Assembly: GCA_026702845.1 (NCBI GenBank)
Contig: JADCLS010000004.1
Coordinates: 306,190-370,189, forward strand
Length of the DNA stretch: 64,000 nt
Direction of reading: 5' to 3'
Source of the DNA: Candidatus Heimdallarchaeota archaeon
GTDB lineage: Archaea; Asgardarchaeota; Heimdallarchaeia; Heimdallarchaeales; Kariarchaeaceae
The notes under the pieces are model-generated. The model did no database searches and had not been told where the DNA came from. It was given only the letters and a program-made list of their open reading frames with translations. Numbering within the stretch: position 1 is the first letter of the stretch; each line of letters begins with the position of its first letter. The position numbers and the translations under genes are program-made. Of the stretch, positions 1-64,000 are shown one piece after another.

Positions 1-449
1 GTTAAACCAATTTATTATCATTTTTCAAGATAAATGTTTTTATGTTACCCCATCGTATTCTTAAATGAACTGCCATAGTACTAAGCTTAGCTGTAGAGTA
101 TGCGAAACCAATACAATTGTGTGTCTGGCCAGACTTTTTCATGTTCGGTATTATGGCAGGCTCAATTTATCCTTCTCAAGTTATCGGATAACTTAATCAT
201 TAATCCCGAAAGTATTCCTTAAAATATATCTTTCTAATTTCATTACTTCATCGATTTAGGGTCAGATTTAGCAATTTAAAGAAAACATCGTTCTGAAAAT
301 GAGGGTTATATAAGCATTGAGAGTCATCTCTAAAAGTGAAAGTTTATATATGAAATTGGCCCTCAGAAAAAAGAATTACAGATAAAATTAGATAAATAGC
401 CATAATTAACAATGAATCATAATTTTTCTAAAAGGTTTGAAATCATAAA
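1..449. other. Gene-free left edge
   Basis: No convincing reading frame or RNA gene is visible here. The stretch is AT-rich and has a TATA-like run near 340-350. It lies beyond the 3' end of the minus-strand 967-aa gene, and any gene it belongs to would lie outside the window. Confidence 0.5.
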
Positions 450-467
450 ACTAGTGAGATTGGATTA
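450..467 (+). repeat. 18-bp direct repeat, copy 1
   Basis: Reads ACTAGTGAGATTGGATTA. It matches three other copies at 7951, 8349 and 8500, all in the same orientation. This copy overlaps the last codons and the TAG stop of the minus-strand 967-aa gene. Read on the minus strand it continues into a T-rich stretch, as do the other copies, so a transcript-end or recombination-site role is conceivable. Confidence 0.7.
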
Positions 468-3354
468 TCAGTTTCAATTTGTTATACAATCGTTGCAGAT
501 CATCAAGTAAATCCGATTTTCTCACATGCATCTCTACTCCAAAATAAGTCAGTAGGAGGTCAGGTTCATCACTTTCAAGTATCTCTCCCAGCAACTCCTG
601 CAAAGAGTAACCATCTCCCTTGTACAGCACCTGTTTCAGCACCAGATCCGCCTCAGAGTATTCCAACACCAAATGATACTTACCTAGCTTTTTCTCAAGG
701 GAAATCTGATTGAATCTAGTATCAATTGGCTCACCACAATCATGACAGGATTGCTTATGATTTTGGATCCGTTGCTTCCACTTCCAAGTCTGTCTCACCA
801 ATAGATGATAATCTGCATAGTGATTATATCTCACACATTCCTCCATAAACTTCTCAAGCTGTTCTATATCTACACAATCATCACCAATTGGGATAAATTG
901 CTCAATCACGTTATTCCGCTCGAAAATCAATAATTTTTCATTATCTATTCCAACGCGTGGTTGCTCGAGGGAAATATCTGGATAAATACGAGCTAATATC
1001 TCCTTCATCTGGTTAAGCACCTCAAGTTTGGATTGTGGAATAAATGGGAATTCATCAACAGAAAAATTGCTATGGCTTCGCTTGATAACAAGAGACCCTT
1101 TCTTGTATCCAGTGTGAATTTCATACACTCTATCCAATACCAATAGTTTTTTGCTCTCAATCTCCACTACCCGGCCTTCTTTTACATCAAAAGTACTGGT
1201 ATTGATAAATGAAATATCACGGGGGTCTATGGTTTTTCCCTCTCTATACAATCCAATTTGCTTATCCAGAATAATTACCGAATACTCGTCTGTGTTCAAC
1301 TCATAATAGTTCTTTATAGATTGTGGATAAAATACAGGAGCTGTTTCTACCAGATGATACACATGTCTGAATAGTCGGGGTTGAATCTTCATATAATATC
1401 TACCTTTGATTGCTTGAACATGATCTTCAACAAAAAACCAGTATAGCTTGGAAATAATGATATCATCCCAGCCCCTCAACAGCTTGATGATATTGAGCTG
1501 CATTATGATCCAATCATGATTACGACGATATTCCTTACGCAACTTGGTAATGTAGGAGGCCCGAATTATCTCATGATTTAGAACCTCCTGTAGATTAAAA
1601 ATATCCTCTCCTCTTTGAATACGCTCCAGATCCTCATGATCAGAACGAATGTTGAATGAATGATACTTTTTCTTTCCCAAAACTGCATCAATGATTAATT
1701 TCACCTTCTGTTCCAGAACCTCAAAGGGATCAGCCACCTCAAAGTACTCCAGTTGTGTCTGCGGAATTATCGAGAACATATCTGGAATGATCACCTGTGG
1801 TTCAAATGACCTGTTAATTGATAGATCAATAAAAGTACTTGGAACATCTAATTCCTCTAGATCAGTATATACCTCATCATCAGGATCATAAGTAAACCAT
1901 TTCCCGGTCAAGTCAGTGGTGATTTCAGGTAGACTATAGGTGGCCCTTATTGGTTTCAATAAATACCCCTCATCATTAGTCAATTCCAGTCTTGTGGCAA
2001 TATCAAGAATAATACTTTCTGAAGTATCTATATGTTCCTGTTGTATTCTCTTGATATGAAGTCCATAGATAATACCATCATCAGAAAACTCATGCTTAAT
2101 CCCTGCAAGTTGAGTATCATATTGCAATGTATTTGATAGATCACAGATTCTCAGTATCCCATTTTGGGATAGATATCTAAAAATCTCTCTGAAATCCCCA
2201 TTTATTGAGTAATAATACTGCTCATCTGTCTTAATAGGATCAATCATCTGTTTTTTGGGATACTCACGTAACTGCAGCTTATGTGCTGGTCGGATTATGG
2301 TTATGGCGATATTGTACTCTTCAGACAGGATATATGTTCCTGATCTGATGGCATCCTCGAGGGTATTGTAAATGATGGATCTTACCAGCTTCTCCTTCTC
2401 ATATTCAAAAGCATCAAGAGTAATGATCCCAGTACCAATAGTGCATTTTCTTTGACATTCCCGTTGATAAATTCTCTCAATCTGATCTCTGTAAATCTCC
2501 ACTTGACGAATAGATTGTGAATTCTTACTGGAATTAATTGTGGAGGAGAATTCTCGAAAACTCATGAGCTGATATTTGATACCATGTTGTGAGTATTCCA
2601 GATAAGAATGCGTTTTCACATCAAGCAGCAAATAAGGCTCGTAATGATCCTTCAATCCCCAGTGTAAGATGAGTAAATCTGCGATAGCTGCATATTCATC
2701 AGATATATTAATCTCAGAGAGTACCAGATACTTTCCTTGAAAAGGAATATTGAAGAATTCTTTCAGCGGTCTATCACTCTTGATATACCCCCATCCAATC
2801 TCATTATGTACTTTTACACCAACTGTTTTTCTGAAATAATCCACATAATCAGTATATTCTCCCCCTGTGACTGATTTTGTATGTAATCGCTTCTCAAGTT
2901 TTAATTTCTTGGTAAAGGAATACATAACAGGTAATAGTTGGGTTAATTTGATACCACGTGATGAGTAATATTTGCAGGGATGTACATTCTTGATCTTTGA
3001 TAGATATGGTAGAAGTGTGTAGTAGAATTGCCTCATCTTCTGCTCATTAAGGGGATAATAACCCAGAAAAGTATAGAATGGAATTGTTATTATGGCCAGG
3101 TCAGGATCCCTGAAATGTATTTCAGATAATTCTCGTGCAATATCAAATGCTTGTTGCAGAATTGATCTGGGATCCTCTCCTCTTTTCTTTCTAACCAGTT
3201 CCACCAGTATCCCCAGAGCCTCGTAAAAACCATACATGTCATCACTAACCTCAATCTTCACCCCCGATTGATTGACAATCTGCTTACAGTATGCTATTGC
3301 CTTTCCTGTATAGATATTGGTTTTATTGTGCTGCTCAAAGAGAAACATCAGCAT
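451..3354 (-). CDS. Large protein with possible PD-(D/E)XK nuclease domain
   Basis: A 967-aa protein that I do not recognise as a whole. Residues about 210-265 resemble a PD-(D/E)XK nuclease core: an acidic residue in a hydrophobic strand (IADLLIL, D226), a second strand ending LLLDVKTH (D245, K247), then a helix with Q262. Clustered cysteines lie near residues 300-306 (RECQRKC), and a CHDC pair follows near residue 880, so metal binding is possible but incomplete. No signal peptide or membrane segments. A TATA-like box sits about 20 nt upstream, so the mRNA is probably leaderless and translation may start at Met3. The minus-strand Orc1/Cdc6-like ATPase lies upstream, separated by a plus-strand membrane gene. 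A defence or mobile-element role is speculative. Confidence 0.45.
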   Translation of the reverse strand: MLMFLFEQHNKTNIYTGKAIAYCKQIVNQSGVKIEVSDDMYGFYEALGILVELVRKKRGEDPRSILQQAFDIARELSEIHFRDPDLAIITIPFYTFLGYYPLNEQKMRQFYYTLLPYLSKIKNVHPCKYYSSRGIKLTQLLPVMYSFTKKLKLEKRLHTKSVTGGEYTDYVDYFRKTVGVKVHNEIGWGYIKSDRPLKEFFNIPFQGKYLVLSEINISDEYAAIADLLILHWGLKDHYEPYLLLDVKTHSYLEYSQHGIKYQLMSFREFSSTINSSKNSQSIRQVEIYRDQIERIYQRECQRKCTIGTGIITLDAFEYEKEKLVRSIIYNTLEDAIRSGTYILSEEYNIAITIIRPAHKLQLREYPKKQMIDPIKTDEQYYYSINGDFREIFRYLSQNGILRICDLSNTLQYDTQLAGIKHEFSDDGIIYGLHIKRIQQEHIDTSESIILDIATRLELTNDEGYLLKPIRATYSLPEITTDLTGKWFTYDPDDEVYTDLEELDVPSTFIDLSINRSFEPQVIIPDMFSIIPQTQLEYFEVADPFEVLEQKVKLIIDAVLGKKKYHSFNIRSDHEDLERIQRGEDIFNLQEVLNHEIIRASYITKLRKEYRRNHDWIIMQLNIIKLLRGWDDIIISKLYWFFVEDHVQAIKGRYYMKIQPRLFRHVYHLVETAPVFYPQSIKNYYELNTDEYSVIILDKQIGLYREGKTIDPRDISFINTSTFDVKEGRVVEIESKKLLVLDRVYEIHTGYKKGSLVIKRSHSNFSVDEFPFIPQSKLEVLNQMKEILARIYPDISLEQPRVGIDNEKLLIFERNNVIEQFIPIGDDCVDIEQLEKFMEECVRYNHYADYHLLVRQTWKWKQRIQNHKQSCHDCGEPIDTRFNQISLEKKLGKYHLVLEYSEADLVLKQVLYKGDGYSLQELLGEILESDEPDLLLTYFGVEMHVRKSDLLDDLQRLYNKLKLIIQSH

Positions 3355-3370
3355 TTAATTAAAGTAAATA

Positions 3371-3380
3371 CTATATAAGT
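3371..3380 (-). promoter_or_regulatory. TATA-like box of the 967-aa gene
   Basis: The minus strand reads ACTTATATAG, centred about 21 nt before the annotated ATG. With the usual archaeal spacing of about 26 nt, transcription would begin at or inside the start codon, so the transcript would be leaderless. Confidence 0.45.
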
Positions 3381-3544
3381 AGAAAAAAATCATTTAGGAG
3401 AAATTGAAAATCCTCTTCAATTATAATAAATTCTACAAAAATATCACATTGAATGTATTCTTATATTGTACTTCTTTTTTTTACTTAAATACAAGTTTTT
3501 CTCAGGTGTTTAGGTGATCAATATCACCGAAACGAGGAGAAAAT

Positions 3545-4219
3545 ATGAAGAAATATATTTCTTTTATTCTAAAAATTGTTGGAATTCTACTTATATTCAT
3601 AGGATCCAATCAAGTTTTCCTTATTGGCGAGATTAGTGTCGAGTGGGAATACGGCATGAGCCCTCCAGGGATGGCATCAAGTGTGAATGGCACATTATTC
3701 GAACTGGGCTTGAATGAATTCAATTCTTATACTATTGAATACAATGAAGTAAATGAATCTTTCGATTTTTCTGAATCAGATGAGGAAGTGGATCCAGAAA
3801 TCTCTGAATTGCTTAACATGATATATCAAGTATTATTGGCCGCAATAGCCCTGATCCTTTTAGGTGCTTTAATCCACCTCAAGAAATCATCGAAAATTGC
3901 ATCTTTCCTAATTCTTATAGGATGCGTTCTCACTGGAGGAATAGTGTATTTGATTTATACCTTGCAGGATCAGGTACTCAATCAGCTTCCTGGTGAGAGA
4001 CAGGGAGATGTGGTTATATCACCAGGTGAGACTACAATAATTGACGGAACGTCATACACCTGGAATTACTCGGCTATTCTTCATATTGGAGATGGGGTGA
4101 ATTTAATTATTTTTGGTGTAGTATCAGTTTTGATAGCACTCTTTATCAGAGGAAGTTATAACTACAAGAATAAAATTGATTTTGACTGGATCGATGATGA
4201 TGACGATTGGGATGATTAG
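3545..4219 (+). CDS. Four-TM membrane protein with acidic tail
   Basis: A 224-aa protein without recognised family. Hydrophobic segments lie at about residues 5-29, 90-112, 118-140 and 180-200. A polar, probably extracytoplasmic loop lies between the first two and another between the last two. The C-terminus is strikingly acidic (DFDWIDDDDDWDD). A GAGGAG-like ribosome-binding site lies just before the ATG. It sits alone on the plus strand between two minus-strand genes. Confidence 0.6.
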   Translation: MKKYISFILKIVGILLIFIGSNQVFLIGEISVEWEYGMSPPGMASSVNGTLFELGLNEFNSYTIEYNEVNESFDFSESDEEVDPEISELLNMIYQVLLAAIALILLGALIHLKKSSKIASFLILIGCVLTGGIVYLIYTLQDQVLNQLPGERQGDVVISPGETTIIDGTSYTWNYSAILHIGDGVNLIIFGVVSVLIALFIRGSYNYKNKIDFDWIDDDDDWDD

Positions 4220-4294
4220 TTACTGGTAATAAAATTATCATAGATTTTCAAAATATTATTGGATTTATTGTGTAGCTCAAAGAAACAAGGATTA

Positions 4295-5464
4295 TCAGAT
4301 TACTCTCTCCACTCGTTCCACCAGTATCTGAGCAGGAATATCATAGAGTGTGATCTTAGATCGTCGCTCTTGTTTCCTTTCCTTCAGCGTTCCAGCGGTA
4401 TGTGAGATTATCCCCAGTTTCTCCAGACTATCAATGCACTGTCTGTAGGTGGCCAGAGATTGCACATTGAACTCCTGCTCCTCACTCAGTAATTTGAATT
4501 TCTCATAGGATTCATTTACAGTTGTTGATACTTTATTTTTTCTTTGAAGTATCTTCCCGATAGCGAGTGCAGCAATCAGCTCATTCTTCTTCAAATCCTG
4601 AAAGATATCTGTTCGCAGTTCAGGATACACCTCAGTCTTGGCAGCTCTCACAAATTCGGCAGTGATACAATTCATACCCACTGCATTTGCCTTCAATCCA
4701 GCACGTAGCAGTATTTCTATCCCAAAGCGAGCATTGCGTGAACGAGAGCAAATATCAATAATAAGATCAAATACCTCATCTGATATCACATCTGCATAGA
4801 ATGCCATTTCCTTACGATAGGTCAGAATAGTCTCCAGTTCTCCACGTTCATATCCCTGTAAATTGATCTGATCCTGTACTCTTCCTGACAACTCAGTGGA
4901 TAACAGTAGACTCCACTCAGATCTTCGACAGATGATCAGGATAGATAGTCTCCCATTTCCAGACATGAATAATTCATTCATTGAGATGAATGCCAGTATA
5001 TCCTTACCTGAAAGCATAGATGCTTCATCAAGTGCAAGAACCAGCCGTTTATTCTCCTTTTCCAGACGGATAGCCAACATCTCCAGCAATTCCTCATCAG
5101 AAAAGCCTCTTCCTTGAATGTGAAAATTATCCATAGCAATTCTCCTCAAGATTGATGTCTTGGTTCTGAACGAATGGCAGTTGATATAGAACGTATCAAG
5201 ATTGATGTTATTTTTCACAGCTACATTTTTCAGATCTTCAAGCGTACGTTTAGCCAGAGTGGTCTTGCCTATCCCAGGAGGTCCAGTAATAGCTACATTC
5301 ATGGCATAAGTGTGATCAGGATCGAGAAGAATGGATAAATTCTCGACCATTTGCTCAATCTCCCTCTCTCTACAAGGCAACTCAGCAGGCACAAAATCAG
5401 GTAATAATGTAATCCTGTTGCGAAACACTGAATCAGCTTGTTTCCGAGCAAACATATTAGTCAT
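4295..5464 (-). CDS. Orc1/Cdc6-like AAA+ ATPase
   Basis: 389 aa, the usual length of archaeal Orc1/Cdc6 initiators. The N-terminus has the family layout: a Pro-rich lead, then CRERE (31-35), Walker A GPPGIGKTT (61-69), Walker B LVLALDEA (141-148), and a sensor-2-like SRSRNARFGIEILLRAG near 235. The C-terminal third (about 290-389) fits a winged helix. These proteins bind origin repeats and load MCM in an ATP-dependent way. The upstream 266 bp are AT-rich, but I see no clear origin-recognition box, so this may be a non-initiator paralog, possibly linked to the neighbouring large orphan gene. Family call good, role uncertain. Confidence 0.75.
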   Translation of the reverse strand: MTNMFARKQADSVFRNRITLLPDFVPAELPCREREIEQMVENLSILLDPDHTYAMNVAITGPPGIGKTTLAKRTLEDLKNVAVKNNINLDTFYINCHSFRTKTSILRRIAMDNFHIQGRGFSDEELLEMLAIRLEKENKRLVLALDEASMLSGKDILAFISMNELFMSGNGRLSILIICRRSEWSLLLSTELSGRVQDQINLQGYERGELETILTYRKEMAFYADVISDEVFDLIIDICSRSRNARFGIEILLRAGLKANAVGMNCITAEFVRAAKTEVYPELRTDIFQDLKKNELIAALAIGKILQRKNKVSTTVNESYEKFKLLSEEQEFNVQSLATYRQCIDSLEKLGIISHTAGTLKERKQERRSKITLYDIPAQILVERVERVI

Positions 5465-5731
5465 TATCCTATAATCTATCTGTTTAAATTAATAAAATTA
5501 AAGTCAGAGTGAATTATAAGTGAAATTTACCTTTTTCTTAATCTCTGGTTTCTGTATCTTAAAAGGATAATATCTGAAGATATAAAGATAAATCATATTT
5601 CTCTTATTTAATATAAGGTTATTTTTTAATTAATAAATCATCATATGAAGGAGTTCATGCGAATAATCAATTATTTGAATTCTCTTACTTTCATCTCAAT
5701 CATTCCCTATTTGAAATAATATCTATTTTTA

Positions 5732-6508
5732 GTGGAAAATACTTATTACTTTCCCATATTGCGAATGGATATGGAATTAAAAATGATTAATGGGTTCATA
5801 ATAGTATTCAATATCATCTTAGGAATTTTCTCTTTGATGTATCTCCTTTCACTTGATTTTATCGATCTTGTGCACGGAGATCCAGTCGTCGGTTTAGATT
5901 TATGGTTTTTCAGTTTAATATTTTTATCTCTTTTCTCTCAAATGATTTTTATTTTCATCAATTACTACCATACATCAATAATTCAATCAAAGAAACTATT
6001 TCTTTCAATTTTTATCTATCCAATCATGTATTTATTTTCTCTTATACTGATGGGTGCCCTTTTATCAGGTAGTAATATGGGGAATATATTCATACAAATA
6101 CAGTCTTCTAATTATGATTTTGGAGGATTATCTTTAGAACATCTCGGTACATATTTGATAGTAATACCATCTATCTATTTATTATTATCACTTTTCGCAT
6201 TACCTAAAATATATCTTAATTGGAGACAAGAGAAATTAATTGATTCAAAGCAATCTATACTAAATATTTTGAATCAGATAAGCTCAGATATTCCTGTTCC
6301 TATCACACGTTTCACTAGTTTAGTTAAACTTAATATAGAGAATACAGAAACAATTTTAATTGATCTCTGTAATGAATACCCTGAAATTGGAGAATATAAG
6401 AACATCGAGCAAGTTTTTGTAAAGAAGGATTTAACGAATGAATTAATAGACCAACTTATGGCAGATTTTGAAATTGCAGAAAAGGAGAAGATTGGAAAAA
6501 TTGACTAA
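5732..6508 (+). CDS. Four-TM membrane protein, unknown
   Basis: 258 aa from a GTG start; an ATG twelve codons in (5765) is an alternative. Four hydrophobic segments occupy roughly residues 18-42, 55-80, 88-112 and 135-160. A soluble C-terminal portion of about 95 residues follows, rich in charged residues and probably cytoplasmic. No family recognised. Codon use is very AT-rich, as in the surrounding accessory genes. Confidence 0.55.
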   Translation: MENTYYFPILRMDMELKMINGFIIVFNIILGIFSLMYLLSLDFIDLVHGDPVVGLDLWFFSLIFLSLFSQMIFIFINYYHTSIIQSKKLFLSIFIYPIMYLFSLILMGALLSGSNMGNIFIQIQSSNYDFGGLSLEHLGTYLIVIPSIYLLLSLFALPKIYLNWRQEKLIDSKQSILNILNQISSDIPVPITRFTSLVKLNIENTETILIDLCNEYPEIGEYKNIEQVFVKKDLTNELIDQLMADFEIAEKEKIGKID

Positions 6509-6710
6509 GTGATTAACAATGAAATCATTGAAGCTCATTCCCATTTTAATGAAAATTCACCTTTTAAAGAAATACCCATTCCCACTTAAATGAAAAAATC
6601 TCTTTTAAACATTTGAAGAGACAATCCATTTGGGAGATTTTCTAATACAACTCCATTAAAGATCACAATCCAGTTAAGGCATTATTGAAAATTAGATAGG
6701 TTAATAAGCT

Positions 6711-6977
6711 ATGATGTCAGAAGTCAGTATGGACGTAGTCGATGTCTTTGATTCAGCATCAGCCAAGGTATTACAAGTATTATTCAACAATCCCAGCGGA
6801 TTGAGAATCACCAGCATCGCATCAGATTGTGGAGAGTGTCTATCTGAGGTCAGGGACACACTGAAAAAGTTGATACATCTACAATTGGTACGGGAGGAGG
6901 ATAAGCGATATGTTTTTAGTAAGAAAACACCTCATGGAAGGAAATTACATCGATTATTTGATACTTGGAATCAGTAG
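6711..6977 (+). CDS. Small winged-helix DNA-binding protein
   Basis: 88 aa, almost entirely one winged helix-turn-helix: a first helix with SASAKVLQVLFNN, the turn-helix SGLRITSIASDCGECLSEV, a recognition helix RDTLKKLIHLQLV and a wing REEDKRYVFSKK. This resembles ArsR/MarR-type archaeal regulators. There is no effector domain, so it probably acts as a dimeric DNA-binding protein. The following secreted thioredoxin-like gene is a possible target, but nothing proves the link. Confidence 0.65.
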   Translation: MMSEVSMDVVDVFDSASAKVLQVLFNNPSGLRITSIASDCGECLSEVRDTLKKLIHLQLVREEDKRYVFSKKTPHGRKLHRLFDTWNQ

Positions 6978-7258
6978 AAGTATGGATATACGTCATTACT
7001 GATGATGAGAAAATTTTTTTACTTAAATATCAAATCTATTTTGATCTACTATGTGGAACCGACTACAGCATTTATTTATCAAATTCAAAGAGTTCTTCAC
7101 TAAACCAATATTTTCACCTGCAATGCATTAATCAATTATATTTTCCTTTTCATAAAATTGTTCAGAATGGAAATCTAATGAATAATATGAAAAATGCCAC
7201 GATCAATCCATAATACATATGTACGAGTTGCTGTATACTTCATTGAATAGGTGAGAAA

Positions 7259-7861
7259 ATGCGGTTCCTTAAATTATTATTCTTGGTTCTATTAATTCAA
7301 CCAGCATCTGCTTATGAGATAAATTACAGCTTCACAGATCTTGATAATAAAGACATTCCGTATTCTCACTACGAAGGCTCCTATCTCTTTATCGAGGCAA
7401 TTTGGACAGAGTGTAGGCCATGTATCACTTATCACACAACGGTTATTTCTCTGTATGAAACTTACAAGGAGGATCTGCAATTCCTAACAGTTGCGGTATT
7501 CAATGGATCAGATACAGTGGATACAGCAAGGGATTTCCAGACAGAGTATGGTGGATCTTGGGCCTTTGGTCTGGATCAAGGGTGGTTACGACTACAATAT
7601 GAGTTCGAGAGTGTACCAACCACACTGATCCTAGATAGTCAAGGAAATCTGCTTCAATCCTGGGTGGGTTTCCAGGAAGAAAATGTAATTTCTTACTGGA
7701 TTGAGTTCAATATCCGAGATAATACCGATGCAACTCCCCCTAGCACTTACACCTTTGTTTACGATGACCCTTATTTTCCACCATTCAGGAACATTATGAG
7801 ATGGTTAGTGATTATTGCAATTCTTAGTTTCACCATCAAAAAATTTCTACCAAAAAGTTAA
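7259..7861 (+). CDS. Secreted membrane-anchored thioredoxin-fold protein
   Basis: 200 aa. A signal peptide (residues 1-18, ending PASA) precedes a thioredoxin/TlpA-like domain with a redox motif WTECRPC (C52 and C55). The cis-Pro region is at VPTTLILDSQG. A C-terminal membrane segment (about 178-195) ends in basic residues, so the domain faces outside and is anchored. A paralog with the same layout (CTVC) lies at 50508-51122. Likely role: disulfide reduction or isomerisation of extracytoplasmic proteins, inferred from the fold. Confidence 0.75.
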   Translation: MRFLKLLFLVLLIQPASAYEINYSFTDLDNKDIPYSHYEGSYLFIEAIWTECRPCITYHTTVISLYETYKEDLQFLTVAVFNGSDTVDTARDFQTEYGGSWAFGLDQGWLRLQYEFESVPTTLILDSQGNLLQSWVGFQEENVISYWIEFNIRDNTDATPPSTYTFVYDDPYFPPFRNIMRWLVIIAILSFTIKKFLPKS

Positions 7862-7950
7862 TACAAAATTTTACCGAATTGACTGAACCAGTTCCTCCAT
7901 CTCTAGATCGATCACATCTTTCAATGCAACCAAGTACAAACATGCAAAAT

Positions 7951-7968
7951 ACTAGTGAAGTTGGATTA
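7951..7968 (+). repeat. 18-bp direct repeat, copy 2
   Basis: Reads ACTAGTGAAGTTGGATTA, identical to copy 4 at 8500. It begins 2 nt beyond the stop codon of the minus-strand 113-aa gene. Confidence 0.75.
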
Positions 7969-7970
7969 GA

Positions 7971-8312
7971 TTAATTCAATTTTACTAAGATAACATCAAT
8001 TGCCCTCTGAAAGCACCGTAGACTTAGATTGCTTGAGAATACAAAAGACGATGACTGAACCATCCGTATTTTATCTAGCTCAGATTGGATTTCCTCAAAA
8101 TTACTCGCATTTACCTTGCAGAACTCCACCACATCGTCGGCCTTAGTAATCTCAAGACTACTCACATCAAATCCTTGCTTATCCAGATCAATCGTCTCAA
8201 GGACTGCACCAAGCATCCAAAAGGTTTCTCTTGTCTTAGGTAATCTTGGTGTGTAGAACAATTTGATTACCTCACGTTTGGTAAGATGATCCCGACAGTA
8301 TTGATATGACAT
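7971..8312 (-). CDS. Hypothetical protein, 113 aa
   Basis: Unrecognised soluble protein with one cysteine-containing helical segment and no membrane segments. It is bracketed by two copies of the 18-bp direct repeat (7951 and 8349), which makes it look like a small cassette. No ribosome-binding site is obvious. Coding status is plausible from length and amino-acid composition only. Confidence 0.45.
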   Translation of the reverse strand: MSYQYCRDHLTKREVIKLFYTPRLPKTRETFWMLGAVLETIDLDKQGFDVSSLEITKADDVVEFCKVNASNFEEIQSELDKIRMVQSSSFVFSSNLSLRCFQRAIDVILVKLN

Positions 8313-8348
8313 GATAATTCACAAGTGATTAGATTATTAAGCAAAAAA

Positions 8349-8366
8349 ACTAGTGAGGTTGGATTG
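8349..8366 (+). repeat. 18-bp direct repeat, copy 3
   Basis: Reads ACTAGTGAGGTTGGATTG, two substitutions from copies 2 and 4. It lies upstream of the minus-strand 113-aa gene in a 230-bp gap without a credible gene. Confidence 0.7.
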
Positions 8367-8499
8367 ACTAAATCACTATATTTTATGGGATGTTATGGAT
8401 TGCCCAGACCAAATCCGTTCTAAAAGGTAAATATTTGCATTTGATTACCTCAAAATAATATGTGGTGGAGATTATCATAGAATCACAATAAATGAAAAA

Positions 8500-8517
8500 A
8501 CTAGTGAAGTTGGATTA
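8500..8517 (+). repeat. 18-bp direct repeat, copy 4
   Basis: Reads ACTAGTGAAGTTGGATTA, identical to copy 2. It lies 25 nt beyond the stop codon of the minus-strand 217-aa gene and, on the minus strand, leads into a run of six T. Confidence 0.75.
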
Positions 8518-8542
8518 TACTACATTATTTTGAATACAACTA

Positions 8543-9196
8543 TCAGCTAACAATCTTGGCAATCTCAGTCATGTAACTCCGCATCTCATCCAGAGAACCC
8601 TCAGCCGGGATCCCCCTCACCACATGATCAAATTCCTTTCGTGGCATATGCTGCTTCTTACTTCCCTCAATTTGCCTAAGAACAAACAGCATGACCTGGT
8701 ACGTACCCACAGTGAGTGGAGAACGATCCAGATAATTCAGCAGCGTCAAGTATCCATCAAGCGAAAAAGATTGCTCATTCACATAATCAAACCCGAGAAT
8801 CTCATCAGCTCTGGCAAACAGCAGATATTGAGAAATCTTGAACATCTGGCCAAACCGCGTATTCCACTTGGTAATGGGCAGCTCATCACCAACAAGTCCA
8901 TCAACCCAATCCTCAAAATGATGTGCATTCATCCTAAGGGCAAATTGAGGCCGATAATCAACTTCAGCCTCCAGGGTGAGTATCAACTTACTGATGAATT
9001 GATCAAAGGGTAGATACTCATGATCGAGAGAGAACAAATCCCCTTCTCGGTCCATCCTAATTGTTGAATGTACCAGTTGAGTAGCATCTTTTAGTATATA
9101 GGCAGTGGCAAGGGTATACTCGTCATTTAGATGAATATACCCAAAATGAAGGTTTCTAAACCTCAGTTTTTGTGGGGTAATACAATAATATTCCAT
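8543..9196 (-). CDS. Hypothetical protein, 217 aa
   Basis: Unrecognised soluble, mostly helical protein without membrane segments or obvious catalytic motif. The start is well supported: GGAGG on the minus strand (9204-9208) lies 7 nt before the ATG. The stop codon of the upstream 78-aa gene abuts that ATG, so the two are translated from one mRNA. The pair is followed by the 18-bp repeat. Function unknown. Confidence 0.6.
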   Translation of the reverse strand: MEYYCITPQKLRFRNLHFGYIHLNDEYTLATAYILKDATQLVHSTIRMDREGDLFSLDHEYLPFDQFISKLILTLEAEVDYRPQFALRMNAHHFEDWVDGLVGDELPITKWNTRFGQMFKISQYLLFARADEILGFDYVNEQSFSLDGYLTLLNYLDRSPLTVGTYQVMLFVLRQIEGSKKQHMPRKEFDHVVRGIPAEGSLDEMRSYMTEIAKIVS

Positions 9197-9433
9197 TTAA
9201 TTTCCTCCAAATTTGAATTTCCGATAACGAGACATAATTTCAGCCATCACTTGCAGATACTGGGGAGTGGGCAGCGTTTCAATCTTCTTCCTACTGATAT
9301 ATTCTCGTATTCTATTTTTATCTCGTTCTGGAATATCAATCATGAATTTGTGAGTTAATTCCATATTTGTCCGAATAATATCAACATACAGCTGCTTGAT
9401 CTGAAATCTTGGTAGATTATGTCTCCGTGTCAT
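9197..9433 (-). CDS. Small basic hypothetical protein, 78 aa
   Basis: A lysine/arginine-rich 78-aa protein, first gene of a two-gene operon with the 217-aa orphan. A TATA-like box (GCTTTATATG on the minus strand, 9456-9465) lies about 26 nt before the ATG, which suggests a leaderless transcript and supports this start. No domain recognised; the basic helical composition would suit nucleic-acid binding, but that is only a guess. Confidence 0.55.
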   Translation of the reverse strand: MTRRHNLPRFQIKQLYVDIIRTNMELTHKFMIDIPERDKNRIREYISRKKIETLPTPQYLQVMAEIMSRYRKFKFGGN

Positions 9434-9455
9434 CTGAAATATATATGTCGATTCT

Positions 9456-9465
9456 CATATAAAGC
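9456..9465 (-). promoter_or_regulatory. TATA box for the 78/217-aa operon
   Basis: The minus strand reads GCTTTATATG, centred about 27 nt before the start codon at 9433, the normal archaeal TATA-to-start-site spacing. Confidence 0.55.
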
Positions 9466-9491
9466 TTAATCGGACAGAATCTTGAAAGTGA

Positions 9492-9533
9492 ATATTGAAT
9501 CCTCAGAATCCAGAGATTCAATAGATTCAATAT
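9492..9533. repeat. Inverted repeat left of the poly-T
   Basis: ATATTGAATC (9492-9501) and GATTCAATAT (9524-9533) are perfect 10-bp inverted arms around a 22-nt spacer that holds a further GATTCAATA copy. It can form a hairpin. It lies between the 78-aa gene and the T-run, and its function is unknown. Confidence 0.6.
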
Positions 9534-9566
9534 CAATGAGAATTTATCTATACTATAAACTCTTTC

Positions 9567-9594
9567 TTTTTTTTTTTTTTTTTTTTTTTTTTTT
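9567..9594. repeat. Run of 28 T directly abutting a truncated gene
   Basis: An uninterrupted run of 28 thymines. The malic enzyme frame becomes recognisable immediately to its right and its N-terminal coding part is missing to its left. This fits a chimeric join or sequencing artefact at least as well as a biological feature. Confidence 0.9.
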
Positions 9595-9599
9595 GCCAA

Positions 9600-10601
9600 G
9601 TAGACGCCTTCCCACTCATCATACCTGAGCATGATCCGGATAAGTTCATCGAGTATGTCGCTGCACTTGCGCCTAATTTTTCCGGTATCAATCTTGAAGA
9701 TATAAGAAAGCCTGATTGTTTCTATATTGAGCGTAAATTGGATAAGATGCTGGATGATACCATTGTCTTCCATGATGACCAATGGGGCACAGCAATTGTC
9801 ACTCTTGCAGGTGTGATAAATGCTCTCAAGGTGGTAGATAAGAAGATTGGAGATGTCAAGGTGGTTATGAATGGTTCTGGTGCCTCAGGTATCGCAATCT
9901 CCACCATGCTTCTTGATGCTGGTGTACAGGGTAAGAACCTGCAGACTATCGATCGTCTTGGTACTATCTATACTGGTCGTGGAGCTATGGATCCCTATAA
10001 AGATGAATTAGCAGCACGAATGAACCCACAGAAATTGGAGATGGACCTTGCTGAGGCAGTGAAGGGAGCTGATGTACTTATTGGTGCATCAAGTGCCAAT
10101 GTGTTCACTCAGGATATGATTCGTTCCATGAATGACAAGGCTATAGTCTTGGCCATTGCCAATCCTGATCCTGAAATCAAACCCGAGCTTGCTAGAGAAG
10201 CAGGTGCAGTAGTTATAGGAACTGGACGTTCAGATTATCCCAACCAGATTAATAATGTTCTAGGGTTCCCAGGTATTTTCAGAGGTGCTTTGGATGTACG
10301 AGCTAGAAGCGTAACCATGAATATGAAAGTTGCAGCAGCTCATGCAATTGCCTCAATGGTGCCCGATGAGGAATTATCACCTGAAAAGATCATTACTAGC
10401 CCTGTTGATCCCTTATTAATTCCAACCGAGGCTGCAGCAGTAGCTGGTGCAGCAATCAAGGATGGTGTGGCCAGAGAGCTATATACTCCTGAAGAAGTAT
10501 ATGAGATGACAGTTCAGAGGCTTGAGTACTACAAGGCAACTGCTGGAAAAATAGTTGCCACAAGAAAGAAGCCCAGAGAAGCAGTAGATTTCCTGAATTA
10601 A
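9600..10601 (+). pseudogene. Malic enzyme lacking its N-terminus
   Basis: From the GTA at 9600 the frame reads VDAFPLIIPEHDPDKF and continues to a normal C-terminus, giving about 333 of roughly 440 expected residues. Family signatures are INLEDIRKPDCFYIERKL, HDDQWGTAIVTL (usually HDDQHGTA) and the Rossmann motif NGSGASGIAIS. The enzyme oxidatively decarboxylates malate to pyruvate with NAD(P). Just left of 9600 the bases TTTGCCAAG would encode the expected FAK if one G were restored before TAGAC, so a one-base deletion also lies at the junction. About 110 N-terminal residues are absent. If taken literally the gene is broken; an ATG at 9738 would give a 287-aa remnant. The break coincides with the poly-T run. 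Confidence 0.8.
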
Positions 10602-10705
10602 AGATTCATTGATTTGTAAATTTAAATAATCTTCTTACACAAATTATTACCAAATATCTAGTTAATTTGCATTAACATTTAATTATTATTATGAGTTACC
10701 CTTAG

Positions 10706-11608
10706 ATGCAAATGGTCACATTTGTTCAATACCTCTGTAATCAATGCAATAAATCACAAAATATCCGATTTACAGATGAAATGAGGTCATCATTCATAAC
10801 TGGGGATCCCAATGGATTAAGCCTTTTCTCTCATATTCATCTCTGTGAGAATGGAATTGCAGGAGTGAATAATCTCAATATTGATCATAATCTTCATGTT
10901 CGTGGATACAATTTTGTTGAATTACCAAGGTACGAGGTAAAGAAGAAAAGTATGGTCCCAGGAGCTCCGAAGATACAAAAATCATCTAATTCTGTCATTA
11001 TTACACATATTTTTGATAAGAATGATCTCAATTTAGTGTTTAATTTCTCAAAATTCGGTTACAATGTGCAGATTGGCAATTTCAATCCCGAAACTAGAGA
11101 GCCTATTGAGAAGTTGAAATCAGAGAAGGGATCAGTTCTCCTCCAAGTCTTTGAATCAGAGGTGAAATATACCTCACAGGTACAAAAATGGCTCAGAATT
11201 TTTCTAGAAAATTTAGATTTCATTGTACCCTCTCGTTTGGGATTATTCATTGAGATATTACAATTTATACTGGAGGAAAAGAATCAGTATCCATCTGAAA
11301 TGGATAGAAAGATCATCAAGAGTATTCTGGTCTCATATGATATATTCATGGAATTTAAAGGCGATATGCATTACTCGACATTAACCCATGTTTATGGTGA
11401 GGAGAATGGAACTCTTATGGTTGGATGTGTAGATGCACTGAAAGAGGATCCATTAACAAGTTTACATGAATTAGTCCAGAAATTCAAGAAAAATATTGTA
11501 AAAATATTATTTGCCCTACTTATTCTTGAGATACATGGTGTAATTGAGATACATAGTCCAGATATTATGGATGTAGATTTTGATCTTGATTCATTATTGG
11601 AGACATAA
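10706..11608 (+). CDS. Zinc-finger-like protein, unknown, 300 aa
   Basis: Unrecognised. The N-terminus has CNQCNK (residues 11-16) and a later HLC, suggesting a small zinc-binding segment; the pattern DHNLHVRGYNF follows near residue 65. The rest is mixed alpha/beta and ends in an acidic tail (IMDVDFDLDSLLET). A second plus-strand gene with a CxxC pair follows after 53 nt, so the two may be co-transcribed. Confidence 0.55.
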   Translation: MQMVTFVQYLCNQCNKSQNIRFTDEMRSSFITGDPNGLSLFSHIHLCENGIAGVNNLNIDHNLHVRGYNFVELPRYEVKKKSMVPGAPKIQKSSNSVIITHIFDKNDLNLVFNFSKFGYNVQIGNFNPETREPIEKLKSEKGSVLLQVFESEVKYTSQVQKWLRIFLENLDFIVPSRLGLFIEILQFILEEKNQYPSEMDRKIIKSILVSYDIFMEFKGDMHYSTLTHVYGEENGTLMVGCVDALKEDPLTSLHELVQKFKKNIVKILFALLILEIHGVIEIHSPDIMDVDFDLDSLLET

Positions 11609-11661
11609 TTATTATTGTATGAAACCTCAACATTGAAATTATCTCAATTCAATTTCCTACT

Positions 11662-12375
11662 ATGCCCAAATCTCAGAAGAAGAAGGATCGCAAGAAACAT
11701 CAGCGTAGTACTCATCAGGAGAATTTGAATATTGAGAGTTATAATGGATTAGTTCATCTTCTTGAGGATTTGGAATTGAGCTTTGCTGAGTTGGGATTAA
11801 CGATAGATGATTTTTCTAATCCTGAAGATGAATATCTCCAACATTTGAAATCTCTCTATGAGGAACTACGAGCACCAATTATCAGATTTAATTGGATATT
11901 ACACCCTTTCAAAATGAGAAAATATTGTATTACTTGTGGTAATGAGAACATCATCAGTGCATCCATGAAGAGTCTGGTGCATTATGATGAGAAGACCTCA
12001 ATCATAGAATTTGATCTGGATACTGAAAATTATCTCTATCAGAATATCCGAGAATACAAGCAAAGCTATAGCAAATACCATAAGTTGGTGACGGCTCTTG
12101 AATCCCAAGATGATTTAGCCATGGTGCGCAGAGATCTGAAGAAACAGTGTATTCAATTAATATCTAATCCTCTTGAAAAATGTGTTGAGGATTTGAGAAT
12201 AACTGATGTGAATGTGATGATCTACTTCACCCTTGCATTGTATCATTTTCAAGAGGAATTGATAGAAGAAGGGGTGGATCATATAAAAATGAAGAAAACA
12301 TTCTATCGTATTGAGGATTATGTCACCGAAAAAAGAATGAAACGAGCTGAAACTCTTCTCGAGCACCTAATCTAA
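11662..12375 (+). CDS. Helical protein with basic N-terminus, 237 aa
   Basis: Unrecognised. The first 20 residues are strongly basic (KSQKKKDRKKHQR), followed by a largely helical protein with one CxxC (YCITCGNEN) near residue 92. It could bind nucleic acid or a ribosome-like surface through the basic head; this is inference. It probably forms a transcription unit with the preceding 300-aa zinc-finger-like protein. Confidence 0.5.
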   Translation: MPKSQKKKDRKKHQRSTHQENLNIESYNGLVHLLEDLELSFAELGLTIDDFSNPEDEYLQHLKSLYEELRAPIIRFNWILHPFKMRKYCITCGNENIISASMKSLVHYDEKTSIIEFDLDTENYLYQNIREYKQSYSKYHKLVTALESQDDLAMVRRDLKKQCIQLISNPLEKCVEDLRITDVNVMIYFTLALYHFQEELIEEGVDHIKMKKTFYRIEDYVTEKRMKRAETLLEHLI

Positions 12376-12465
12376 AATCCTCAAGTAGGAAAAGATGATT
12401 CCTATTGTACAATATTTCTGCAACTGCAGATTGAAGCTATATATTACGATGCAAATTATCAATCT

Positions 12466-12831
12466 ATGGCAATTATTGATGAAAATACCTACCTAGGAAC
12501 CAGCTTTGCCACATTATTCATATTCTTAGTTTGTGGTTCAATTATTTCTGCTTTGATCACAATGTACTTGCTGAAAATTAAGAAGGTGCAACCTCAATCA
12601 GTCGAGTTCCAATTATCCTTAAGGCTTATTACATTATTCCTTCCAATATCATGGATAGGCCTAACAATAGGATCTAATTTTGGTGATGAAATTACTTTAG
12701 ATTCATGGATTAACCTCGCAGTGACTTGCTTCATTTCTATAGTCATCATAATATTGCTGATGAATAATATTCTTGAGATAACTAAAATAAAGTATGGTGA
12801 TGATCCTATTAGCCCAGAAACCTGGGAATAG
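12466..12831 (+). CDS. Small three-TM membrane protein
   Basis: 121 aa with hydrophobic segments at about residues 12-38, 48-70 and 80-102 and a short acidic tail. No family recognised. Its 3' end overlaps the convergent nucleotide-kinase gene by 23 bp. Confidence 0.5.
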   Translation: MAIIDENTYLGTSFATLFIFLVCGSIISALITMYLLKIKKVQPQSVEFQLSLRLITLFLPISWIGLTIGSNFGDEITLDSWINLAVTCFISIVIIILLMNNILEITKIKYGDDPISPETWE

Positions 12832-13363
12832 CAGTTAGTACTTCATCAACAACTTCATCTACAGATTTTCCATCCGAATCAATTAGTGTATGATTGGGAA
12901 AAGGGAAATCATTATTGGTATTAAATATGTATTCCTTCTCATAGTGCAATATTAAGTGCTCTGATAATTCAAGGTTCTGTTTTGATGGTTTGATTGCTAA
13001 TCTATCTGGTAATTTATTTCTCTTCAATCTAGTCTCAAGTGGGGCTTTGAGTTCTATAAAGTATACCTCCTCAGCATATGTATCAATCAATTTCCTGATA
13101 TACTCATGGTCCGAATCAAGATTTAATGCCCAAGTATAGGTGTAGATCAAGTTATTTCCGGTTTCTTTCATCATATCAAAGATTTTGTAGCGTATTGTCT
13201 TCTCAAGTTCCCAGAATTCATCAGATCCATGCTTAAAGAACTGAATTGCAACTTCTATAGAAATATGGTTGTGGATAAGTTTGAATCCAGTGCGTCTGGC
13301 CAGCTCTTTTCCCACAGTCATCTTTCCCACAGCTTGTGGACCAAAAATAATTAACAGCTTCAC
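12809..13363 (-). CDS. P-loop nucleotide/nucleoside kinase-like protein
   Basis: 184 aa. Starts with a beta strand and P-loop (LIIFGPQAVGKMTVGKELA, residues 4-22), followed by a substrate region FKLIHNHISIEVA and a lid-like stretch ETRLKRNKLPDRLA. The layout is that of the small AAA_18/shikimate-kinase-like ATPase group found in many genomes. It presumably phosphorylates a small metabolite, not identifiable from the sequence. The P-loop carries Met where Ser/Thr often follows GK, and a Thr comes next. Single gene, convergent with the small membrane protein. Confidence 0.65.
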   Translation of the reverse strand: MKLLIIFGPQAVGKMTVGKELARRTGFKLIHNHISIEVAIQFFKHGSDEFWELEKTIRYKIFDMMKETGNNLIYTYTWALNLDSDHEYIRKLIDTYAEEVYFIELKAPLETRLKRNKLPDRLAIKPSKQNLELSEHLILHYEKEYIFNTNNDFPFPNHTLIDSDGKSVDEVVDEVLTAIPRFLG

Positions 13364-13503
13364 AAACTACACCCATAGGTAATCTATTATAATATTATCG
13401 GATAACAGTATACAAGAGAGTAGGTTGGAAACAACATTCAATTCCTCAATTATTGCATTTATTCACCCAAAAGAGATTTAATCTCTGCTAGGATAAATCA
13501 CCT

Positions 13504-14640
13504 GTGACAGATAAAAAACCCAATTACAAATGGGTCATTCTTTTGCTGTTTATGCTGGCTACCATCATGACACAGCTAAACTGGCTTTCATTTGCACCTA
13601 TCGCTTCTGAAATTGAAAATCATTACCAAGTATCTGCTGATCTTGTACTGCTTTTAACTGCTAGTTACATGATAATCTATATCCCCGTAAATTTTCCAGC
13701 ATCCTGGTTGATTGATAAGTATGGCCTGAAATGGGGTACTGGAGTTGGTGTCATTCTAACAGGAGTATTTTCTATGCTGCGTTTTGTATTTGCAGATAAT
13801 TTTACCTTGCTCATGACTGCTCAGCTAATGACCGCTGTTGGTCAACCATTCTTGCTGAATTCTTTTACAAAATTAGCTACAAACTGGTTTGACGAGGAAG
13901 ATTTTGCCTTGGCTACTGGTATAGGTACTATGTCTGTATTATTGGGAGATATGATAGGTATGTTCCTGACCCCATATCTCTTTGTAAATATCGGATACGA
14001 GTATATGTTATTGGTGTATGGATTACTATCACTTATTGCTATGGTTCTGTATTTATTATTTGTTAAAAGCCAACCTGAGGGAGTTACAAGTGAGAAGGTT
14101 TTCAATTATGCAGGTGTAAAACAATTATTCAAAAATCGGCAATTCAATATGTTACTCGTTCTAATATTTGCTGGACTAGGTGCATTCAATGCCATCTCTT
14201 CAGAGGTTGACTCAATATTCTCTAGGTTCAATGATGTTGGTGCAGGTGGAACAGTAGGAGGAGTATTACTTGCAGGTGGTATAGTAGGAGCTGTCATTCT
14301 CTCGACGATTTCTGATATGAAACACAGAAGAGTAATTTTTCTCAAAATGGCCATGTTAGTGTCTATACCTTCTACACTTGGATTATTATTTATTAATAAT
14401 TTTTCATTATTACTAGTTGTAGCATTCTTTTTTGGTTTCTTTCTGGTCTCTGCACTCCCTGTAGGTCTTATATATGCAGTTGAGATTACCACACCTATTA
14501 CAGAAGAGACAAGTAATGGAGTTATGATGACTCTGGGTCAGGTTGCAGGTATTCTACTTTTGATTTCATTTAATATGTATGTTATCACCATATTATTTGC
14601 TATAGCCTTTGCTATCAGCCTGATGCTAAAGGATCCATAA
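13504..14640 (+). CDS. MFS transporter
   Basis: 378 aa from a GTG start with eleven or twelve membrane helices and the major-facilitator loop motif between helices 2 and 3 (WLIDKYGLKWGTG). The N-terminus (YKWVILLLFMLATIMTQ) recalls the FLVCR-like branch, but the substrate cannot be deduced. It is somewhat shorter than the 400-aa norm, probably through short termini. The stop codon directly abuts the convergent nucleotidyltransferase gene. Confidence 0.8.
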   Translation: MTDKKPNYKWVILLLFMLATIMTQLNWLSFAPIASEIENHYQVSADLVLLLTASYMIIYIPVNFPASWLIDKYGLKWGTGVGVILTGVFSMLRFVFADNFTLLMTAQLMTAVGQPFLLNSFTKLATNWFDEEDFALATGIGTMSVLLGDMIGMFLTPYLFVNIGYEYMLLVYGLLSLIAMVLYLLFVKSQPEGVTSEKVFNYAGVKQLFKNRQFNMLLVLIFAGLGAFNAISSEVDSIFSRFNDVGAGGTVGGVLLAGGIVGAVILSTISDMKHRRVIFLKMAMLVSIPSTLGLLFINNFSLLLVVAFFFGFFLVSALPVGLIYAVEITTPITEETSNGVMMTLGQVAGILLLISFNMYVITILFAIAFAISLMLKDP

Positions 14641-15771
14641 TCAATGGGAATGCAGAAATTCATCTAGATCTATAATTGAATTAAGGATGTGTGATTGGGG
14701 AGGGAGGAATATATGTTCCTGTTTCTCCACCAATTCAAGTATTTTTTGAAATTCTTTGTTGATAACCGCAGTAGTGAAATCCGAATATCCTGCTTGACAA
14801 TAATCATCTATGAACTCTGAATATAATTTCAAAACAGAACTTTTACTCCATTTTCCTCGTTTCATCGCCTCTTCGTGCATAAGTGGAAATTGCATATCAT
14901 GAACCGCATAACTCAATGAAAGAATATCCTTTTTACCAGCTGATTTTCTGATCTTATTATTATAGCTTAAGTAGGTGAGATCAGTTTCTCCAGTAATTTC
15001 TTGTGGATCTGGTATTCCTTCAAATCTTTCTATCAATAACAAACGCATTGAATCAATCAGATCTGTACCGGTTTGTATCAATGTTTCAAAATCTCCTGCT
15101 GATGAGAGTAACTCAATATTGTATTTATAATTCTGAGGAAGATATTCAAACTTTAATGATTCATGTAAATTCGCCCCCCAGTTCTCAGTATAGTATTTTA
15201 GATTAAGATGCCCTAACACATAGGCTGCTCCGATAAGTAGATTATTTGCAGCTGTTCTGGCGTGGCCTAAATCTGTATAATTCTTGGCAATCAACATATC
15301 AGCCATATGCATCTTGAGGTTTTGAAAATGCTCCATAGCTTTGGAATAATGTATATCCTTGAATTTTTCAAAATCTATAATACTAGATTGGATTAGGTCA
15401 AACCTTTTCACATCTGCCTCAGACCTTGAGTATAGAACTTTTCCCTTCATATACGCCCCTGCAGGTAAGATGAAGTACGTCTCTCTCCTGGAGATTTTCT
15501 CTAATTCCTCCCAAGTGATAGACCATAGATCTGCAGGGATATCTTTATAGATGAATTCGAAATTAATTTTTTTTCCACCATCTCGTACGACTATATACTC
15601 AACATCTGATTTCGGAGTATGTGTTTTCTTAGCTCTAGAGCCATACATAAGCATTATTGCTACATGGTCCTCAGTAGATATTCGTTTAACAAGTGCCTTC
15701 GTAATCTCATCTACAAATTGATCTTGATTCATCATACTCCAGAGAATTACTTCGTATTTAATTGTTGACAT
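14641..15771 (-). CDS. Nucleotidyltransferase, KNTase-like
   Basis: 376 aa. The N-terminal nucleotidyltransferase fold has the signature MLMYGSRAKKTHTPKSDVEY (residues 41-60), matching GSx(n)SD-E, and a third acidic position in FEFIYKD. The helical C-terminal two thirds resemble the kanamycin nucleotidyltransferase C-terminal domain. Such enzymes transfer AMP to an acceptor, an aminoglycoside in characterised cases; in an archaeon the acceptor is unknown. It may share a transcription unit with the PNPOx-like gene upstream (26-nt gap). Confidence 0.65.
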   Translation of the reverse strand: MSTIKYEVILWSMMNQDQFVDEITKALVKRISTEDHVAIMLMYGSRAKKTHTPKSDVEYIVVRDGGKKINFEFIYKDIPADLWSITWEELEKISRRETYFILPAGAYMKGKVLYSRSEADVKRFDLIQSSIIDFEKFKDIHYSKAMEHFQNLKMHMADMLIAKNYTDLGHARTAANNLLIGAAYVLGHLNLKYYTENWGANLHESLKFEYLPQNYKYNIELLSSAGDFETLIQTGTDLIDSMRLLLIERFEGIPDPQEITGETDLTYLSYNNKIRKSAGKKDILSLSYAVHDMQFPLMHEEAMKRGKWSKSSVLKLYSEFIDDYCQAGYSDFTTAVINKEFQKILELVEKQEHIFLPPQSHILNSIIDLDEFLHSH

Positions 15772-15797
15772 TATTCACAACAGTAATCTATGTAAGA

Positions 15798-16361
15798 TCA
15801 TGATCTGATATACGTCTTGAACCCTCCAGCTACATGATTTTTTTTCATTTCCATAATACTTAGCCCAAGTCCATGACCAAAAATCGTCTTATCAGGTGTG
15901 ATTTTTAGTATTACATTTTGATCTGCATTTTCTATTGCATCTTTGATCACCATGCGCAAGATTCGTTTATTCATGAATAGCTCAATGATTTCCTCATTTT
16001 GAATATCTATGATTTCTGCCGTTCCTTGAAATTGAATAGATGAGGCTGGAACAAATCTGAGTATATGATGAGGAAATGGAATAACAAAAGAAATTAGAGG
16101 ATTATTCTTAATATTTTTTGTTTTTTTATATTTTCTACCAGTGACAATGTAGATAGTTGGATTATCTATTGAATCCAATCCATATACTACACTCGTTGAG
16201 TGTGGAGATCCCTTTTCATCAATTGTCCCCAAAATACCATAGGTTTTTGATTCCATCCACTTGTATACTTGAGTAAATGGTAATATTCTTGTCATGGAAT
16301 CCAATAATTCAATACTAATTAAGCTCTTATTGAAGAATTTTGAATTATTGCCAAAATCCAA
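15798..16361 (-). CDS. PNPOx-like flavin-binding protein
   Basis: 187 aa. A split-barrel fold is indicated by GILGTIDEKGSPHSTSVVYG, then the strand TIYIVTGRKYKKTKNIKNN and the strand SIQFQGTAEII. This is the pyridoxamine-5'-phosphate-oxidase-like family that binds FMN or F420. Substrate unknown. The first 25 residues look like an extension; a Met at about residue 22 is an alternative start. Upstream partner of the nucleotidyltransferase. Confidence 0.7.
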   Translation of the reverse strand: MDFGNNSKFFNKSLISIELLDSMTRILPFTQVYKWMESKTYGILGTIDEKGSPHSTSVVYGLDSIDNPTIYIVTGRKYKKTKNIKNNPLISFVIPFPHHILRFVPASSIQFQGTAEIIDIQNEEIIELFMNKRILRMVIKDAIENADQNVILKITPDKTIFGHGLGLSIMEMKKNHVAGGFKTYIRS

Positions 16362-16442
16362 AGCTTATTAGTCACAAATTTTGAGATATTTTCCATTGCT
16401 ACTGGCTATTGCTTATATTATCCATTTACTCTAGGTACTAGA

Positions 16443-17144
16443 ATGTCTGAAGAATTAATAACATCTAAAATGAAACTAATCATTTTGTTACGCTTACTTT
16501 TTGTAGCTCCAGTTCTTGCATTACTGACAATCTTGCCTTCTGGAGAGTGGTTATGGATAGATGGTTGGTTATTTATCCTAGCACTAACACTCATGGCCAT
16601 AATATCTGTATTCTGGATGATAAGAAGAGATCCAGAAATGGTGGTTGAACGAATGAAAGGTAGTTATCAAGCAGAACAAAAATCCCAGGATAAGTTGATT
16701 GTTGGATTAATGACGATTACTTTTCTGGCAGTATATCCACTATCAGGAATTGATAAACGCTATGATATCATGATGCTTTCATTGCCTTATAAGATCCTAG
16801 GCTGGGTATTACTTCTTCTATCTGTGTATGTGTTGTACCGTGTACTGAAAGAAAATACTTACCTTTCTAGATCAATTGTGATTCAGGAGGAACGAGGTCA
16901 GAAGGTGATTGATACAGGTAGTTATGGATGGGTTCGCCATCCGATGTATTTGGGTACTATGCTCATGATGTTTGGAACAACATTGATCCTTGGATCATTA
17001 CTCGGTACTCTAATTAATTTTATCAACTTGATATTAATCTATATGCGAGCTATTTCTGAAGAATCACTGCTGAAAGAGGAATTAGAAGGATATTCTGAAT
17101 ATATGACTAAGGTAACCAAACGATTAATCCCTTATATTTTATAG
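16443..17144 (+). CDS. ICMT/PEMT-type membrane methyltransferase
   Basis: 233 aa, with four or five membrane helices. The C-terminal half carries the isoprenylcysteine-methyltransferase-type SAM-binding signature SYGWVRHPMYLGTMLMMFG and a conserved acidic pair LLKEELEGYSEYM near the end. Members methylate isoprenylcysteine, phospholipids or other lipidic substrates; in archaea the substrate is generally unknown. A lipid-related role is the safest inference. Convergent with tpiA, 2 nt apart. Confidence 0.75.
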   Translation: MSEELITSKMKLIILLRLLFVAPVLALLTILPSGEWLWIDGWLFILALTLMAIISVFWMIRRDPEMVVERMKGSYQAEQKSQDKLIVGLMTITFLAVYPLSGIDKRYDIMMLSLPYKILGWVLLLLSVYVLYRVLKENTYLSRSIVIQEERGQKVIDTGSYGWVRHPMYLGTMLMMFGTTLILGSLLGTLINFINLILIYMRAISEESLLKEELEGYSEYMTKVTKRLIPYIL

Positions 17145-17146
17145 GG

Positions 17147-17926
17147 TCAGACAGATTGCAAGATGGGTAAGAAGGTATCTGCCTTCAATGAGGCACCACC
17201 AATCAATCCTCCATCAATGTTCTTCTGGGTAAGTAACTCTCTTGCATTGGATGCTTTCATCGACCCTCCATATTGTATCCTTATCTTATCTGCTTCATTT
17301 TTTCCGTAATTCTTTTCAAACCATTCTCTCACCACAGTATGGCTTTCATTAGCTTCTTCTATGCTGGCAGCCTTGATCTCAATTCCTGGGTTGAGATATT
17401 TGTTATCTATCGCCCAAACAGGTTCATATGCAATGATTACGTTTGTTAATTGTGTCTTGCTAACCTCCTGTAGTGATCCTGAAAGTTGTTCTTGATTAAC
17501 TGCGGCCATTTGACCATCTGCTCTTTCCTTGGCTGTCTCTCCAATACATAAAACTACTTTCAGATCATTGTCCAGTGCAGTCAGAACTTTTTTGTTAATC
17601 AGAGAATCCTCCTCTCCAAAAATTCTTCTACGTTCTGAATGACCTAGGAGAACGTATTCACAACCTGCCTCTAGTAACCCGTCAACTGATACTTCACCAG
17701 TAAATGCCCCTGAGTTCATGAAGTGCATATTTTGTCCAGCAAGGGCAAGGTTAGAATTCTTTATCACTTGCCCCACTTCATATAATGTATTGGGTGACGG
17801 TGCGATGAAAGCATCGACACCACTTACAGTAGTCATTTTAGATGCCATATCAGAAGCTCTTTCCCTTGCCTGTTTGATAGTTGGTAATTGCATTTTCCAA
17901 TTCCCACCAAAGACGTATGATCTCAT
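17147..17926 (-). CDS. tpiA: Triosephosphate isomerase, bacterial-length
   Basis: 259 aa, interconverting dihydroxyacetone phosphate and glyceraldehyde 3-phosphate. Catalytic residues are visible: K11 (GGNWKM), H96 (LLGHSERRRIFGE) and E168 (AYEPVWAID). The phosphate-binding GGSMKASN and GGLIGGAS are present. Typical archaeal enzymes are about 225 aa; this one has the longer bacterial/eukaryotic form, so horizontal acquisition is likely. Odd: after E168 the usual loop-6 hinge IGTG is replaced by IDNKYLNPG. Activity is still likely, but loop closure may differ. Confidence 0.93.
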   Translation of the reverse strand: MRSYVFGGNWKMQLPTIKQARERASDMASKMTTVSGVDAFIAPSPNTLYEVGQVIKNSNLALAGQNMHFMNSGAFTGEVSVDGLLEAGCEYVLLGHSERRRIFGEEDSLINKKVLTALDNDLKVVLCIGETAKERADGQMAAVNQEQLSGSLQEVSKTQLTNVIIAYEPVWAIDNKYLNPGIEIKAASIEEANESHTVVREWFEKNYGKNEADKIRIQYGGSMKASNARELLTQKNIDGGLIGGASLKADTFLPILQSV

Positions 17927-18268
17927 ACTATACGAGATATTTTACTAGAATATATTTCCAATGTATACCTTAGCCATTTTTGATCAATGTATGGGTTGAT
18001 TATTTTCAATTGATAGATTTTGAATAATTTTTTCCAAACCTGCCAAATAATTCTCTTTTAGAGCTTGTTTCTTTCATTTCTTGCAGAATGTATTCAAAAA
18101 TAGATTTTTGCAATATTCGTCTTTTTTCTACTTAAAACAACTTTAAGACATTCTACATTGCAAAAAATGAAAATGAGTACAAGTTTTTCAGTTTTGATTG
18201 TTGTGAACTTTGACCAACAATATTAATTTACATGAAAATAAATCTACCAATCGGAGATAGTTTCGTCG
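17927..18268. other. Intergenic region upstream of top6B
   Basis: 342 bp between divergent tpiA and top6B with no credible gene. It must hold both promoters. An inverted repeat ATTGTTG (18197-18203) / CAACAAT (18215-18221) lies 48-72 bp before the top6B start and could be an operator or RNA hairpin. A TTAAAACAAC stretch near 18130 is a weak TATA candidate. A GGAG ribosome-binding site (18253-18256) precedes the GTG start. Confidence 0.5.
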
Positions 18269-21200
18269 GTGTCAGACAATTCAAATAATATAGATGAAAA
18301 ACCATTATCAGATGATGTTTCAGATCTCGAATCAGTTTTAAATGTTGAACAAAATATGACAACGGGTGACAAAACACAATCGAAGAAGAAGAAAAAGAGC
18401 AAGAAAGGTAAATCTGAAAGTGAACCAAAACGAGATTCAAAAGCCCGTACTGCCTCTGCAGCAGTTTTCTTCAATGATAATAAGGCTATTGCCGGTTTTG
18501 GGAACTCTATGCGTGCAGTTTTTACATCTGTGAGAGAATTAGTAGAAAATAGCCTTGATGCTTCAGAAAAAAGAGGCAATACCCCAAACATTCATCTTAG
18601 GATGCGTAGATTATCCAAGAAAGAAGTGGATAAATTAATGGGAACCTCAATCGTGAAGACAAAGGAACAAAAAATTGAGTTTATTGAGCTTTCATGCCGA
18701 GATAATGGTGTTGGTGTAGATCGTGAACTCATCCCACAATTATTTGGAACAGTACTAGCCGGAACGAAATATGGTGCACAACAAACTAGAGGCCGATTTG
18801 GTCTCGGTAGTAAGATGGTATTACTCCATGCCATGTCCACTCTCGATCTTCCAATTCAAATCACCACTCGCTCTTTGGGTTCTGACACCACCCACAGAGT
18901 GCAATTATTCATCAATCTCGAGAAAAATGAACCTATCATCCACAAGCAATGGGAATTTATCGAGGGAGATGATGAATATTTTGATGATTATGGAACTGAA
19001 ATAAAAGTATCATTTACTGGATCCTGGACAATGGCAAAGAATTATGTGAAGGAGTACTTTAAGCAACTCGCAATTATCACACCTTATGCTGATATATTTG
19101 CAACAGTGCCTGGAGAAAAGGATGATGATGAAGAACTGAGCTATCTCAGGGTAGTAGATGAATTACCTGACCCACCTCAAGTAGTCAAAGTACATCCTTG
19201 GGGTACAGACATCAGTACGTTCAGAAGAGAAATGATGAATGCTGATGAGACTAATCTAATTGATTTTCTTGTGAATAATTTCATGGGTGTAGATCATCAG
19301 GCCGCAGAGTCATTTTTCGAAGTAGTTGGAGTCGATCCGAATAAACCTCCAGTTGAACTTACTAGTCAGGAAATCAGAAGAATTGTTCATGATGGATTTT
19401 CTGTAGCACTGAAAGAAGCCAAGACCGTGAAACGTAAACGTGATAGAGTTTTCATGTTCAATGAACCCAGTGGAGATTCTCTTTCTCCCCTAGGAGCTGA
19501 TAGACTTCGTAAAGGTTTAGAGAAGGAATTAGCTCCTGATTTTGTTGAATCAGTGACTCGAGCTCCTCATGCATACGAAGGGCATCCCTTCATTATAGAA
19601 GCTGCTATAGGATATGGAGGAGGGGTGAATGAAGCTGCAAAGAGTAAGAGCGGCACTGTGGTCGATAATCGAGTGATTTATCGGTTTGCTAACCGTATCC
19701 CGTTAATCTTCGGAGCTGGCAATGATCTCATAACCAAAGTTGCTAATTCAATGAATTGGTCTAAGTACGGACTAACCAGAGGTACAGAACCACTAGCTAT
19801 TGCTGTATCTTTAGTCTCAACTAAGATTCCCTTTCCAGAGACTTCAAAGGAGTATATAGATACTGTAGACGAGATACAAGAAGAGGTGAAATTGGTCCTT
19901 GAACAGCTAGGACGAAAATTAAGAACCTATCTGGGACGAAGGAGAAGACGAACAAGAGAGAGACAACGTAAATCACTATTTGATCGACATGCATCTGAGA
20001 CAGTTGAGAATTTACTTGAGATTCTCGAGGCAGAGGGTCTCTATAACCGATTAACGGGAGTAAGTTCAACCAGAATTATTTCAGCTTTATCTTCTGGATC
20101 TCCAAGAATAAATCCAACGATACTCCCATTCGGTGAGAAGTTATCACAGGCTCCTATTTGGTCAGAAATAGATGTTATTAATGCCTTACAGACAAAAAAT
20201 ATCTATGAGTTATCCACCTTCCTAAGGACATCGAATAATGAACTGGCAAAAATATTAAAGTGGAAGAGCAGAGATGTAGATCTGGTTAAACGGAGAACAA
20301 TTCAAGAATTAGAACTTAAAGGGGATATTATTGAAATTGATCCTGATAAACTAGTGGATCCTGAAGTTGAAAAAAGATTTAACAAGAAATCTGAAGATAA
20401 AATCGTTGAATTACCTAGATTGAATAAATCACTATCAAAACGTTGGATTAGGAATGTTTATGACTATATTGTATCCCCATCTGAAAAATTGAAACTTGTA
20501 TCTGGTATGTTTACCAAATTCATGGAAATGGAAAAATATAACATAATCTCTGCAATGAATTTTGAAGAGGACGATGATTTATTAGAGGGATTAACCAATT
20601 TTCTTGAAATGGAAACAGGTCAGGTAAGTCAAGAATCGTTGGGTCTGGATGATTTTTTTGATGCAGACTCACTTATTGCTGGTATGTTTGAGGATTCTGA
20701 TGATCAAGAACCAGTTATTGATGCCATGCAAAGCTCTACCAACGAGTTAAATATCCTTGATGTTATCCCCAATTTTGATAATATCCTTGGTTTTAAGGAG
20801 ATTAAAAATCGAAAGATAACAAATATCTATGAATTTTTCTTTGATATTGCTCATCCCACAGTTCCTATTGACGAAAAGGTTCTTGCCCTAGATCTAGTTT
20901 CCACATTCAAAGAAAAATTAATGGAATTAATTGCGATAAATCCTGAAATAGGTATGATCGTTGTTGATGAGAAGGAAGGCCAGAAATGGTTAGATGGCAA
21001 TATCAGTAATGCATTCAAACGTAAGAAAATCCATACTTTAATGGATATATTGGCAGTTGAGGATAAGGAATTAGCTGAAATTGGTTGGTTTATTAGATTA
21101 TTATACAATAGCTTGCTATCCAAATTACTTCCAACTGAGGAAAATCTCGATTCATTACAATTGGAGAATAATACTTCAAAAATAAAGATTCTTAAAAAGG

Positions 21201-24200
21201 CTGGTTTCAAGAATATTGAAAGTTTACTAGTCACATCTAGCCTTGATTTGGTAGAAAACCCTGATCTCAAGGAATATTTTGATTTACTTGTTGAGGAATC
21301 CAAGGATAAGATTATTGAGATGCTCACACTTCAGAATAGTCTGGGTGAATTATCTCTCATAAAAATCATTCCTCCTGATCTTGAAAATGAGATGTATGAG
21401 AAAAACATCTATTCATCGACTGATTTATTAAGAACTCCAATTCCCTTATTGACTGAAAAATATCATGAAAAGATTCGATATGCGAAAAAACAAATTGGAG
21501 CTAGTTTTAATTGTTTGAATAAAACTCAGACTTCTTTAATGGAGAAATTGGGAATAACAGTTTTGGATGAGTTAATTTTCAATCCAAATTATTATGTTAA
21601 TCAAGAATTATCTGCTACAGATATGAAAAATCTAGAGCGTTTGTTGGATCAGTTGATGAAACCTGTATACTTCATTGATACCCACTTGATTGCATCAGTA
21701 GATCTTTTGTTTGATGCTGGAATAACTACTGTCGGTAAATTCTTGGTATGGCCAAATAGTATTATCGCAGAGATATTAAATTATCAAGAGGAGTGGATCT
21801 CTCTATTGAAAGAGAATTTCTCTTTATCTGAAATAACAGCAAATGAGAAAAAGGCTTCAGTTCCTCTTGAGACATTAAAACATTTAATCTCAGAAGAACT
21901 CATAGATACAGCCATAGAAAATGGTTTCACAAGTGTTCATGAGATATCACAAATCAAATGGGGAGATATATTCCCTGTTACCAACCAATGGGCGAAAATA
22001 TCCCTGTATAATAAAATTCTTACTGAACAGAATTCCATTGATTATCTCGAGAAAATCAATATCAAAGGTGTTAGTTCACTAACCAAGAAATTGAAGAAAA
22101 AGGATTTAACCAATTTAATGTTGTTCCTTGATTCTGATAGAATGTCTCTGGATAAAATTGCTTCTTCAAAGAAAGATAGAGATATACTAGAAAAAGTATT
22201 CGCTTCTTTCTCCTCTGGTGAAGGATTAGATCAAGATATTTATGCCGCAGTGACGATTTTCAAACTTACGAAAATATTACGTTCTCCCATAGTAAATGTC
22301 AGCGGATTTACAATATATGATATTGAGAAATTAAATGAGTTGGATATTAGAACACTTCATCAGGTGATATTTTGTCAAAATAAGGATATTCAAGAAATTC
22401 TTCACCTTAGTGATTTGAATATTCCAGAGAAGCTAGCTGAATCAGAATTAGTTGTTGTTGGAACTCCACTTTATTATGCAGAGAAGGGAATAAATAAATC
22501 CGTTGTCAAATTTACTCATGAGGGTAAGGATGATGAATATTTCAGCACAAATGATATTAATGGATTATTAAGTGTAGGATATTCAACTATAGAGCAATTG
22601 GCATACATGGCTGATCATCGTACTTTCTCTGTCCCTGGTATCAGCTGGGAAGTTATTTCTCATTTCAAGAAATTACTTCAATCTCCGTTGGTGCTTATTA
22701 CCTGGGTTAAAGAGATGCCTGATATCGATGAGCAAGGAAATGTTATTCCGAAATTGGATAAAGATGGTAAACCAATTCAATTAAAAGATTCAAAGAATAA
22801 TGAACTATTCAATAAAGATGGTTCGCCAATTTATGATCCACAGATGAAGAAGGTCTATTTCAATTTTGATTCAACAGAATTGGAGATTTTATATGATCAC
22901 GGTGTCAAGCGGATAATAGATTTTCTTACTGCCACTCCAGAAAAAATAAAATCTGTCCTTGATTGGCCTGAAGAACTGATTGAAGAGAGATTGATCAATG
23001 TTGAGTTGAAAGAGGCTGGAATCGAGCTTGCAGATCTGGAAATTTTCCGGGCAGACCATATATCTCATCTTAAGAAGATCGGATTGGTTACTATTGAAGA
23101 TTTGTATTTCACAGCAAACAAAGAAACCTGGGATTCAGATCAAATCCCATGGGCATCTATTGAAACTATCAAGAATATTTTACATTTAGATATAATCAAC
23201 GCTGTTGAGGAAATAGGTCCTCAAATGGTTGAAGTGCTGAAAACAAATGGAATTGAAACAATACTTGACCTGTATCTAACCGCAGAAACCATACTTTCAC
23301 AGAAAACTGGACTTCCTGAGGAGAGATTTGAAAATCTAAAGTTCAATATCGATCTAGGTGCATTAATAGAGGCATTTGATAAATCTGTTTTATTCACACC
23401 TGGTCTAAACTATTTCCAAACCATGGTATTGAACCGTACAGGATATAGCAAGGTCCTAGATATAATTCTCGGAGATAATGATGAAATCTCTCTAATTTTA
23501 GAGGTACAGAGAGAAGAAATTGATTTTATTTGTGATAATATTAATCGTACAACAATCAAGGAAACAGAAGATGATCGGGGTGTACAACTCAAGGAAATAA
23601 AAGTATTCAATCGTTCTGATGCAAAATCTGTAGCCACTTCAGGTATTTTTGAGAGAAATGAATTTGATACGCTTCAGGAAGTGATTTATCAAATTAGAAC
23701 AGATTATTTCCAGGGTGAGAAATATTTACTAACTCAAGTAGAGAATCTCAAGAAAGTATGTGCCATTCCGCTAGAAAAGATTGGAGATCTTAACAGACAA
23801 GACCTAACTATCCTTATTAACAATGGTCTTACCAGCATCTCTGATGTTTTGTTGATCCCATTTGAAGACATTTCAAATGATCATAAGCTATACACTGCTG
23901 TTCAGAGCATTACGAAATCCATTATTGATCTACGACCTTTCATGGCAATTGCTCAATTGCGTGCTGATGTCGCACTTCGAGAAGGATCATTTGATGGAAC
24001 GCTCCTTGAGGCTTGGCTAGCAAATGATTCTGGGTTACATCACCGGGTCATAAATAGTCTAAGATCCTTACTTTCAATTCCAATAATTTATACACATTAT
24101 GTTGATGAGGAAGATAATCTTGAAGAGATAAGTGATAAAACAGTTGGAGATATAATTTTATCATATGCTCCAGATGTATACTCACAGATAGCGAAATTTC

Positions 24201-27200
24201 AATCCAAAATTAATCAACCAAAATCTCTAATCAAATTGCTTAAAGAGGGTTCAACTCCCATTACTCTGTTAGATCTAGATCCGCTGGAACTAAGAGCGTT
24301 ACAAAGGGAATCCATCACTACTATTGAACGATTATTGACCAAAGATCCCAAGGATATTATCCAAATAGCTGGAAATACTCAGAAATTCTGGAAAAGCATA
24401 ATGGAGATTTTCAAACCCGATATATTTAATGCTAGACTAGAAGATATAGGTGTTCCTTTTACGATTTTTGGATTACATGCCGATCAGAGACAAGCTATTG
24501 AGGAATTGGATCTCTCCTCTTTCGAACAACTCCTCTTTCTTGATGAATTACCTGAATCTCTTGAGATTCTTAAGAAATTCATGTTCTCTTCAACGAATTA
24601 CCTCATAGGGACTCCTGGTGAAAAAGAATTATCAGAGAATGAAGGTGCAAAGAATATCCTTGAATCCATTATGGCAATGCGTAAGAAAAGTGCCAATCCT
24701 CTAGTTGTGAAAGAAATGATACAAATAGCCTGGAGTGCATATTACAAGAATGCCATTCCGATTGAGGATATTCAACTGGAAGGTGAATCGATCTATACAC
24801 TACAAGATTTGGCCGCATATGTCAGTAGAGGAGGAAAGTGTCCAAAAACATATCAGAAATTGATAGATGACCTTAATTCTTCAGTTATGTTACTACCACT
24901 ATCGCCAAGTAATCTTAAAACCTTGATACATGAATTACGTTGTTCTACCATAATGGATGCAATCACCTCACCCATGGCGTTTGGCGAGATCGGAAAATAT
25001 CGCACTATGGTTGCAGAAGGTGAAGAAATCACGGTTCTTCATGAAATCAAGATCAATCTAAATCCTATAAAAGTACTGGATAAAAGTACATGGAATAGAC
25101 TATCTGATTCGGATCTGTGCCTACAGGATATCATAGCAAGTCCCCGAACTTATGAAGAATTCAAGGGTGTTAAACTCAAATATCTACAATCCGCTAGAAA
25201 TGCACTTCATACCCCTCTCATCCGATATAACTTCAACAACCGAAGAGTATTCTTTGATAGTAAGGAGCTTGATGAAACAGTCTACCTTGAAGATTTGATC
25301 TATCTATTACCAACGCTTCTCAATGACTCACCAGAACTTGTGGCGAAGATCATCACAACGTTACAGTCTGATGAATTAGAAGTTGTACGGTCTATTCCCA
25401 TTTCAGAGGAGTTGACTACTGCAGCTTCAATGACATTCAATATTGAGATTAATGATTTTCAATCCCTATACAGTGCAGGTTTGGTTAGTTCTAAAATAGT
25501 AAAATCAATTCATACTAACAGTGCTATCTTGATTAGGGATTACCTCCTCAATTCATTGAAGAGTATAGCATGTTTGGAAGGTGTTACTGAACAGGAACTC
25601 TGGGATTTATGGAAACTTAAAATCTATACTATCGCAGATCTTCTATTATCTCCTGTTGATATTAGTAATTTTGATCAATTCACTAATAAACGGGAGCGTT
25701 TCTTAAAGAAAGCAGCTCTAGATGCTCTTGAAAAGGATCTAATAGATCCACTTCTTTCCATAAAAAGATTACTTGAGGTGGTAACTACAAAATCACACTA
25801 CCGTCATGATCTTTCATATGCAAATCTTATTCATAAACGCCCACATCCACTTATCAAAGATCAATTGAAGATTGTTCCAAAACGAGTGAGACAATTATTA
25901 AAGAGTTCAATCCTCTACTCTGACTTCTGCAATGAGTTGTCACTTGAGGATATGACTGCAGTCTTGAAATTGGGTATTCGTACATTTGCTGATTTACTGT
26001 TCATTCCAGAAAAGCTAGATGGAGTACCTGAAGATATTCGGTCTCTTGAAGCTCGTTTAGTAGTAATTGCCACACAATTCACTACTAACAGGTCCAAAAT
26101 TACTCTATCTCAGATCAATTTGCCTGAATCATATTTATTAATGAATGGAGGTGAGAATTCAGGAATTATTGATCTACTTGCATTATTATACCGAAAGAAG
26201 TTAGATACAGAACTTGGTAAGTTAAGTATCCGCTTACAATATTCCAATTTTGCAACTGACCATAGAAAGGTGTTACGAAATAATGGCTACCAAACAATAA
26301 TGGATCTTTTTATTGCATCTCCGTTTGTGCTTTCAGAACTACTAGAAATAGATGAGGAAGAGGTTTTAGAGGTCCTCAAGAGCCATGATATAACAGAATT
26401 AATCAATAGAATGTCTTCTATTCCATTACAAATTTCTACATTAGAAAAGATATCTAAGAACTCACGAGCATATCTTGAGGGGTTGAATCTACAAACTGTA
26501 TTGGATATCAAACTTAATGTCTTGGATAATATCAATCGAACAGATTCTAATTACATCGGTCAACTAATCGCTATCTTAAACTCCTCTGTTAGTCTTTTAA
26601 ATATCCTACCTGAAGTGGATTCTTCTGATTTAGAGGATGACCATCAACTTGTTAGAGATGTCATTCGCTTTGCCCATAGTTACGATACACCATTGAATAA
26701 TATTTTTGGGAATTTCACTGATGACAATTTGCTGGAGTTAGTGGAAAAACAACGTAGGTTAGGTTTACTTGATGGAATTATCAATAAAGAAGAGAAAATA
26801 TTGCATGAGCATTCGATTTTCACATTCAATCAACTGGCCAAAACATCAATTGATGATTTAATCTCTTGGGGCTTGGAAGAAGAAAAATACGAATCTATCC
26901 TGGATTCACTTGCCCAATCCTTCAAGGATATTATCGGAATAACAGAACCTGCAATTGAAGAAGGAATCTCTCATGAAATAAACACAGTTGCTGAATTTTT
27001 ATCTCATAGAGAGCTCTTAAAATATGAGTATGAACATCCAATCAAAATTAGAATAGAGCGAACCTTGTCAACTTTCTTTACTGATGATTCAGTTAACATC
27101 CTTAAGGAAAAGAAGATAAATTACCTTAATAAGTTCCTGAAATCAAAAACTGCCTCTAAGCTACTGAAGGAAGAAGATCCATTGTTTATTAAAATTGTAG

Positions 27201-29026
27201 GAACTCTTAATCTCCCGATTGAATTCCTACCTAAAATCAAACGCTCTTGGGTATCAGTATTCCTTGAAAATAAGATTTATCGTATCCATCAATACCTGAA
27301 CTCAGATCTTCAAGAATTGGCCACTATGTGTGATACATCTTATACTACACAGGAGAATTACTTAACAAAATTAGATCTCACAGACGTTTTATTTTCGGAA
27401 CCCATAAAGATTCCATACTTACCTGAAGATGAGACATTATTACGTATTTCTGGTGCGATAATTCAAGATGGATTACTCCAAGATGGTATCTTACTTGACC
27501 TCATTCATTCTGACAAAAAGAAGCGAATTACCGCATATCAAAAAGCATTCACTTCTCCTATTTGGGTATGCAATTATTATTGGAATTTAAATGAGGATGA
27601 TCGTGCAGTTTTGGCAAACACTGGAGATACTCTCGCTCAACTTGTAGAAGCTGGAAAAGCCAAAATATCTATTGATTTTGACGAATTATTATCAGGAATC
27701 TTTAATTCTCAATTTAATGAAGAATTTATTGAAGGAATTGATTTATCGCCGTGGTTACATGAATCTATTGCTAAGGAATTGAAGGAAAAAGAATTAATTG
27801 ATTACTATTCATGGATGTTTGCATCCTATAAAGAAGGTGATAAACCTCCAGGCACTTCAATACTCCGTGCCTCAATAAGCATTTTAACCACGTTAACAGT
27901 AAAACAAGTTCTCAAAGCATTTGAAAATGGAGTAACACATATTTCAGATTTGGTTACTTTGCCAGAAAACAAGTATTACTCATCCATTGGAATTGCTAAA
28001 TCCAAGATTGATGAGATAAAGGGTGAGCTAAAATCTATTAGAAGTTTATCACAATCACTCCCAGTTATAGCTTATTTCAACTCTGATCTACATAATAGTC
28101 TGAGAGAAGGAGGAGTTACTTCATGGAGTGAGTTGATAGGAAATATCCGGTCTGATGAACTGGCCTTGATTACAGGATTTACAGATAAGACAAGACAGAA
28201 TTTCCTTGAAAAAATTCGAGAACCAATTTGGTCTCTCATTGACCTGCGAAATCTTGGGCTGAAACGACTTCAAACTATTGTTAAGAAGGGTTGTATAACC
28301 ATCCAAGACCTATTAATTATTGGTGATAAAATCCGAGATGTCATTTCAGAACAAGAAATGGAACTATTCTATAAAAATCTTGATGTAAGTTCAATCAATA
28401 AAGGATTAAAGCACCCAGACATTAGATTATCCAAATCTAAGAAATTTAAAGTATCAGATGAGAAGGCTCTTGCAGATATAGGTATTCAGGGTCCAATTCA
28501 TCTACTGTTAGGTGCATTCACACTACCAAATTCATCACCATTTGAAGATGGTGTAAACGATTGGATTGCCATGGGTGAAATTGATGTTGAAGCTTTGGAT
28601 TTCCCTGAGGCAGTTATTAAAGCATTCAAGGATAATGGATTGATGACCGTTGGTGAGGTAATCTTGAGAAGTAATGACTTTCTAAGAGATTTAGGTGCAA
28701 GCAATAAGCAATTAAAGGATTTCAGAGAGAAATTTACTCTAACAAAACCAGCAAAGAAACCTTCTAAAAAGGTCTCCAAGCAAAAAGATACTAAGGTTCC
28801 CGCAAAGAAAACGACGAGTAAAGCTGATAAATCTAAAAGTAGCACCTCTTCATCTAAGGAAATCACTTCAAAGAAATCAACTTCTAAGAAGTCTGCTACC
28901 AAGAAGAAGGCTACAGCAAAGAAAACAACTGCCAAAGCACCTGCAGCTAAGAAGAAAACAACTGCAAAAAAACCTGAGGCAAAGAAGAAAACAACAGGTG
29001 GGAAGAAAAAGAGCACCAAAAAATAG
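18269..29026 (+). CDS. top6B: Giant DNA topoisomerase VI subunit B
   Basis: 3585 aa against about 530-670 for the family. Residues 1-60 are acidic then lysine-rich. The GHKL ATPase follows: N-box RELVENSLDA (E90, N94), G1 box RDNGVGV (D145), G2 box GRFGLGSK (175-182). An H2TH-like region (about 310-380) and a transducer (about 385-570, candidate switch lysine K490) complete the core. From about 590 to 3490 the protein consists largely of degenerate repeats with the pattern L-x3-G-I-x-T-I-x-D-L-L, e.g. near residues 1090, 1145, 1540, 1600, 1650, 1850, 2007, 2565, 3216, 3336 and 3451; these resemble helix-hairpin-helix (RNAP alpha-CTD-like) units. Residues about 3491-3585 are a Lys/Ala/Ser/Thr tail like histone H1. 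The frame is unbroken over 10.7 kb. top6A follows 12 nt later. GTG start, GGAG upstream. Confidence 0.93.
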   Translation: MSDNSNNIDEKPLSDDVSDLESVLNVEQNMTTGDKTQSKKKKKSKKGKSESEPKRDSKARTASAAVFFNDNKAIAGFGNSMRAVFTSVRELVENSLDASEKRGNTPNIHLRMRRLSKKEVDKLMGTSIVKTKEQKIEFIELSCRDNGVGVDRELIPQLFGTVLAGTKYGAQQTRGRFGLGSKMVLLHAMSTLDLPIQITTRSLGSDTTHRVQLFINLEKNEPIIHKQWEFIEGDDEYFDDYGTEIKVSFTGSWTMAKNYVKEYFKQLAIITPYADIFATVPGEKDDDEELSYLRVVDELPDPPQVVKVHPWGTDISTFRREMMNADETNLIDFLVNNFMGVDHQAAESFFEVVGVDPNKPPVELTSQEIRRIVHDGFSVALKEAKTVKRKRDRVFMFNEPSGDSLSPLGADRLRKGLEKELAPDFVESVTRAPHAYEGHPFIIEAAIGYGGGVNEAAKSKSGTVVDNRVIYRFANRIPLIFGAGNDLITKVANSMNWSKYGLTRGTEPLAIAVSLVSTKIPFPETSKEYIDTVDEIQEEVKLVLEQLGRKLRTYLGRRRRRTRERQRKSLFDRHASETVENLLEILEAEGLYNRLTGVSSTRIISALSSGSPRINPTILPFGEKLSQAPIWSEIDVINALQTKNIYELSTFLRTSNNELAKILKWKSRDVDLVKRRTIQELELKGDIIEIDPDKLVDPEVEKRFNKKSEDKIVELPRLNKSLSKRWIRNVYDYIVSPSEKLKLVSGMFTKFMEMEKYNIISAMNFEEDDDLLEGLTNFLEMETGQVSQESLGLDDFFDADSLIAGMFEDSDDQEPVIDAMQSSTNELNILDVIPNFDNILGFKEIKNRKITNIYEFFFDIAHPTVPIDEKVLALDLVSTFKEKLMELIAINPEIGMIVVDEKEGQKWLDGNISNAFKRKKIHTLMDILAVEDKELAEIGWFIRLLYNSLLSKLLPTEENLDSLQLENNTSKIKILKKAGFKNIESLLVTSSLDLVENPDLKEYFDLLVEESKDKIIEMLTLQNSLGELSLIKIIPPDLENEMYEKNIYSSTDLLRTPIPLLTEKYHEKIRYAKKQIGASFNCLNKTQTSLMEKLGITVLDELIFNPNYYVNQELSATDMKNLERLLDQLMKPVYFIDTHLIASVDLLFDAGITTVGKFLVWPNSIIAEILNYQEEWISLLKENFSLSEITANEKKASVPLETLKHLISEELIDTAIENGFTSVHEISQIKWGDIFPVTNQWAKISLYNKILTEQNSIDYLEKINIKGVSSLTKKLKKKDLTNLMLFLDSDRMSLDKIASSKKDRDILEKVFASFSSGEGLDQDIYAAVTIFKLTKILRSPIVNVSGFTIYDIEKLNELDIRTLHQVIFCQNKDIQEILHLSDLNIPEKLAESELVVVGTPLYYAEKGINKSVVKFTHEGKDDEYFSTNDINGLLSVGYSTIEQLAYMADHRTFSVPGISWEVISHFKKLLQSPLVLITWVKEMPDIDEQGNVIPKLDKDGKPIQLKDSKNNELFNKDGSPIYDPQMKKVYFNFDSTELEILYDHGVKRIIDFLTATPEKIKSVLDWPEELIEERLINVELKEAGIELADLEIFRADHISHLKKIGLVTIEDLYFTANKETWDSDQIPWASIETIKNILHLDIINAVEEIGPQMVEVLKTNGIETILDLYLTAETILSQKTGLPEERFENLKFNIDLGALIEAFDKSVLFTPGLNYFQTMVLNRTGYSKVLDIILGDNDEISLILEVQREEIDFICDNINRTTIKETEDDRGVQLKEIKVFNRSDAKSVATSGIFERNEFDTLQEVIYQIRTDYFQGEKYLLTQVENLKKVCAIPLEKIGDLNRQDLTILINNGLTSISDVLLIPFEDISNDHKLYTAVQSITKSIIDLRPFMAIAQLRADVALREGSFDGTLLEAWLANDSGLHHRVINSLRSLLSIPIIYTHYVDEEDNLEEISDKTVGDIILSYAPDVYSQIAKFQSKINQPKSLIKLLKEGSTPITLLDLDPLELRALQRESITTIERLLTKDPKDIIQIAGNTQKFWKSIMEIFKPDIFNARLEDIGVPFTIFGLHADQRQAIEELDLSSFEQLLFLDELPESLEILKKFMFSSTNYLIGTPGEKELSENEGAKNILESIMAMRKKSANPLVVKEMIQIAWSAYYKNAIPIEDIQLEGESIYTLQDLAAYVSRGGKCPKTYQKLIDDLNSSVMLLPLSPSNLKTLIHELRCSTIMDAITSPMAFGEIGKYRTMVAEGEEITVLHEIKINLNPIKVLDKSTWNRLSDSDLCLQDIIASPRTYEEFKGVKLKYLQSARNALHTPLIRYNFNNRRVFFDSKELDETVYLEDLIYLLPTLLNDSPELVAKIITTLQSDELEVVRSIPISEELTTAASMTFNIEINDFQSLYSAGLVSSKIVKSIHTNSAILIRDYLLNSLKSIACLEGVTEQELWDLWKLKIYTIADLLLSPVDISNFDQFTNKRERFLKKAALDALEKDLIDPLLSIKRLLEVVTTKSHYRHDLSYANLIHKRPHPLIKDQLKIVPKRVRQLLKSSILYSDFCNELSLEDMTAVLKLGIRTFADLLFIPEKLDGVPEDIRSLEARLVVIATQFTTNRSKITLSQINLPESYLLMNGGENSGIIDLLALLYRKKLDTELGKLSIRLQYSNFATDHRKVLRNNGYQTIMDLFIASPFVLSELLEIDEEEVLEVLKSHDITELINRMSSIPLQISTLEKISKNSRAYLEGLNLQTVLDIKLNVLDNINRTDSNYIGQLIAILNSSVSLLNILPEVDSSDLEDDHQLVRDVIRFAHSYDTPLNNIFGNFTDDNLLELVEKQRRLGLLDGIINKEEKILHEHSIFTFNQLAKTSIDDLISWGLEEEKYESILDSLAQSFKDIIGITEPAIEEGISHEINTVAEFLSHRELLKYEYEHPIKIRIERTLSTFFTDDSVNILKEKKINYLNKFLKSKTASKLLKEEDPLFIKIVGTLNLPIEFLPKIKRSWVSVFLENKIYRIHQYLNSDLQELATMCDTSYTTQENYLTKLDLTDVLFSEPIKIPYLPEDETLLRISGAIIQDGLLQDGILLDLIHSDKKKRITAYQKAFTSPIWVCNYYWNLNEDDRAVLANTGDTLAQLVEAGKAKISIDFDELLSGIFNSQFNEEFIEGIDLSPWLHESIAKELKEKELIDYYSWMFASYKEGDKPPGTSILRASISILTTLTVKQVLKAFENGVTHISDLVTLPENKYYSSIGIAKSKIDEIKGELKSIRSLSQSLPVIAYFNSDLHNSLREGGVTSWSELIGNIRSDELALITGFTDKTRQNFLEKIREPIWSLIDLRNLGLKRLQTIVKKGCITIQDLLIIGDKIRDVISEQEMELFYKNLDVSSINKGLKHPDIRLSKSKKFKVSDEKALADIGIQGPIHLLLGAFTLPNSSPFEDGVNDWIAMGEIDVEALDFPEAVIKAFKDNGLMTVGEVILRSNDFLRDLGASNKQLKDFREKFTLTKPAKKPSKKVSKQKDTKVPAKKTTSKADKSKSSTSSSKEITSKKSTSKKSATKKKATAKKTTAKAPAAKKKTTAKKPEAKKKTTGGKKKSTKK

Positions 29027-29030
29027 GAGG
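29025..29030 (+). promoter_or_regulatory. Ribosome-binding site of top6A
   Basis: AGGAGG overlaps the top6B stop codon and lies 8 nt before the top6A ATG, so the two subunits are translated from one message. Confidence 0.75.
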
Positions 29031-29038
29031 AATGTTAG

Positions 29039-30454
29039 ATGATTAAGGAAATGAAAATTTATAACTCAACAGTAGTACCAGAAAAAGGCAAACAGAATTG
29101 GAAAATTCTGGAGATAGAACTTGATTCTCCTATTTCAGAAATAAAGAAACATATCAAAGATGAATTTGATTTGAGGAATTTGAAGTTTATATTGTTTTTG
29201 AAGAATGAGAAGCTGAAGAAATGGTTCAAGATGGATGAAAATAAGAAAATATCAGATTATCCTTATGAGGGTGATATACGTCTTGATATTAAAAATTCTG
29301 TCTCACTTGATAAAATTGAGGAATTAAAGAAATTAGTAAAGAATAGAATCGATGAATTTCCCTATGGTGTGTTACAAGTGGAGACCACAACCGCAGAAAC
29401 TACCAAGAAAAAATTAGTTCAAGCTGCTAAACATTTTATTAATGAAGCCATCACTGATCCTAAAAATGCCTCATTTTCCATTCCCAGCAGGTCAGGTGAT
29501 AATATTGGATTTGATGAAGAGAGTGAGATGGTCTTGCTTGGAATGCAACGTACAGAAAGACAATTCAGGAGCCTATCCTCTGTAAAATCGGTAAAGCAAC
29601 TGACCTATCTCATGAAACATATGTATGAACAACTGGATAGAAATATTCATGTGACCAAACGTGATCTGTTTTATAATGATGTCAATGCTTTCGAAACACA
29701 AAATACATCAGATAATTTAATAGAGGATGTAGGTGCAATGTTGCAGGTTACTCGTCCTTCTTTAAATGTCACAGCCTCTGCAAAAGGAATAGTTGTGGGT
29801 CATATTCAATACACAGAAAGAGGGGATCTTATCGATGGCACAAGAACCGGATCCGGAAAATCCATAGCTCCAAATATTGATGATATAGAGAATATTCAAA
29901 GCGATGCAGAGTTTGTATTGGTGATTGAGAAAGATGCAGTATTCAACAGATTGGCAGAAGATCAATTTTATGATTACGTACCTTCAATTCTAGTAACTGC
30001 AAAAGGTCAACCCGATATGGCTACAAGGTTATTCCTCAAGAAAATAGATGAAGAATTGAATCTACCAATACTTGCGTTGATGGATGCTGATATTTATGGA
30101 TTTGAAATCCTTCGTGTGTATTCTGTTGGAAGTAAGGCCTTAAGTTTTGAAGCTGCAAATCTTGCAGTACCCAACATCAAATGGCTAGGGTTGCTACCTT
30201 CTGATCTAAAGGATGAATCTGATTTTAAAATACCCAAATCCACACATATTAAAATGAGTAATTCTGATGAGAAGAGAACTAAATTACTCCTCGAAGAGGA
30301 ATTTGTGAAACGTAAACCTGAATGGACCCGAGAAATCCAAGTATTACTCGATCTCAAAGTAAAAGCAGAAATTCAGGCACTGAATGCAATTGATCCTCAA
30401 TATATCACGAACCATTATCTTCCAATGAAACTAGAATCAGGAGATTTTATCTAA
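29039..30454 (+). CDS. top6A: DNA topoisomerase VI subunit A with N-terminal extension
   Basis: 471 aa; the family is usually 360-390. This is the DNA-cleaving subunit related to Spo11. The winged-helix catalytic tyrosine is Y212 in VTKRDLFYNDVNAF. The Toprim domain has E297 (VIEKDA) and DAD at 349-351 (LMDADIYGF). TAKGQPDMATR and PNIKWLGLLPSD are typical family blocks. Residues 1-95 are extra: alternating strands and a helix (ILEIELDSPISEIKKHIKDE) that could form a beta-grasp, ubiquitin-like fold; this is inferred from pattern only. It is co-translated with the giant B subunit and would form an A2B2 enzyme with it. Confidence 0.93.
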   Translation: MIKEMKIYNSTVVPEKGKQNWKILEIELDSPISEIKKHIKDEFDLRNLKFILFLKNEKLKKWFKMDENKKISDYPYEGDIRLDIKNSVSLDKIEELKKLVKNRIDEFPYGVLQVETTTAETTKKKLVQAAKHFINEAITDPKNASFSIPSRSGDNIGFDEESEMVLLGMQRTERQFRSLSSVKSVKQLTYLMKHMYEQLDRNIHVTKRDLFYNDVNAFETQNTSDNLIEDVGAMLQVTRPSLNVTASAKGIVVGHIQYTERGDLIDGTRTGSGKSIAPNIDDIENIQSDAEFVLVIEKDAVFNRLAEDQFYDYVPSILVTAKGQPDMATRLFLKKIDEELNLPILALMDADIYGFEILRVYSVGSKALSFEAANLAVPNIKWLGLLPSDLKDESDFKIPKSTHIKMSNSDEKRTKLLLEEEFVKRKPEWTREIQVLLDLKVKAEIQALNAIDPQYITNHYLPMKLESGDFI

Positions 30455-30624
30455 CAAACAAAAATCTAGAAATATTATCTCCTATTATACTCTTTAATTT
30501 TTGATGAAATTATTTTCCACGTAGTTTTTTTGATAATTTGTTTAGGTTATGAAATAATCATCAATAATTTTCTGTAAAAATCTTAAAAATTTTTAAAGTA
30601 AGAAATAATTGATTATATGTAACT

Positions 30625-31230
30625 ATGATTAGCAAAATTAATCTCAATGAAGGAAATAATAGAGAATTAGTAAATAGAATAGTCGTAAGAATGATGGATC
30701 AAGGAGAGGAAGAGATCACTCATACCCTGACTAAATTATTCCCAAAAGCTCCTGTGATGCGAGTTCGCTCAATGGCTGTTGAATTCTCTATTAAAAGAGG
30801 AGAAAATGAATTTATGGATCTTTTTGATTCTGATGATGTAGATGATGATGTTTTCAGATTATTATCCAGTGCTGATCAAAATGAAGATATAATGAGCCTA
30901 ATGAGAGGACGTTCAAGCTTTGAACCCACAAAGTTCGAATTATCTATTATATGTAAACGTACTCCATTTAAGGAATTCTTTGATGAATGCAGGGATGTGG
31001 TTTGTGAGAAATGTATTGAAGATCGTACCTCTAAATTCATTACTCAAAATGAATTCTCTAAATCACCTTTTATTGCTAAAGTAGAACGAGTAGAGCAGAG
31101 AAGACTAAACATCTGTAAAGGTTGTGGACAAATGCTTAATCCCAGAAAGGATGAAATCAACCTTCAAAATGAGAGATTGTTATATAAATGCTCATACTGC
31201 GGACACAAAGGTTGGACAAAGGCAAAGTAA
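30625..31230 (+). CDS. Zinc-ribbon protein downstream of top6A
   Basis: 201 aa, not recognised as a named family. The N-terminal half is helical and acidic (a DSDDVDDDVF stretch). The C-terminal half has six to seven cysteines: CRDVVCEKC, then CKGCGQ and CSYCGHKG separated by about 25 residues, consistent with one zinc ribbon plus another metal site. It lies 170 bp after top6A on the same strand and may belong to the topoisomerase VI locus. A DNA- or protein-binding accessory role is inference. Confidence 0.6.
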   Translation: MISKINLNEGNNRELVNRIVVRMMDQGEEEITHTLTKLFPKAPVMRVRSMAVEFSIKRGENEFMDLFDSDDVDDDVFRLLSSADQNEDIMSLMRGRSSFEPTKFELSIICKRTPFKEFFDECRDVVCEKCIEDRTSKFITQNEFSKSPFIAKVERVEQRRLNICKGCGQMLNPRKDEINLQNERLLYKCSYCGHKGWTKAK

Positions 31231-31397
31231 AATAATCTAAGGGCTTCTTAATCTTTTATATACTCATTTTCCCTTATTTGTGTAATCTTATAAAAATTGT
31301 ATAAATCTCTAAAGAAAGTTTAATAGTCTTATAATTAAAAGAAATAATATTGAGAATTACAACATCCTGTAATTCATGTTAAATGGTGAATAATTAA

Positions 31398-33227
31398 TTG
31401 AGCGCGCAAAATTCATCAATAAGCTATACTGATAGAGCAATTGAAGCAGAAGAAACCATAAAAGCAGGTATCTCCAGTGGAGATCCAGTAAAATTCATTC
31501 AAGGATTCTATGATTATGAGAAGGTTATTTTATATTATGAAGGTGTGGGAAAGTCCAATGAGAGTAGAAAACTCCTCACTCGATTGGAGAAAATACTGAA
31601 TATCGTTGTGGAGAAGGGAAATCCAGATGCACAATACTATTCAAAATTAGGCCCATTCTTCATTTTATATGCTAGACACTTCAATGCAAGAATTCTGGAA
31701 ATGCTTAATCTTGACCTGAAAACAGCAGTGGCTTCTAGAGCTCTTGCACTTGATTTCGCCATTGGAATTGAGTGGGTGGAGCAAGTACTAAACATTATGG
31801 TGGATCTTCTGATTGAGGGTTTAGTCGATCATTGTTTGAGATATCTAAAATTCACACAGGAAAAGAAGGAAGATTTAATTGAGGAAATCAAGATCCAGAT
31901 TGAAGAAACCAGTGAGAAGAGAAAATTCTGGCAGAAAAAAGATGATCCAGCCACGATTGCAAAGGTGATTTATGAATCCTTCCTAAGACTACTGGGACTT
32001 ATGATTGAGAAATTCAACAAGGGACAGAGCTTCCTTGATGAGGGACTTGAGATATTACGGCAGATTAAGAATTATGCCAATGCCGATCTTGAATATTTGG
32101 ATCTGCGGTTTATTGCATTGGAATCCAATATCTTTGCTAGTTCTCGTGAGGAAATCAATGTTGCCACGATCTCACACATAAAATCTAGGATTATCCCCTT
32201 CACAATTATGGATGATCCTAATATTGAAGAGGTAGAGAGATTACTCGAGCGTTTTGTCAGACAAAAGGGTATAGATATTGATGTATCAATTGCACAAATC
32301 CCGATTTTGGGAGCAAATCCATCCGGAACTCCTCATTTATCCATTATTGGACAGACAGGAACTGGTAAAACAACCCTAACCAAGCAAATCTTAAAGGAGA
32401 ATATCAGAGCTCAAGATTGTGCAGTTGTTGTATTTGATCACCACTTTGAGTATGCAGATCTTGCAGATCATGTCGTTCAGATAGGTGGTGAGAGACAGCC
32501 CGAGGCCAGTGCATATTTTGGTGTTGAGGAAATTGGTGATACTTTCAAACAAGCCCAATCATTTATCCAGGATCAGCAGAAGGTATTTGCATCAGAAGGT
32601 TCAAACCCTGAGGAATTAGCCAAGAAAATTAGAAATTATGAAGCAGAAACCAGACCTACTATCAATAGATTCGTTATTGATACCATTGAAGGGGTGATCT
32701 CCAAGGATGAAAAAACAGCATTACCTATAAAAGCTGGTGAGATAACAGTTTTCTGGGTGATCATGGATGAGGCTGATATTGCCACCACAATCATCTCCAC
32801 ATTTATCAAATATATCCTACAACAGGCTATTCATGAAGAATTGCCCACAAAAACCATTATGGTTACTGAAGAAGCTCAACGTTTGAGAGACGATCAATGG
32901 GTAAAGAACCTGGCATCTGAAGGTAGAAAATTCGGCTTATTCCTGATCTCTATTTCCCAATCCCCAGAATTTAATCCATGGGTAGTATCAAATAGCGAAC
33001 TAACAATCTTCAAACTCAGACAGATCACTGATAAAGGACCCATTGCTGAATTATTCAATGAAGAGGCAAAGAAAATGGTTATCAATCTTGATGTGGGTGA
33101 ATATCTGAATTATCATAGAGATAAAAGAAACTGGGTACTTTCATACAATCCAGAAGCATTATCTCCCTTCCATGCTAAGCAGACCTTAGATCAGAAAGTA
33201 AAACAACTTCGAGAAATTGTAAGGTAG
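31398..33227 (+). CDS. HerA/FtsK-type P-loop ATPase
   Basis: 609 aa from a TTG start with GGTGA 8 nt upstream. Residues 1-280 are helical, a domain I do not recognise. The HerA/DUF87-type ATPase follows: Walker A SIIGQTGTGKTTLTKQIL (about 313-330), an acidic Walker B strand VFWVIMDEAD (about 453-462), and a second acidic strand TIMVTEEAQRLRDD with an arginine-rich segment typical of HerA-like translocases. Such ATPases form hexameric rings that move DNA. No NurA-type nuclease is adjacent. Its position after top6B-top6A suggests a role in chromosome handling. Confidence 0.78.
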   Translation: MSAQNSSISYTDRAIEAEETIKAGISSGDPVKFIQGFYDYEKVILYYEGVGKSNESRKLLTRLEKILNIVVEKGNPDAQYYSKLGPFFILYARHFNARILEMLNLDLKTAVASRALALDFAIGIEWVEQVLNIMVDLLIEGLVDHCLRYLKFTQEKKEDLIEEIKIQIEETSEKRKFWQKKDDPATIAKVIYESFLRLLGLMIEKFNKGQSFLDEGLEILRQIKNYANADLEYLDLRFIALESNIFASSREEINVATISHIKSRIIPFTIMDDPNIEEVERLLERFVRQKGIDIDVSIAQIPILGANPSGTPHLSIIGQTGTGKTTLTKQILKENIRAQDCAVVVFDHHFEYADLADHVVQIGGERQPEASAYFGVEEIGDTFKQAQSFIQDQQKVFASEGSNPEELAKKIRNYEAETRPTINRFVIDTIEGVISKDEKTALPIKAGEITVFWVIMDEADIATTIISTFIKYILQQAIHEELPTKTIMVTEEAQRLRDDQWVKNLASEGRKFGLFLISISQSPEFNPWVVSNSELTIFKLRQITDKGPIAELFNEEAKKMVINLDVGEYLNYHRDKRNWVLSYNPEALSPFHAKQTLDQKVKQLREIVR

Positions 33228-33316
33228 AATATCTATTACTTACTATATTCTTGATCAAAATATTAACATAAAACTTGCTGAAATTTATTCTTTTGTCAGA
33301 CTAAAATAAGGAAAAT

Positions 33317-33326
33317 CTAAATAAGT
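33317..33326 (+). promoter_or_regulatory. TATA-like box for the coiled-coil membrane protein
   Basis: CTAAATAAGT is centred 26 nt before the ATG at 33347, which predicts a leaderless transcript and a promoter independent of the upstream ATPase gene. Confidence 0.5.
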
Positions 33327-33346
33327 AGGGCGAACAAGTATCATTT

Positions 33347-34216
33347 ATGGAAGATCCAAACCGAATGAGAACCCGACTTCGTTTAGATCTCAATGATGTA
33401 GCAAAACAGATTGCAGATCTTGAGGAACTAATGGAGAAAGATAAAACAGAAAAACTCATTGAAGATCACCGTAAATTGGTGGAATATGAGAAAAAATTGA
33501 AAGAGCAATATGAGAAAATGACAGGTCTGAGTATAGAGCAGGCCACTAGTGGCTCATCAAGGAAGGAGAAAAAGGCTGATAATCAACCAAGAAAATTGGC
33601 ACGATTTTTCGGATTTTTGGCAGGAATTACTCTCCTCGCTGCAAATTTCAATTTAACAATGCATGGTATCAAAGGGGATACAATCAATGATTTTCTGGAT
33701 TATTTCATGGGTTCTGGAGATCAAGCATATCCGACAATAACTGGACTGGTTGCAGCATTGAAGTATGAGTATTCACTTAATATTATCATAGTGACAATGA
33801 CCCTACCAATCCTTTTCACTATTCTTGAAAGTCTATTCTCCAAATACAGAAAGGAAATTTACTCCGTACCTGAGGGAATAGCAATTACTTTACCTGTGAT
33901 GTATCTATTATTTGAGCTGATTTTACCAAATACTGAGAAAGGATTGGAGAATGGAATGCTAACCTTAGATATTCTTCTAATATCTTCTGGTATCTTGATG
34001 ATGATTTCAGGATTTGGTGGTAATTTACTCAACAAAATCGTAGCAATTTTGGCTGGAGCTATGTATCTATTTTCAGCATACATGGTATACATCTCATTTA
34101 TTGATGGTAATGTTGAAACTAGATTGATGCAGAATTGGCCATATATCTTTATGCCACAGATGGTTGTTGGATTGATAATGGCAATTGCATTTGCTTTTGG
34201 AATTATAAAGGATTAG
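33347..34216 (+). CDS. Coiled-coil membrane protein, unknown
   Basis: 289 aa. Residues about 15-65 form a charged coiled coil (LNDVAKQIADLEELMEKD onward), followed by a basic linker and about six hydrophobic helices from residue 85 to the C-terminus. The N-terminal coiled coil is probably cytoplasmic and could recruit partners to the membrane. No family recognised. It lies in the same direction as the topoisomerase VI locus, but its own TATA-like box suggests a separate transcript. Confidence 0.6.
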   Translation: MEDPNRMRTRLRLDLNDVAKQIADLEELMEKDKTEKLIEDHRKLVEYEKKLKEQYEKMTGLSIEQATSGSSRKEKKADNQPRKLARFFGFLAGITLLAANFNLTMHGIKGDTINDFLDYFMGSGDQAYPTITGLVAALKYEYSLNIIIVTMTLPILFTILESLFSKYRKEIYSVPEGIAITLPVMYLLFELILPNTEKGLENGMLTLDILLISSGILMMISGFGGNLLNKIVAILAGAMYLFSAYMVYISFIDGNVETRLMQNWPYIFMPQMVVGLIMAIAFAFGIIKD

Positions 34217-34265
34217 AACTGAAAATCATCTAAATATAAATAAATTGTAAAATTAGCATTCCTAT

Positions 34266-34604
34266 ATGAGTGTAAGTAAAGAAAGTTTTGAACATTTACT
34301 GGATGAATTTCACAAGGAAAAATTTGAATTTCTATCAGATACCTTAGATGAAAAGGTTCGTATTGTAAGATTGAAGAAACATACAGTTTACGTGAATTTA
34401 TTCCATAGCCATATAATTTCTTATGATGCTTATGCTGAACTATCAGCTGGTATTTATGAACTGGGTGAATTGCATGTCCTTACTAGACGAATGTTGAATG
34501 TAAAGAAAATCTGCCAGGCTTACGAAGCAAGGGAGATGAATACCACTGAACGTCTATATCCTGCAAATCGACGTGGTGAGAATACAAGCACATCTGGATT
34601 ATGA
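34266..34604 (+). CDS. Hypothetical protein, 112 aa
   Basis: Soluble, mixed-charge small protein without recognised domain. A TATA-like AAATATAAAT lies about 27-33 nt before the ATG. Its end overlaps the convergent histidine-kinase-like gene by 6 bp. Confidence 0.5.
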   Translation: MSVSKESFEHLLDEFHKEKFEFLSDTLDEKVRIVRLKKHTVYVNLFHSHIISYDAYAELSAGIYELGELHVLTRRMLNVKKICQAYEAREMNTTERLYPANRRGENTSTSGL

Positions 34605-35507
34605 TTTCTTAATTTCTATTCCTGAATTATTGAATTCAATTTCTCCCTGGACAGTATGAACCAATTTTTTAATGATATTTGGATATTCTCTAATAAATTC
34701 TACAACATTTGCTGGATACTCCCGATACACTTTGTTTCCTTCCAATAAGTAATCTGGGCCATTATCACGATAGCTAATTTTGTTATCATCAACAAATAGT
34801 TGTATTGTAGGATTGATTATGGCATACATAGAATTGATGAGGAATATGCTAAGAAATCTTGACATAGAATCTAGATTTAGTGAAAATGTACTACCATTGG
34901 TGATAGAAGCCTGTAATGTATATGGCTTTTCGATATGTTTGTTTACATAGGATAGTGCATTGTACAAGGCAATCTCCACCTCTGTTTCCCCTTCAATCTC
35001 AGATTCATCCCATTCATTGGTTTTTCTGGTTTCCTCAATGAGATTTTTTAATCTATTAGTTGATTCCAAAGAACTAGACAATACATCAATGATTGTTTCG
35101 TTATCGGTACTCTTGATTTCACCTTCAGTAACTTGATCATGAAGAAAACCCAGATTTATTAACATGACAGTTAATAAATTGGATAGGTCATGGGAGTAGT
35201 TTCTGATTTCTACCCGTTTGGCATCATAAGTGATATTGACAAATGGGTTATTCTCGATACTTAATAGTGGATTATAGTCCGGATGTATTCTGAAAAAACT
35301 CAATTTTGAGTCATCCTTAATAATTTTTACAACCCATAAATCATCCAGATAAAGAACAATAATTCCTGTACTATTATCATTAACATCAAAATCCTTACTA
35401 GAGTTTACAAATGCAATAATTTTCTCCATATATTCTTGGGTAACCTCTATCGCTTCAGGGTTAGATAAAGAAAGATCAGTTGAAAATAACAGCTTTTCAG
35501 CAATCAC
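34599..35507 (-). CDS. Soluble histidine-kinase-like protein
   Basis: 302 aa. Residues 1-95 look like a small sensor domain. The phosphoacceptor-type helix reads EIRNYSHDLSNLLTVMLIN (H106, D107). A C-terminal GHKL-like region has an asparagine in LINSMYAI (about 238) and a G1-like YRDNGPD (about 265), but no clear glycine-rich ATP lid, so it may be degenerate. No membrane segments and no adjacent response regulator: an orphan, cytosolic sensor. A scaffold or pseudokinase role is possible. Confidence 0.6.
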   Translation of the reverse strand: MIAEKLLFSTDLSLSNPEAIEVTQEYMEKIIAFVNSSKDFDVNDNSTGIIVLYLDDLWVVKIIKDDSKLSFFRIHPDYNPLLSIENNPFVNITYDAKRVEIRNYSHDLSNLLTVMLINLGFLHDQVTEGEIKSTDNETIIDVLSSSLESTNRLKNLIEETRKTNEWDESEIEGETEVEIALYNALSYVNKHIEKPYTLQASITNGSTFSLNLDSMSRFLSIFLINSMYAIINPTIQLFVDDNKISYRDNGPDYLLEGNKVYREYPANVVEFIREYPNIIKKLVHTVQGEIEFNNSGIEIKKS

Positions 35508-35705
35508 ATATTACTTTGATTTTTAATATTCTAAAATTCATTGAACAATCTTGGTTAAAATAGAAAAATTATTTCACATAATCCTTCAATCATTTATAAT
35601 TAAATAAACCGAAATTTTATTGTTTCATATCGTTTTAATTAAATAATACAAATCATTAAAAGGCTCAGAAACAATTAAATTGTGAATTTAAGGTGAAATT
35701 CTAAG

Positions 35706-37922
35706 ATGAAAGTGAAGAATGCGTCCGAAATTCGTAAAATGATTGAGGAATACCCTCATGAACAGAGGAGAATCTTCTCAATCGCCGCACATATTGATCA
35801 TGGTAAGTCAACTACAGCTGATTACCTTTTAATGAAAGCCGGTTTAATGTCTGCAGAGACGGCTGGTGAGAAGCGTATGACTGACAGTGATGACGAGGAA
35901 CAGGAAAGAGGAATTACCATCTTCACCTCCGTCGTTGTCCTCTCGTATGAGTACGAGGATAAAACATATGTTTTCCAGATCAATGATACTCCCGGTCACC
36001 TCTCCTTTACTGGTGAGGTAAGCCGTGCCCTCAGAGGTTCAGATGGTGCAGTCATTCTTGTTGATGCACTTGAAGGTATGATGACACAGACTGAGACTAA
36101 TATTCAGCTATCCGTTGGTGAGGAAGCCTGTAAACCAGTGTTATTTATTAACAAGGTTGATAGGTTGATCTCCGAGCTGAGATTGGAACCAAAAGAAGTA
36201 TTTGGTAAACTAGATGTTATTGTATCTCAGGTGAATAATCTCATCAGAAAGATTGCCCCTAAGCAGTTCAAGAAGGAATGGGCTGTTTCATTCCCCAAGA
36301 ACAGTATAGCTGTTGGTTCTGCTAAGGATGGTTGGGCATTTACTGTGGAGATCCTGCAAGAAAAGGGTCTAAAACCACAGGACGTGTTCCAATACTATGC
36401 TGATGATAATAAGGCCTGGCTTAGAGAGAACCTACCACTACATGATCCTCTTCTGAGAATGGTTATTCAACATATACCTAACCCCTCCGAGGCTCAGCAG
36501 TACAAAATCCCCAAGATTTGGCAAGGTGATCTCGAATCCGAGGCAGGTAAGGCTCTTCTGGCTTCAGATCCAGATGGACCATTACTTGGTATGATTACCA
36601 AAATCTTCATTGATCCTAAATCTAAGAGGCCAACATTAATTGGACGTGTATTCTCAGGTACTTTGAAGAAGGAAGACACTATCTTCCTCGTCAACAGAAG
36701 AGAGAAGCAGAGAATCAAAAAATTAGGTATCATGGAGATTACTGATATTCTTGAGGTACCCACCATTCCAGCAGGAAATCTCTTTGCAATGTATGGTTTC
36801 ATCTGTCCTGCAGGTGAGAGTTTCTACAGAGATGGATTTCCACTATCTGGATTTGATAAAATTTCCTATGCAGCAGAACCTGTTGTCTCCCGTGCAATCA
36901 ATGCTAAAAACGCCCAGGATCTAACCAAATTAGGTGAAGTTGTAAGAAACTGGATTATGGCTGATCCTACTGCATCATATGAACTTGATCAGAAAACAAA
37001 GAAATTGATCTTACAGGGTATCGATCCTCTACAGATCGAAATTCTTATTACCCGTATCAATGACCAGGTTCCAATTGATGTGAGTGATCCTGTTATTGTA
37101 CACAGAGAAACAGTAACCAAGCCTTCTGATGAGTATGTTACCAAATCAAACAATGGTCACAACAGAATTAGAATGAGAATTGAACCTATGCCTCTTGGAG
37201 TATTAAAGGCACTTAAAGAGGGTCAGGTAGACATGTACATGGATAGAAAAGAAAGAGCAAGAATCATCTCCGAGGCATCAGAAGGTGTCTGGGATAACAA
37301 ATTCTGCCGTGGTGTCTGGGCTGTTACTGAGAACTGCATTCTGATTGAGGATACCAAAGGTGTACAGAGACTTGAGAGAATACAGGAAAATGTAATCAAC
37401 ACATGGACTGAGTATACAAGAAAGGCAACCCTTGCTGGTGAGCCATTGCAAGGAGTAGCATTCGTTATTACCGATGCCACAGTTCACGTTGATCCAGCTC
37501 ATATCGGTATCACTGAGATCCTATCCATGGTAAATGCTGCTTGTAACCTCTGTTACTTGTCTGCTGGTCCTAAATTGCTTGAACCACTTATGAGAATAGA
37601 GATAAAGACACCACAGGATTACTTAGGTGCACTCACTGGTCTTCTCACACAGAAGAGAGGTATGGTTGAGGATATTTCCGAGGCTGGTGGATCCACCATT
37701 CTCAAGGCAATTATTCCAACAGTTGAGACTCTTGAACTTGCTGATGACATTCGTGGTGCTACTGCTGGACGTGGGTTCTTTGGATATTCCTTTGCCAAAT
37801 TTGAGGAAGTTCCACCCCATCTCTTCGATAATACTGTGAAATTCATCCGTGAAAGAAATGGTCTCAACCCACAGGTGCCCACTGCATCTACATGGGAGAG
37901 ATTAATTTACAAGCAAAACTAA
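35706..37922 (+). CDS. fusA: Translation elongation factor 2, divergent
   Basis: 738 aa, full length for archaeal EF-2, the GTPase that translocates the ribosome. G1 AAHIDHGKST (27-36; usually DHGKTTL), G2 QERGITIF (T71), G3 DTPGHLSF (94-101; usually DTPGHVDF) and G4 NKVD (149-152) are present. The domain IV tip loop that carries diphthamide reads VHVDPAHIGITE with H599, where the norm is a His followed by Arg-Gly (IHRG). The histidine is retained but its surroundings are not. Asgard archaea are known to have unusual EF-2 copies and frequent loss of diphthamide synthesis; this may be such a lone EF-2 or a paralog. AAGGTGA ribosome-binding site upstream. Confidence 0.9.
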   Translation: MKVKNASEIRKMIEEYPHEQRRIFSIAAHIDHGKSTTADYLLMKAGLMSAETAGEKRMTDSDDEEQERGITIFTSVVVLSYEYEDKTYVFQINDTPGHLSFTGEVSRALRGSDGAVILVDALEGMMTQTETNIQLSVGEEACKPVLFINKVDRLISELRLEPKEVFGKLDVIVSQVNNLIRKIAPKQFKKEWAVSFPKNSIAVGSAKDGWAFTVEILQEKGLKPQDVFQYYADDNKAWLRENLPLHDPLLRMVIQHIPNPSEAQQYKIPKIWQGDLESEAGKALLASDPDGPLLGMITKIFIDPKSKRPTLIGRVFSGTLKKEDTIFLVNRREKQRIKKLGIMEITDILEVPTIPAGNLFAMYGFICPAGESFYRDGFPLSGFDKISYAAEPVVSRAINAKNAQDLTKLGEVVRNWIMADPTASYELDQKTKKLILQGIDPLQIEILITRINDQVPIDVSDPVIVHRETVTKPSDEYVTKSNNGHNRIRMRIEPMPLGVLKALKEGQVDMYMDRKERARIISEASEGVWDNKFCRGVWAVTENCILIEDTKGVQRLERIQENVINTWTEYTRKATLAGEPLQGVAFVITDATVHVDPAHIGITEILSMVNAACNLCYLSAGPKLLEPLMRIEIKTPQDYLGALTGLLTQKRGMVEDISEAGGSTILKAIIPTVETLELADDIRGATAGRGFFGYSFAKFEEVPPHLFDNTVKFIRERNGLNPQVPTASTWERLIYKQN

Positions 37923-37952
37923 TTTCTAAGTACGATAAAGTGTTAAAACCTA

Positions 37953-39239
37953 TTAATCAACTTCAATTTTTACATCATCATCAATTATCAAAGTACAATC
38001 AATATTATTATGATTAATAGTAATTTCCTTGTAAGCTATACCTTGGTACCTATCTACTGCCTTGATATAAATATCAGTAAATCCTGATAGTTGAAGCCTT
38101 ATCAATTTAGTATTCAGCAGATCTATTTCCTCTAGTGATTGTAGAACTTCAAAACTAGGTAACAATAGCTGTTCCAATGGATTATATGAAATATTCAAAC
38201 GTTTCAATGACCGCAAGTTATTTTGTGAAAGATCAACATTCTTGATTTTATTGTAGGCGATTTCAAGCTCCTCGAGGTGCTCGTATTTGCCCTTCAACGA
38301 AAAAATCTCAATATTATTCGAATTGATGTTCAAATCAAGCAGAGATGTACTTGTACATTCCAGTTCTGCTCTGTTTATCAAATTTCCCCAGAGGTGTAAT
38401 CTTCTTATACTGGGTAATGTGAGAAAGAAATTGAAATTCAGTAGTTCAAGCATATTATTGGATAGATTGATAAAGCTGACATTTGGGATATTAAGTTCAG
38501 GATCCAGGGTTAGTTCAGATATTCTATTGTCATTGAGCAATACTTGGATCAGATTAGGATTATTGAATGAAAGGCTGATTTTCCGAATGTTATTCTCACC
38601 TAGATCTATGGTATCCAAATACTCAAATCTACTTAAATATCTAAGATCAATATCGGAAATTGCATTATCTGCCAATAGTAGTCGATTGAGAGAGATACAA
38701 CTTTCCAGCTGCTTGATGTCAAAATACTCAATTTGATTAGAGAATAAACTGAGTAATCGTAGATTAGGTAGACATATTCTGGCAATATCTACAGAATGAA
38801 GGTTATTTGAAGATAAATTGAGCGTATGTATCTTCTCAGAGTTTTCAAGATAGGTAAAGCTGAAATATTCCAACTGATTACCCTGTAGATCAAGATATTC
38901 CAGACTTTTCAATTGTCTGATAATTTGCAGTTCCAGCAGATTAAAACCCATGCCTCTCATGGAAAGGCTGGTCATATTCCACTGCGATCTATCCTCATTA
39001 CTATGATAAAACCAATTAATCTTTTTGAAATTTCCATAGGCATTTCGAGTTGTGATCTCAACACGATAAAATTCCCTACCTGGTCTCATACTATAGGGTC
39101 TACTATCTCTTCCTATGTCATAATCAAAGAGTATTTCTCGGTTACGTGACTGCTGTGGCCCTAACAAGGCATCAAAAAGATCCATATGCCCCGCTAATTC
39201 CACTAAATTCTTCATGCACTCACGTCTGCATATTGTCAT
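37953..39239 (-). CDS. Leucine-rich-repeat protein
   Basis: 428 aa. After about 95 N-terminal residues of unknown fold come roughly a dozen leucine-rich repeats of 22-24 residues, e.g. LKSLEYLDLQGNQLEYF, LPNLRLLSLFSNQIEYF and FEYLDTIDLGENNIRKI, ending in a short beta-rich cap. No signal peptide, so it is probably a cytosolic protein-interaction scaffold. A small Rab-like GTPase lies upstream on the same strand (229-bp gap); LRR proteins and small GTPases are both expanded in Asgard archaea, and direct partnership is an inference from proximity. Met10 (39212) is an alternative start. Confidence 0.8.
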   Translation of the reverse strand: MTICRRECMKNLVELAGHMDLFDALLGPQQSRNREILFDYDIGRDSRPYSMRPGREFYRVEITTRNAYGNFKKINWFYHSNEDRSQWNMTSLSMRGMGFNLLELQIIRQLKSLEYLDLQGNQLEYFSFTYLENSEKIHTLNLSSNNLHSVDIARICLPNLRLLSLFSNQIEYFDIKQLESCISLNRLLLADNAISDIDLRYLSRFEYLDTIDLGENNIRKISLSFNNPNLIQVLLNDNRISELTLDPELNIPNVSFINLSNNMLELLNFNFFLTLPSIRRLHLWGNLINRAELECTSTSLLDLNINSNNIEIFSLKGKYEHLEELEIAYNKIKNVDLSQNNLRSLKRLNISYNPLEQLLLPSFEVLQSLEEIDLLNTKLIRLQLSGFTDIYIKAVDRYQGIAYKEITINHNNIDCTLIIDDDVKIEVD

Positions 39240-39468
39240 AACAAGTAAGAATTATTATACCTATGTTTCTACAAGTTAATTATTTCCAATTAGCAATAAT
39301 TTATTAGTATGATAGTTCATTTCACAGTAGTATTTTAGTCCCGAAACAGTTTATGGTGATTATTTAATTAGTTCAACATGAATTTGGAATGAAATATCCC
39401 TTTTTGAGGTAGAAAATGATTTATTGTAAATGATAGTATTTAATTGTAATGGGGTCATTAATAAAGCA

Positions 39469-40011
39469 TTAACGTCTCTCATCCAATAGCTTTTTACCTA
39501 TTTTGCGGAAGGCCTCGGCTACATTATCTCCTGTTAATGCAGATGTTTCAATATACCCAACAGCACCAAGTTCATCAGCTTTTTTCATCCCATATTCTGT
39601 GGTGACCTCTCTTTGATCCTCAAGATCATTTTTGTTTCCAACTAGAATGAAGAGTATATCAGGACTTTCAGCCTTTGCCTCATTTATCCAATTGATAGTA
39701 TTCTCAAAACTATCCTTTCGAGTTAAATCAAAAGTCACCAGAGCACCCATAGCTCCTCTGAAGAACATTTGTCTCATTACTTTGAATCTATCCTGACCGG
39801 CAATATCCCATAATGAATAAACAATTTTTACGCCATCAATTGTTTCATATCGAGAGTACGGTTCCATACCTATGGTCATTAGATACGCACTGGCGAATTT
39901 ATCATGAACAAATCTGTGAACAAGAGCTGTCTTTCCTACTGCTCCATCACCTAGTAATAATATTTTGAATGTGAAATCGTATTTTTGTCCACCTGAAGAA
40001 ATAATAATCAA
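39469..40011 (-). CDS. Rab/Ras-family small GTPase
   Basis: 180 aa with all five G motifs: G1 GDGAVGKTAL (21-30), G2 threonine in LMTIGME, G3 WDIAGQDRF, G4 NKNDL and G5 ETSALTG. The GQ catalytic glutamine is present, so GTP hydrolysis should be normal. The Rab-like F-region and the WDIAGQD sequence place it near the eukaryote-like arCOG Rab/Ras cluster typical of Asgard archaea. There is no C-terminal cysteine motif for prenylation, so it is probably cytosolic or recruited by partners. The LRR gene follows on the same strand. Confidence 0.9.
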   Translation of the reverse strand: MIIISSGGQKYDFTFKILLLGDGAVGKTALVHRFVHDKFASAYLMTIGMEPYSRYETIDGVKIVYSLWDIAGQDRFKVMRQMFFRGAMGALVTFDLTRKDSFENTINWINEAKAESPDILFILVGNKNDLEDQREVTTEYGMKKADELGAVGYIETSALTGDNVAEAFRKIGKKLLDERR

Positions 40012-40143
40012 ATCCTGTGTATATTTTGATTGTTGAGAACTTGTTTATTAAGCTCATCGTATACTTAATCTATCCTAGATCAATATCAGAACGCAATTTG
40101 TAAAATTCTCCAAATTGATATAATTCGATGTAATTTGGGCTTT

Positions 40144-41493
40144 CTATTTGGAATATACCAATCTTCCTGGTTGCAGGATGATGTGCTCATTGTTAGGGTC
40201 AAGGACATATCGTCCATCAAATATCGTTTTCTGTGGTAATCCTGTAATGCATTCAGTGATTGCTTTGAATTCTTCATGATCCGTGGCTATTATAATCAAA
40301 TCATAGGATTTAACCAGCTCTATAGTCCATTCCTTTCCAGTACCTTCTCCAAACATTGCATCTACTTCCCTAACTGTGTACAGAGGATCAGCAAGAGTAA
40401 CTTTTGCTCCCTTTAATCTGAGTAGAGGAACCAAGCGAATAGTGGGAGATAAACGATGTTCCTTTACACCGCCACGATAGGCAAGGCCTAGTACCAGGAT
40501 TTCTTGTTCAAATGAATTGATATTCTTTCCTAGTATCTCAATGGCATAGTCTACCATGGAATCATTTAGGGTTCTGGAAACATCCAATACATTAGGCTTA
40601 TAATTCAAATCTATTCCCTGTGCTATAAGAAATCTTGGATAAACAGGGATACAATGACCTCCAACTCCCAAACCCGGTCTGTGAATATTAGAAAATGGTT
40701 CTGAATTCGCAGCCTCAATAACCTCAAGTATATCCACACCATGTAAATCTGCCAATTTGGCCAACTCATTGGCAATAGCAATATTTACGTCTCTATATGC
40801 TCCTTTGAATGTTTTTACTGCTTCCGCAGCGGTAGCACTGGATAATTTGATTACTCCCTTCTTACAGACTGCTTCATACAGATATTTCGCAGCTATGGCT
40901 GCATTATAGGTGTCACCACCAAGAATCTTGGGATAATTCTCTTCTATATCCTTGATGGCTCTACCTGAGAATGTACGTTCTGGTGCAAACACTAGACCAA
41001 AATCAATCCCTGATTCTGATCCATCCTCCTGTAGTAGGGATTTGAGGGGACCTGATGTCATTCCTGGAGGTAAAGTTGATTCTTGGATGTAAACTATTCC
41101 TTTTGGTGCAAATTCTCTAACTCTTCTGTAAGTACTCTCAAGAATATGTATATCTGCATGACCATCCTCACTGGTAAGGACTGGAATGATAAAGATAACA
41201 AAACTAGTGTCTTTCAAGGCATTCTCGGCATCAGTGGTTGCAATAAACCGCTGTTCCTCTAAAGCTTGTTTGAGTCTGTCTGCAACAAATGGTTCATTAA
41301 TAGAGGTTTTTCCATTATTTAGCATCTCAACTAATTCTTCAGATATATCAAGACCAGATACATTAAAACCAGCGTGAGTGAACACCATTGCAAGTGGTAG
41401 CCCCATTTTTCCCAATCCCACCACACATACTCGAGTTTCTCGTTGATTGATTTTTTCCTTCATCATTTCCTCAGAAAGATTAAGAATTTGCAT
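40144..41493 (-). CDS. UDP-N-acetylmannosamine/UDP-sugar 6-dehydrogenase
   Basis: 449 aa. Oxidises a UDP-sugar to its uronic acid in two NAD-dependent steps, for cell-surface polysaccharide or N-glycans. Rossmann motif VVGLGKMGLPLA near residue 23, the block FAPERTFSGRA, and the catalytic cysteine in GVGGHCIPVYP are diagnostic. The order of domains (NAD-binding, central helical, UDP-binding with AYRGGVKEHRLSPT) is normal. Best match by motif is the WecC-like branch. No other sugar genes are adjacent. Confidence 0.88.
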   Translation of the reverse strand: MQILNLSEEMMKEKINQRETRVCVVGLGKMGLPLAMVFTHAGFNVSGLDISEELVEMLNNGKTSINEPFVADRLKQALEEQRFIATTDAENALKDTSFVIFIIPVLTSEDGHADIHILESTYRRVREFAPKGIVYIQESTLPPGMTSGPLKSLLQEDGSESGIDFGLVFAPERTFSGRAIKDIEENYPKILGGDTYNAAIAAKYLYEAVCKKGVIKLSSATAAEAVKTFKGAYRDVNIAIANELAKLADLHGVDILEVIEAANSEPFSNIHRPGLGVGGHCIPVYPRFLIAQGIDLNYKPNVLDVSRTLNDSMVDYAIEILGKNINSFEQEILVLGLAYRGGVKEHRLSPTIRLVPLLRLKGAKVTLADPLYTVREVDAMFGEGTGKEWTIELVKSYDLIIIATDHEEFKAITECITGLPQKTIFDGRYVLDPNNEHIILQPGRLVYSK

Positions 41494-41527
41494 AATTCAG
41501 TAAATGATATTCAATTATTAATTTGAT

Positions 41528-44500
41528 TCATATTCTCATAAATATATCATTCAATTTTTCAGAAATAGGTTGTTGAAATTCCCTGTTATAAGATAGATTC
41601 ATTCCCACTAACGTGGATATCACGGTAAATAAATAATTGAGTAACAATAGTTGAGGGGTGAATACCTCGGGAATAAACTGATGCCCAAAAAAAACAGTAT
41701 TGTTTGAAATTACCAGGAGATGAATCAGTACTGCTGCAATTGTCTGACCGATCAGAGTGATAAAAGCACTCAGGACAAAAATTCGTTTAGTATAGGCAAA
41801 AACAGCTTGAATATCGCTTGCTCCTATGGAAATGAATAATTTGATTTCTCTTTTGCTCTCAAAGGTTAATGAACTTGAGATCTCAATAATATTGTAAAAC
41901 AACACTAGCAGGATGATAATGATCTGAGTGAATAATATGATCTGAATGATGACGAGTGCACCTTGAAGAAATTCCTTGAGATAGTCCTCACTAGCTACAA
42001 AGGTAATATTCAATGTTTTAAGAATCTCATACATATTCATCTCTACTACTACTTCTACTTCCTCTACAATACTTACAGAATGAACACTTAACTCAAGGAT
42101 TGGTAATCCATGAGAGAATTCTACAATTTCTGAAAATACTCCCCATATCCCTCTAACAGTGATATTAACTTTACCAACAGGAAAATCAGTGATTTTAATT
42201 TTCACTTCATCATCCAGATTAATATCTCTCCCAATCCCTGTTACTTGATGTACTATGCTAACACTAACTGGAAAGATAGGAATGTCATAGATCACAATTT
42301 CACTGCTCCAATTGAGCAATGGGAAGAATAAGGAAATATTCCCTGACATGCTAATCTCAATCTGTTCTTCCAACACAAATGGATCATCCAAGACAAGTAA
42401 TGAATAATTACCACCTGCTATCATTTGAGGATATTGGCTATCATAAACCTCTGTTACTCCATCCCTAGTCAATCTCACAACATGAGAGTCCAGATACTGA
42501 TTAAAATTCTTATTGAAGAGATGAAAAGTGACAAGATAGCTTCCTATACCAATAGTTTGATTGATTTGAAGGAGAATATTGAAATTCTCTAGTACCTCTA
42601 AACTGCTGGTCAATATTGAAATTGAGGCCTTTTGAGTTACAGTTGATATAGTAATAGATGCATTATTATTGGTGATGAAGTATTGTAATGTCTCCTTGGT
42701 CTGATCTAGAGTGATTTTAACATATACATCATCAAGTATGTGTAGGGTGTTGTTATAGAAATTGATGATTTTATCCTCAACCACCAACCCAAGCGTGAAA
42801 TTATGTTTCAATAATCGCTGCTTGAGATTCATATCTGTAAAACTGATACTGATACTTCCATTGACTGTTTCTACCGCATCTTGTAGAACTATAGCTCCTT
42901 GATATTGTTTCTCTATCCTAGTTCCATTGGAGAAATCCAATGTATAGATACCACTAGCAATATTTGATACACTTATGAGATATTTCTTATTGTCAATGTC
43001 TCGAATATAGCTTAATGAGGAAGACGAGGTGCTGATTTTTATCATTGCTCCTTCAGCAATGTATGTATCCTTGAATGTCTTAATAGATGAGCTTCCTATG
43101 ATGTGTCCCATTTGATTGGATAGGAGTGAAGTATTAATGGTTTGGTCTTCTTGCCAGCTGAGTACCTCAACTTGCCAAGTATAGGTCAAAGTTGAGATAA
43201 ATTGATCTGCATACTGAAAGCTAATATTGTATCTACCTGGCTGTAATTGCATAATTGTATCTGAAATCATAATCGGTACATAAGCTGTATTGGCATCAAG
43301 ATCCCAAATACTTGCAGTTAGTAAATTTGTATCTCTCGCTAGTAAGGAAACTCTACCAGTACTTGAATAACTTGTGATTATTGACTCTGACTTCGGTAAT
43401 ATACTGTTATCCGTGATAATGGAGAAAGATATTATCTCGGTTGTTCCTGTAATGAGAGATTTGATCGAAATCTGATTATTACCCGTGGGAAAGGCAATAA
43501 TTTCACCTATTTGGATTCTCTTATTTTGTACTCTTAATTCCCACAGAGATTCATGCAAACCATAGTTCTGATCCTTGATAACTAGATCCAATTGTATTCT
43601 GCCTTGTAATTGATCTGTTATTTGGGTAGATAATCCCAACTGTGAGAAATTCAGATCTATCTGGCCTGATCCATTATATAACGCAAATACATCTAGGTAG
43701 GATCGAATGATAAAGAAACTCAATACAGTCTCAACATTGTTATAAGTCAAGGAAACATTGTATAAAGTACTTGAAACCAATTCTCCAGAAGAGTTATCTG
43801 GTACTATAAACTTCCACGAAGTATCCAAAGTAACTGATCCAATATCAACTACAACAGTAGTTTCATTCTTTTCTTTTAACCACACATCAAGGGTATCACC
43901 CGGTCTAACTACTGGATATGGTGCTGCTTCTTTCCATCCTGCTTTTTCTTGTGCAGTATCTATTATGATCGACCATGTTTTCGTGTACGTAGTGCCACCT
44001 AAAGACATAGCCGTAAACGATAATTGATGAAATCCAATCTGAGTGGGCAAATTTAGTGTTATAGTGGCAGTGTTTACATCTATTAGTTGATATTCCAGGG
44101 ATGTGGTGCTAGTGAAGTGTTGTAATCCAAGCACATTGAACGATATTTGTTCTCCTGGCGAGTAATGTGCATAATCAAATAATAAATCCTCAGGTATGGG
44201 GATTATTGATGTATTAATTACGATTGTTCTCTCCCAGAGTTCAATCCCATCACGTTGAAGTCTTAACACGTATGTACCATCAGATGCATTGATCCTAGCC
44301 TTGGATTGGATTATTGGTATTTTTGTCTCATTAAAGTAAAATTCATAGGGTTGTCCGATGTACTGGAAATCGATGGTAAAATCATTTTCCAGAAAAAGTG
44401 AGTTATTCTGAATACTATACAAATCAATGATGGATGTCTCATTTAGATTAATGATAGTTTTAATAGGCCGATCGAGAGTGAAATTGTATCTTTGAGAATA

Positions 44501-45574
44501 ATCAAATTCAGATAGAATAAGTGTATATGAGTTCTCATCCAGTATACGATATATCTCCCCATTTTCTGTCTTCCCTGCATATACATCTGAGCTATTATAT
44601 TGGTTAACAATAGAATAGGGGTAATCATCAACAGGGAGATTATTCATAATAATAGTAAAATTGACAGAGAATGAATACTGGGCAATAGAGATTTCAACAT
44701 TCTCAGAATTTCGCACATGTACAAATTCTCTTTGCAGGAGCTCCTTGTTATCATAGATCTCAATATAATATCCTCCTCTAACAACCTCGATCTCTCTTTC
44801 CAGGAATAACTTGCTCTCCACAACAATATTATCGAATTTATCCACAATCCTCACTCGAATATTTTGTGATGATTCTGTGGTATTTCCGAGACTAAGATGG
44901 ATTGATAGTGAATTTGTTTCAGTTGCTAGTTCAAGAATTTCTGATTCAGACATCATAGTTGGATCATACTTGGCTCTGATATGAGTGTATGAATTCACTG
45001 ATATTTGTGATAATGAGGTAGCTACACTAATTGAACTCAATATCTCATCTGTGGTAACTGTTGATGATTCATAAATACCTGTGATTTGAACCTTTACTAT
45101 CTCCTCAGTAATGGAGTACACCTCCAGTGTCTGATGCACCACCAATCCCAATCGTTGAGCCAATTTGTTACCCACCAGGACATCATACATTGAACTTGGC
45201 ATCACTCCTGAGAGAAGGCTCAACCCCTCTAAGTCAAAAATCCTGTCATATTTCACCCCGCGTATATACACTGGCTGATCATTGATAATTGATGGTAAAA
45301 AAATTTCTGGAGATACCACCGATACGGCCTCTATATCATCAAATGAATTCTCAAGTAATTTTGGAACATTGGAGGTGAATGGCGTGGTGGCATCAGGATT
45401 ATAGAAAACCATAATATCATCTGCTGATCCAAAAAAATCATCATTGACATTTTGCATGGAGTAGATCAATGAGTATGATCCAACGAAAATAGCTGAGGAG
45501 ATGATGAGGGAGATTATCACTCCTAATGATCGACGTGGGGTGATGATAGATGGAACAGTAAATAATGATATCAT
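41528..45574 (-). CDS. FtsX-like permease with giant extracellular region
   Basis: 1348 aa. One N-terminal membrane helix (about 17-38) precedes roughly 1150 extracytoplasmic residues, mostly beta-rich and Asn/Ser/Thr-rich, suggestive of repeated Ig-like domains. Three C-terminal helices follow, the first two flanking FESKREIKLFISIGASDIQ, a signature loop of FtsX/MacB permeases. Overlaps the upstream permease gene by 4 bp (ATGA), so they are translationally coupled and probably assemble together. No ATPase gene is adjacent. Probable job: mechanotransmission or export of surface lipids/proteins, or control of a surface enzyme. Confidence 0.75.
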   Translation of the reverse strand: MISLFTVPSIITPRRSLGVIISLIISSAIFVGSYSLIYSMQNVNDDFFGSADDIMVFYNPDATTPFTSNVPKLLENSFDDIEAVSVVSPEIFLPSIINDQPVYIRGVKYDRIFDLEGLSLLSGVMPSSMYDVLVGNKLAQRLGLVVHQTLEVYSITEEIVKVQITGIYESSTVTTDEILSSISVATSLSQISVNSYTHIRAKYDPTMMSESEILELATETNSLSIHLSLGNTTESSQNIRVRIVDKFDNIVVESKLFLEREIEVVRGGYYIEIYDNKELLQREFVHVRNSENVEISIAQYSFSVNFTIIMNNLPVDDYPYSIVNQYNSSDVYAGKTENGEIYRILDENSYTLILSEFDYSQRYNFTLDRPIKTIINLNETSIIDLYSIQNNSLFLENDFTIDFQYIGQPYEFYFNETKIPIIQSKARINASDGTYVLRLQRDGIELWERTIVINTSIIPIPEDLLFDYAHYSPGEQISFNVLGLQHFTSTTSLEYQLIDVNTATITLNLPTQIGFHQLSFTAMSLGGTTYTKTWSIIIDTAQEKAGWKEAAPYPVVRPGDTLDVWLKEKNETTVVVDIGSVTLDTSWKFIVPDNSSGELVSSTLYNVSLTYNNVETVLSFFIIRSYLDVFALYNGSGQIDLNFSQLGLSTQITDQLQGRIQLDLVIKDQNYGLHESLWELRVQNKRIQIGEIIAFPTGNNQISIKSLITGTTEIISFSIITDNSILPKSESIITSYSSTGRVSLLARDTNLLTASIWDLDANTAYVPIMISDTIMQLQPGRYNISFQYADQFISTLTYTWQVEVLSWQEDQTINTSLLSNQMGHIIGSSSIKTFKDTYIAEGAMIKISTSSSSLSYIRDIDNKKYLISVSNIASGIYTLDFSNGTRIEKQYQGAIVLQDAVETVNGSISISFTDMNLKQRLLKHNFTLGLVVEDKIINFYNNTLHILDDVYVKITLDQTKETLQYFITNNNASITISTVTQKASISILTSSLEVLENFNILLQINQTIGIGSYLVTFHLFNKNFNQYLDSHVVRLTRDGVTEVYDSQYPQMIAGGNYSLLVLDDPFVLEEQIEISMSGNISLFFPLLNWSSEIVIYDIPIFPVSVSIVHQVTGIGRDINLDDEVKIKITDFPVGKVNITVRGIWGVFSEIVEFSHGLPILELSVHSVSIVEEVEVVVEMNMYEILKTLNITFVASEDYLKEFLQGALVIIQIILFTQIIIILLVLFYNIIEISSSLTFESKREIKLFISIGASDIQAVFAYTKRIFVLSAFITLIGQTIAAVLIHLLVISNNTVFFGHQFIPEVFTPQLLLLNYLFTVISTLVGMNLSYNREFQQPISEKLNDIFMRI

Positions 45575-46659
45575 AACTCCACCTCCCGATAAATGGGATA
45601 GAATGATCCAAGCATGGAAATAATCACACCATTGAAGAAATTGAAGAGCAATATTCTACCATCCAAACCAACTTGCAAATAGGAAATTTCGAAACTGAGA
45701 GTAAAAATGGTAAGAAATATGGATACTAGTAAGTAGGAGATGATAGTTGATAACATAAAAGCTACGAACCCCATGATCCCTGCCATCAAAAAGAATAGTA
45801 TCTGCACATCTCTGCGTTCGTATCCTATGGAGAGCATAATCCTGATATCAAATTTGGATTCATAGAGTAATTGATGAAATAAGTTCCAAATATTTAAAAT
45901 TACAAGAAATGAGATCAGTGACTGCAGGATAAGCAGTAATAGTATGATCTGATCTGCTGATATGACCAGAAATCGGCCTTCAGGTCTGGAATCCAGAACT
46001 TTCACAAAATCCAGGTCATTGATTGAATTGACAATATCCTCATCCTGACGTTCATTAGTGAACTGGACATACAGTAGATTGGTTTTGGTCATACTCTGAG
46101 TTTTATTTACATAGATGCCAGAATTAATGAATTTCAAATCCTGATCCAGTTTTTTTGCCACTGTGATGGCATAGGAACCACCTTCATTGGTAAGTTCGTA
46201 TATTCCACCGATGGCAAGATCAAGATCAAGATACAAATCCTCGGTAACAAAAGATGTTTGCAATACTGGATCAAATGCTCCTGTATACCTGATGTATTCT
46301 GCAAATTTGTTTATATCAGTGATATGTATCGGAACCTGATAAATCTGATTATTCACAGTAATATTGGCTATACTAAAATATTCCTCAAAATAATAGAGTA
46401 CTGTTGCCTTGTTTTCTATCAATGAAAGAAGCTGTGTCATCTGTTCAGTAGAGAAATAGTCCTGTTCATGAGGAGAGATGATAATGGTATCATTTGCCGA
46501 ACCCAATATCTGGGTGATTTCAGTCACCTCAGTACTAAAACTATTGACTAGTATTCCTGTGGATGAAATGATGACAATTCCCAGAGCGATGATTTTGACA
46601 CCTTTTATCGTTCTGAGGTGATTGTAGATGAAATACCTAAACGATAACTCTAGGAGCAC
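45571..46659 (-). CDS. FtsX/MacB-like permease
   Basis: 362 aa with one N-terminal helix (about 20-42), a roughly 190-residue extracytoplasmic domain of MacB type, and three C-terminal helices separated by SKFDIRIMLSIGYERRDVQ, the typical FtsX cytoplasmic loop for coupling to an ATPase. It pairs with the 1348-aa permease (ATGA overlap), giving the two halves of an ABC3-type transporter. The ATPase must be encoded elsewhere. Confidence 0.78.
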   Translation of the reverse strand: MLLELSFRYFIYNHLRTIKGVKIIALGIVIISSTGILVNSFSTEVTEITQILGSANDTIIISPHEQDYFSTEQMTQLLSLIENKATVLYYFEEYFSIANITVNNQIYQVPIHITDINKFAEYIRYTGAFDPVLQTSFVTEDLYLDLDLAIGGIYELTNEGGSYAITVAKKLDQDLKFINSGIYVNKTQSMTKTNLLYVQFTNERQDEDIVNSINDLDFVKVLDSRPEGRFLVISADQIILLLLILQSLISFLVILNIWNLFHQLLYESKFDIRIMLSIGYERRDVQILFFLMAGIMGFVAFMLSTIISYLLVSIFLTIFTLSFEISYLQVGLDGRILLFNFFNGVIISMLGSFYPIYREVEL

Positions 46660-46870
46660 AAGTCAAAGACAGGAGAACAAAATAAAAAACTTGAGAAATA
46701 AAGAAAAACAAATTTACTATGCCTTGAAATTTCTGGGAAGTAAAACCCATTTTTATATAAACAAAATGAATTTTGCAAAAAACTGTCTAATTAAAAAAAT
46801 AGGTATCGGTATGATAGAGAGGTTTGCTTTCGGTATGAATATTGGGGTTGATGGTTGATGGTTTAAGGTA

Positions 46871-46916
46871 GTGACTGATCATTGATTGATCATCTTAAGG
46901 TTATTATTTGATCAGC
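46871..46916. repeat. Three TGATCA palindromes beyond the SQR gene
   Basis: TGATCA occurs at 46876-46881, 46887-46892 and 46909-46914, immediately beyond the stop codon of the minus-strand flavoprotein gene, with CTTAAGG between the second and third. It could be a transcript-end structure or binding sites; nothing decides. Confidence 0.4.
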
Positions 46917-46924
46917 TTTATGTG

Positions 46925-48058
46925 TTATACATATCCTCGAGCAACCAAAGAGAAGTACATTGGCTTGAAGAGGAGTTTGAACCACCACCAGATCTTCCTA
47001 GTGGGACTGGGTTTTGGTGGTCTACTGAAATTGAAATCAATGAACATTGATTTACCCATTTCAGTTAAGAAGAAACACTGGACATGACCGTCATAGATGG
47101 CCTTCTTCTCCTCACCCTTGATAAGTGCGGCAATGTTTGCTGCAATTACAGGTGCGGAGTAGTGAGCAGTGGAACCAGCCTTGGATGTTGCAATATTGGT
47201 TGCATCACCGAGTGCCCACATATTTTCCTGACCTTCTACCTCTAGTGTCTCACGGTCAGTGGGGATCCATCCATGACCCTTGGAAATACCACTATCAATG
47301 AGGAACTGTTGTCCTCGGTGTGGGGGTACCATAACAAGTAGATCATAATCAATATCATCACCTTCCATGGAGTAGATGACTTTTTCCTCAGTATCTACAT
47401 CCTCCACATTGAATAGGGTCTTCCAGGGAATGTTCTTCTCCTTCAAATACTGTTCAACACGGGTGTTGGTAGTCTCGATGGAAAATGCACGTCCGAGAGG
47501 AGATGTGTAGGTAATGTTGACCTTATCACGCATATTTCTCTTCTTGAAATAGTCATCGATGAGCATAGCAGCCTCAATAGGTGCTGGGGGGCATTTGTAG
47601 GGTATATCCGCGATGGAGACAACGATGTTTCCACCCTGAAAATTCTCCAGTGCATCAGCCAGCTTGTCAGCACCATCCATGGTATAGAACTCATGAATGC
47701 TATCATCCCACCACTCTGCAGTTTCCTTGGCATATCGTGCACCAGGAGAGAGTACGAGATAATCATAGGGTACATCCTTTCCTCCCTTGGTCTTTACCAC
47801 CTTATTCTCGGTATCAACCAGGGTAACGATATCCTGTACGAGGTTTACCTTCTTGGGGAAGAGTTTCTTACCATCCTTGGTCAGGCTCTTTTGTGTCTCT
47901 CTCTTGAACATGGAGAATAGAGTACCTGGCTGGTAAGGGTGCTTGAAAGTAGCATCGATCACGGTGATCTCGGCCTTGCTCTTCACCTTTCTGTATATCT
48001 TATTGGCAACTGCAGTACCTCCAGTACCAGCACCAATAATTACAACATTAGCAGGCAT
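46925..48058 (-). CDS. SQR-type FAD/NAD(P) oxidoreductase
   Basis: 377 aa. Two Rossmann folds: FAD motif VVIIGAGTGGTAVANKI (5-21) and a second site near residue 145. Both redox cysteines of the sulfide:quinone oxidoreductase group are present: C156 (PYKCPPAPIE) and C328 (VQCFFLTEMG). A hydrophobic/aromatic C-terminus (WWWFKLLFKPMYFSLVA) would anchor it to the membrane. It ends the TusA-DsrE cluster, so it probably oxidises a sulfide or protein persulfide and passes electrons to quinone or another carrier. The exact acceptor is not readable. Confidence 0.82.
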   Translation of the reverse strand: MPANVVIIGAGTGGTAVANKIYRKVKSKAEITVIDATFKHPYQPGTLFSMFKRETQKSLTKDGKKLFPKKVNLVQDIVTLVDTENKVVKTKGGKDVPYDYLVLSPGARYAKETAEWWDDSIHEFYTMDGADKLADALENFQGGNIVVSIADIPYKCPPAPIEAAMLIDDYFKKRNMRDKVNITYTSPLGRAFSIETTNTRVEQYLKEKNIPWKTLFNVEDVDTEEKVIYSMEGDDIDYDLLVMVPPHRGQQFLIDSGISKGHGWIPTDRETLEVEGQENMWALGDATNIATSKAGSTAHYSAPVIAANIAALIKGEEKKAIYDGHVQCFFLTEMGKSMFIDFNFSRPPKPSPTRKIWWWFKLLFKPMYFSLVARGYV

Positions 48059-48061
48059 GAT

Positions 48062-48331
48062 TTATTCCTCGCTTCTTCTTCTGCGGCGTTGCTTCTTCTC
48101 GCCCTTTTTCACCACAATGTGGTTGAAGTCACCCTCTGCTCTGATCTCAACCAGCTCATGACCGGTCTTATCTAACCATGCAGGAATGTCTTTGGGGCTG
48201 CCAGCATCACTGCTCAAGAGGTCGATGATATCGCCTACCTCTGCTTCTTTAATCGCTCTCACGAGTTCCATTAGTGGACCGGGGCACATACTACCACGGG
48301 CATCAATTGTTTCTTTTACTTCGTATTCCAT
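48062..48331 (-). CDS. tusA: TusA-family sulfur carrier (second copy)
   Basis: 89 aa from the ATG at 48331. The frame extends to 48361, but the TATA box at 48364-48372 places transcription start near 48342, so the inner ATG (MEYEVKE) is preferred. The active-site signature is DARGSMCPGPL (Cys-Pro-x-Pro), the cysteine that carries a persulfide. A charged tail ends in KKQRRRRRSEE, more basic than usual. The SQR-like gene begins 3 nt after the stop, which suggests a direct substrate relay. Confidence 0.88.
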   Translation of the reverse strand: MEYEVKETIDARGSMCPGPLMELVRAIKEAEVGDIIDLLSSDAGSPKDIPAWLDKTGHELVEIRAEGDFNHIVVKKGEKKQRRRRRSEE

Positions 48332-48363
48332 TGTTGTAGTCACAATCCTTGTAGCGTGCAAAA

Positions 48364-48389
48364 CTTATATAGCGACAGCACAGGTCGCT
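48364..48389 (-). promoter_or_regulatory. TATA box and inverted-repeat operator of tusA-sqr
   Basis: The minus strand has CTATATAAG (48364-48372), 33-41 nt before the preferred start. Directly upstream of and overlapping it is an inverted repeat AGCGAC (48371-48376) / GTCGCT (48384-48389) with a 7-nt spacer. The position suits a repressor that blocks TFB/TBP binding. The repeat is seen directly; its regulatory role is inferred. Confidence 0.5.
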
Positions 48390-48404
48390 TTGTAGCTGTA
48401 ATCT

Positions 48405-48818
48405 CTATAGTGAGAGTACAAAATCTGAATCGTCGACATCTGCAGCAAATGTGGCTACACCTGCAATGTTGTCAACTAATTCGTGGAAATCATTCTCCTC
48501 AAGGTGCACTACCTCTGCGACAAGGGCACACACATTGATTGTGATGTCTCCGAACTCTTTCAGATCAGCAAGTAAATCCCACCATGACATGGCTTTGCCT
48601 TCTTTCACCGATGTCTCGAGCTTCTCATTGTACTCGGGATAATCTGATTCAACTTTGATAGTCTTACCTACCTGATCTTTCTTTAATGCATATACTGCAT
48701 CATCCATGGCAAAAATCCTGACTTCAAAGTCAGCAGCTACAAACCCGGAGGTGAGCAGAGCAAGTGTATTGAAATCCTGGAACTTACCAGATTTTATTAG
48801 AATACTAATTACGGTCAT
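48405..48818 (-). CDS. DsrE/TusD-like sulfur-transfer protein
   Basis: 137 aa. Alternating beta strands and helices of the DsrE fold (ISILIKSGKFQDFNTLALLTSG at the N-terminus shows the pattern) and a single conserved-position cysteine in DITINVCALVAEVV. DsrE-type proteins accept and donate persulfide sulfur. It is flanked by a DsrE2-like gene and tusA in the same direction, forming a relay. Confidence 0.75.
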   Translation of the reverse strand: MTVISILIKSGKFQDFNTLALLTSGFVAADFEVRIFAMDDAVYALKKDQVGKTIKVESDYPEYNEKLETSVKEGKAMSWWDLLADLKEFGDITINVCALVAEVVHLEENDFHELVDNIAGVATFAADVDDSDFVLSL

Positions 48819-48922
48819 TATTTAGCGTCTCCTTAAGTGGATTATCGTCCTATTTTTCTCTGGACATTGAGATGTTCCATTGTACCTGGAACCCGGTTGA
48901 TACTTTTTTGCCGATATTGGCT

Positions 48923-49396
48923 TTACATGTACATGGTGATATCAGCGTCTTTAGCAAACTCCAAGAAGGTTGCTGCTCCACCGACATCGCACTCATCAAT
49001 GAGATCTGATCTCTTGATCTTGAGCACATCCATGGTCATCTGACAGGCTATGAACTTAACGTCAGCCTCCAGACATGCCTCAATAAGGTCTGAAACAGAT
49101 GCTACTCCAGCACCCTTCATCCAGCTCTTCATCATACCAGTTGCCATGGCAGTAACACCAGGAATTGATCTGATCATGTTGGGCATGGGCATGGGTAGGG
49201 TTGGTTTACCAATGGGGGTAAACTGTAGTTTCTTCATTTTCTTCTTGTCCAGAATATATAGACCATAGAAGGTGAAGAAAATCTGTACTTCAAAGTCAAG
49301 AGCTGCTGCTGTTGAACCTAGGATGAGTGGGGGATAGGCATCATCAAGACTCCCCTTAGAGGCGATGATAGCCATTTTCTTTGGTCCTTCACTCAT
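48923..49396 (-). CDS. DsrE2-like protein
   Basis: 157 aa, peroxiredoxin-family/DsrE2 type. Hallmarks are the N-terminal KKMAIIASKGSLDDAYPPL, the central Met/Pro-rich stretch LPMPMPNMIRSIPG, and the cysteine in VKFIACQMTMDVL, the sulfur-binding position. The gene start abuts the upstream tusA stop at 49397, so the two are translationally coupled. The DsrE2-TusA pair is a recognised sulfur-trafficking module in sulfur-oxidising and other prokaryotes. Confidence 0.85.
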   Translation of the reverse strand: MSEGPKKMAIIASKGSLDDAYPPLILGSTAAALDFEVQIFFTFYGLYILDKKKMKKLQFTPIGKPTLPMPMPNMIRSIPGVTAMATGMMKSWMKGAGVASVSDLIEACLEADVKFIACQMTMDVLKIKRSDLIDECDVGGAATFLEFAKDADITMYM

Positions 49397-49630
49397 TTAC
49401 TTCAACCTCTTAACAAAGTAGACGAATTTTCCGCCTTCTTCGGCCTCTTCAAGGAGTTCCTGTCCGGTAACGTTGACCCAGCTTGCAATGTCCTTCTTGG
49501 AGCCGGGATCAGTACTAATAATCTTTAGTACCTTGCCGATATCTAAGCCTTTTAACGCTTTCTTGGATTTCAAAATTGGCATAGGGCATGAAAGCCCTGA
49601 TGTGTCTAGTTCTTGATCGAAATCTGTCAT
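49397..49630 (-). CDS. tusA: TusA-family sulfur carrier (first copy)
   Basis: 77 aa. Signature TSGLSCPMPILKSKKALKG carries the persulfide cysteine in CPMP, followed by the typical strand KVLKIISTDPGSKKDI. First gene of the sulfur-relay cluster. A TATA box lies about 77-86 nt upstream. Its stop codon abuts the dsrE2 start. Confidence 0.92.
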   Translation of the reverse strand: MTDFDQELDTSGLSCPMPILKSKKALKGLDIGKVLKIISTDPGSKKDIASWVNVTGQELLEEAEEGGKFVYFVKRLK

Positions 49631-49706
49631 TTTCAGTCACTAATTTCCTGTGCAACAAGCTCCAAAGCCTTGGATTCTGTATGCACTAACTAAAATATAG
49701 TTTACC

Positions 49707-49716
49707 TATATAAAAG
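49707..49716 (-). promoter_or_regulatory. TATA box of the tusA-dsrE2 operon
   Basis: The minus strand reads CTTTTATATA. Transcription would start near 49685, leaving a leader of about 55 nt before the tusA ATG, unlike the leaderless pattern of several neighbours. Confidence 0.5.
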
Positions 49717-50286
49717 AACAAGGTTTGTTTTTTTGTACTTGATTCTTTTGATGATTTTTGGGTTCAAAAATATGAATTATTGGGGTGAATTACAGTAATA
49801 GTCACAATTAATGATAGTAAATTGATGCAAAAATATATTCAATCAAATTCTAAATTATCAAAATAATTAATTGAATACAAAAATTAATTTCTGAATTTCA
49901 GACTTGAAATGGTAAAAATATTTATTTTTGAATTTATTTGAGGCTGTAAGTCTTAATCTATTAATTTAGAGTTAATAACACTAAATGAAAAAAATGTAAT
50001 CCCCGCCTTCGCCTGATCTCATATTTTAGCATCTCATACTTAACAATTATCCCATTTTACCCGCAGCCTCTAATAATAATAATTAATGGGTAGTTCAATA
50101 TTATATGGCTTAGAGCAAAAGATTGCAAGTTTCAAAATAAGTATTAGCCTGAATTCGAGGTTTTGAAAAAACTGCAAATGAGAAAAATGTCACCGTAATG
50201 TCGTAATAAAGTCAGAAAGTAACTTCGATGGTTATCTTCCACCCTAGGAGTTTTCTTCAATATCTTGAGATCTTAATTTATCTGAC

Positions 50287-50410
50287 TGATTTCAAAATTA
50301 TTCGGAATAGCTGATTTCAATAATACTAATCATATTTATTTATTCTTATTTCTTCTTTAAACCATTTCATAATTTTTTGGAATAGCTCATTTCATAATTT
50401 TTCGGAATAA
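50287..50410 (+). repeat. Three imperfect 24-bp direct repeats
   Basis: Units at 50287-50311, 50363-50386 and 50388-50410 share the pattern CATTTCATAATTTTTCGGAATA (shown split: CATTTCATAA then TTTTTCGGAATA). The last two are adjacent. They lie beyond the 3' end of the thioredoxin-fold gene; no role known. Confidence 0.55.
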
Positions 50411-50507
50411 TATGTATATACCATACTTATTTTCATTTTGATTCTCCAGTCTTTGTTGTAGTTTTTGCAACTCTGGTAATTATGATCCCAGAATGGTAGG
50501 TATGCAT

Positions 50508-51122
50508 TTACCTCACTTTTCTGTAAACAAGTAGAACAACAATTATAATAAAGGTTAACTGAGTAATAGGATTTGTGATAAATATTACCCACCAAGGTGT
50601 TGGTTCGGGGTCATCCTGAGGTGCTTGATAATAGGTATCAGGTACTGTTGCTCCAACATTCTCCTCAACATGATATTCAATCGCATTAGCTATATCTTCC
50701 CTTGGTTGGTTACCATCCCAACGGACGAGTACCTTGCCATCAGTATCCAACAAGAATGAGGTAGGTGTTGAACCAATATTCAAGGTCGTTCTCAGGTTTC
50801 CATCATCAAGTCCAAAGGTCCAGGATCCACCATGAGCATCCACAAACTCCTGCACTGAGCGAATTGAATCTGTTGTAAATACTGCAACAGATGCAAAGGA
50901 TAAAATGCCAGAATATTCCTCATAAAGGCTCTTTATTGTCTCGTGAAAAGTCACACAGACAGTGCAATCTGTCCAAAAACCCTCCAAAAACAGATAATTA
51001 CCAGAATACTGACCATAGGAAACTGATGTTCCACTGAGTGTGGTGAAGGAACCATTGATTTGATATGCAGATACAGGATGAAGCATCAGGCTCATAATCA
51101 ACAATAATACTATTCTTCGCAT
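50508..51122 (-). CDS. Secreted membrane-anchored thioredoxin-fold protein (paralog)
   Basis: 204 aa, same architecture as the protein at 7259: signal peptide (1-18, ending PVSA), thioredoxin domain with FWTDCTVCVTFH (C53, C56), cis-Pro region STPTSFLLDTDGK, and a C-terminal membrane helix (about 180-200). The redox dipeptide differs (TV instead of RP), so the two copies may have different redox potentials or partners. GTTTAAATACT (51144-51154) upstream suggests a leaderless transcript starting at this ATG. Confidence 0.78.
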   Translation of the reverse strand: MRRIVLLLIMSLMLHPVSAYQINGSFTTLSGTSVSYGQYSGNYLFLEGFWTDCTVCVTFHETIKSLYEEYSGILSFASVAVFTTDSIRSVQEFVDAHGGSWTFGLDDGNLRTTLNIGSTPTSFLLDTDGKVLVRWDGNQPREDIANAIEYHVEENVGATVPDTYYQAPQDDPEPTPWWVIFITNPITQLTFIIIVVLLVYRKVR

Positions 51123-51143
51123 GTATTTCTCATAATAACATTT

Positions 51144-51154
51144 AGTATTTAAAC
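51144..51154 (-). promoter_or_regulatory. TATA-like box of the thioredoxin-like gene
   Basis: The minus strand reads GTTTAAATACT, centred about 27 nt before the ATG at 51122, consistent with leaderless expression. Confidence 0.5.
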
Positions 51155-51193
51155 AAAAGAAGTATCAGATGTTACATTTTTTAAATTTTTTTA

Positions 51194-51202
51194 CTTATAT
51201 AG
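51194..51202 (+). promoter_or_regulatory. TATA box of the acidic peptide/DoxX operon
   Basis: CTTATATAG centred 25 nt before the ATG at 51223. This supports the inner start of the small acidic protein over the longer frame beginning at 51169. Confidence 0.55.
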
Positions 51203-51222
51203 CAGTAGCCTATACACTCAAT

Positions 51223-51417
51223 ATGTCTGATGTAGAAGAAAAGACAACATTTGATATAGATGGTGAGGAATTTATCGAGGATCCCACCATCGAGGAGTTT
51301 ATAGAGGATTTTGTGCAGAAAACAATCTCATTGTACGATCTATTGGTTCTCAAGATTATAAATTATAAGATAAATTACAATAATCAAAATCAACATATAC
51401 TGGATCACTTCTTATGA
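51223..51417 (+). CDS. Small acidic protein upstream of DoxX
   Basis: 64 aa beginning MSDVEEKTTFDIDGEEF; very acidic in the first 40 residues, then hydrophobic/basic. An upstream ATG at 51169 would give 82 aa, but the TATA box fits the inner start. The stop is 3 nt before the DoxX-like start, so the two are co-transcribed. No family recognised. Confidence 0.5.
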   Translation: MSDVEEKTTFDIDGEEFIEDPTIEEFIEDFVQKTISLYDLLVLKIINYKINYNNQNQHILDHFL

Positions 51418-51420
51418 CCT

Positions 51421-51870
51421 ATGCAATTACGTAAACTTCTGCAGTATACACCTCAAACATCAAAATTGCAAATCATATTACGAATCCTGCTAGGTATCTT
51501 CCTTCTCTTCACGGGTATCAGTCATCTATCATTTTTGAGAGTGGAATTTCTAGCTCAAGTGCCAGATTGGGTACCCATTGATCCAGATCTGGTAGTAGTA
51601 CTCTCAGGGATTGCTGAGATACTCCTTGGTGTGATGTTAGTATTCCTGAAGCGATATCAAGTAATTGTTGGAATCCTCACATCTCTGTTTTTCATCGCCA
51701 TCTTTCCAGGGAATATCTCACAATATGTCAATGGTATAGATGCCTTTGGATTGAATTCAGATACCTCAAGATTCATACGTCTATTCTTCCAGCCAGTATT
51801 CATTATATGGGCTCTGTGGTCTACCGACTTCTTCAAGGCATATCATCATACTGCTGATACAACCTCATAA
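51421..51870 (+). CDS. DoxX-like membrane protein
   Basis: 149 aa with four hydrophobic helices and the family pattern LRILLGIFLLFTGISHL near the N-terminus, then VVVLSGIAEILLGVMLV. DoxX-type proteins are small quinone- or redox-associated membrane proteins; the actual role of this subgroup is unknown. It is co-transcribed with a small acidic protein and stands close to the sulfur-relay and thioredoxin-like genes, which fits a redox context but does not prove it. Confidence 0.78.
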   Translation: MQLRKLLQYTPQTSKLQIILRILLGIFLLFTGISHLSFLRVEFLAQVPDWVPIDPDLVVVLSGIAEILLGVMLVFLKRYQVIVGILTSLFFIAIFPGNISQYVNGIDAFGLNSDTSRFIRLFFQPVFIIWALWSTDFFKAYHHTADTTS

Positions 51871-51878
51871 TCAATTAC

Positions 51879-52412
51879 CTAATCAATTATCCCCATCTCT
51901 TTTATTTTATTAATATACGAATTGACTAGAAGAATATTCTCTTGTTCTTTGTAAATTAGATTTAATTGTCTTAGAATTAAAAGGTGATCTACCAATACAT
52001 TCCATCTATAGATCTTTCCATCTTTAATCTCTGCCATCACCATGCTTCTCCATAGTAATCGTTTATTGGTGGGAGGAAGTCCATTCCAATCTCCACTATG
52101 TGTACAGGCTCTATGATTTTCAAATGCAACTCTTGTCTCTTCACAGATGAAATTACTTAATTCAAATTTCTGTTCGGTCCAGATCTTTAGATTTTTGGCA
52201 AATCCCTCAAGAACCCTCTCTTTGAATGATTTATCACTCTTCGGTAGTTCTGTTTTTCCAGGTTCAGGAAAGAAATATTGAAATCCACTTCTCAACTCCT
52301 TATCTGGTAATATGTGTTGAAAATCATCATGAAAAAGCTCTGAAATGGTGGGTAAATCCACTTCCTCAATAGCTTTGAAGTACTTTCGAATTAGTTTCTC
52401 ATTGGGGTGCAT
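51879..52412 (-). CDS. SnoaL-like protein
   Basis: 177 aa, cystatin-like alpha+beta cone of the SnoaL/ketosteroid-isomerase superfamily: LIRKYFKAIEEVDLPTISELF at the N-terminus (a helix pair, residues about 6-26), central FHDDFQHILPDK, and the C-terminal strands VMAEIKDGKIYRWNVLVDH. The fold serves isomerases, cyclases and binding proteins, so function is unassigned. Confidence 0.72.
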   Translation of the reverse strand: MHPNEKLIRKYFKAIEEVDLPTISELFHDDFQHILPDKELRSGFQYFFPEPGKTELPKSDKSFKERVLEGFAKNLKIWTEQKFELSNFICEETRVAFENHRACTHSGDWNGLPPTNKRLLWRSMVMAEIKDGKIYRWNVLVDHLLILRQLNLIYKEQENILLVNSYINKIKEMGIID

Positions 52413-52486
52413 TACGAGGATAAAATTCTAATCCTCAATTATAAAATTCATCACCAGATGATAGACAAACACTACAATTATTGATC

Positions 52487-53959
52487 TTATTGATGCGTAA
52501 ACATGTAAGAGATTGCATACTTTCGCTTATTCCTGAGCACAGGTACAGCAATGAAGAGGAATATTGGAGCAACCTTGGGGTAATTGGAATTATATTCATA
52601 ACTGGTATAAATCAAACTCGTTTCATCAATACTGATATTATACAGGTATTTGCCTTCAAATGCATTCAAAAGGATAAGATACTCTCCATCTTGTAACTCC
52701 TCAATCATAGTATTACTCTCGTTTCCTCTCACCATGATATGGTCAATGAATTCATGTTCTACCACTGAGATTTTGATTAACCTAAGATCCAGGTTGACAC
52801 GATACTCATCAGTGAACATACCAAGTCTGATCGATGATAGTTGTATTTTCACACTACTTGGCTTATCAATAGTAAAGGCATAGGAATCACACATATCACG
52901 ATAATAATTGCTATCGTAGAATTCTGGGCCTATCATACCAGAACCAGTGGAATTGAGCTCTATCTCTGGTATCCTACTGCCGAGATTATTAGAATAGCAG
53001 TAATCAGGAGCATCTGTGCCCGTTCCAAAATCATCATGTATAGGTAAGGTTTCCTCTACAAATTGCATTGATAGTGTATAGCCGATATGAACATCTGTAT
53101 TGATGGTAAGATTATAGGTTCCTGCAATGGGTATGGGGCATCTAAATTCAGATTCTTCCAAGTATCTGAATGAGTACTGGAGTAGGCTTGGTGAATACCA
53201 GTCATTGTCTGCATAATGGATCACAAATGAGATAAAGTCAGCATTGATATATTCTGGTTCAAGTAAATCAACATCAACTGAGAAATACATGTACCCCTGA
53301 GCTTCTGCTTCAAAGTAATAATAATCTGCCCAATCTCCAGTACCATCATAGGTTCTAGCCTCACCAAATCCCATTCTTCCTGTATACACAGTATCTGTCT
53401 CTAATTCCACTCTATTATAATAACCTGCATCATCACCAGTTTTGGCATCATCTTGTCTGTATTCCACATCCTCGTAAAACCAACATTCAAATGAATATGA
53501 AATTGAGGACGCCTCGGTATAGAATGAGACATACACAGTGGTTGGTGCTATGATTGGGATATCAAACTCAAATGTCGTAGTATTCACGGAGATGAATTTT
53601 GATAAGTACCGTTGATAATTATAATTCTCAACATTAAATTCTCCATGATCCTTCACTATGCTTCCACTATCATCTGGAATAAGTTCATGTATCGTAAAAC
53701 TCACTGATAACAAACCAAAAGTATCCAATACTACATTATAGTAATCCTCTTTATCCGGATTTTCTGAATCTATCTCTTGATATGCACTACCCACTTTCCC
53801 TGAGTAACTCTGGTTCAATTCCACTGATAACGAATCATACAATCCTTCAGGTGCATCATGGCCAGATCCTGCATCATTTTGAGATAGTTGGGCTTGTACA
53901 ACCGGTGCTTGAATAATTAATATCGCAAGTATTCCCAGTACCATCCATTGACCTTTCAT
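52487..53959 (-). CDS. Secreted protein with three PPC-like repeats
   Basis: 490 aa. Signal peptide (1-23, ending VVQA). Three repeats of about 140 residues each begin with a similar acidic motif: NDAGSGHDAPE (28-38), DDAKTGDDAGY (170-180) and DDFGTGTDAPD (about 308-318), a DxxGTGxDA pattern that could bind calcium. Each continues as a beta sandwich with aromatic DYYYF-like strands, as in prepeptidase C-terminal domains. The C-terminus has a hydrophobic segment (VAPIFLFIAVPVL) followed by RNKRK, a surface-anchor-like signal. A TATA box (53985-53995) suggests a leaderless transcript. Likely cell-surface protein. Confidence 0.72.
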   Translation of the reverse strand: MKGQWMVLGILAILIIQAPVVQAQLSQNDAGSGHDAPEGLYDSLSVELNQSYSGKVGSAYQEIDSENPDKEDYYNVVLDTFGLLSVSFTIHELIPDDSGSIVKDHGEFNVENYNYQRYLSKFISVNTTTFEFDIPIIAPTTVYVSFYTEASSISYSFECWFYEDVEYRQDDAKTGDDAGYYNRVELETDTVYTGRMGFGEARTYDGTGDWADYYYFEAEAQGYMYFSVDVDLLEPEYINADFISFVIHYADNDWYSPSLLQYSFRYLEESEFRCPIPIAGTYNLTINTDVHIGYTLSMQFVEETLPIHDDFGTGTDAPDYCYSNNLGSRIPEIELNSTGSGMIGPEFYDSNYYRDMCDSYAFTIDKPSSVKIQLSSIRLGMFTDEYRVNLDLRLIKISVVEHEFIDHIMVRGNESNTMIEELQDGEYLILLNAFEGKYLYNISIDETSLIYTSYEYNSNYPKVAPIFLFIAVPVLRNKRKYAISYMFTHQ

Positions 53960-53984
53960 TTTCTATCAGTATCGATATTCCATG

Positions 53985-53995
53985 CTATATAATCA
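53985..53995 (-). promoter_or_regulatory. TATA box of the secreted repeat protein
   Basis: The minus strand reads GATTATATAGC, about 26-36 nt before the ATG at 53959, consistent with a transcript with little or no leader. Confidence 0.55.
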
Positions 53996-54152
53996 ATTGC
54001 AATTTTCTATGTAAGAATATAGTATCCGATGGAGATTCATCACAATTTAATACATAACCATATCCTGCGTAGAATACATTATCACTGCATTACATATAAT
54101 TTCTTATTGCCGAATTGGTAATATTATTATTGTAATCCTTGCATACCCTTTC

Positions 54153-54670
54153 ATGGTTGTATTAAATAGCGATTATGAACAATTAATAGAAGAATATCAT
54201 CAACGTATCAGCAAAACATTTGGAGAGGATCTTAATTCTCCATTATCAAAGGAAGATAGAGAGAACTATAAAGGATTAGATTATTTTTTACCTGATAGAA
54301 AATATCATTTTACCTTACCTCTGATAGAAAAAACTGATGAGCTTGTGGAGATGGAGACAAATACTGGTGAGATACGATCCTTTATCAAAATCGGGGCAGT
54401 GGAAATCACAATTGATAATGAAAAAGCCAAATTGTGGTTGTTTAAATCAAAGGATAGTGAATACTATTTCCTCCCCTTTTGTGATGGTACTTCTGGTAAG
54501 GAATCTTATGGAGGAGGCAGATTCGTTACTGTACATAAATTAGAGGAGAATGCATTTCAAATTGATATAATCCTTCATGTGCCTATTCAGACAATTATAG
54601 TTGTCTCATGGTTCCATTTGAAAATCATATCAAGATCCCCATCAAAGCAGGAGTTAAGAAATTCAGGTAA
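54153..54670 (+). pseudogene. DUF1684 protein with a frameshift
   Basis: The first 142 codons encode a typical DUF1684 protein, up to the block FCDGTSGKESYGGGRF. Near 54564 the family pattern breaks: the open frame continues to 54713 with unrelated sequence. Another frame supplies the expected C-terminal family block YNPSCAYSDNYSCLMVPFEN and IPIKAGVKKFR, ending at TAA 54668-54670. Compared with the family consensus (DFN..YNP) a few codons plus a frame are lost at the junction, so a small deletion is likely. Either a recent pseudogene or a sequence error. Confidence 0.8.
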
Positions 54671-54734
54671 GATCACGTTTGTGATTGTTTTAATTTATAG
54701 ATCAATCGAATAATCTTCAAAAATGAGGATTCAA

Positions 54735-54807
54735 TAACCTGTCCGGGATTTGAACCCGGGTCTCGAGGTTGAAAGTCTCACGAGATTGTCTTCTACTCCA
54801 ACAGGTC
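54735..54807 (-). tRNA. tRNA-Glu (TTC)
   Basis: 73 nt. Acceptor GACCTGT pairs with ACAGGTT, discriminator A. T arm CCGGG-TTCAAAT-CCCGG. Anticodon loop CTTTCAA gives TTC. The anticodon stem has one A-C mismatch next to the loop. CCA is not encoded. Only 2 nt separate it from the next tRNA, so both come from one precursor. Confidence 0.88.
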
Positions 54808-54809
54808 TG

Positions 54810-54882
54810 TAGCTCTACCCGGATTCGAACCGAGGTCTGTGGGGTCAAAGCCCACCGAGATTGACCACTACTCCATAGAGCT
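54810..54882 (-). tRNA. tRNA-Gln (TTG)
   Basis: 73 nt. Acceptor AGCTCTA/TAGAGCT, discriminator A; anticodon loop CTTTGAC gives TTG; T arm CTCGG-TTCGAAT-CCGGG. CCA not encoded. A hairpin-forming spacer follows upstream. Confidence 0.88.
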
Positions 54883-54886
54883 CAAG

Positions 54887-54898
54887 GGCCCGAGGGCC
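54887..54898 (-). other. GC-rich hairpin between tRNA genes
   Basis: GGCC-CGAG-GGCC, a short perfect stem in the 17-nt spacer between the Asp-like and Gln tRNA genes. Very GC-rich in an AT-rich genome, so it may matter for precursor processing. Confidence 0.5.
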
Positions 54899-54899
54899 A

Positions 54900-54970
54900 C
54901 GGGAAGTGGGGGAATTGAACCCCCAGCCATTGGCTGACTACCAAAGATGTTACCATTACACCAACTTCCC
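54900..54970 (-). tRNA. tRNA, probably Asp (GTC), with odd anticodon loop
   Basis: 71 nt. Acceptor GGGAAGT/ACTTCCC; T arm GGGGG-TTCAATT-CCCCC; D arm GTGT/ACAT. The anticodon stem-loop TTTGG-TAGTCAG-CCAAT puts GTC at 34-36, but position 33 is A instead of the nearly universal U. Discriminator G73 is the normal Asp identity element. The top of the stem has a T-T mismatch. Isotype Asp is likely; the loop is unusual or has an error. Confidence 0.65.
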
Positions 54971-54973
54971 AGG

Positions 54974-55047
54974 TGATCACGCTGGGATTTGAACCCAGGA
55001 CAATGGGATTAAAAGCCCCACACTCTACCAAGCTGAGCTACGTGACC
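54974..55047 (-). tRNA. tRNA-Lys (TTT)
   Basis: 74 nt. Acceptor GGTCACG/CGTGATC, discriminator A; D arm TAGCTCAGCTTGGTAGAGT; anticodon loop CTTTTAA gives TTT; T arm CTGGG-TTCAAAT-CCCAG. CCA not encoded. Three nt separate it from the Asp-like tRNA. Confidence 0.9.
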
Positions 55048-55065
55048 ATTATTGCCTATTATATT

Positions 55066-55079
55066 ACGCTGGCAAGCGT
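55066..55079 (-). other. Hairpin between tRNA-Arg and tRNA-Lys
   Basis: ACGCT-TGCC-AGCGT (minus strand), a perfect five-pair stem with a four-nt loop in the 46-nt spacer, followed by an AT-rich TAATATAAT. It could aid processing, or the AT stretch could be a second promoter for the downstream tRNAs. Confidence 0.5.
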
Positions 55080-55093
55080 CTAGCCCGTGGGCA

Positions 55094-55164
55094 CAGGTAT
55101 ACCCGGACTCGAACCAGGAAATCAGGATTAGAAGTCCTGCGTGATTCCATTTCACCATATACCT
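55094..55164 (-). tRNA. tRNA-Arg (TCT)
   Basis: 71 nt. Acceptor AGGTATA/TATACCT, discriminator G; anticodon stem-loop CAGGA-CTTCTAA-TCCTG gives TCT; T arm CCTGG-TTCGAGT-CCGGG. First tRNA of the cluster on the minus strand. Confidence 0.9.
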
Positions 55165-55550
55165 AAAATTTCAATCTTTAATCTACTTTCCACTATGTTT
55201 ATTGTTCATTATCTCGTTGTCGTTTAGTTTTGAAAGTGTAAATCTGATACATTACAAACTACCTATAGACTTCATAATTTAAATATCTTTTCTAAATACA
55301 CATTATCTACCATTGATTTCTGATATTCATAATGACATATAGAGCTTATACTCCTGAATGGAGCTGGGTGATGAATAGCTAGTCCGAATCAGTTACTCAG
55401 AGATGGATACATTACAATTATGTCTTTGAGAAGTGCTCACAGTTTTAAAATAATCTGACCAAGGAATATTTTCCCGTAGTTGGATTTTTCCAATCAATTG
55501 GTTCTCTGGAATGGAATGATACTGATTCTTTTAGTGAATTCTATATATCT
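55165..55550. other. 386-bp region upstream of the tRNA cluster
   Basis: No gene seen. It must carry the tRNA-cluster promoter on the minus strand, but no strong TATA box lies at the expected spacing from tRNA-Arg; TATTTAAAT near 55280 is further upstream. The right part is the 3' flank of the aminotransferase gene. Confidence 0.5.
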
Positions 55551-56738
55551 TCATAAATAGGTTCTAATGGCATCTAATGTACGATCGACTTCTTCCCTAG
55601 TGGTATAGGGGGCCAGACCCATACGTACCCAGCCATCTATCTCAAGTACCTCTGCAATAGTATCTGCATAGAAATGACCATTACCAACAAAAATCCCCTG
55701 TTTGCCTAGGTGAATCGCAATCTCCTCAGGTGTCTTGATCTCATGAATAAACGATATTGTAGGAGTTTTTGGTCCATCCCACTCCAAGAGAGTGATCCCA
55801 GGGATCATCCTGAGCTGTTTCCTCATATACTCCGCAAGTTCATGCTCATACTCTTCAATTACTCTCATCCCCGATACTAGCTTATGACGGGGATTATCTC
55901 CCTCTCCCATGCTGCTGATGAATTCAATAATATGTGGAATTGCTGCAAGAGCCTCGTGATTCTGCGTTCCAGTCTCCAACTTATTGGGGATGCTATTCTT
56001 GGCAGGTCTAACCTTAGAGATCTGCAATCGATTAAATAACTCCTCCCGTATGGCAGCAATACCCACATGAGGGCCAAAAAATTTGTATGCAGAGCAGAGG
56101 ATAATATCTGCATCCAACTCTTCTCTATCCAACACAATATGTGGTGTTGAGTGTACGGCATCTACAATGACAATTGCTCCGACCTCTCGAGCTTTTTGTA
56201 TGAATGGTTTGATATCAGGTATGGTTCCAACCCCATTGGATGCATGAGTAATTGCCAATATCCTTGTGTTATCAGAAATAAGGTTGAGATCTGGTTGTAG
56301 TGTATAATCATTGAGTCTAATCCATGCCACTTCAGCATTTTTTTCCCTGGCTATCTCCAGCCAAGGATCCACATTTGCACGGTGATCAAGCTCAGTAACC
56401 ACTACCCTATCCTCTGCTGATAATTCCTTGGATAATGCCCGTGCAATAGCAAGAGCCAATGTTGTCATATTCTGTCCAAATGCAATCTCATTCGATTTAA
56501 CATTTATCAACTCCGCCATTGCCTCTCTGGCCTTCTCAATGATCTCATCAGTTTCCTGGCTTGTGGCAAAATTACCACCCACATTTGATGTTCCCTGATG
56601 AAGATAGATTATCATGGCATCTATTACTGATTGAAGAACCTGTGAACCCCCAGGCCCATCTAGAAAAATTGCGTTTTCTCCATTCACCTCTCTATTCAGT
56701 GCTGGAAAGTAACTACGTACTCTTTTGATATCATACAT
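55551..56738 (-). CDS. Class V aminotransferase (cysteine-desulfurase-like, no catalytic Cys)
   Basis: 395 aa. PLP enzyme of the SufS/CsdA-related group: H119, D193 and H196 (VDAVHSTPH) contact PLP, and K219 in CSAYKFFGPHVG forms the Schiff base. The loop that holds the catalytic cysteine in desulfurases reads FVGNGHFYADTIA here, with no Cys. It is therefore probably not a cysteine desulfurase but a lyase, epimerase or transaminase of the same fold. Single gene; TATA box not obvious. Confidence 0.82.
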   Translation of the reverse strand: MYDIKRVRSYFPALNREVNGENAIFLDGPGGSQVLQSVIDAMIIYLHQGTSNVGGNFATSQETDEIIEKAREAMAELINVKSNEIAFGQNMTTLALAIARALSKELSAEDRVVVTELDHRANVDPWLEIAREKNAEVAWIRLNDYTLQPDLNLISDNTRILAITHASNGVGTIPDIKPFIQKAREVGAIVIVDAVHSTPHIVLDREELDADIILCSAYKFFGPHVGIAAIREELFNRLQISKVRPAKNSIPNKLETGTQNHEALAAIPHIIEFISSMGEGDNPRHKLVSGMRVIEEYEHELAEYMRKQLRMIPGITLLEWDGPKTPTISFIHEIKTPEEIAIHLGKQGIFVGNGHFYADTIAEVLEIDGWVRMGLAPYTTREEVDRTLDAIRTYL

Positions 56739-56830
56739 AGTCGAAATACTTTATGTTTCATCTTAAACTCTGATGTAGGGGAAGCAAGCATTTGAGTTTT
56801 ATTCGTAATAGAATTATATAAGTTTGTAAT

Positions 56831-57556
56831 TTAGGATAATCGATTCTTTAACCAAGCTGGCATCACATAACCAAGATATGCCATTAATGATGCAATGACT
56901 CCCATGAACCAGGCAACATAATATGCTGGAGTGTAGCCATCTCCTGCACGGGCAATCCCCCAGGCGAGATCAACTACAAAAAATATGAACAATAAATTAA
57001 CTGAGATCCCATACCATCCAATCATCTTGAAGCCAGTTTTGGGTACCTTTTGTTCTGTGACCCTTGCTTCTTTGAAACTATAATATGAAAGCGTACCATA
57101 GGTGGCAAGTGAAACCAAAATATGCCAGATCAGGTATAGCAGTATGGCATCATAGGCATCATCAGCAAAGCTGATATTTGGCAAGAGAAATCCGATTGTT
57201 ATTCCATTGGCTGTGGTGAAGAGCAGACTTAGACGTGACTTACCCTCTCTAAAAATCTGAGCCAAAAATTCCATGGCAAAAATATTGGCTAATGCAGTGA
57301 AAATATATGCAATAACAATAGTAAAGCCAGAGATATTAAGAGAATCATCTGGTGCAGTGTAATGTAGGATTTTTCCAATACCTGATATGGATGCAGCTAT
57401 TCCAAATGCTAGGATAGAAAATGCAAGGATTAATGTTGCTTGACTTCTACGTTGCTTGTACTTATTGAAGATTAATAATCCATTGATCAGCATTCCGATC
57501 CCTATTAGGGGTTCGACAATGGCAGCTAGTATAGGAATTGTGTTACTTTCCATCAT
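56831..57556 (-). CDS. Seven-TM membrane protein coupled to longin-like gene
   Basis: 241 aa with seven hydrophobic helices almost end to end (about residues 5-28, 38-62, 74-102, 110-130, 138-160, 172-200, 207-235) and short loops; the layout recalls small sensor or transporter-like 7TM proteins, but no signature lets me name it. It starts directly after the stop of the longin-like gene (TAAATG), so the two are translated together and may interact at the membrane. Confidence 0.62.
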   Translation of the reverse strand: MMESNTIPILAAIVEPLIGIGMLINGLLIFNKYKQRRSQATLILAFSILAFGIAASISGIGKILHYTAPDDSLNISGFTIVIAYIFTALANIFAMEFLAQIFREGKSRLSLLFTTANGITIGFLLPNISFADDAYDAILLYLIWHILVSLATYGTLSYYSFKEARVTEQKVPKTGFKMIGWYGISVNLLFIFFVVDLAWGIARAGDGYTPAYYVAWFMGVIASLMAYLGYVMPAWLKNRLS

Positions 57557-58006
57557 TTACCATAGACTCTCCTTGGCTTTTTTCGATGCCTCTGATTCTA
57601 GTTGATCTTTTTCCCAATGAAGGAGCACATTGCTTATCACTAGTTGCAAGGCCCCAGAAATATCATTTACTACCATATTCAGTTCCTTATAACTTTTCAA
57701 TAAAGGCTGTACTTTCTCATGTAGTCGTAAATGGAGCAGATTTAATGCAGTCTCTGAGATCTTGCTTTTTCTGGCAATTATAAATGCATAGACAACTCGA
57801 TCCTCAGGATATAATTTTACCTGATAATTGTCTGTGATGAAACTCTGAGCCTTTCCCACATTAACCTCTACCAGCACCTTTTGAATTGCAGAAATAATCC
57901 CAGAAAAAAGAATTTCATTGCTATCTGAATCTTTAGATCCCATATTATTATAAAAATACAGAGGAATCCCCTCATTGGTTATAAGATACAAACCAGAAAG
58001 CATCAA
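57557..58006 (-). CDS. Probable longin/roadblock-type small protein
   Basis: 149 aa. The N-terminal pattern LYLITNEGIPLYFYNN is the opening beta hairpin of longin-like domains, then an acidic loop, a helix LFSGIISAIQKVLVEV, strands AQSFITDNYQVKLYPEDRVVYAFIIA, and a final amphipathic helix. Asgard archaea encode many such proteins, thought to partner with small GTPases. The C-terminal helix is coiled-coil-like. Co-translated with the 7TM protein. Domain call is from pattern only. Confidence 0.58.
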   Translation of the reverse strand: MMLSGLYLITNEGIPLYFYNNMGSKDSDSNEILFSGIISAIQKVLVEVNVGKAQSFITDNYQVKLYPEDRVVYAFIIARKSKISETALNLLHLRLHEKVQPLLKSYKELNMVVNDISGALQLVISNVLLHWEKDQLESEASKKAKESLW

Positions 58007-58158
58007 AGAGATTAAAGGAAGAAATTATAAATTCTTGCTGATTGAGTATATCCGAATCAAGAAATAATTTCTAATTAATGTATCAAGTAAGTGAATTGTA
58101 CCAGACCTAACTCTACCTCAATATTGAAGATTTTATATTACGGCGCTCCAAATTGAGA

Positions 58159-58761
58159 ATGTTGAGCTCACAGGAAGAATTATTCTCCATATCTACTAAT
58201 GATAGTATACCCTGGGGTGATCGATATTCTGCCATTCATGGATTAAATGGCGAGGAACTCCTGATTCGGGTCTCAGAACTGGCATTAGATCCAGATATAC
58301 GGATGGCTACAGTTGAGAAAATCAGCAATTAACAAGTGCTGATTGAAGTATGTCTGTCTGATTCAGATTGAAATGTTCGATTTGCAGCACTGGCACATTT
58401 CAAATTATTACCACATGAAATACTTTTGAATGATCTGGTGATATTTCAAGAAATAAATAGTCATTCATTACCAGATAAAGTACAATATCAACTACTGGAA
58501 ATAATGAGCAAATTGGCCTCAAGTCCACCAACAATTATAGAACCTCAGAGAAGTAAAGATATTGGTATCATCAATACAATTTGCCCTATCTGCAAAAAAC
58601 AGGTATCCGAGGATCCTGTTATCTGTGAAACCTGTATGCAGTACTATCATCAGGACCATTTACGAATTTATTTGCATTATCGGGACCTCCAAGGCCAATT
58701 GCTTGATTGATCTATCTGCTCATCCGCTGCAAGTGATATATTTGAGGAACTGGGGTATTAA
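58159..58761 (+). pseudogene. HEAT-like/zinc-finger ORF interrupted by three stops
   Basis: One frame from ATG 58159 to TAA 58759-58761 (201 codons) contains TAA at 58330-58332 and TGA at 58369-58371 and 58708-58710. Sequence on both sides of each stop looks coding: HEAT-like ELALDPDIRMATVEKIS then SDSD-(stop)-NVRFAALAHFKLL, and a zinc finger CPICKKQVSEDPVICETC followed by YYHQDHL, a RING/treble-clef half. A Trp would suit both TGA positions. No frameshift separates the parts. Substitution-type pseudogene, sequencing error or recoding are all open; the pseudogene reading is simplest. Confidence 0.6.
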
Positions 58762-58852
58762 TAATGTTTTCTACTGCATTTTTTATCAAATTCTAACAGA
58801 ATATGGATATCACTGCTAGTGCTCTTATATATGTCTATTCTCGATAGGATTT

Positions 58853-59752
58853 GTGAACTCTGAAGACTATGGCTCATTTGGTGGTATCGCATATGATACC
58901 GTTGATTTCTCTGATGCACATGTGATAATTCAGGGGGTTCCCTATGAGGGTTCGATCTCAGGTAAACCAGGTGCATCTAAAGCAATGGATGCACTTCGAG
59001 CTGCATCGCGAGATCTGCAAGTTCTTACTCGATATGAAAAGAATTTTGAAGATCTTGTTCTGGTTGATGCAGGTGATATTCCTCTTCAAGCTCCAATTGA
59101 GAATATTCTAGAGACAATTGAGAACCGTATGATCGATCTATTATCATATCATATACCTATTATTAGTATAGGTGGGGATCATTCAGTTAGCTATCCACTC
59201 ATTAAAGCTTGTACTAGCAAGGGTAAAGTCGGTGTCATTTGGTTTGATGCACATAGAGATCTACTGGATGAGCTTGATGGTTCTCCGTATTCACATGGCT
59301 GTCCATTGAGACGAGCTTTAGATATTATTGATCCAAATGATATTCTGATTGTTGGAACTAGATATATGACCTCAGAAGAACAGGATGTGGTTGATAATAT
59401 GGGAATTGACGAGTTACGCATGGTTGATATTGAAAAATATGCCAACTTTCAGAAATTCATTGAATTTTTTCAATCAAAAGCCTTGGAATTGGCCTCTCGA
59501 GTTGATTTTCTCTATGTCTCAATAGATATCGATGTATTAGATCCAGCATTTGCCCCAGGTACTGGTACTCCTGTTGCTGGTGGATTGAGCAGTGCAGAAT
59601 TAATGCGATTGATCCGAGTACTACCTAATTTCAATGCTGTTGATGTTACTGAGGTCTCACCGGCTATTGATGTTACAGGAATAACTGTGAAAGTTTTGAT
59701 GGCCATATTATCTGAATTGTTGGGTAAGATCGATACTAATAATCATATCTGA
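58853..59752 (+). CDS. Agmatinase/arginase-family ureohydrolase
   Basis: 299 aa from GTG. Binuclear manganese ligands are all present: H110 (GGDHS), D132, H134 and D136 (FDAHRD), and two aspartates about 225 and 227 (SIDIDVLDPAFAPGTGTP), with SHG at 147-149 for substrate. The length and the sequence around the ligands fit archaeal agmatinase, which makes putrescine and urea from agmatine, but arginase or guanidinobutyrase activity cannot be excluded. A single gene. Confidence 0.85.
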   Translation: MNSEDYGSFGGIAYDTVDFSDAHVIIQGVPYEGSISGKPGASKAMDALRAASRDLQVLTRYEKNFEDLVLVDAGDIPLQAPIENILETIENRMIDLLSYHIPIISIGGDHSVSYPLIKACTSKGKVGVIWFDAHRDLLDELDGSPYSHGCPLRRALDIIDPNDILIVGTRYMTSEEQDVVDNMGIDELRMVDIEKYANFQKFIEFFQSKALELASRVDFLYVSIDIDVLDPAFAPGTGTPVAGGLSSAELMRLIRVLPNFNAVDVTEVSPAIDVTGITVKVLMAILSELLGKIDTNNHI

Positions 59753-59899
59753 TCAGTCAAATTTTGATTGAAGAAGTAGGTATAACTTAGATCTAAGTAT
59801 AGAGTTAAATCCTACATATAAATTTGTAAGAATACTGATTCTAGCAAAGAATATTTTTATTCATAGTATGAAAAACAAATGTAGAAAGGAGAAATTCTG

Positions 59900-60229
59900 A
59901 TGGAAGATTCAAAGTTCGATGAAATGCTAAAAGCGTTATCTGCAAAGGCTCAAGAAGATGGTGTTATGGATCCTGATGAGGCAGCCTTTATAGAGAATAT
60001 TAGACTAGATGCTGAGAAATATGAAAAATATCTAAATGCTGCTAGTGAGGATGGAGAATTCTCTGCAGAGGAAGTGGAACAACTAACAAAAATAAAGGAA
60101 GAATTACTGAATAAGGCAAAAAGTACTGTTGAGTCTGATGGAGAGATAACCCTTGAGGAAAAGGCGATGATGGAGGTTCTTTCAAGATTCTTATCCTCTG
60201 CTGCTGATCGGGCCATGGATGATTTCTAG
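59900..60229 (+). CDS. TerB-like acidic helical protein
   Basis: 109 aa, very acidic and all helical. Three evenly spaced motifs EDGVMDPDEAAFI, EDGEFSAEEVEQL and SDGEITLEEKAMM (about 36-44 residues apart) resemble EF-hand/TerB turns (DG-x-hydrophobic-x2-EE). A GAAAGGAGA ribosome-binding site precedes the ATG. Possible metal- or calcium-binding regulator; function unknown. Confidence 0.65.
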   Translation: MEDSKFDEMLKALSAKAQEDGVMDPDEAAFIENIRLDAEKYEKYLNAASEDGEFSAEEVEQLTKIKEELLNKAKSTVESDGEITLEEKAMMEVLSRFLSSAADRAMDDF

Positions 60230-60299
60230 TTCTTTTTTATCAACTACTAAATCTAATCTGTGTACATAAGACATAAAATCCCTGTTAGAGAAGTAAAGT

Positions 60300-60938
60300 A
60301 TGAACGGAGCAGCACATTATCTTGTTGGAATGATATGGACCGTGCTAATTTACAGCAAATTAGATGATACTTTATTAGAGAAGCCTAGCTTGTCAAAAGA
60401 ATATTTGGGTGTACCTTTTCTCACCTACATGCGCATCCTTACTATCTTCATTTTTAATTATTTCTTCCATATTTTCATTGATGTACTGGCTCAATTCACC
60501 TATCATCCTTCCAATTCCTCATGGGGAGATCCGATCTATGCTACCTGGCATATCTTTACCTATATCGCAGAGGCAGCTGTGGCAATATACGCATTGAAAA
60601 AGGATTTGCGCTATTCTTGGGGGCTCATTGGTTCAGTGGGTTTTGATCTATGGGATTGGAGTATAGTCAGATTCACTGGTAAATACTTGGGAACAGATCT
60701 TCCAACAGTACATTTCATGGAAGGCTGGGTACGATCCACCTTTTTCTTCTATTTACCCAACTGGACACTGCATCAATGGGCTATGATTAATGAAGTATTG
60801 TTACTGGTAATTTTCTTCTTTATCTGGTTCAAATTGGTTTCAAAGTGGCCTTTGCCAGGTTCTCACCCCGGAAAAATGAAATCTATTAGTATTCTGGTGA
60901 TAATCTTCGGTATATGGAGATTAATGTCACTATTCTAA
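60300..60938 (+). CDS. Histidine-containing multi-TM membrane protein
   Basis: 212 aa with five or six membrane helices. Histidines and acids sit within helices (MNGAAHYLVGMIW, FFHIFIDVLAQF, WHIFTYIAE, VHFMEGW), a pattern seen in membrane-embedded metal-dependent hydrolases, though I cannot name a family. Follows the TerB-like gene by 70 bp in the same direction. Confidence 0.55.
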   Translation: MNGAAHYLVGMIWTVLIYSKLDDTLLEKPSLSKEYLGVPFLTYMRILTIFIFNYFFHIFIDVLAQFTYHPSNSSWGDPIYATWHIFTYIAEAAVAIYALKKDLRYSWGLIGSVGFDLWDWSIVRFTGKYLGTDLPTVHFMEGWVRSTFFFYLPNWTLHQWAMINEVLLLVIFFFIWFKLVSKWPLPGSHPGKMKSISILVIIFGIWRLMSLF

Positions 60939-60939
60939 C

Positions 60940-62112
60940 CTATTTATTAAAAATCTCTTCAGGATATTCTTGAGTAGATACAGGCTTAATCAAATCTTCA
61001 AATACCAATCCAACTTCATTTGCAGCACGGCGTATGGTATCTACCTGGCCCTTACTGTAAGGGATTCCATTTTCCCTCGCATAGGCAATGGCTTGATCAG
61101 ATCTTTCTCCCGGCCACCTTGAGTATTCTCCAAAATATTGTTCATAATCATCCATCAGTGCACGTATTCTCTGTCTTCCCTCAACTTTGGAATAATGAAA
61201 ATCAATTACCTGTGCGGTGAAACTATGAGATATCCTTCGTTTATTTCCACTCCCACCAAGCGGTATGCGAGTAATGGGTCCTCCACCCAGTGCCTGATCT
61301 ATTTCTAAAAATCTGATCAATCCATCCCCCTTATATCCAGCTAGTGTTGATCCAAAGGGAAAGACACTACCGATGACCTCAAGATTTTCAGTGTTATCTA
61401 TACATTCTCGAGGATCAAAGGTGGATTTATAGTTACTATCTGCAAAGTATTCAGGAATATCCATCAATGTTCCAGCTTTGAGATGCTTGAGGCCATAACT
61501 CACAGCCATTCGTGTGGTTGCCATATCCAGTGTCAATACCTGACCATTAACAATCGGAAAGGATATGGCTATGGGATTGGTACCCAGTCTTGGTATTGAT
61601 CCAGCTCCTTTGGTGTAATCCAAGCGATCACTATCATCACCCATTACCCGTGCAACTGCAATGGTCGTACACGATACATCGCCTTTCAAATCCCCATCCT
61701 GAGCAATGAGATGTGACCACACGCCTGCGGCACCATAGTGATTAGTATTATTCACAACTACTTTTGCAATACCATATTTTCTGGCAAGTTCCTTGACTAG
61801 TTTTACTGCACGCATGGCTGTAATATGGCCTGGAGCTCCATTACCATTAATCACTACTATGCTAGGATATTTAGATTCAAGTTGAATGGGTTCTTTGTCA
61901 ATCTCCAATGTGGCCGTGATCCCCGCACGCTTTACTGCCTCCTCAAGTCCAGTTCCCCCAGCTATTCCATGAGAGAAAATACCCCTGATATCTGCCTCAA
62001 GTAATGCATAGGTTGTTGCATCAGCGGCTTCTTCTGAGTATCCTCGTTTTAGCAATACCGTTTTGGTAAATGCTCTCATATCATCCACAGAATAATGTTC
62101 TCGTATTTCCAC
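60940..62112 (-). CDS. Ldh2-family malate/lactate-type dehydrogenase
   Basis: 390 aa. NAD(P)-dependent 2-hydroxyacid dehydrogenase of the Ldh2/YlbC fold, unrelated to classical LDH. Diagnostic blocks are ADIRGIFSHGIAGG, the catalytic-region NNTNHYGAAGVW, PRLGTNPIAISFP and LDMATTRMA. Members act on malate, L-lactate, ureidoglycolate or similar acids, so the substrate is open. A GTG/ATG start near 62112 precedes an EYSVD-like N-terminus normal for the family. Convergent with the membrane protein gene at 60938. Confidence 0.87.
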   Translation of the reverse strand: MEIREHYSVDDMRAFTKTVLLKRGYSEEAADATTYALLEADIRGIFSHGIAGGTGLEEAVKRAGITATLEIDKEPIQLESKYPSIVVINGNGAPGHITAMRAVKLVKELARKYGIAKVVVNNTNHYGAAGVWSHLIAQDGDLKGDVSCTTIAVARVMGDDSDRLDYTKGAGSIPRLGTNPIAISFPIVNGQVLTLDMATTRMAVSYGLKHLKAGTLMDIPEYFADSNYKSTFDPRECIDNTENLEVIGSVFPFGSTLAGYKGDGLIRFLEIDQALGGGPITRIPLGGSGNKRRISHSFTAQVIDFHYSKVEGRQRIRALMDDYEQYFGEYSRWPGERSDQAIAYARENGIPYSKGQVDTIRRAANEVGLVFEDLIKPVSTQEYPEEIFNK

Positions 62113-62216
62113 AGCTCATCATCTCGATCAATTTCTAAATACTATTGCCATTTCCCTTGGCAATTTGCATACTTGATCATAAAGAATTATTAAGAGGAAG
62201 GAGAATTCTCAATCCT

Positions 62217-62741
62217 ATGTCTCACGCAGAAGAATTCAAAAAAGCATCATTATCACAACTCCTTGCAACCCTTGCCATGGCTAGAGATATCATCGAGAAA
62301 TGCACTGATGAGTTATGGATTATGAAGATCAGTGATCACAAGCTTGCTCAGTTGATGTATCATGCATTGTTTTACACTGATTTCTATCTCAATGACCTCA
62401 ATGAGGAAATGGAACAACCATCAGAAAATTATGTACTTCCTGAATTTTTTGAAAAAGATAAGCCCCAATCTGATCTAAGTGTAGAGGTGGAAGAGGTTTT
62501 ACCACGTAGTAGATTACTAGATTTTGTGGACTACATAGAGAAAAGAGCAATACATTTGGTTAGCAATGTGAAGGATAAGACCTTATTAGAAAAATCGGGA
62601 TTTCACTGGCTACCCATGAGTAAGATGGAGGTCGTAATCTATCTCTCAAGACATCTAATGGAGCATACAGGTCAAATATACGGATTCATCCGTGATAAGC
62701 AATCAATTTCCATTCCCTGGGTGGCTAGGATTGATAAATAA
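62217..62741 (+). CDS. DinB-like four-helix protein
   Basis: About 174 aa from the ATG at 62217; the open frame reaches back to 62145, but the domain begins just after MSHAEEFKKASLSQLLATL and GGAAGGAG precedes the inner start (14 nt away). Metal-type histidines in a DinB/YfiT layout: H in MYHALFYTDFY, and H-x3-H in LSRHLMEHTGQIYG. Such proteins bind divalent metal and include thiol-dependent transferases; no activity can be assigned. Confidence 0.6.
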   Translation: MSHAEEFKKASLSQLLATLAMARDIIEKCTDELWIMKISDHKLAQLMYHALFYTDFYLNDLNEEMEQPSENYVLPEFFEKDKPQSDLSVEVEEVLPRSRLLDFVDYIEKRAIHLVSNVKDKTLLEKSGFHWLPMSKMEVVIYLSRHLMEHTGQIYGFIRDKQSISIPWVARIDK

Positions 62742-62744
62742 TTC

Positions 62745-63806
62745 TTAGGTTCTACGTCGGTACATACTCAGTGGTAGTATTAAAAGCAATAATTCTGGAT
62801 GGAAAGGTAGTGGATCAGTGGCAGCATTGCTCACTGCTTCCTCAATATCCCAGATATAGAAGCCAGCACCAGCAAGGCTACCGTAGATATATTTATCATC
62901 AATACTCACACCATAACCTCTCTTACCTGAGGTCATAATTGTATTGAAATCAAGAGGATGGGTAAGTAATGATACTATTCCATCAGTATAATCAGCAGCT
63001 ATGACTACATCTTTGTATACTTCTAGTCCATTAATATCTGAAGTGATATCCAGTATCTCCTCCAGTACAGGATGATCAGGATCTGCCACATCCACAGTTG
63101 CAATATATCCAGCTCTTCCACCAACCACAAGTGTGGTCTCATCTAGTTGAGCAATCTCGTATACATTATCTCCAAGTTTTAACTCTGATTTTATGACTGG
63201 AGTATCATCACTAACATCCCAAACCACAAATCCTGCTGAACTTGTTGCAGTGTAAGCAAGATCTCCATCTACAACCACTCCTCCAGTCCAATAATTATTT
63301 GCTACAGCGATTTTATCATGGAGCAGAGCACTGTAATTTGCTTTCATTAATGATGCGGAGTGGCAGGCAATATACACATACTCATCATCAACAACCACTT
63401 GTTGCACGGTGGAAGGTGTGGTGATATTGGCTAAAGATACTGGATTCATTGGATCAGTTATGTCTAGGATGAATAATTTACTAGATCCACCTAGGAAGAG
63501 AGTATCATCCCTAATATAGACATTTGATATCATTTTATCAAACTCCATTGGACCAACCACCTCAGGATCGTCAAAATCAGAAATATCAAGTATCCAGAGT
63601 CCATTAGTTGCATCAGCAAGGTATGCATACTTGTTATCCTTAACAGAGGCTCCCTCAACACTATACAGCATAGCTCCAGGTGCTTCCCAGGAGAATACTT
63701 CATCAGGTCCTTGTACATAGTTAGCTGTCTGAGCAGTACTTGTCGACAGTAATAGCACTGAAACCAAGATAAATAATAATGAATTATACCATTTCATTGA
63801 ATTCAT
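62745..63806 (-). CDS. Secreted LVIVD-type beta-propeller protein
   Basis: 353 aa. Signal peptide (1-25) and about six repeats of 42-45 residues with the pattern YAYLADATNGLWILDISD, DTLFLGGSSKLFILDITDP, YTATSSAGFVVWDVSD and so on, which form a beta-propeller of LVIVD type. After the last blade comes a hydrophobic segment PELLLLILPLSM followed by YRRRT at the C-terminus, an anchor resembling that of the PPC-like protein at 52487. Surface protein of unknown ligand. Confidence 0.78.
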   Translation of the reverse strand: MNSMKWYNSLLFILVSVLLLSTSTAQTANYVQGPDEVFSWEAPGAMLYSVEGASVKDNKYAYLADATNGLWILDISDFDDPEVVGPMEFDKMISNVYIRDDTLFLGGSSKLFILDITDPMNPVSLANITTPSTVQQVVVDDEYVYIACHSASLMKANYSALLHDKIAVANNYWTGGVVVDGDLAYTATSSAGFVVWDVSDDTPVIKSELKLGDNVYEIAQLDETTLVVGGRAGYIATVDVADPDHPVLEEILDITSDINGLEVYKDVVIAADYTDGIVSLLTHPLDFNTIMTSGKRGYGVSIDDKYIYGSLAGAGFYIWDIEEAVSNAATDPLPFHPELLLLILPLSMYRRRT

Positions 63807-64000
63807 ATTATTTGCATACTGAATATACTATTTAATCCTTACTCCAAAAAATATCTTGGTTGGTTTGTATGTAAGAAATTTCTTGAGAGTTTATTATGCA
63901 AGCTATATTTTCGTACTTGTTTAGCCCCCTAGAAAATTCATGTGTTTTTCCACAATAAAAATCCGAATATTCTAGATGATCTCTTAAGTAAGGAAAAAGC

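Follow-up and report, generated by a model that had tools for sequence, protein, structure and literature searches.

In the archaeal contig studied here, of which a stretch of 64,000 nucleotides (hereafter the window) was analysed, the B subunit of topoisomerase VI (Top6B) is encoded as one protein of 3585 residues, in which a normal catalytic core is followed by some 2900 residues of degenerate helical modules and a lysine-rich tail. Judged from the sequences of this protein and its relatives, the catalytic parts are in place, the array is conserved and collinear, all array-bearing forms make up a single phylogenetic group, and the extension is under purifying selection in relatives.

The top6B frame, its core and its homologues

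The first-pass annotation had described the frame as unbroken, and this holds: a six-frame check of its span (Table 1) found no internal stop, the terminal one lying at 29024-29026, and 123-423 stops in each of the five other frames. GC content by codon position retains its coding pattern through the extension and shifts in the lysine tail, and the GTG start is supported by the homologue P0003, which starts at the equivalent position of the alignment with a similar N-terminus.

The presence of a normal topoisomerase VI B core, as had been proposed, could be confirmed, in that residues 58-582, with the GHKL motifs, the H2TH part and the transducer, match 2zbk_B of S. shibatae with an E-value of 1.1e-89; the Pfam domain HATPase_c scores 22.3 bits, under its cut-off of 26.4. 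K519, the lysine of VSTKIPF in the transducer, is aligned as well. Invariant in 12 giant sequences are E90/N94, D145xG147, GRFG with G180, and K519, of which we take E90/N94 to be the N-box and the remainder likewise to be the named motifs of GHKL proteins and Top6B. The adjacent Top6A carries the catalytic tyrosine (RDLFY), the TOPRIM motif VIEKDAVF and DAD, all aligned with 2zbk_A. With its GHKL motifs, H2TH, transducer lysine and a neighbouring partner with catalytic residues, the window enzyme has all catalytic motifs of a topoisomerase VI in place, and would be expected to carry out ATP-dependent strand passage. GHKL, H2TH, transducer and an adjacent top6A are common to the window and to S. 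shibatae (2zbk) and M. mazei (2q2e); the Top6B chains of these two, however, measure 530 and 621 aa, and the window protein has about 2900 residues more. The solved Top6B chains in a PDB sequence search span 469-621 aa, and the extension reaches far past these.

Table 1. Features of the topoisomerase VI operon in the window (residue numbers refer to the encoded protein)
Feature	Coordinates	Strand	Remarks and basis
Giant top6B	18269..29026	+	3585 aa, GTG start; single open frame
GHKL ATPase domain, residues 86-211	18524..18901	+	N-box, DNGVGV, GRFGLG; aligned to 2zbk_B
Transducer, residues 400-567, K519	19466..19969	+	PF09239 E 1.5e-52; 2zbk_B alignment
Junction modules, residues 590-760	20036..20548	+	after long transducer helix; structure model, charge, conservation
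Linker, residues 761-840	20549..20788	+	acidic, poorly conserved, mostly low model confidence
Degenerate (HhH)2 / RAD51-NTD-like solenoid, residues 841-3480	20789..28708	+	repeat profile, Pfam, models
Lysine-rich tail, residues 3481-3585	28709..29023	+	net charge
top6A, 471 aa	29039..30454	+	12 bases after top6B stop
Top6A N-terminal domain, ~residues 1-95, probable ubiquitin-like	29039..29323	+	Pfam, profile, alignment

A whole-protein search, in which the best 1977 candidates by shared words were scored, returned 19 proteins at E <= 0.001, the window's own included. Among the candidates so scored, ten other proteins of 3468-3685 aa are 34-49% identical across 96-98% of the window Top6B, and one further homologue measures 4198 aa; source organisms, where given, are Heimdallarchaeota, Kariarchaeaceae or Heimdallarchaeaceae. 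Past residue 2300 the mean identity in 100-residue blocks is 19-30%, and the alignment is collinear with few gaps before the tail. At the level of genome contigs 49 loci were found, all with Asgard names except L043 (Crenarchaeota) and L004, L022 and L033 (archaeon). Closed stop-to-stop frames of 3473-4305 aa are present at 15 of these 49 loci, and many others leave contig ends. Relatives of 4174-4305 aa exist, and one of them stems from a complete genome, namely that of Ca. Heimdallarchaeum endolithica PR6 (L006), in which the 4305-aa frame is the sole Top6B transducer match.

That the frame is an assembly artefact, or a joining of separate genes, is suggested at first sight by a break near codon 600 at L022 and by the seemingly split genes of G052 and G053. 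L022, apparently the same locus as G039:C4, is however the only giant-type locus broken there, and its break is a frame change after which conserved sequence continues in an overlapping frame; the breaks in G052 and G053 coincide with 100-N scaffold gaps, so that a true split of these genes was rejected. Since, moreover, closed frames occur in independent assemblies and in a complete genome, ten homologues are collinear, and the array forms constitute one group in the core tree (see below), we give such an artefact practically no credence. The refuting pattern that had been named beforehand, relatives in which the frame ends at about codon 600 and is continued by independent genes, is not borne out by the 49 loci.

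Anatomy of the extension and of Top6A

Outside the core, the mildly basic residues 590-760 form the best-conserved stretch, with 36 of 171 columns at least 90% conserved. The extension beyond is repeat-rich, as had been claimed, in the sense of degenerate protein modules and not of DNA repeats: Tandem Repeats Finder reported two arrays within the top6B ORF, both inside the lysine tail. A 36-column repeat profile recovers 17 copies of at least 5 bits in the extension, as compared to 0 in 20 shuffles and 0 in the reversed sequence, a count that is not independent since the profile was trained on the giant Top6B family. In Pfam, the window Top6B matches HHH_5 (33.9 bits, cut-off 27) and RAD51D_N (29.3 bits, cut-off 27.3), and across 12 giant sequences these domains are found in 10/12 and 12/12 (best 1.7e-23), respectively. 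RAD51 and RadA carry a single copy of the N-terminal domain, whereas the window Top6B has a tandem array and no recombinase domain that Pfam would detect.

AlphaFold2 models were obtained for residues 440-1300 (pLDDT 81.9) and 1330-2330 (pLDDT 86.3). Both consist of helical repeats, with hairpin turns often paired about 22 residues apart, and the four-helix module fold of the (HhH)2 / RAD51-NTD family is found in the array. By structure comparison the module resembles RAD51/RadA N-terminal domains and the RNA polymerase alpha-CTD, the VIA rows of that comparison being dominated by one module stretch. We estimate that the extension would hold about 40 modules, a number extrapolated from the hairpin-pair spacing in models that reach residue 2330. 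Using Foldseek, the central model (1330-2330) had no match at E 0.001, its top row being a weak one to topoisomerase V (8df9; E 0.017, probability 0.14); the junction model yielded 16 rows at E <= 0.001, all of them topoisomerase VI B chains and none for the array.

The canonical GhG hairpin pattern occurs 0 times in the window extension. The net charge of the array (residues 760-3480) is -132, or -3.7 to -4.9 per 100 residues; with a median of -2.5 and a lower quartile of -4.4 for 29 other window ORFs, this acidity is ordinary for the window. The 113 conserved columns of residues 1331-2330 comprise 53 hydrophobic, 16 acidic and 11 basic ones. The tail is basic, as had been noted, with a net charge per 100 residues of +32 in the window and +23 to +45 in 12 sequences of A1. 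The earlier reading is supported in part, in that the extended B subunit is real, but the suggestion of a huge DNA-binding scaffold is weakened as regards a plain DNA-binding array, given the 0 GhG hairpins and an array that is not basic; DNA binding may lie with the tail or with residues 590-760, or else with surfaces of a non-canonical kind. In the C-terminal 250 aa of Top6B a motif of the form [KR]QxTLx[DE]-hydrophobic (e.g. KQTTLLDM), which we take to resemble archaeal PCNA-binding (PIP) boxes, is found in all 12 complete Heimdallarchaeum-type tails (L005-L009, L012, L014, L018, L021, L024, L027 and L032) and in 0.4% of shuffled tails, where the pattern was written after inspection of these tails and the 12 proteins are closely related. 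None of the 14 window-type tails carries it, a set in which two sequences duplicate genes already present.

Top6A differs along with the array: counted from the first start codon, complete top6A genes encode 463-474 aa beside large arrays versus 400-410 aa in the ~1120-aa class of Top6B. The N-terminus of the window Top6A matches Pfam ubiquitin at E 0.012 (15.8 bits, cut-off 25.4), the match is as weak in L003 and L030, and no ubiquitin match was found in Pfam at 0.05 for the N-termini of L006, L016, L100 and L102. The aligned N-termini of Borrarchaeum do pass the Pfam cut-offs, with 35.2 versus 23.8 bits for Rad60-SLD and 32.3 versus 25.4 bits for ubiquitin. A 13-member profile of the N-terminal domain finds ubiquitin chains in the PDB, where polyubiquitin entries, in which several copies add up, have the lowest E-values, those with a single domain begin at 2.8e-4, and wild-type ubiquitin lies at ~0.02. 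When Top6A residues 1-100 were used as query, the window's own protein was the sole match in a set of 96 candidates, and homologues of the domain were instead drawn from the loci. The added domain is thus probably ubiquitin-like by sequence, and clearly so in Borrarchaeum, and the view that all extra N-termini represent one domain rests on the alignment, of which L100 and L102 are not part. In Borrarchaeum weybense (L035) two topoisomerase VI operons lie near each other, at 9971-12825 (564-aa B and 387-aa A) and at 15782-24236 (~2290-aa B, whose frame runs over a 100-N gap shortly before it ends, and a longer A). Elsewhere in the window, a 609-aa HerA/DUF87-type ATPase (E 6.4e-12) is encoded at 31398-33227, shortly downstream of top6A, and a 967-aa ORF with no Pfam match at 0.001 (451-3354) lies two ORFs from a Cdc6/Orc1-type gene (4295-5464).

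Distribution, phylogeny and genomic background

A Top6B transducer match is present in 215 of the 227 genomes of the phylum. Frames above 1500 aa, which had been looked to as a check on the giant form, do recur in Asgard genomes: at least 39 genomes hold a frame of 1500 aa or more and at least 14 a frame of 1000-1500 aa, both being lower bounds because of contig breaks. The 1353-aa frame of G083, which is among the latter, was rejected as an array form, as it has 0 repeats and an insert within the core; at this locus (L101, 2579-6640) about 600 residues, intein-like, separate the two matched core halves. A profile of residues 1330-2330 matches 60 of the 227 genomes at E <= 0.001, i.e. 34 strongly (E <= 1e-187), 13 with a class of ~2300 aa (some frames of which are cut by contig ends or gaps), 3 of the Borrarchaeum type and ten weakly, some of the last in short frames that are at most candidates for standalone array proteins (G167, G175, G077 and G078; E ~7e-5 to 4e-6).

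In a tree of 80 Top6B cores (536 columns; ten of 89 matching frames left out), every array-bearing row falls within one 57-row group (support 100/100), which the 547-aa Top6B of Sifarchaeum adjoins (58 rows, 100/94). Inside it, the ~1120-aa group (9 rows) parts from a 48-row group (99/95) of ~2300-aa and 3500-4300-aa forms, and the 3500-4300-aa forms make up a 42-row group (100/100) together with the 2190-aa type of L016/P0018/P0019. We infer a direction of array growth solely from a root that was placed at the midpoint. After residue 750 the ~1120-aa forms carry a charge of +5 to +9 per 100 residues and, in complete proteins, 2-3 canonical hairpins, whereas the large forms carry -4.8 to +0.6 and 0 or 1 hairpins.

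Evolutionary rates were compared for 44 pairs, window-type sequences being left out and core dS being saturated in some ~1120-aa pairs. For the 27 pairs with an extension dS of 0.05-2, dN/dS of the extension is 0.060-0.153 in 19 Heimdallarchaeum-type pairs, 0.115-0.147 in seven ~1120-aa pairs and 0.326 in one Borrarchaeum pair, which at the sequence level shows that the extension is under purifying selection in relatives. A neutral, decaying expansion of repeats without function would find some support in the degeneracy of the repeats and in the fall of mean identity toward the C-terminus (the 19-30% blocks), but frames of more than 10 kb that stay open at 34-49% identity, dN/dS values well under 1 and the collinear alignment with few gaps ahead of the tail make it very improbable.

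With respect to the genomic background, gyrase and histone genes were counted in the 227 phylum genomes, which are mostly MAGs and among which the source genome of the window is not included. The strong-array genomes have a gyrA match (PF00521) in 33 of 34 cases and the ~2300-aa class in 13 of 13, and there is none in seven ~1120-aa genomes, the three Borrarchaeum-type genomes and G004. For histones (PF00808, a search that may miss divergent ones), 5 strong-array genomes out of 34 have a match, one each, as compared to 176 of the 193 other Asgard genomes, which include 13/13 of the ~2300-aa class. This gyrase and histone pattern counts as one evolutionary event, since it follows one clade. Gyrase as sole driver of the extension was rejected, in view of the ~1120-aa and Borrarchaeum-type forms without gyrA match (MAGs may be incomplete). 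A role of the acidic array as a histone-tail receptor was likewise dropped, as 29 of the 34 strong-array genomes have no PF00808 match and the acidity of the array does not exceed that of many proteins in the window; binding of the H4 tail is described for the RAD51 N-terminal lobe in passages of PMC10990931. The main text of an archaeal histone survey from 2026 (PMC13260811) contains no word starting with Heimdall or Kariarch. Among 15 genomes examined, Alba has no match in the window-like G003, G042 and G009 nor in G044, and is present in the seven other large-array genomes.

Some gene arrangements were observed in passing. In the ~2300-aa class gyrA is the immediate upstream neighbour of top6B, in the same orientation, in L102, L100 and L098 (G046, G054 and G053). 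In G001, G022, G025, G026, G030, G036, G043 and others gyrA appears as 2-3 profile segments (breaks at about positions 41 and/or 93) inside one frame of ~940-1726 aa, which is intein-like. In four Heimdallarchaeum-type genomes (G005:C2, G019:C89, G024:C52 and G030:C12) the coordinates place an Alba gene just past the 3' terminus of top6A, in opposite orientation to it.

Possible functions of the arm

The reading that we favour, at somewhat less than even confidence, is that of a topoisomerase VI with a giant arm of about 40 modules, a basic tail and a modified Top6A, whose arms would tether a decatenase that works beside gyrase. Two arms would extend from the B dimer, starting next to the DNA gate, and these would keep the enzyme at DNA and/or on partner proteins, where the hold on DNA could be provided by the tail and the 590-760 segment, possibly with a track of the topoisomerase V kind as a guide. 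So tethered, the enzyme would act as a processive decatenase and leave supercoiling to gyrase; the extra Top6A domain, which is found with large arrays, may dock on the arm or on a partner. The smaller array probably bound DNA through canonical hairpins, and the enlarged arrays were probably re-purposed toward scaffolding as the hairpin glycines vanished. A tether for decatenation is favoured by analogy to two precedents. In topoisomerase V of Methanopyrus kandleri, according to passages of PMC9489208, 12 (HhH)2 domains wrap the DNA and appear to serve as a processivity factor, such that a tandem (HhH)2 array in a topoisomerase is shared with the window; the catalytic domain, however, is of the unrelated type IC, there are 12 modules versus ~40, and the window array lacks canonical hairpins. 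In place of a type IC catalytic domain the window protein has the Top6B core of residues 58-582, and no topoisomerase V chain was among its PDB sequence matches. Passages of PMC9348778 report that gyrase-bearing archaea tend toward C-terminal Top6B extensions (Ig-like or 'globular'), which are read there as a specialisation away from gyrase. These are, like the window array, lineage-specific C-terminal additions alongside gyrase, but the extension described for group II Euryarchaeota is ~100 residues long, and the same passages mention no array of the window's size.

The arm could also be mainly a scaffold for protein interactions that assembles proteins of replication or segregation at topoisomerase VI and leaves the contact with DNA to the tail alone. 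We consider this possible, if less probable than the tether: it accords with an array that has neither canonical hairpins nor a net positive charge, with the hydrophobic leaning of the conserved columns (53/113), with the PIP-box-like motif of the Heimdallarchaeum-type tails and with the added, probably ubiquitin-like domain of Top6A beside large arrays, but its partner remains hypothetical, the PIP-like pattern is a post hoc one from 12 close relatives that is lacking in all 14 window-type tails, and RAD51 N-terminal domains bind DNA too (passages of PMC10990931). It is unlikely, on the other hand, that the arm raises processivity directly as a DNA track, wrapping or encircling DNA via a locally positive inner surface in the manner of topoisomerase V. 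The same module type in a topoisomerase context, the top Foldseek row and the basic, canonical-hairpin version in the ~1120-aa sister group would fit such a track, and in topoisomerase V itself the inner cavity bears no more than a slight positive charge, and of the repeats just 3-6 and 9 touch the backbone (passages of PMC9489208); the structural score is weak, however, the window has no canonical hairpins, and in residues 1331-2330 conserved acidic columns are not fewer than basic ones.

A more far-reaching view, which draws on the Heimdall/Kari branch keeping gyrase and being mostly without detectable histones, is that topoisomerase VI would there have turned into a machine of chromosome architecture, of which the ~3000-residue arms, with the ubiquitin-like Top6A dock, would bridge and organise DNA at crossings and partly fill the role of chromatin, somewhat in the way of topoisomerase II in eukaryotic chromosome scaffolds. 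We regard this as quite unlikely.

As for earlier descriptions, a literature search of open-licence papers (titles and abstract openings) found none of a giant Top6B or of a ubiquitin-like domain on Top6A. Passages of PMC8813620 deal with aloposon giants and with unrelated giant genes, and the word 'topoisomerase' is absent from its main text; its Extended Data Fig. 7b presents Asgard proteins of more than 3000 aa with conserved-domain labels and may already show the giant Top6B of Heimdallarchaeum.

A house-keeping topoisomerase subunit of about 6-8 times the solved sizes, conserved in archaea near the eukaryotes, would represent a new architecture in a well-studied family and, after topoisomerase V, a second case of a topoisomerase type with (HhH)2 domains in tandem. 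The related proteins form a graded series, from ~550 aa (no array) through 1120, 2300 and 3500 to 4200 aa, which offers natural test proteins for the function of the arm. Since the array overlaps with the presence of gyrase and the scarcity of histones, the division of topological work in gyrase-bearing archaea thereby becomes testable.
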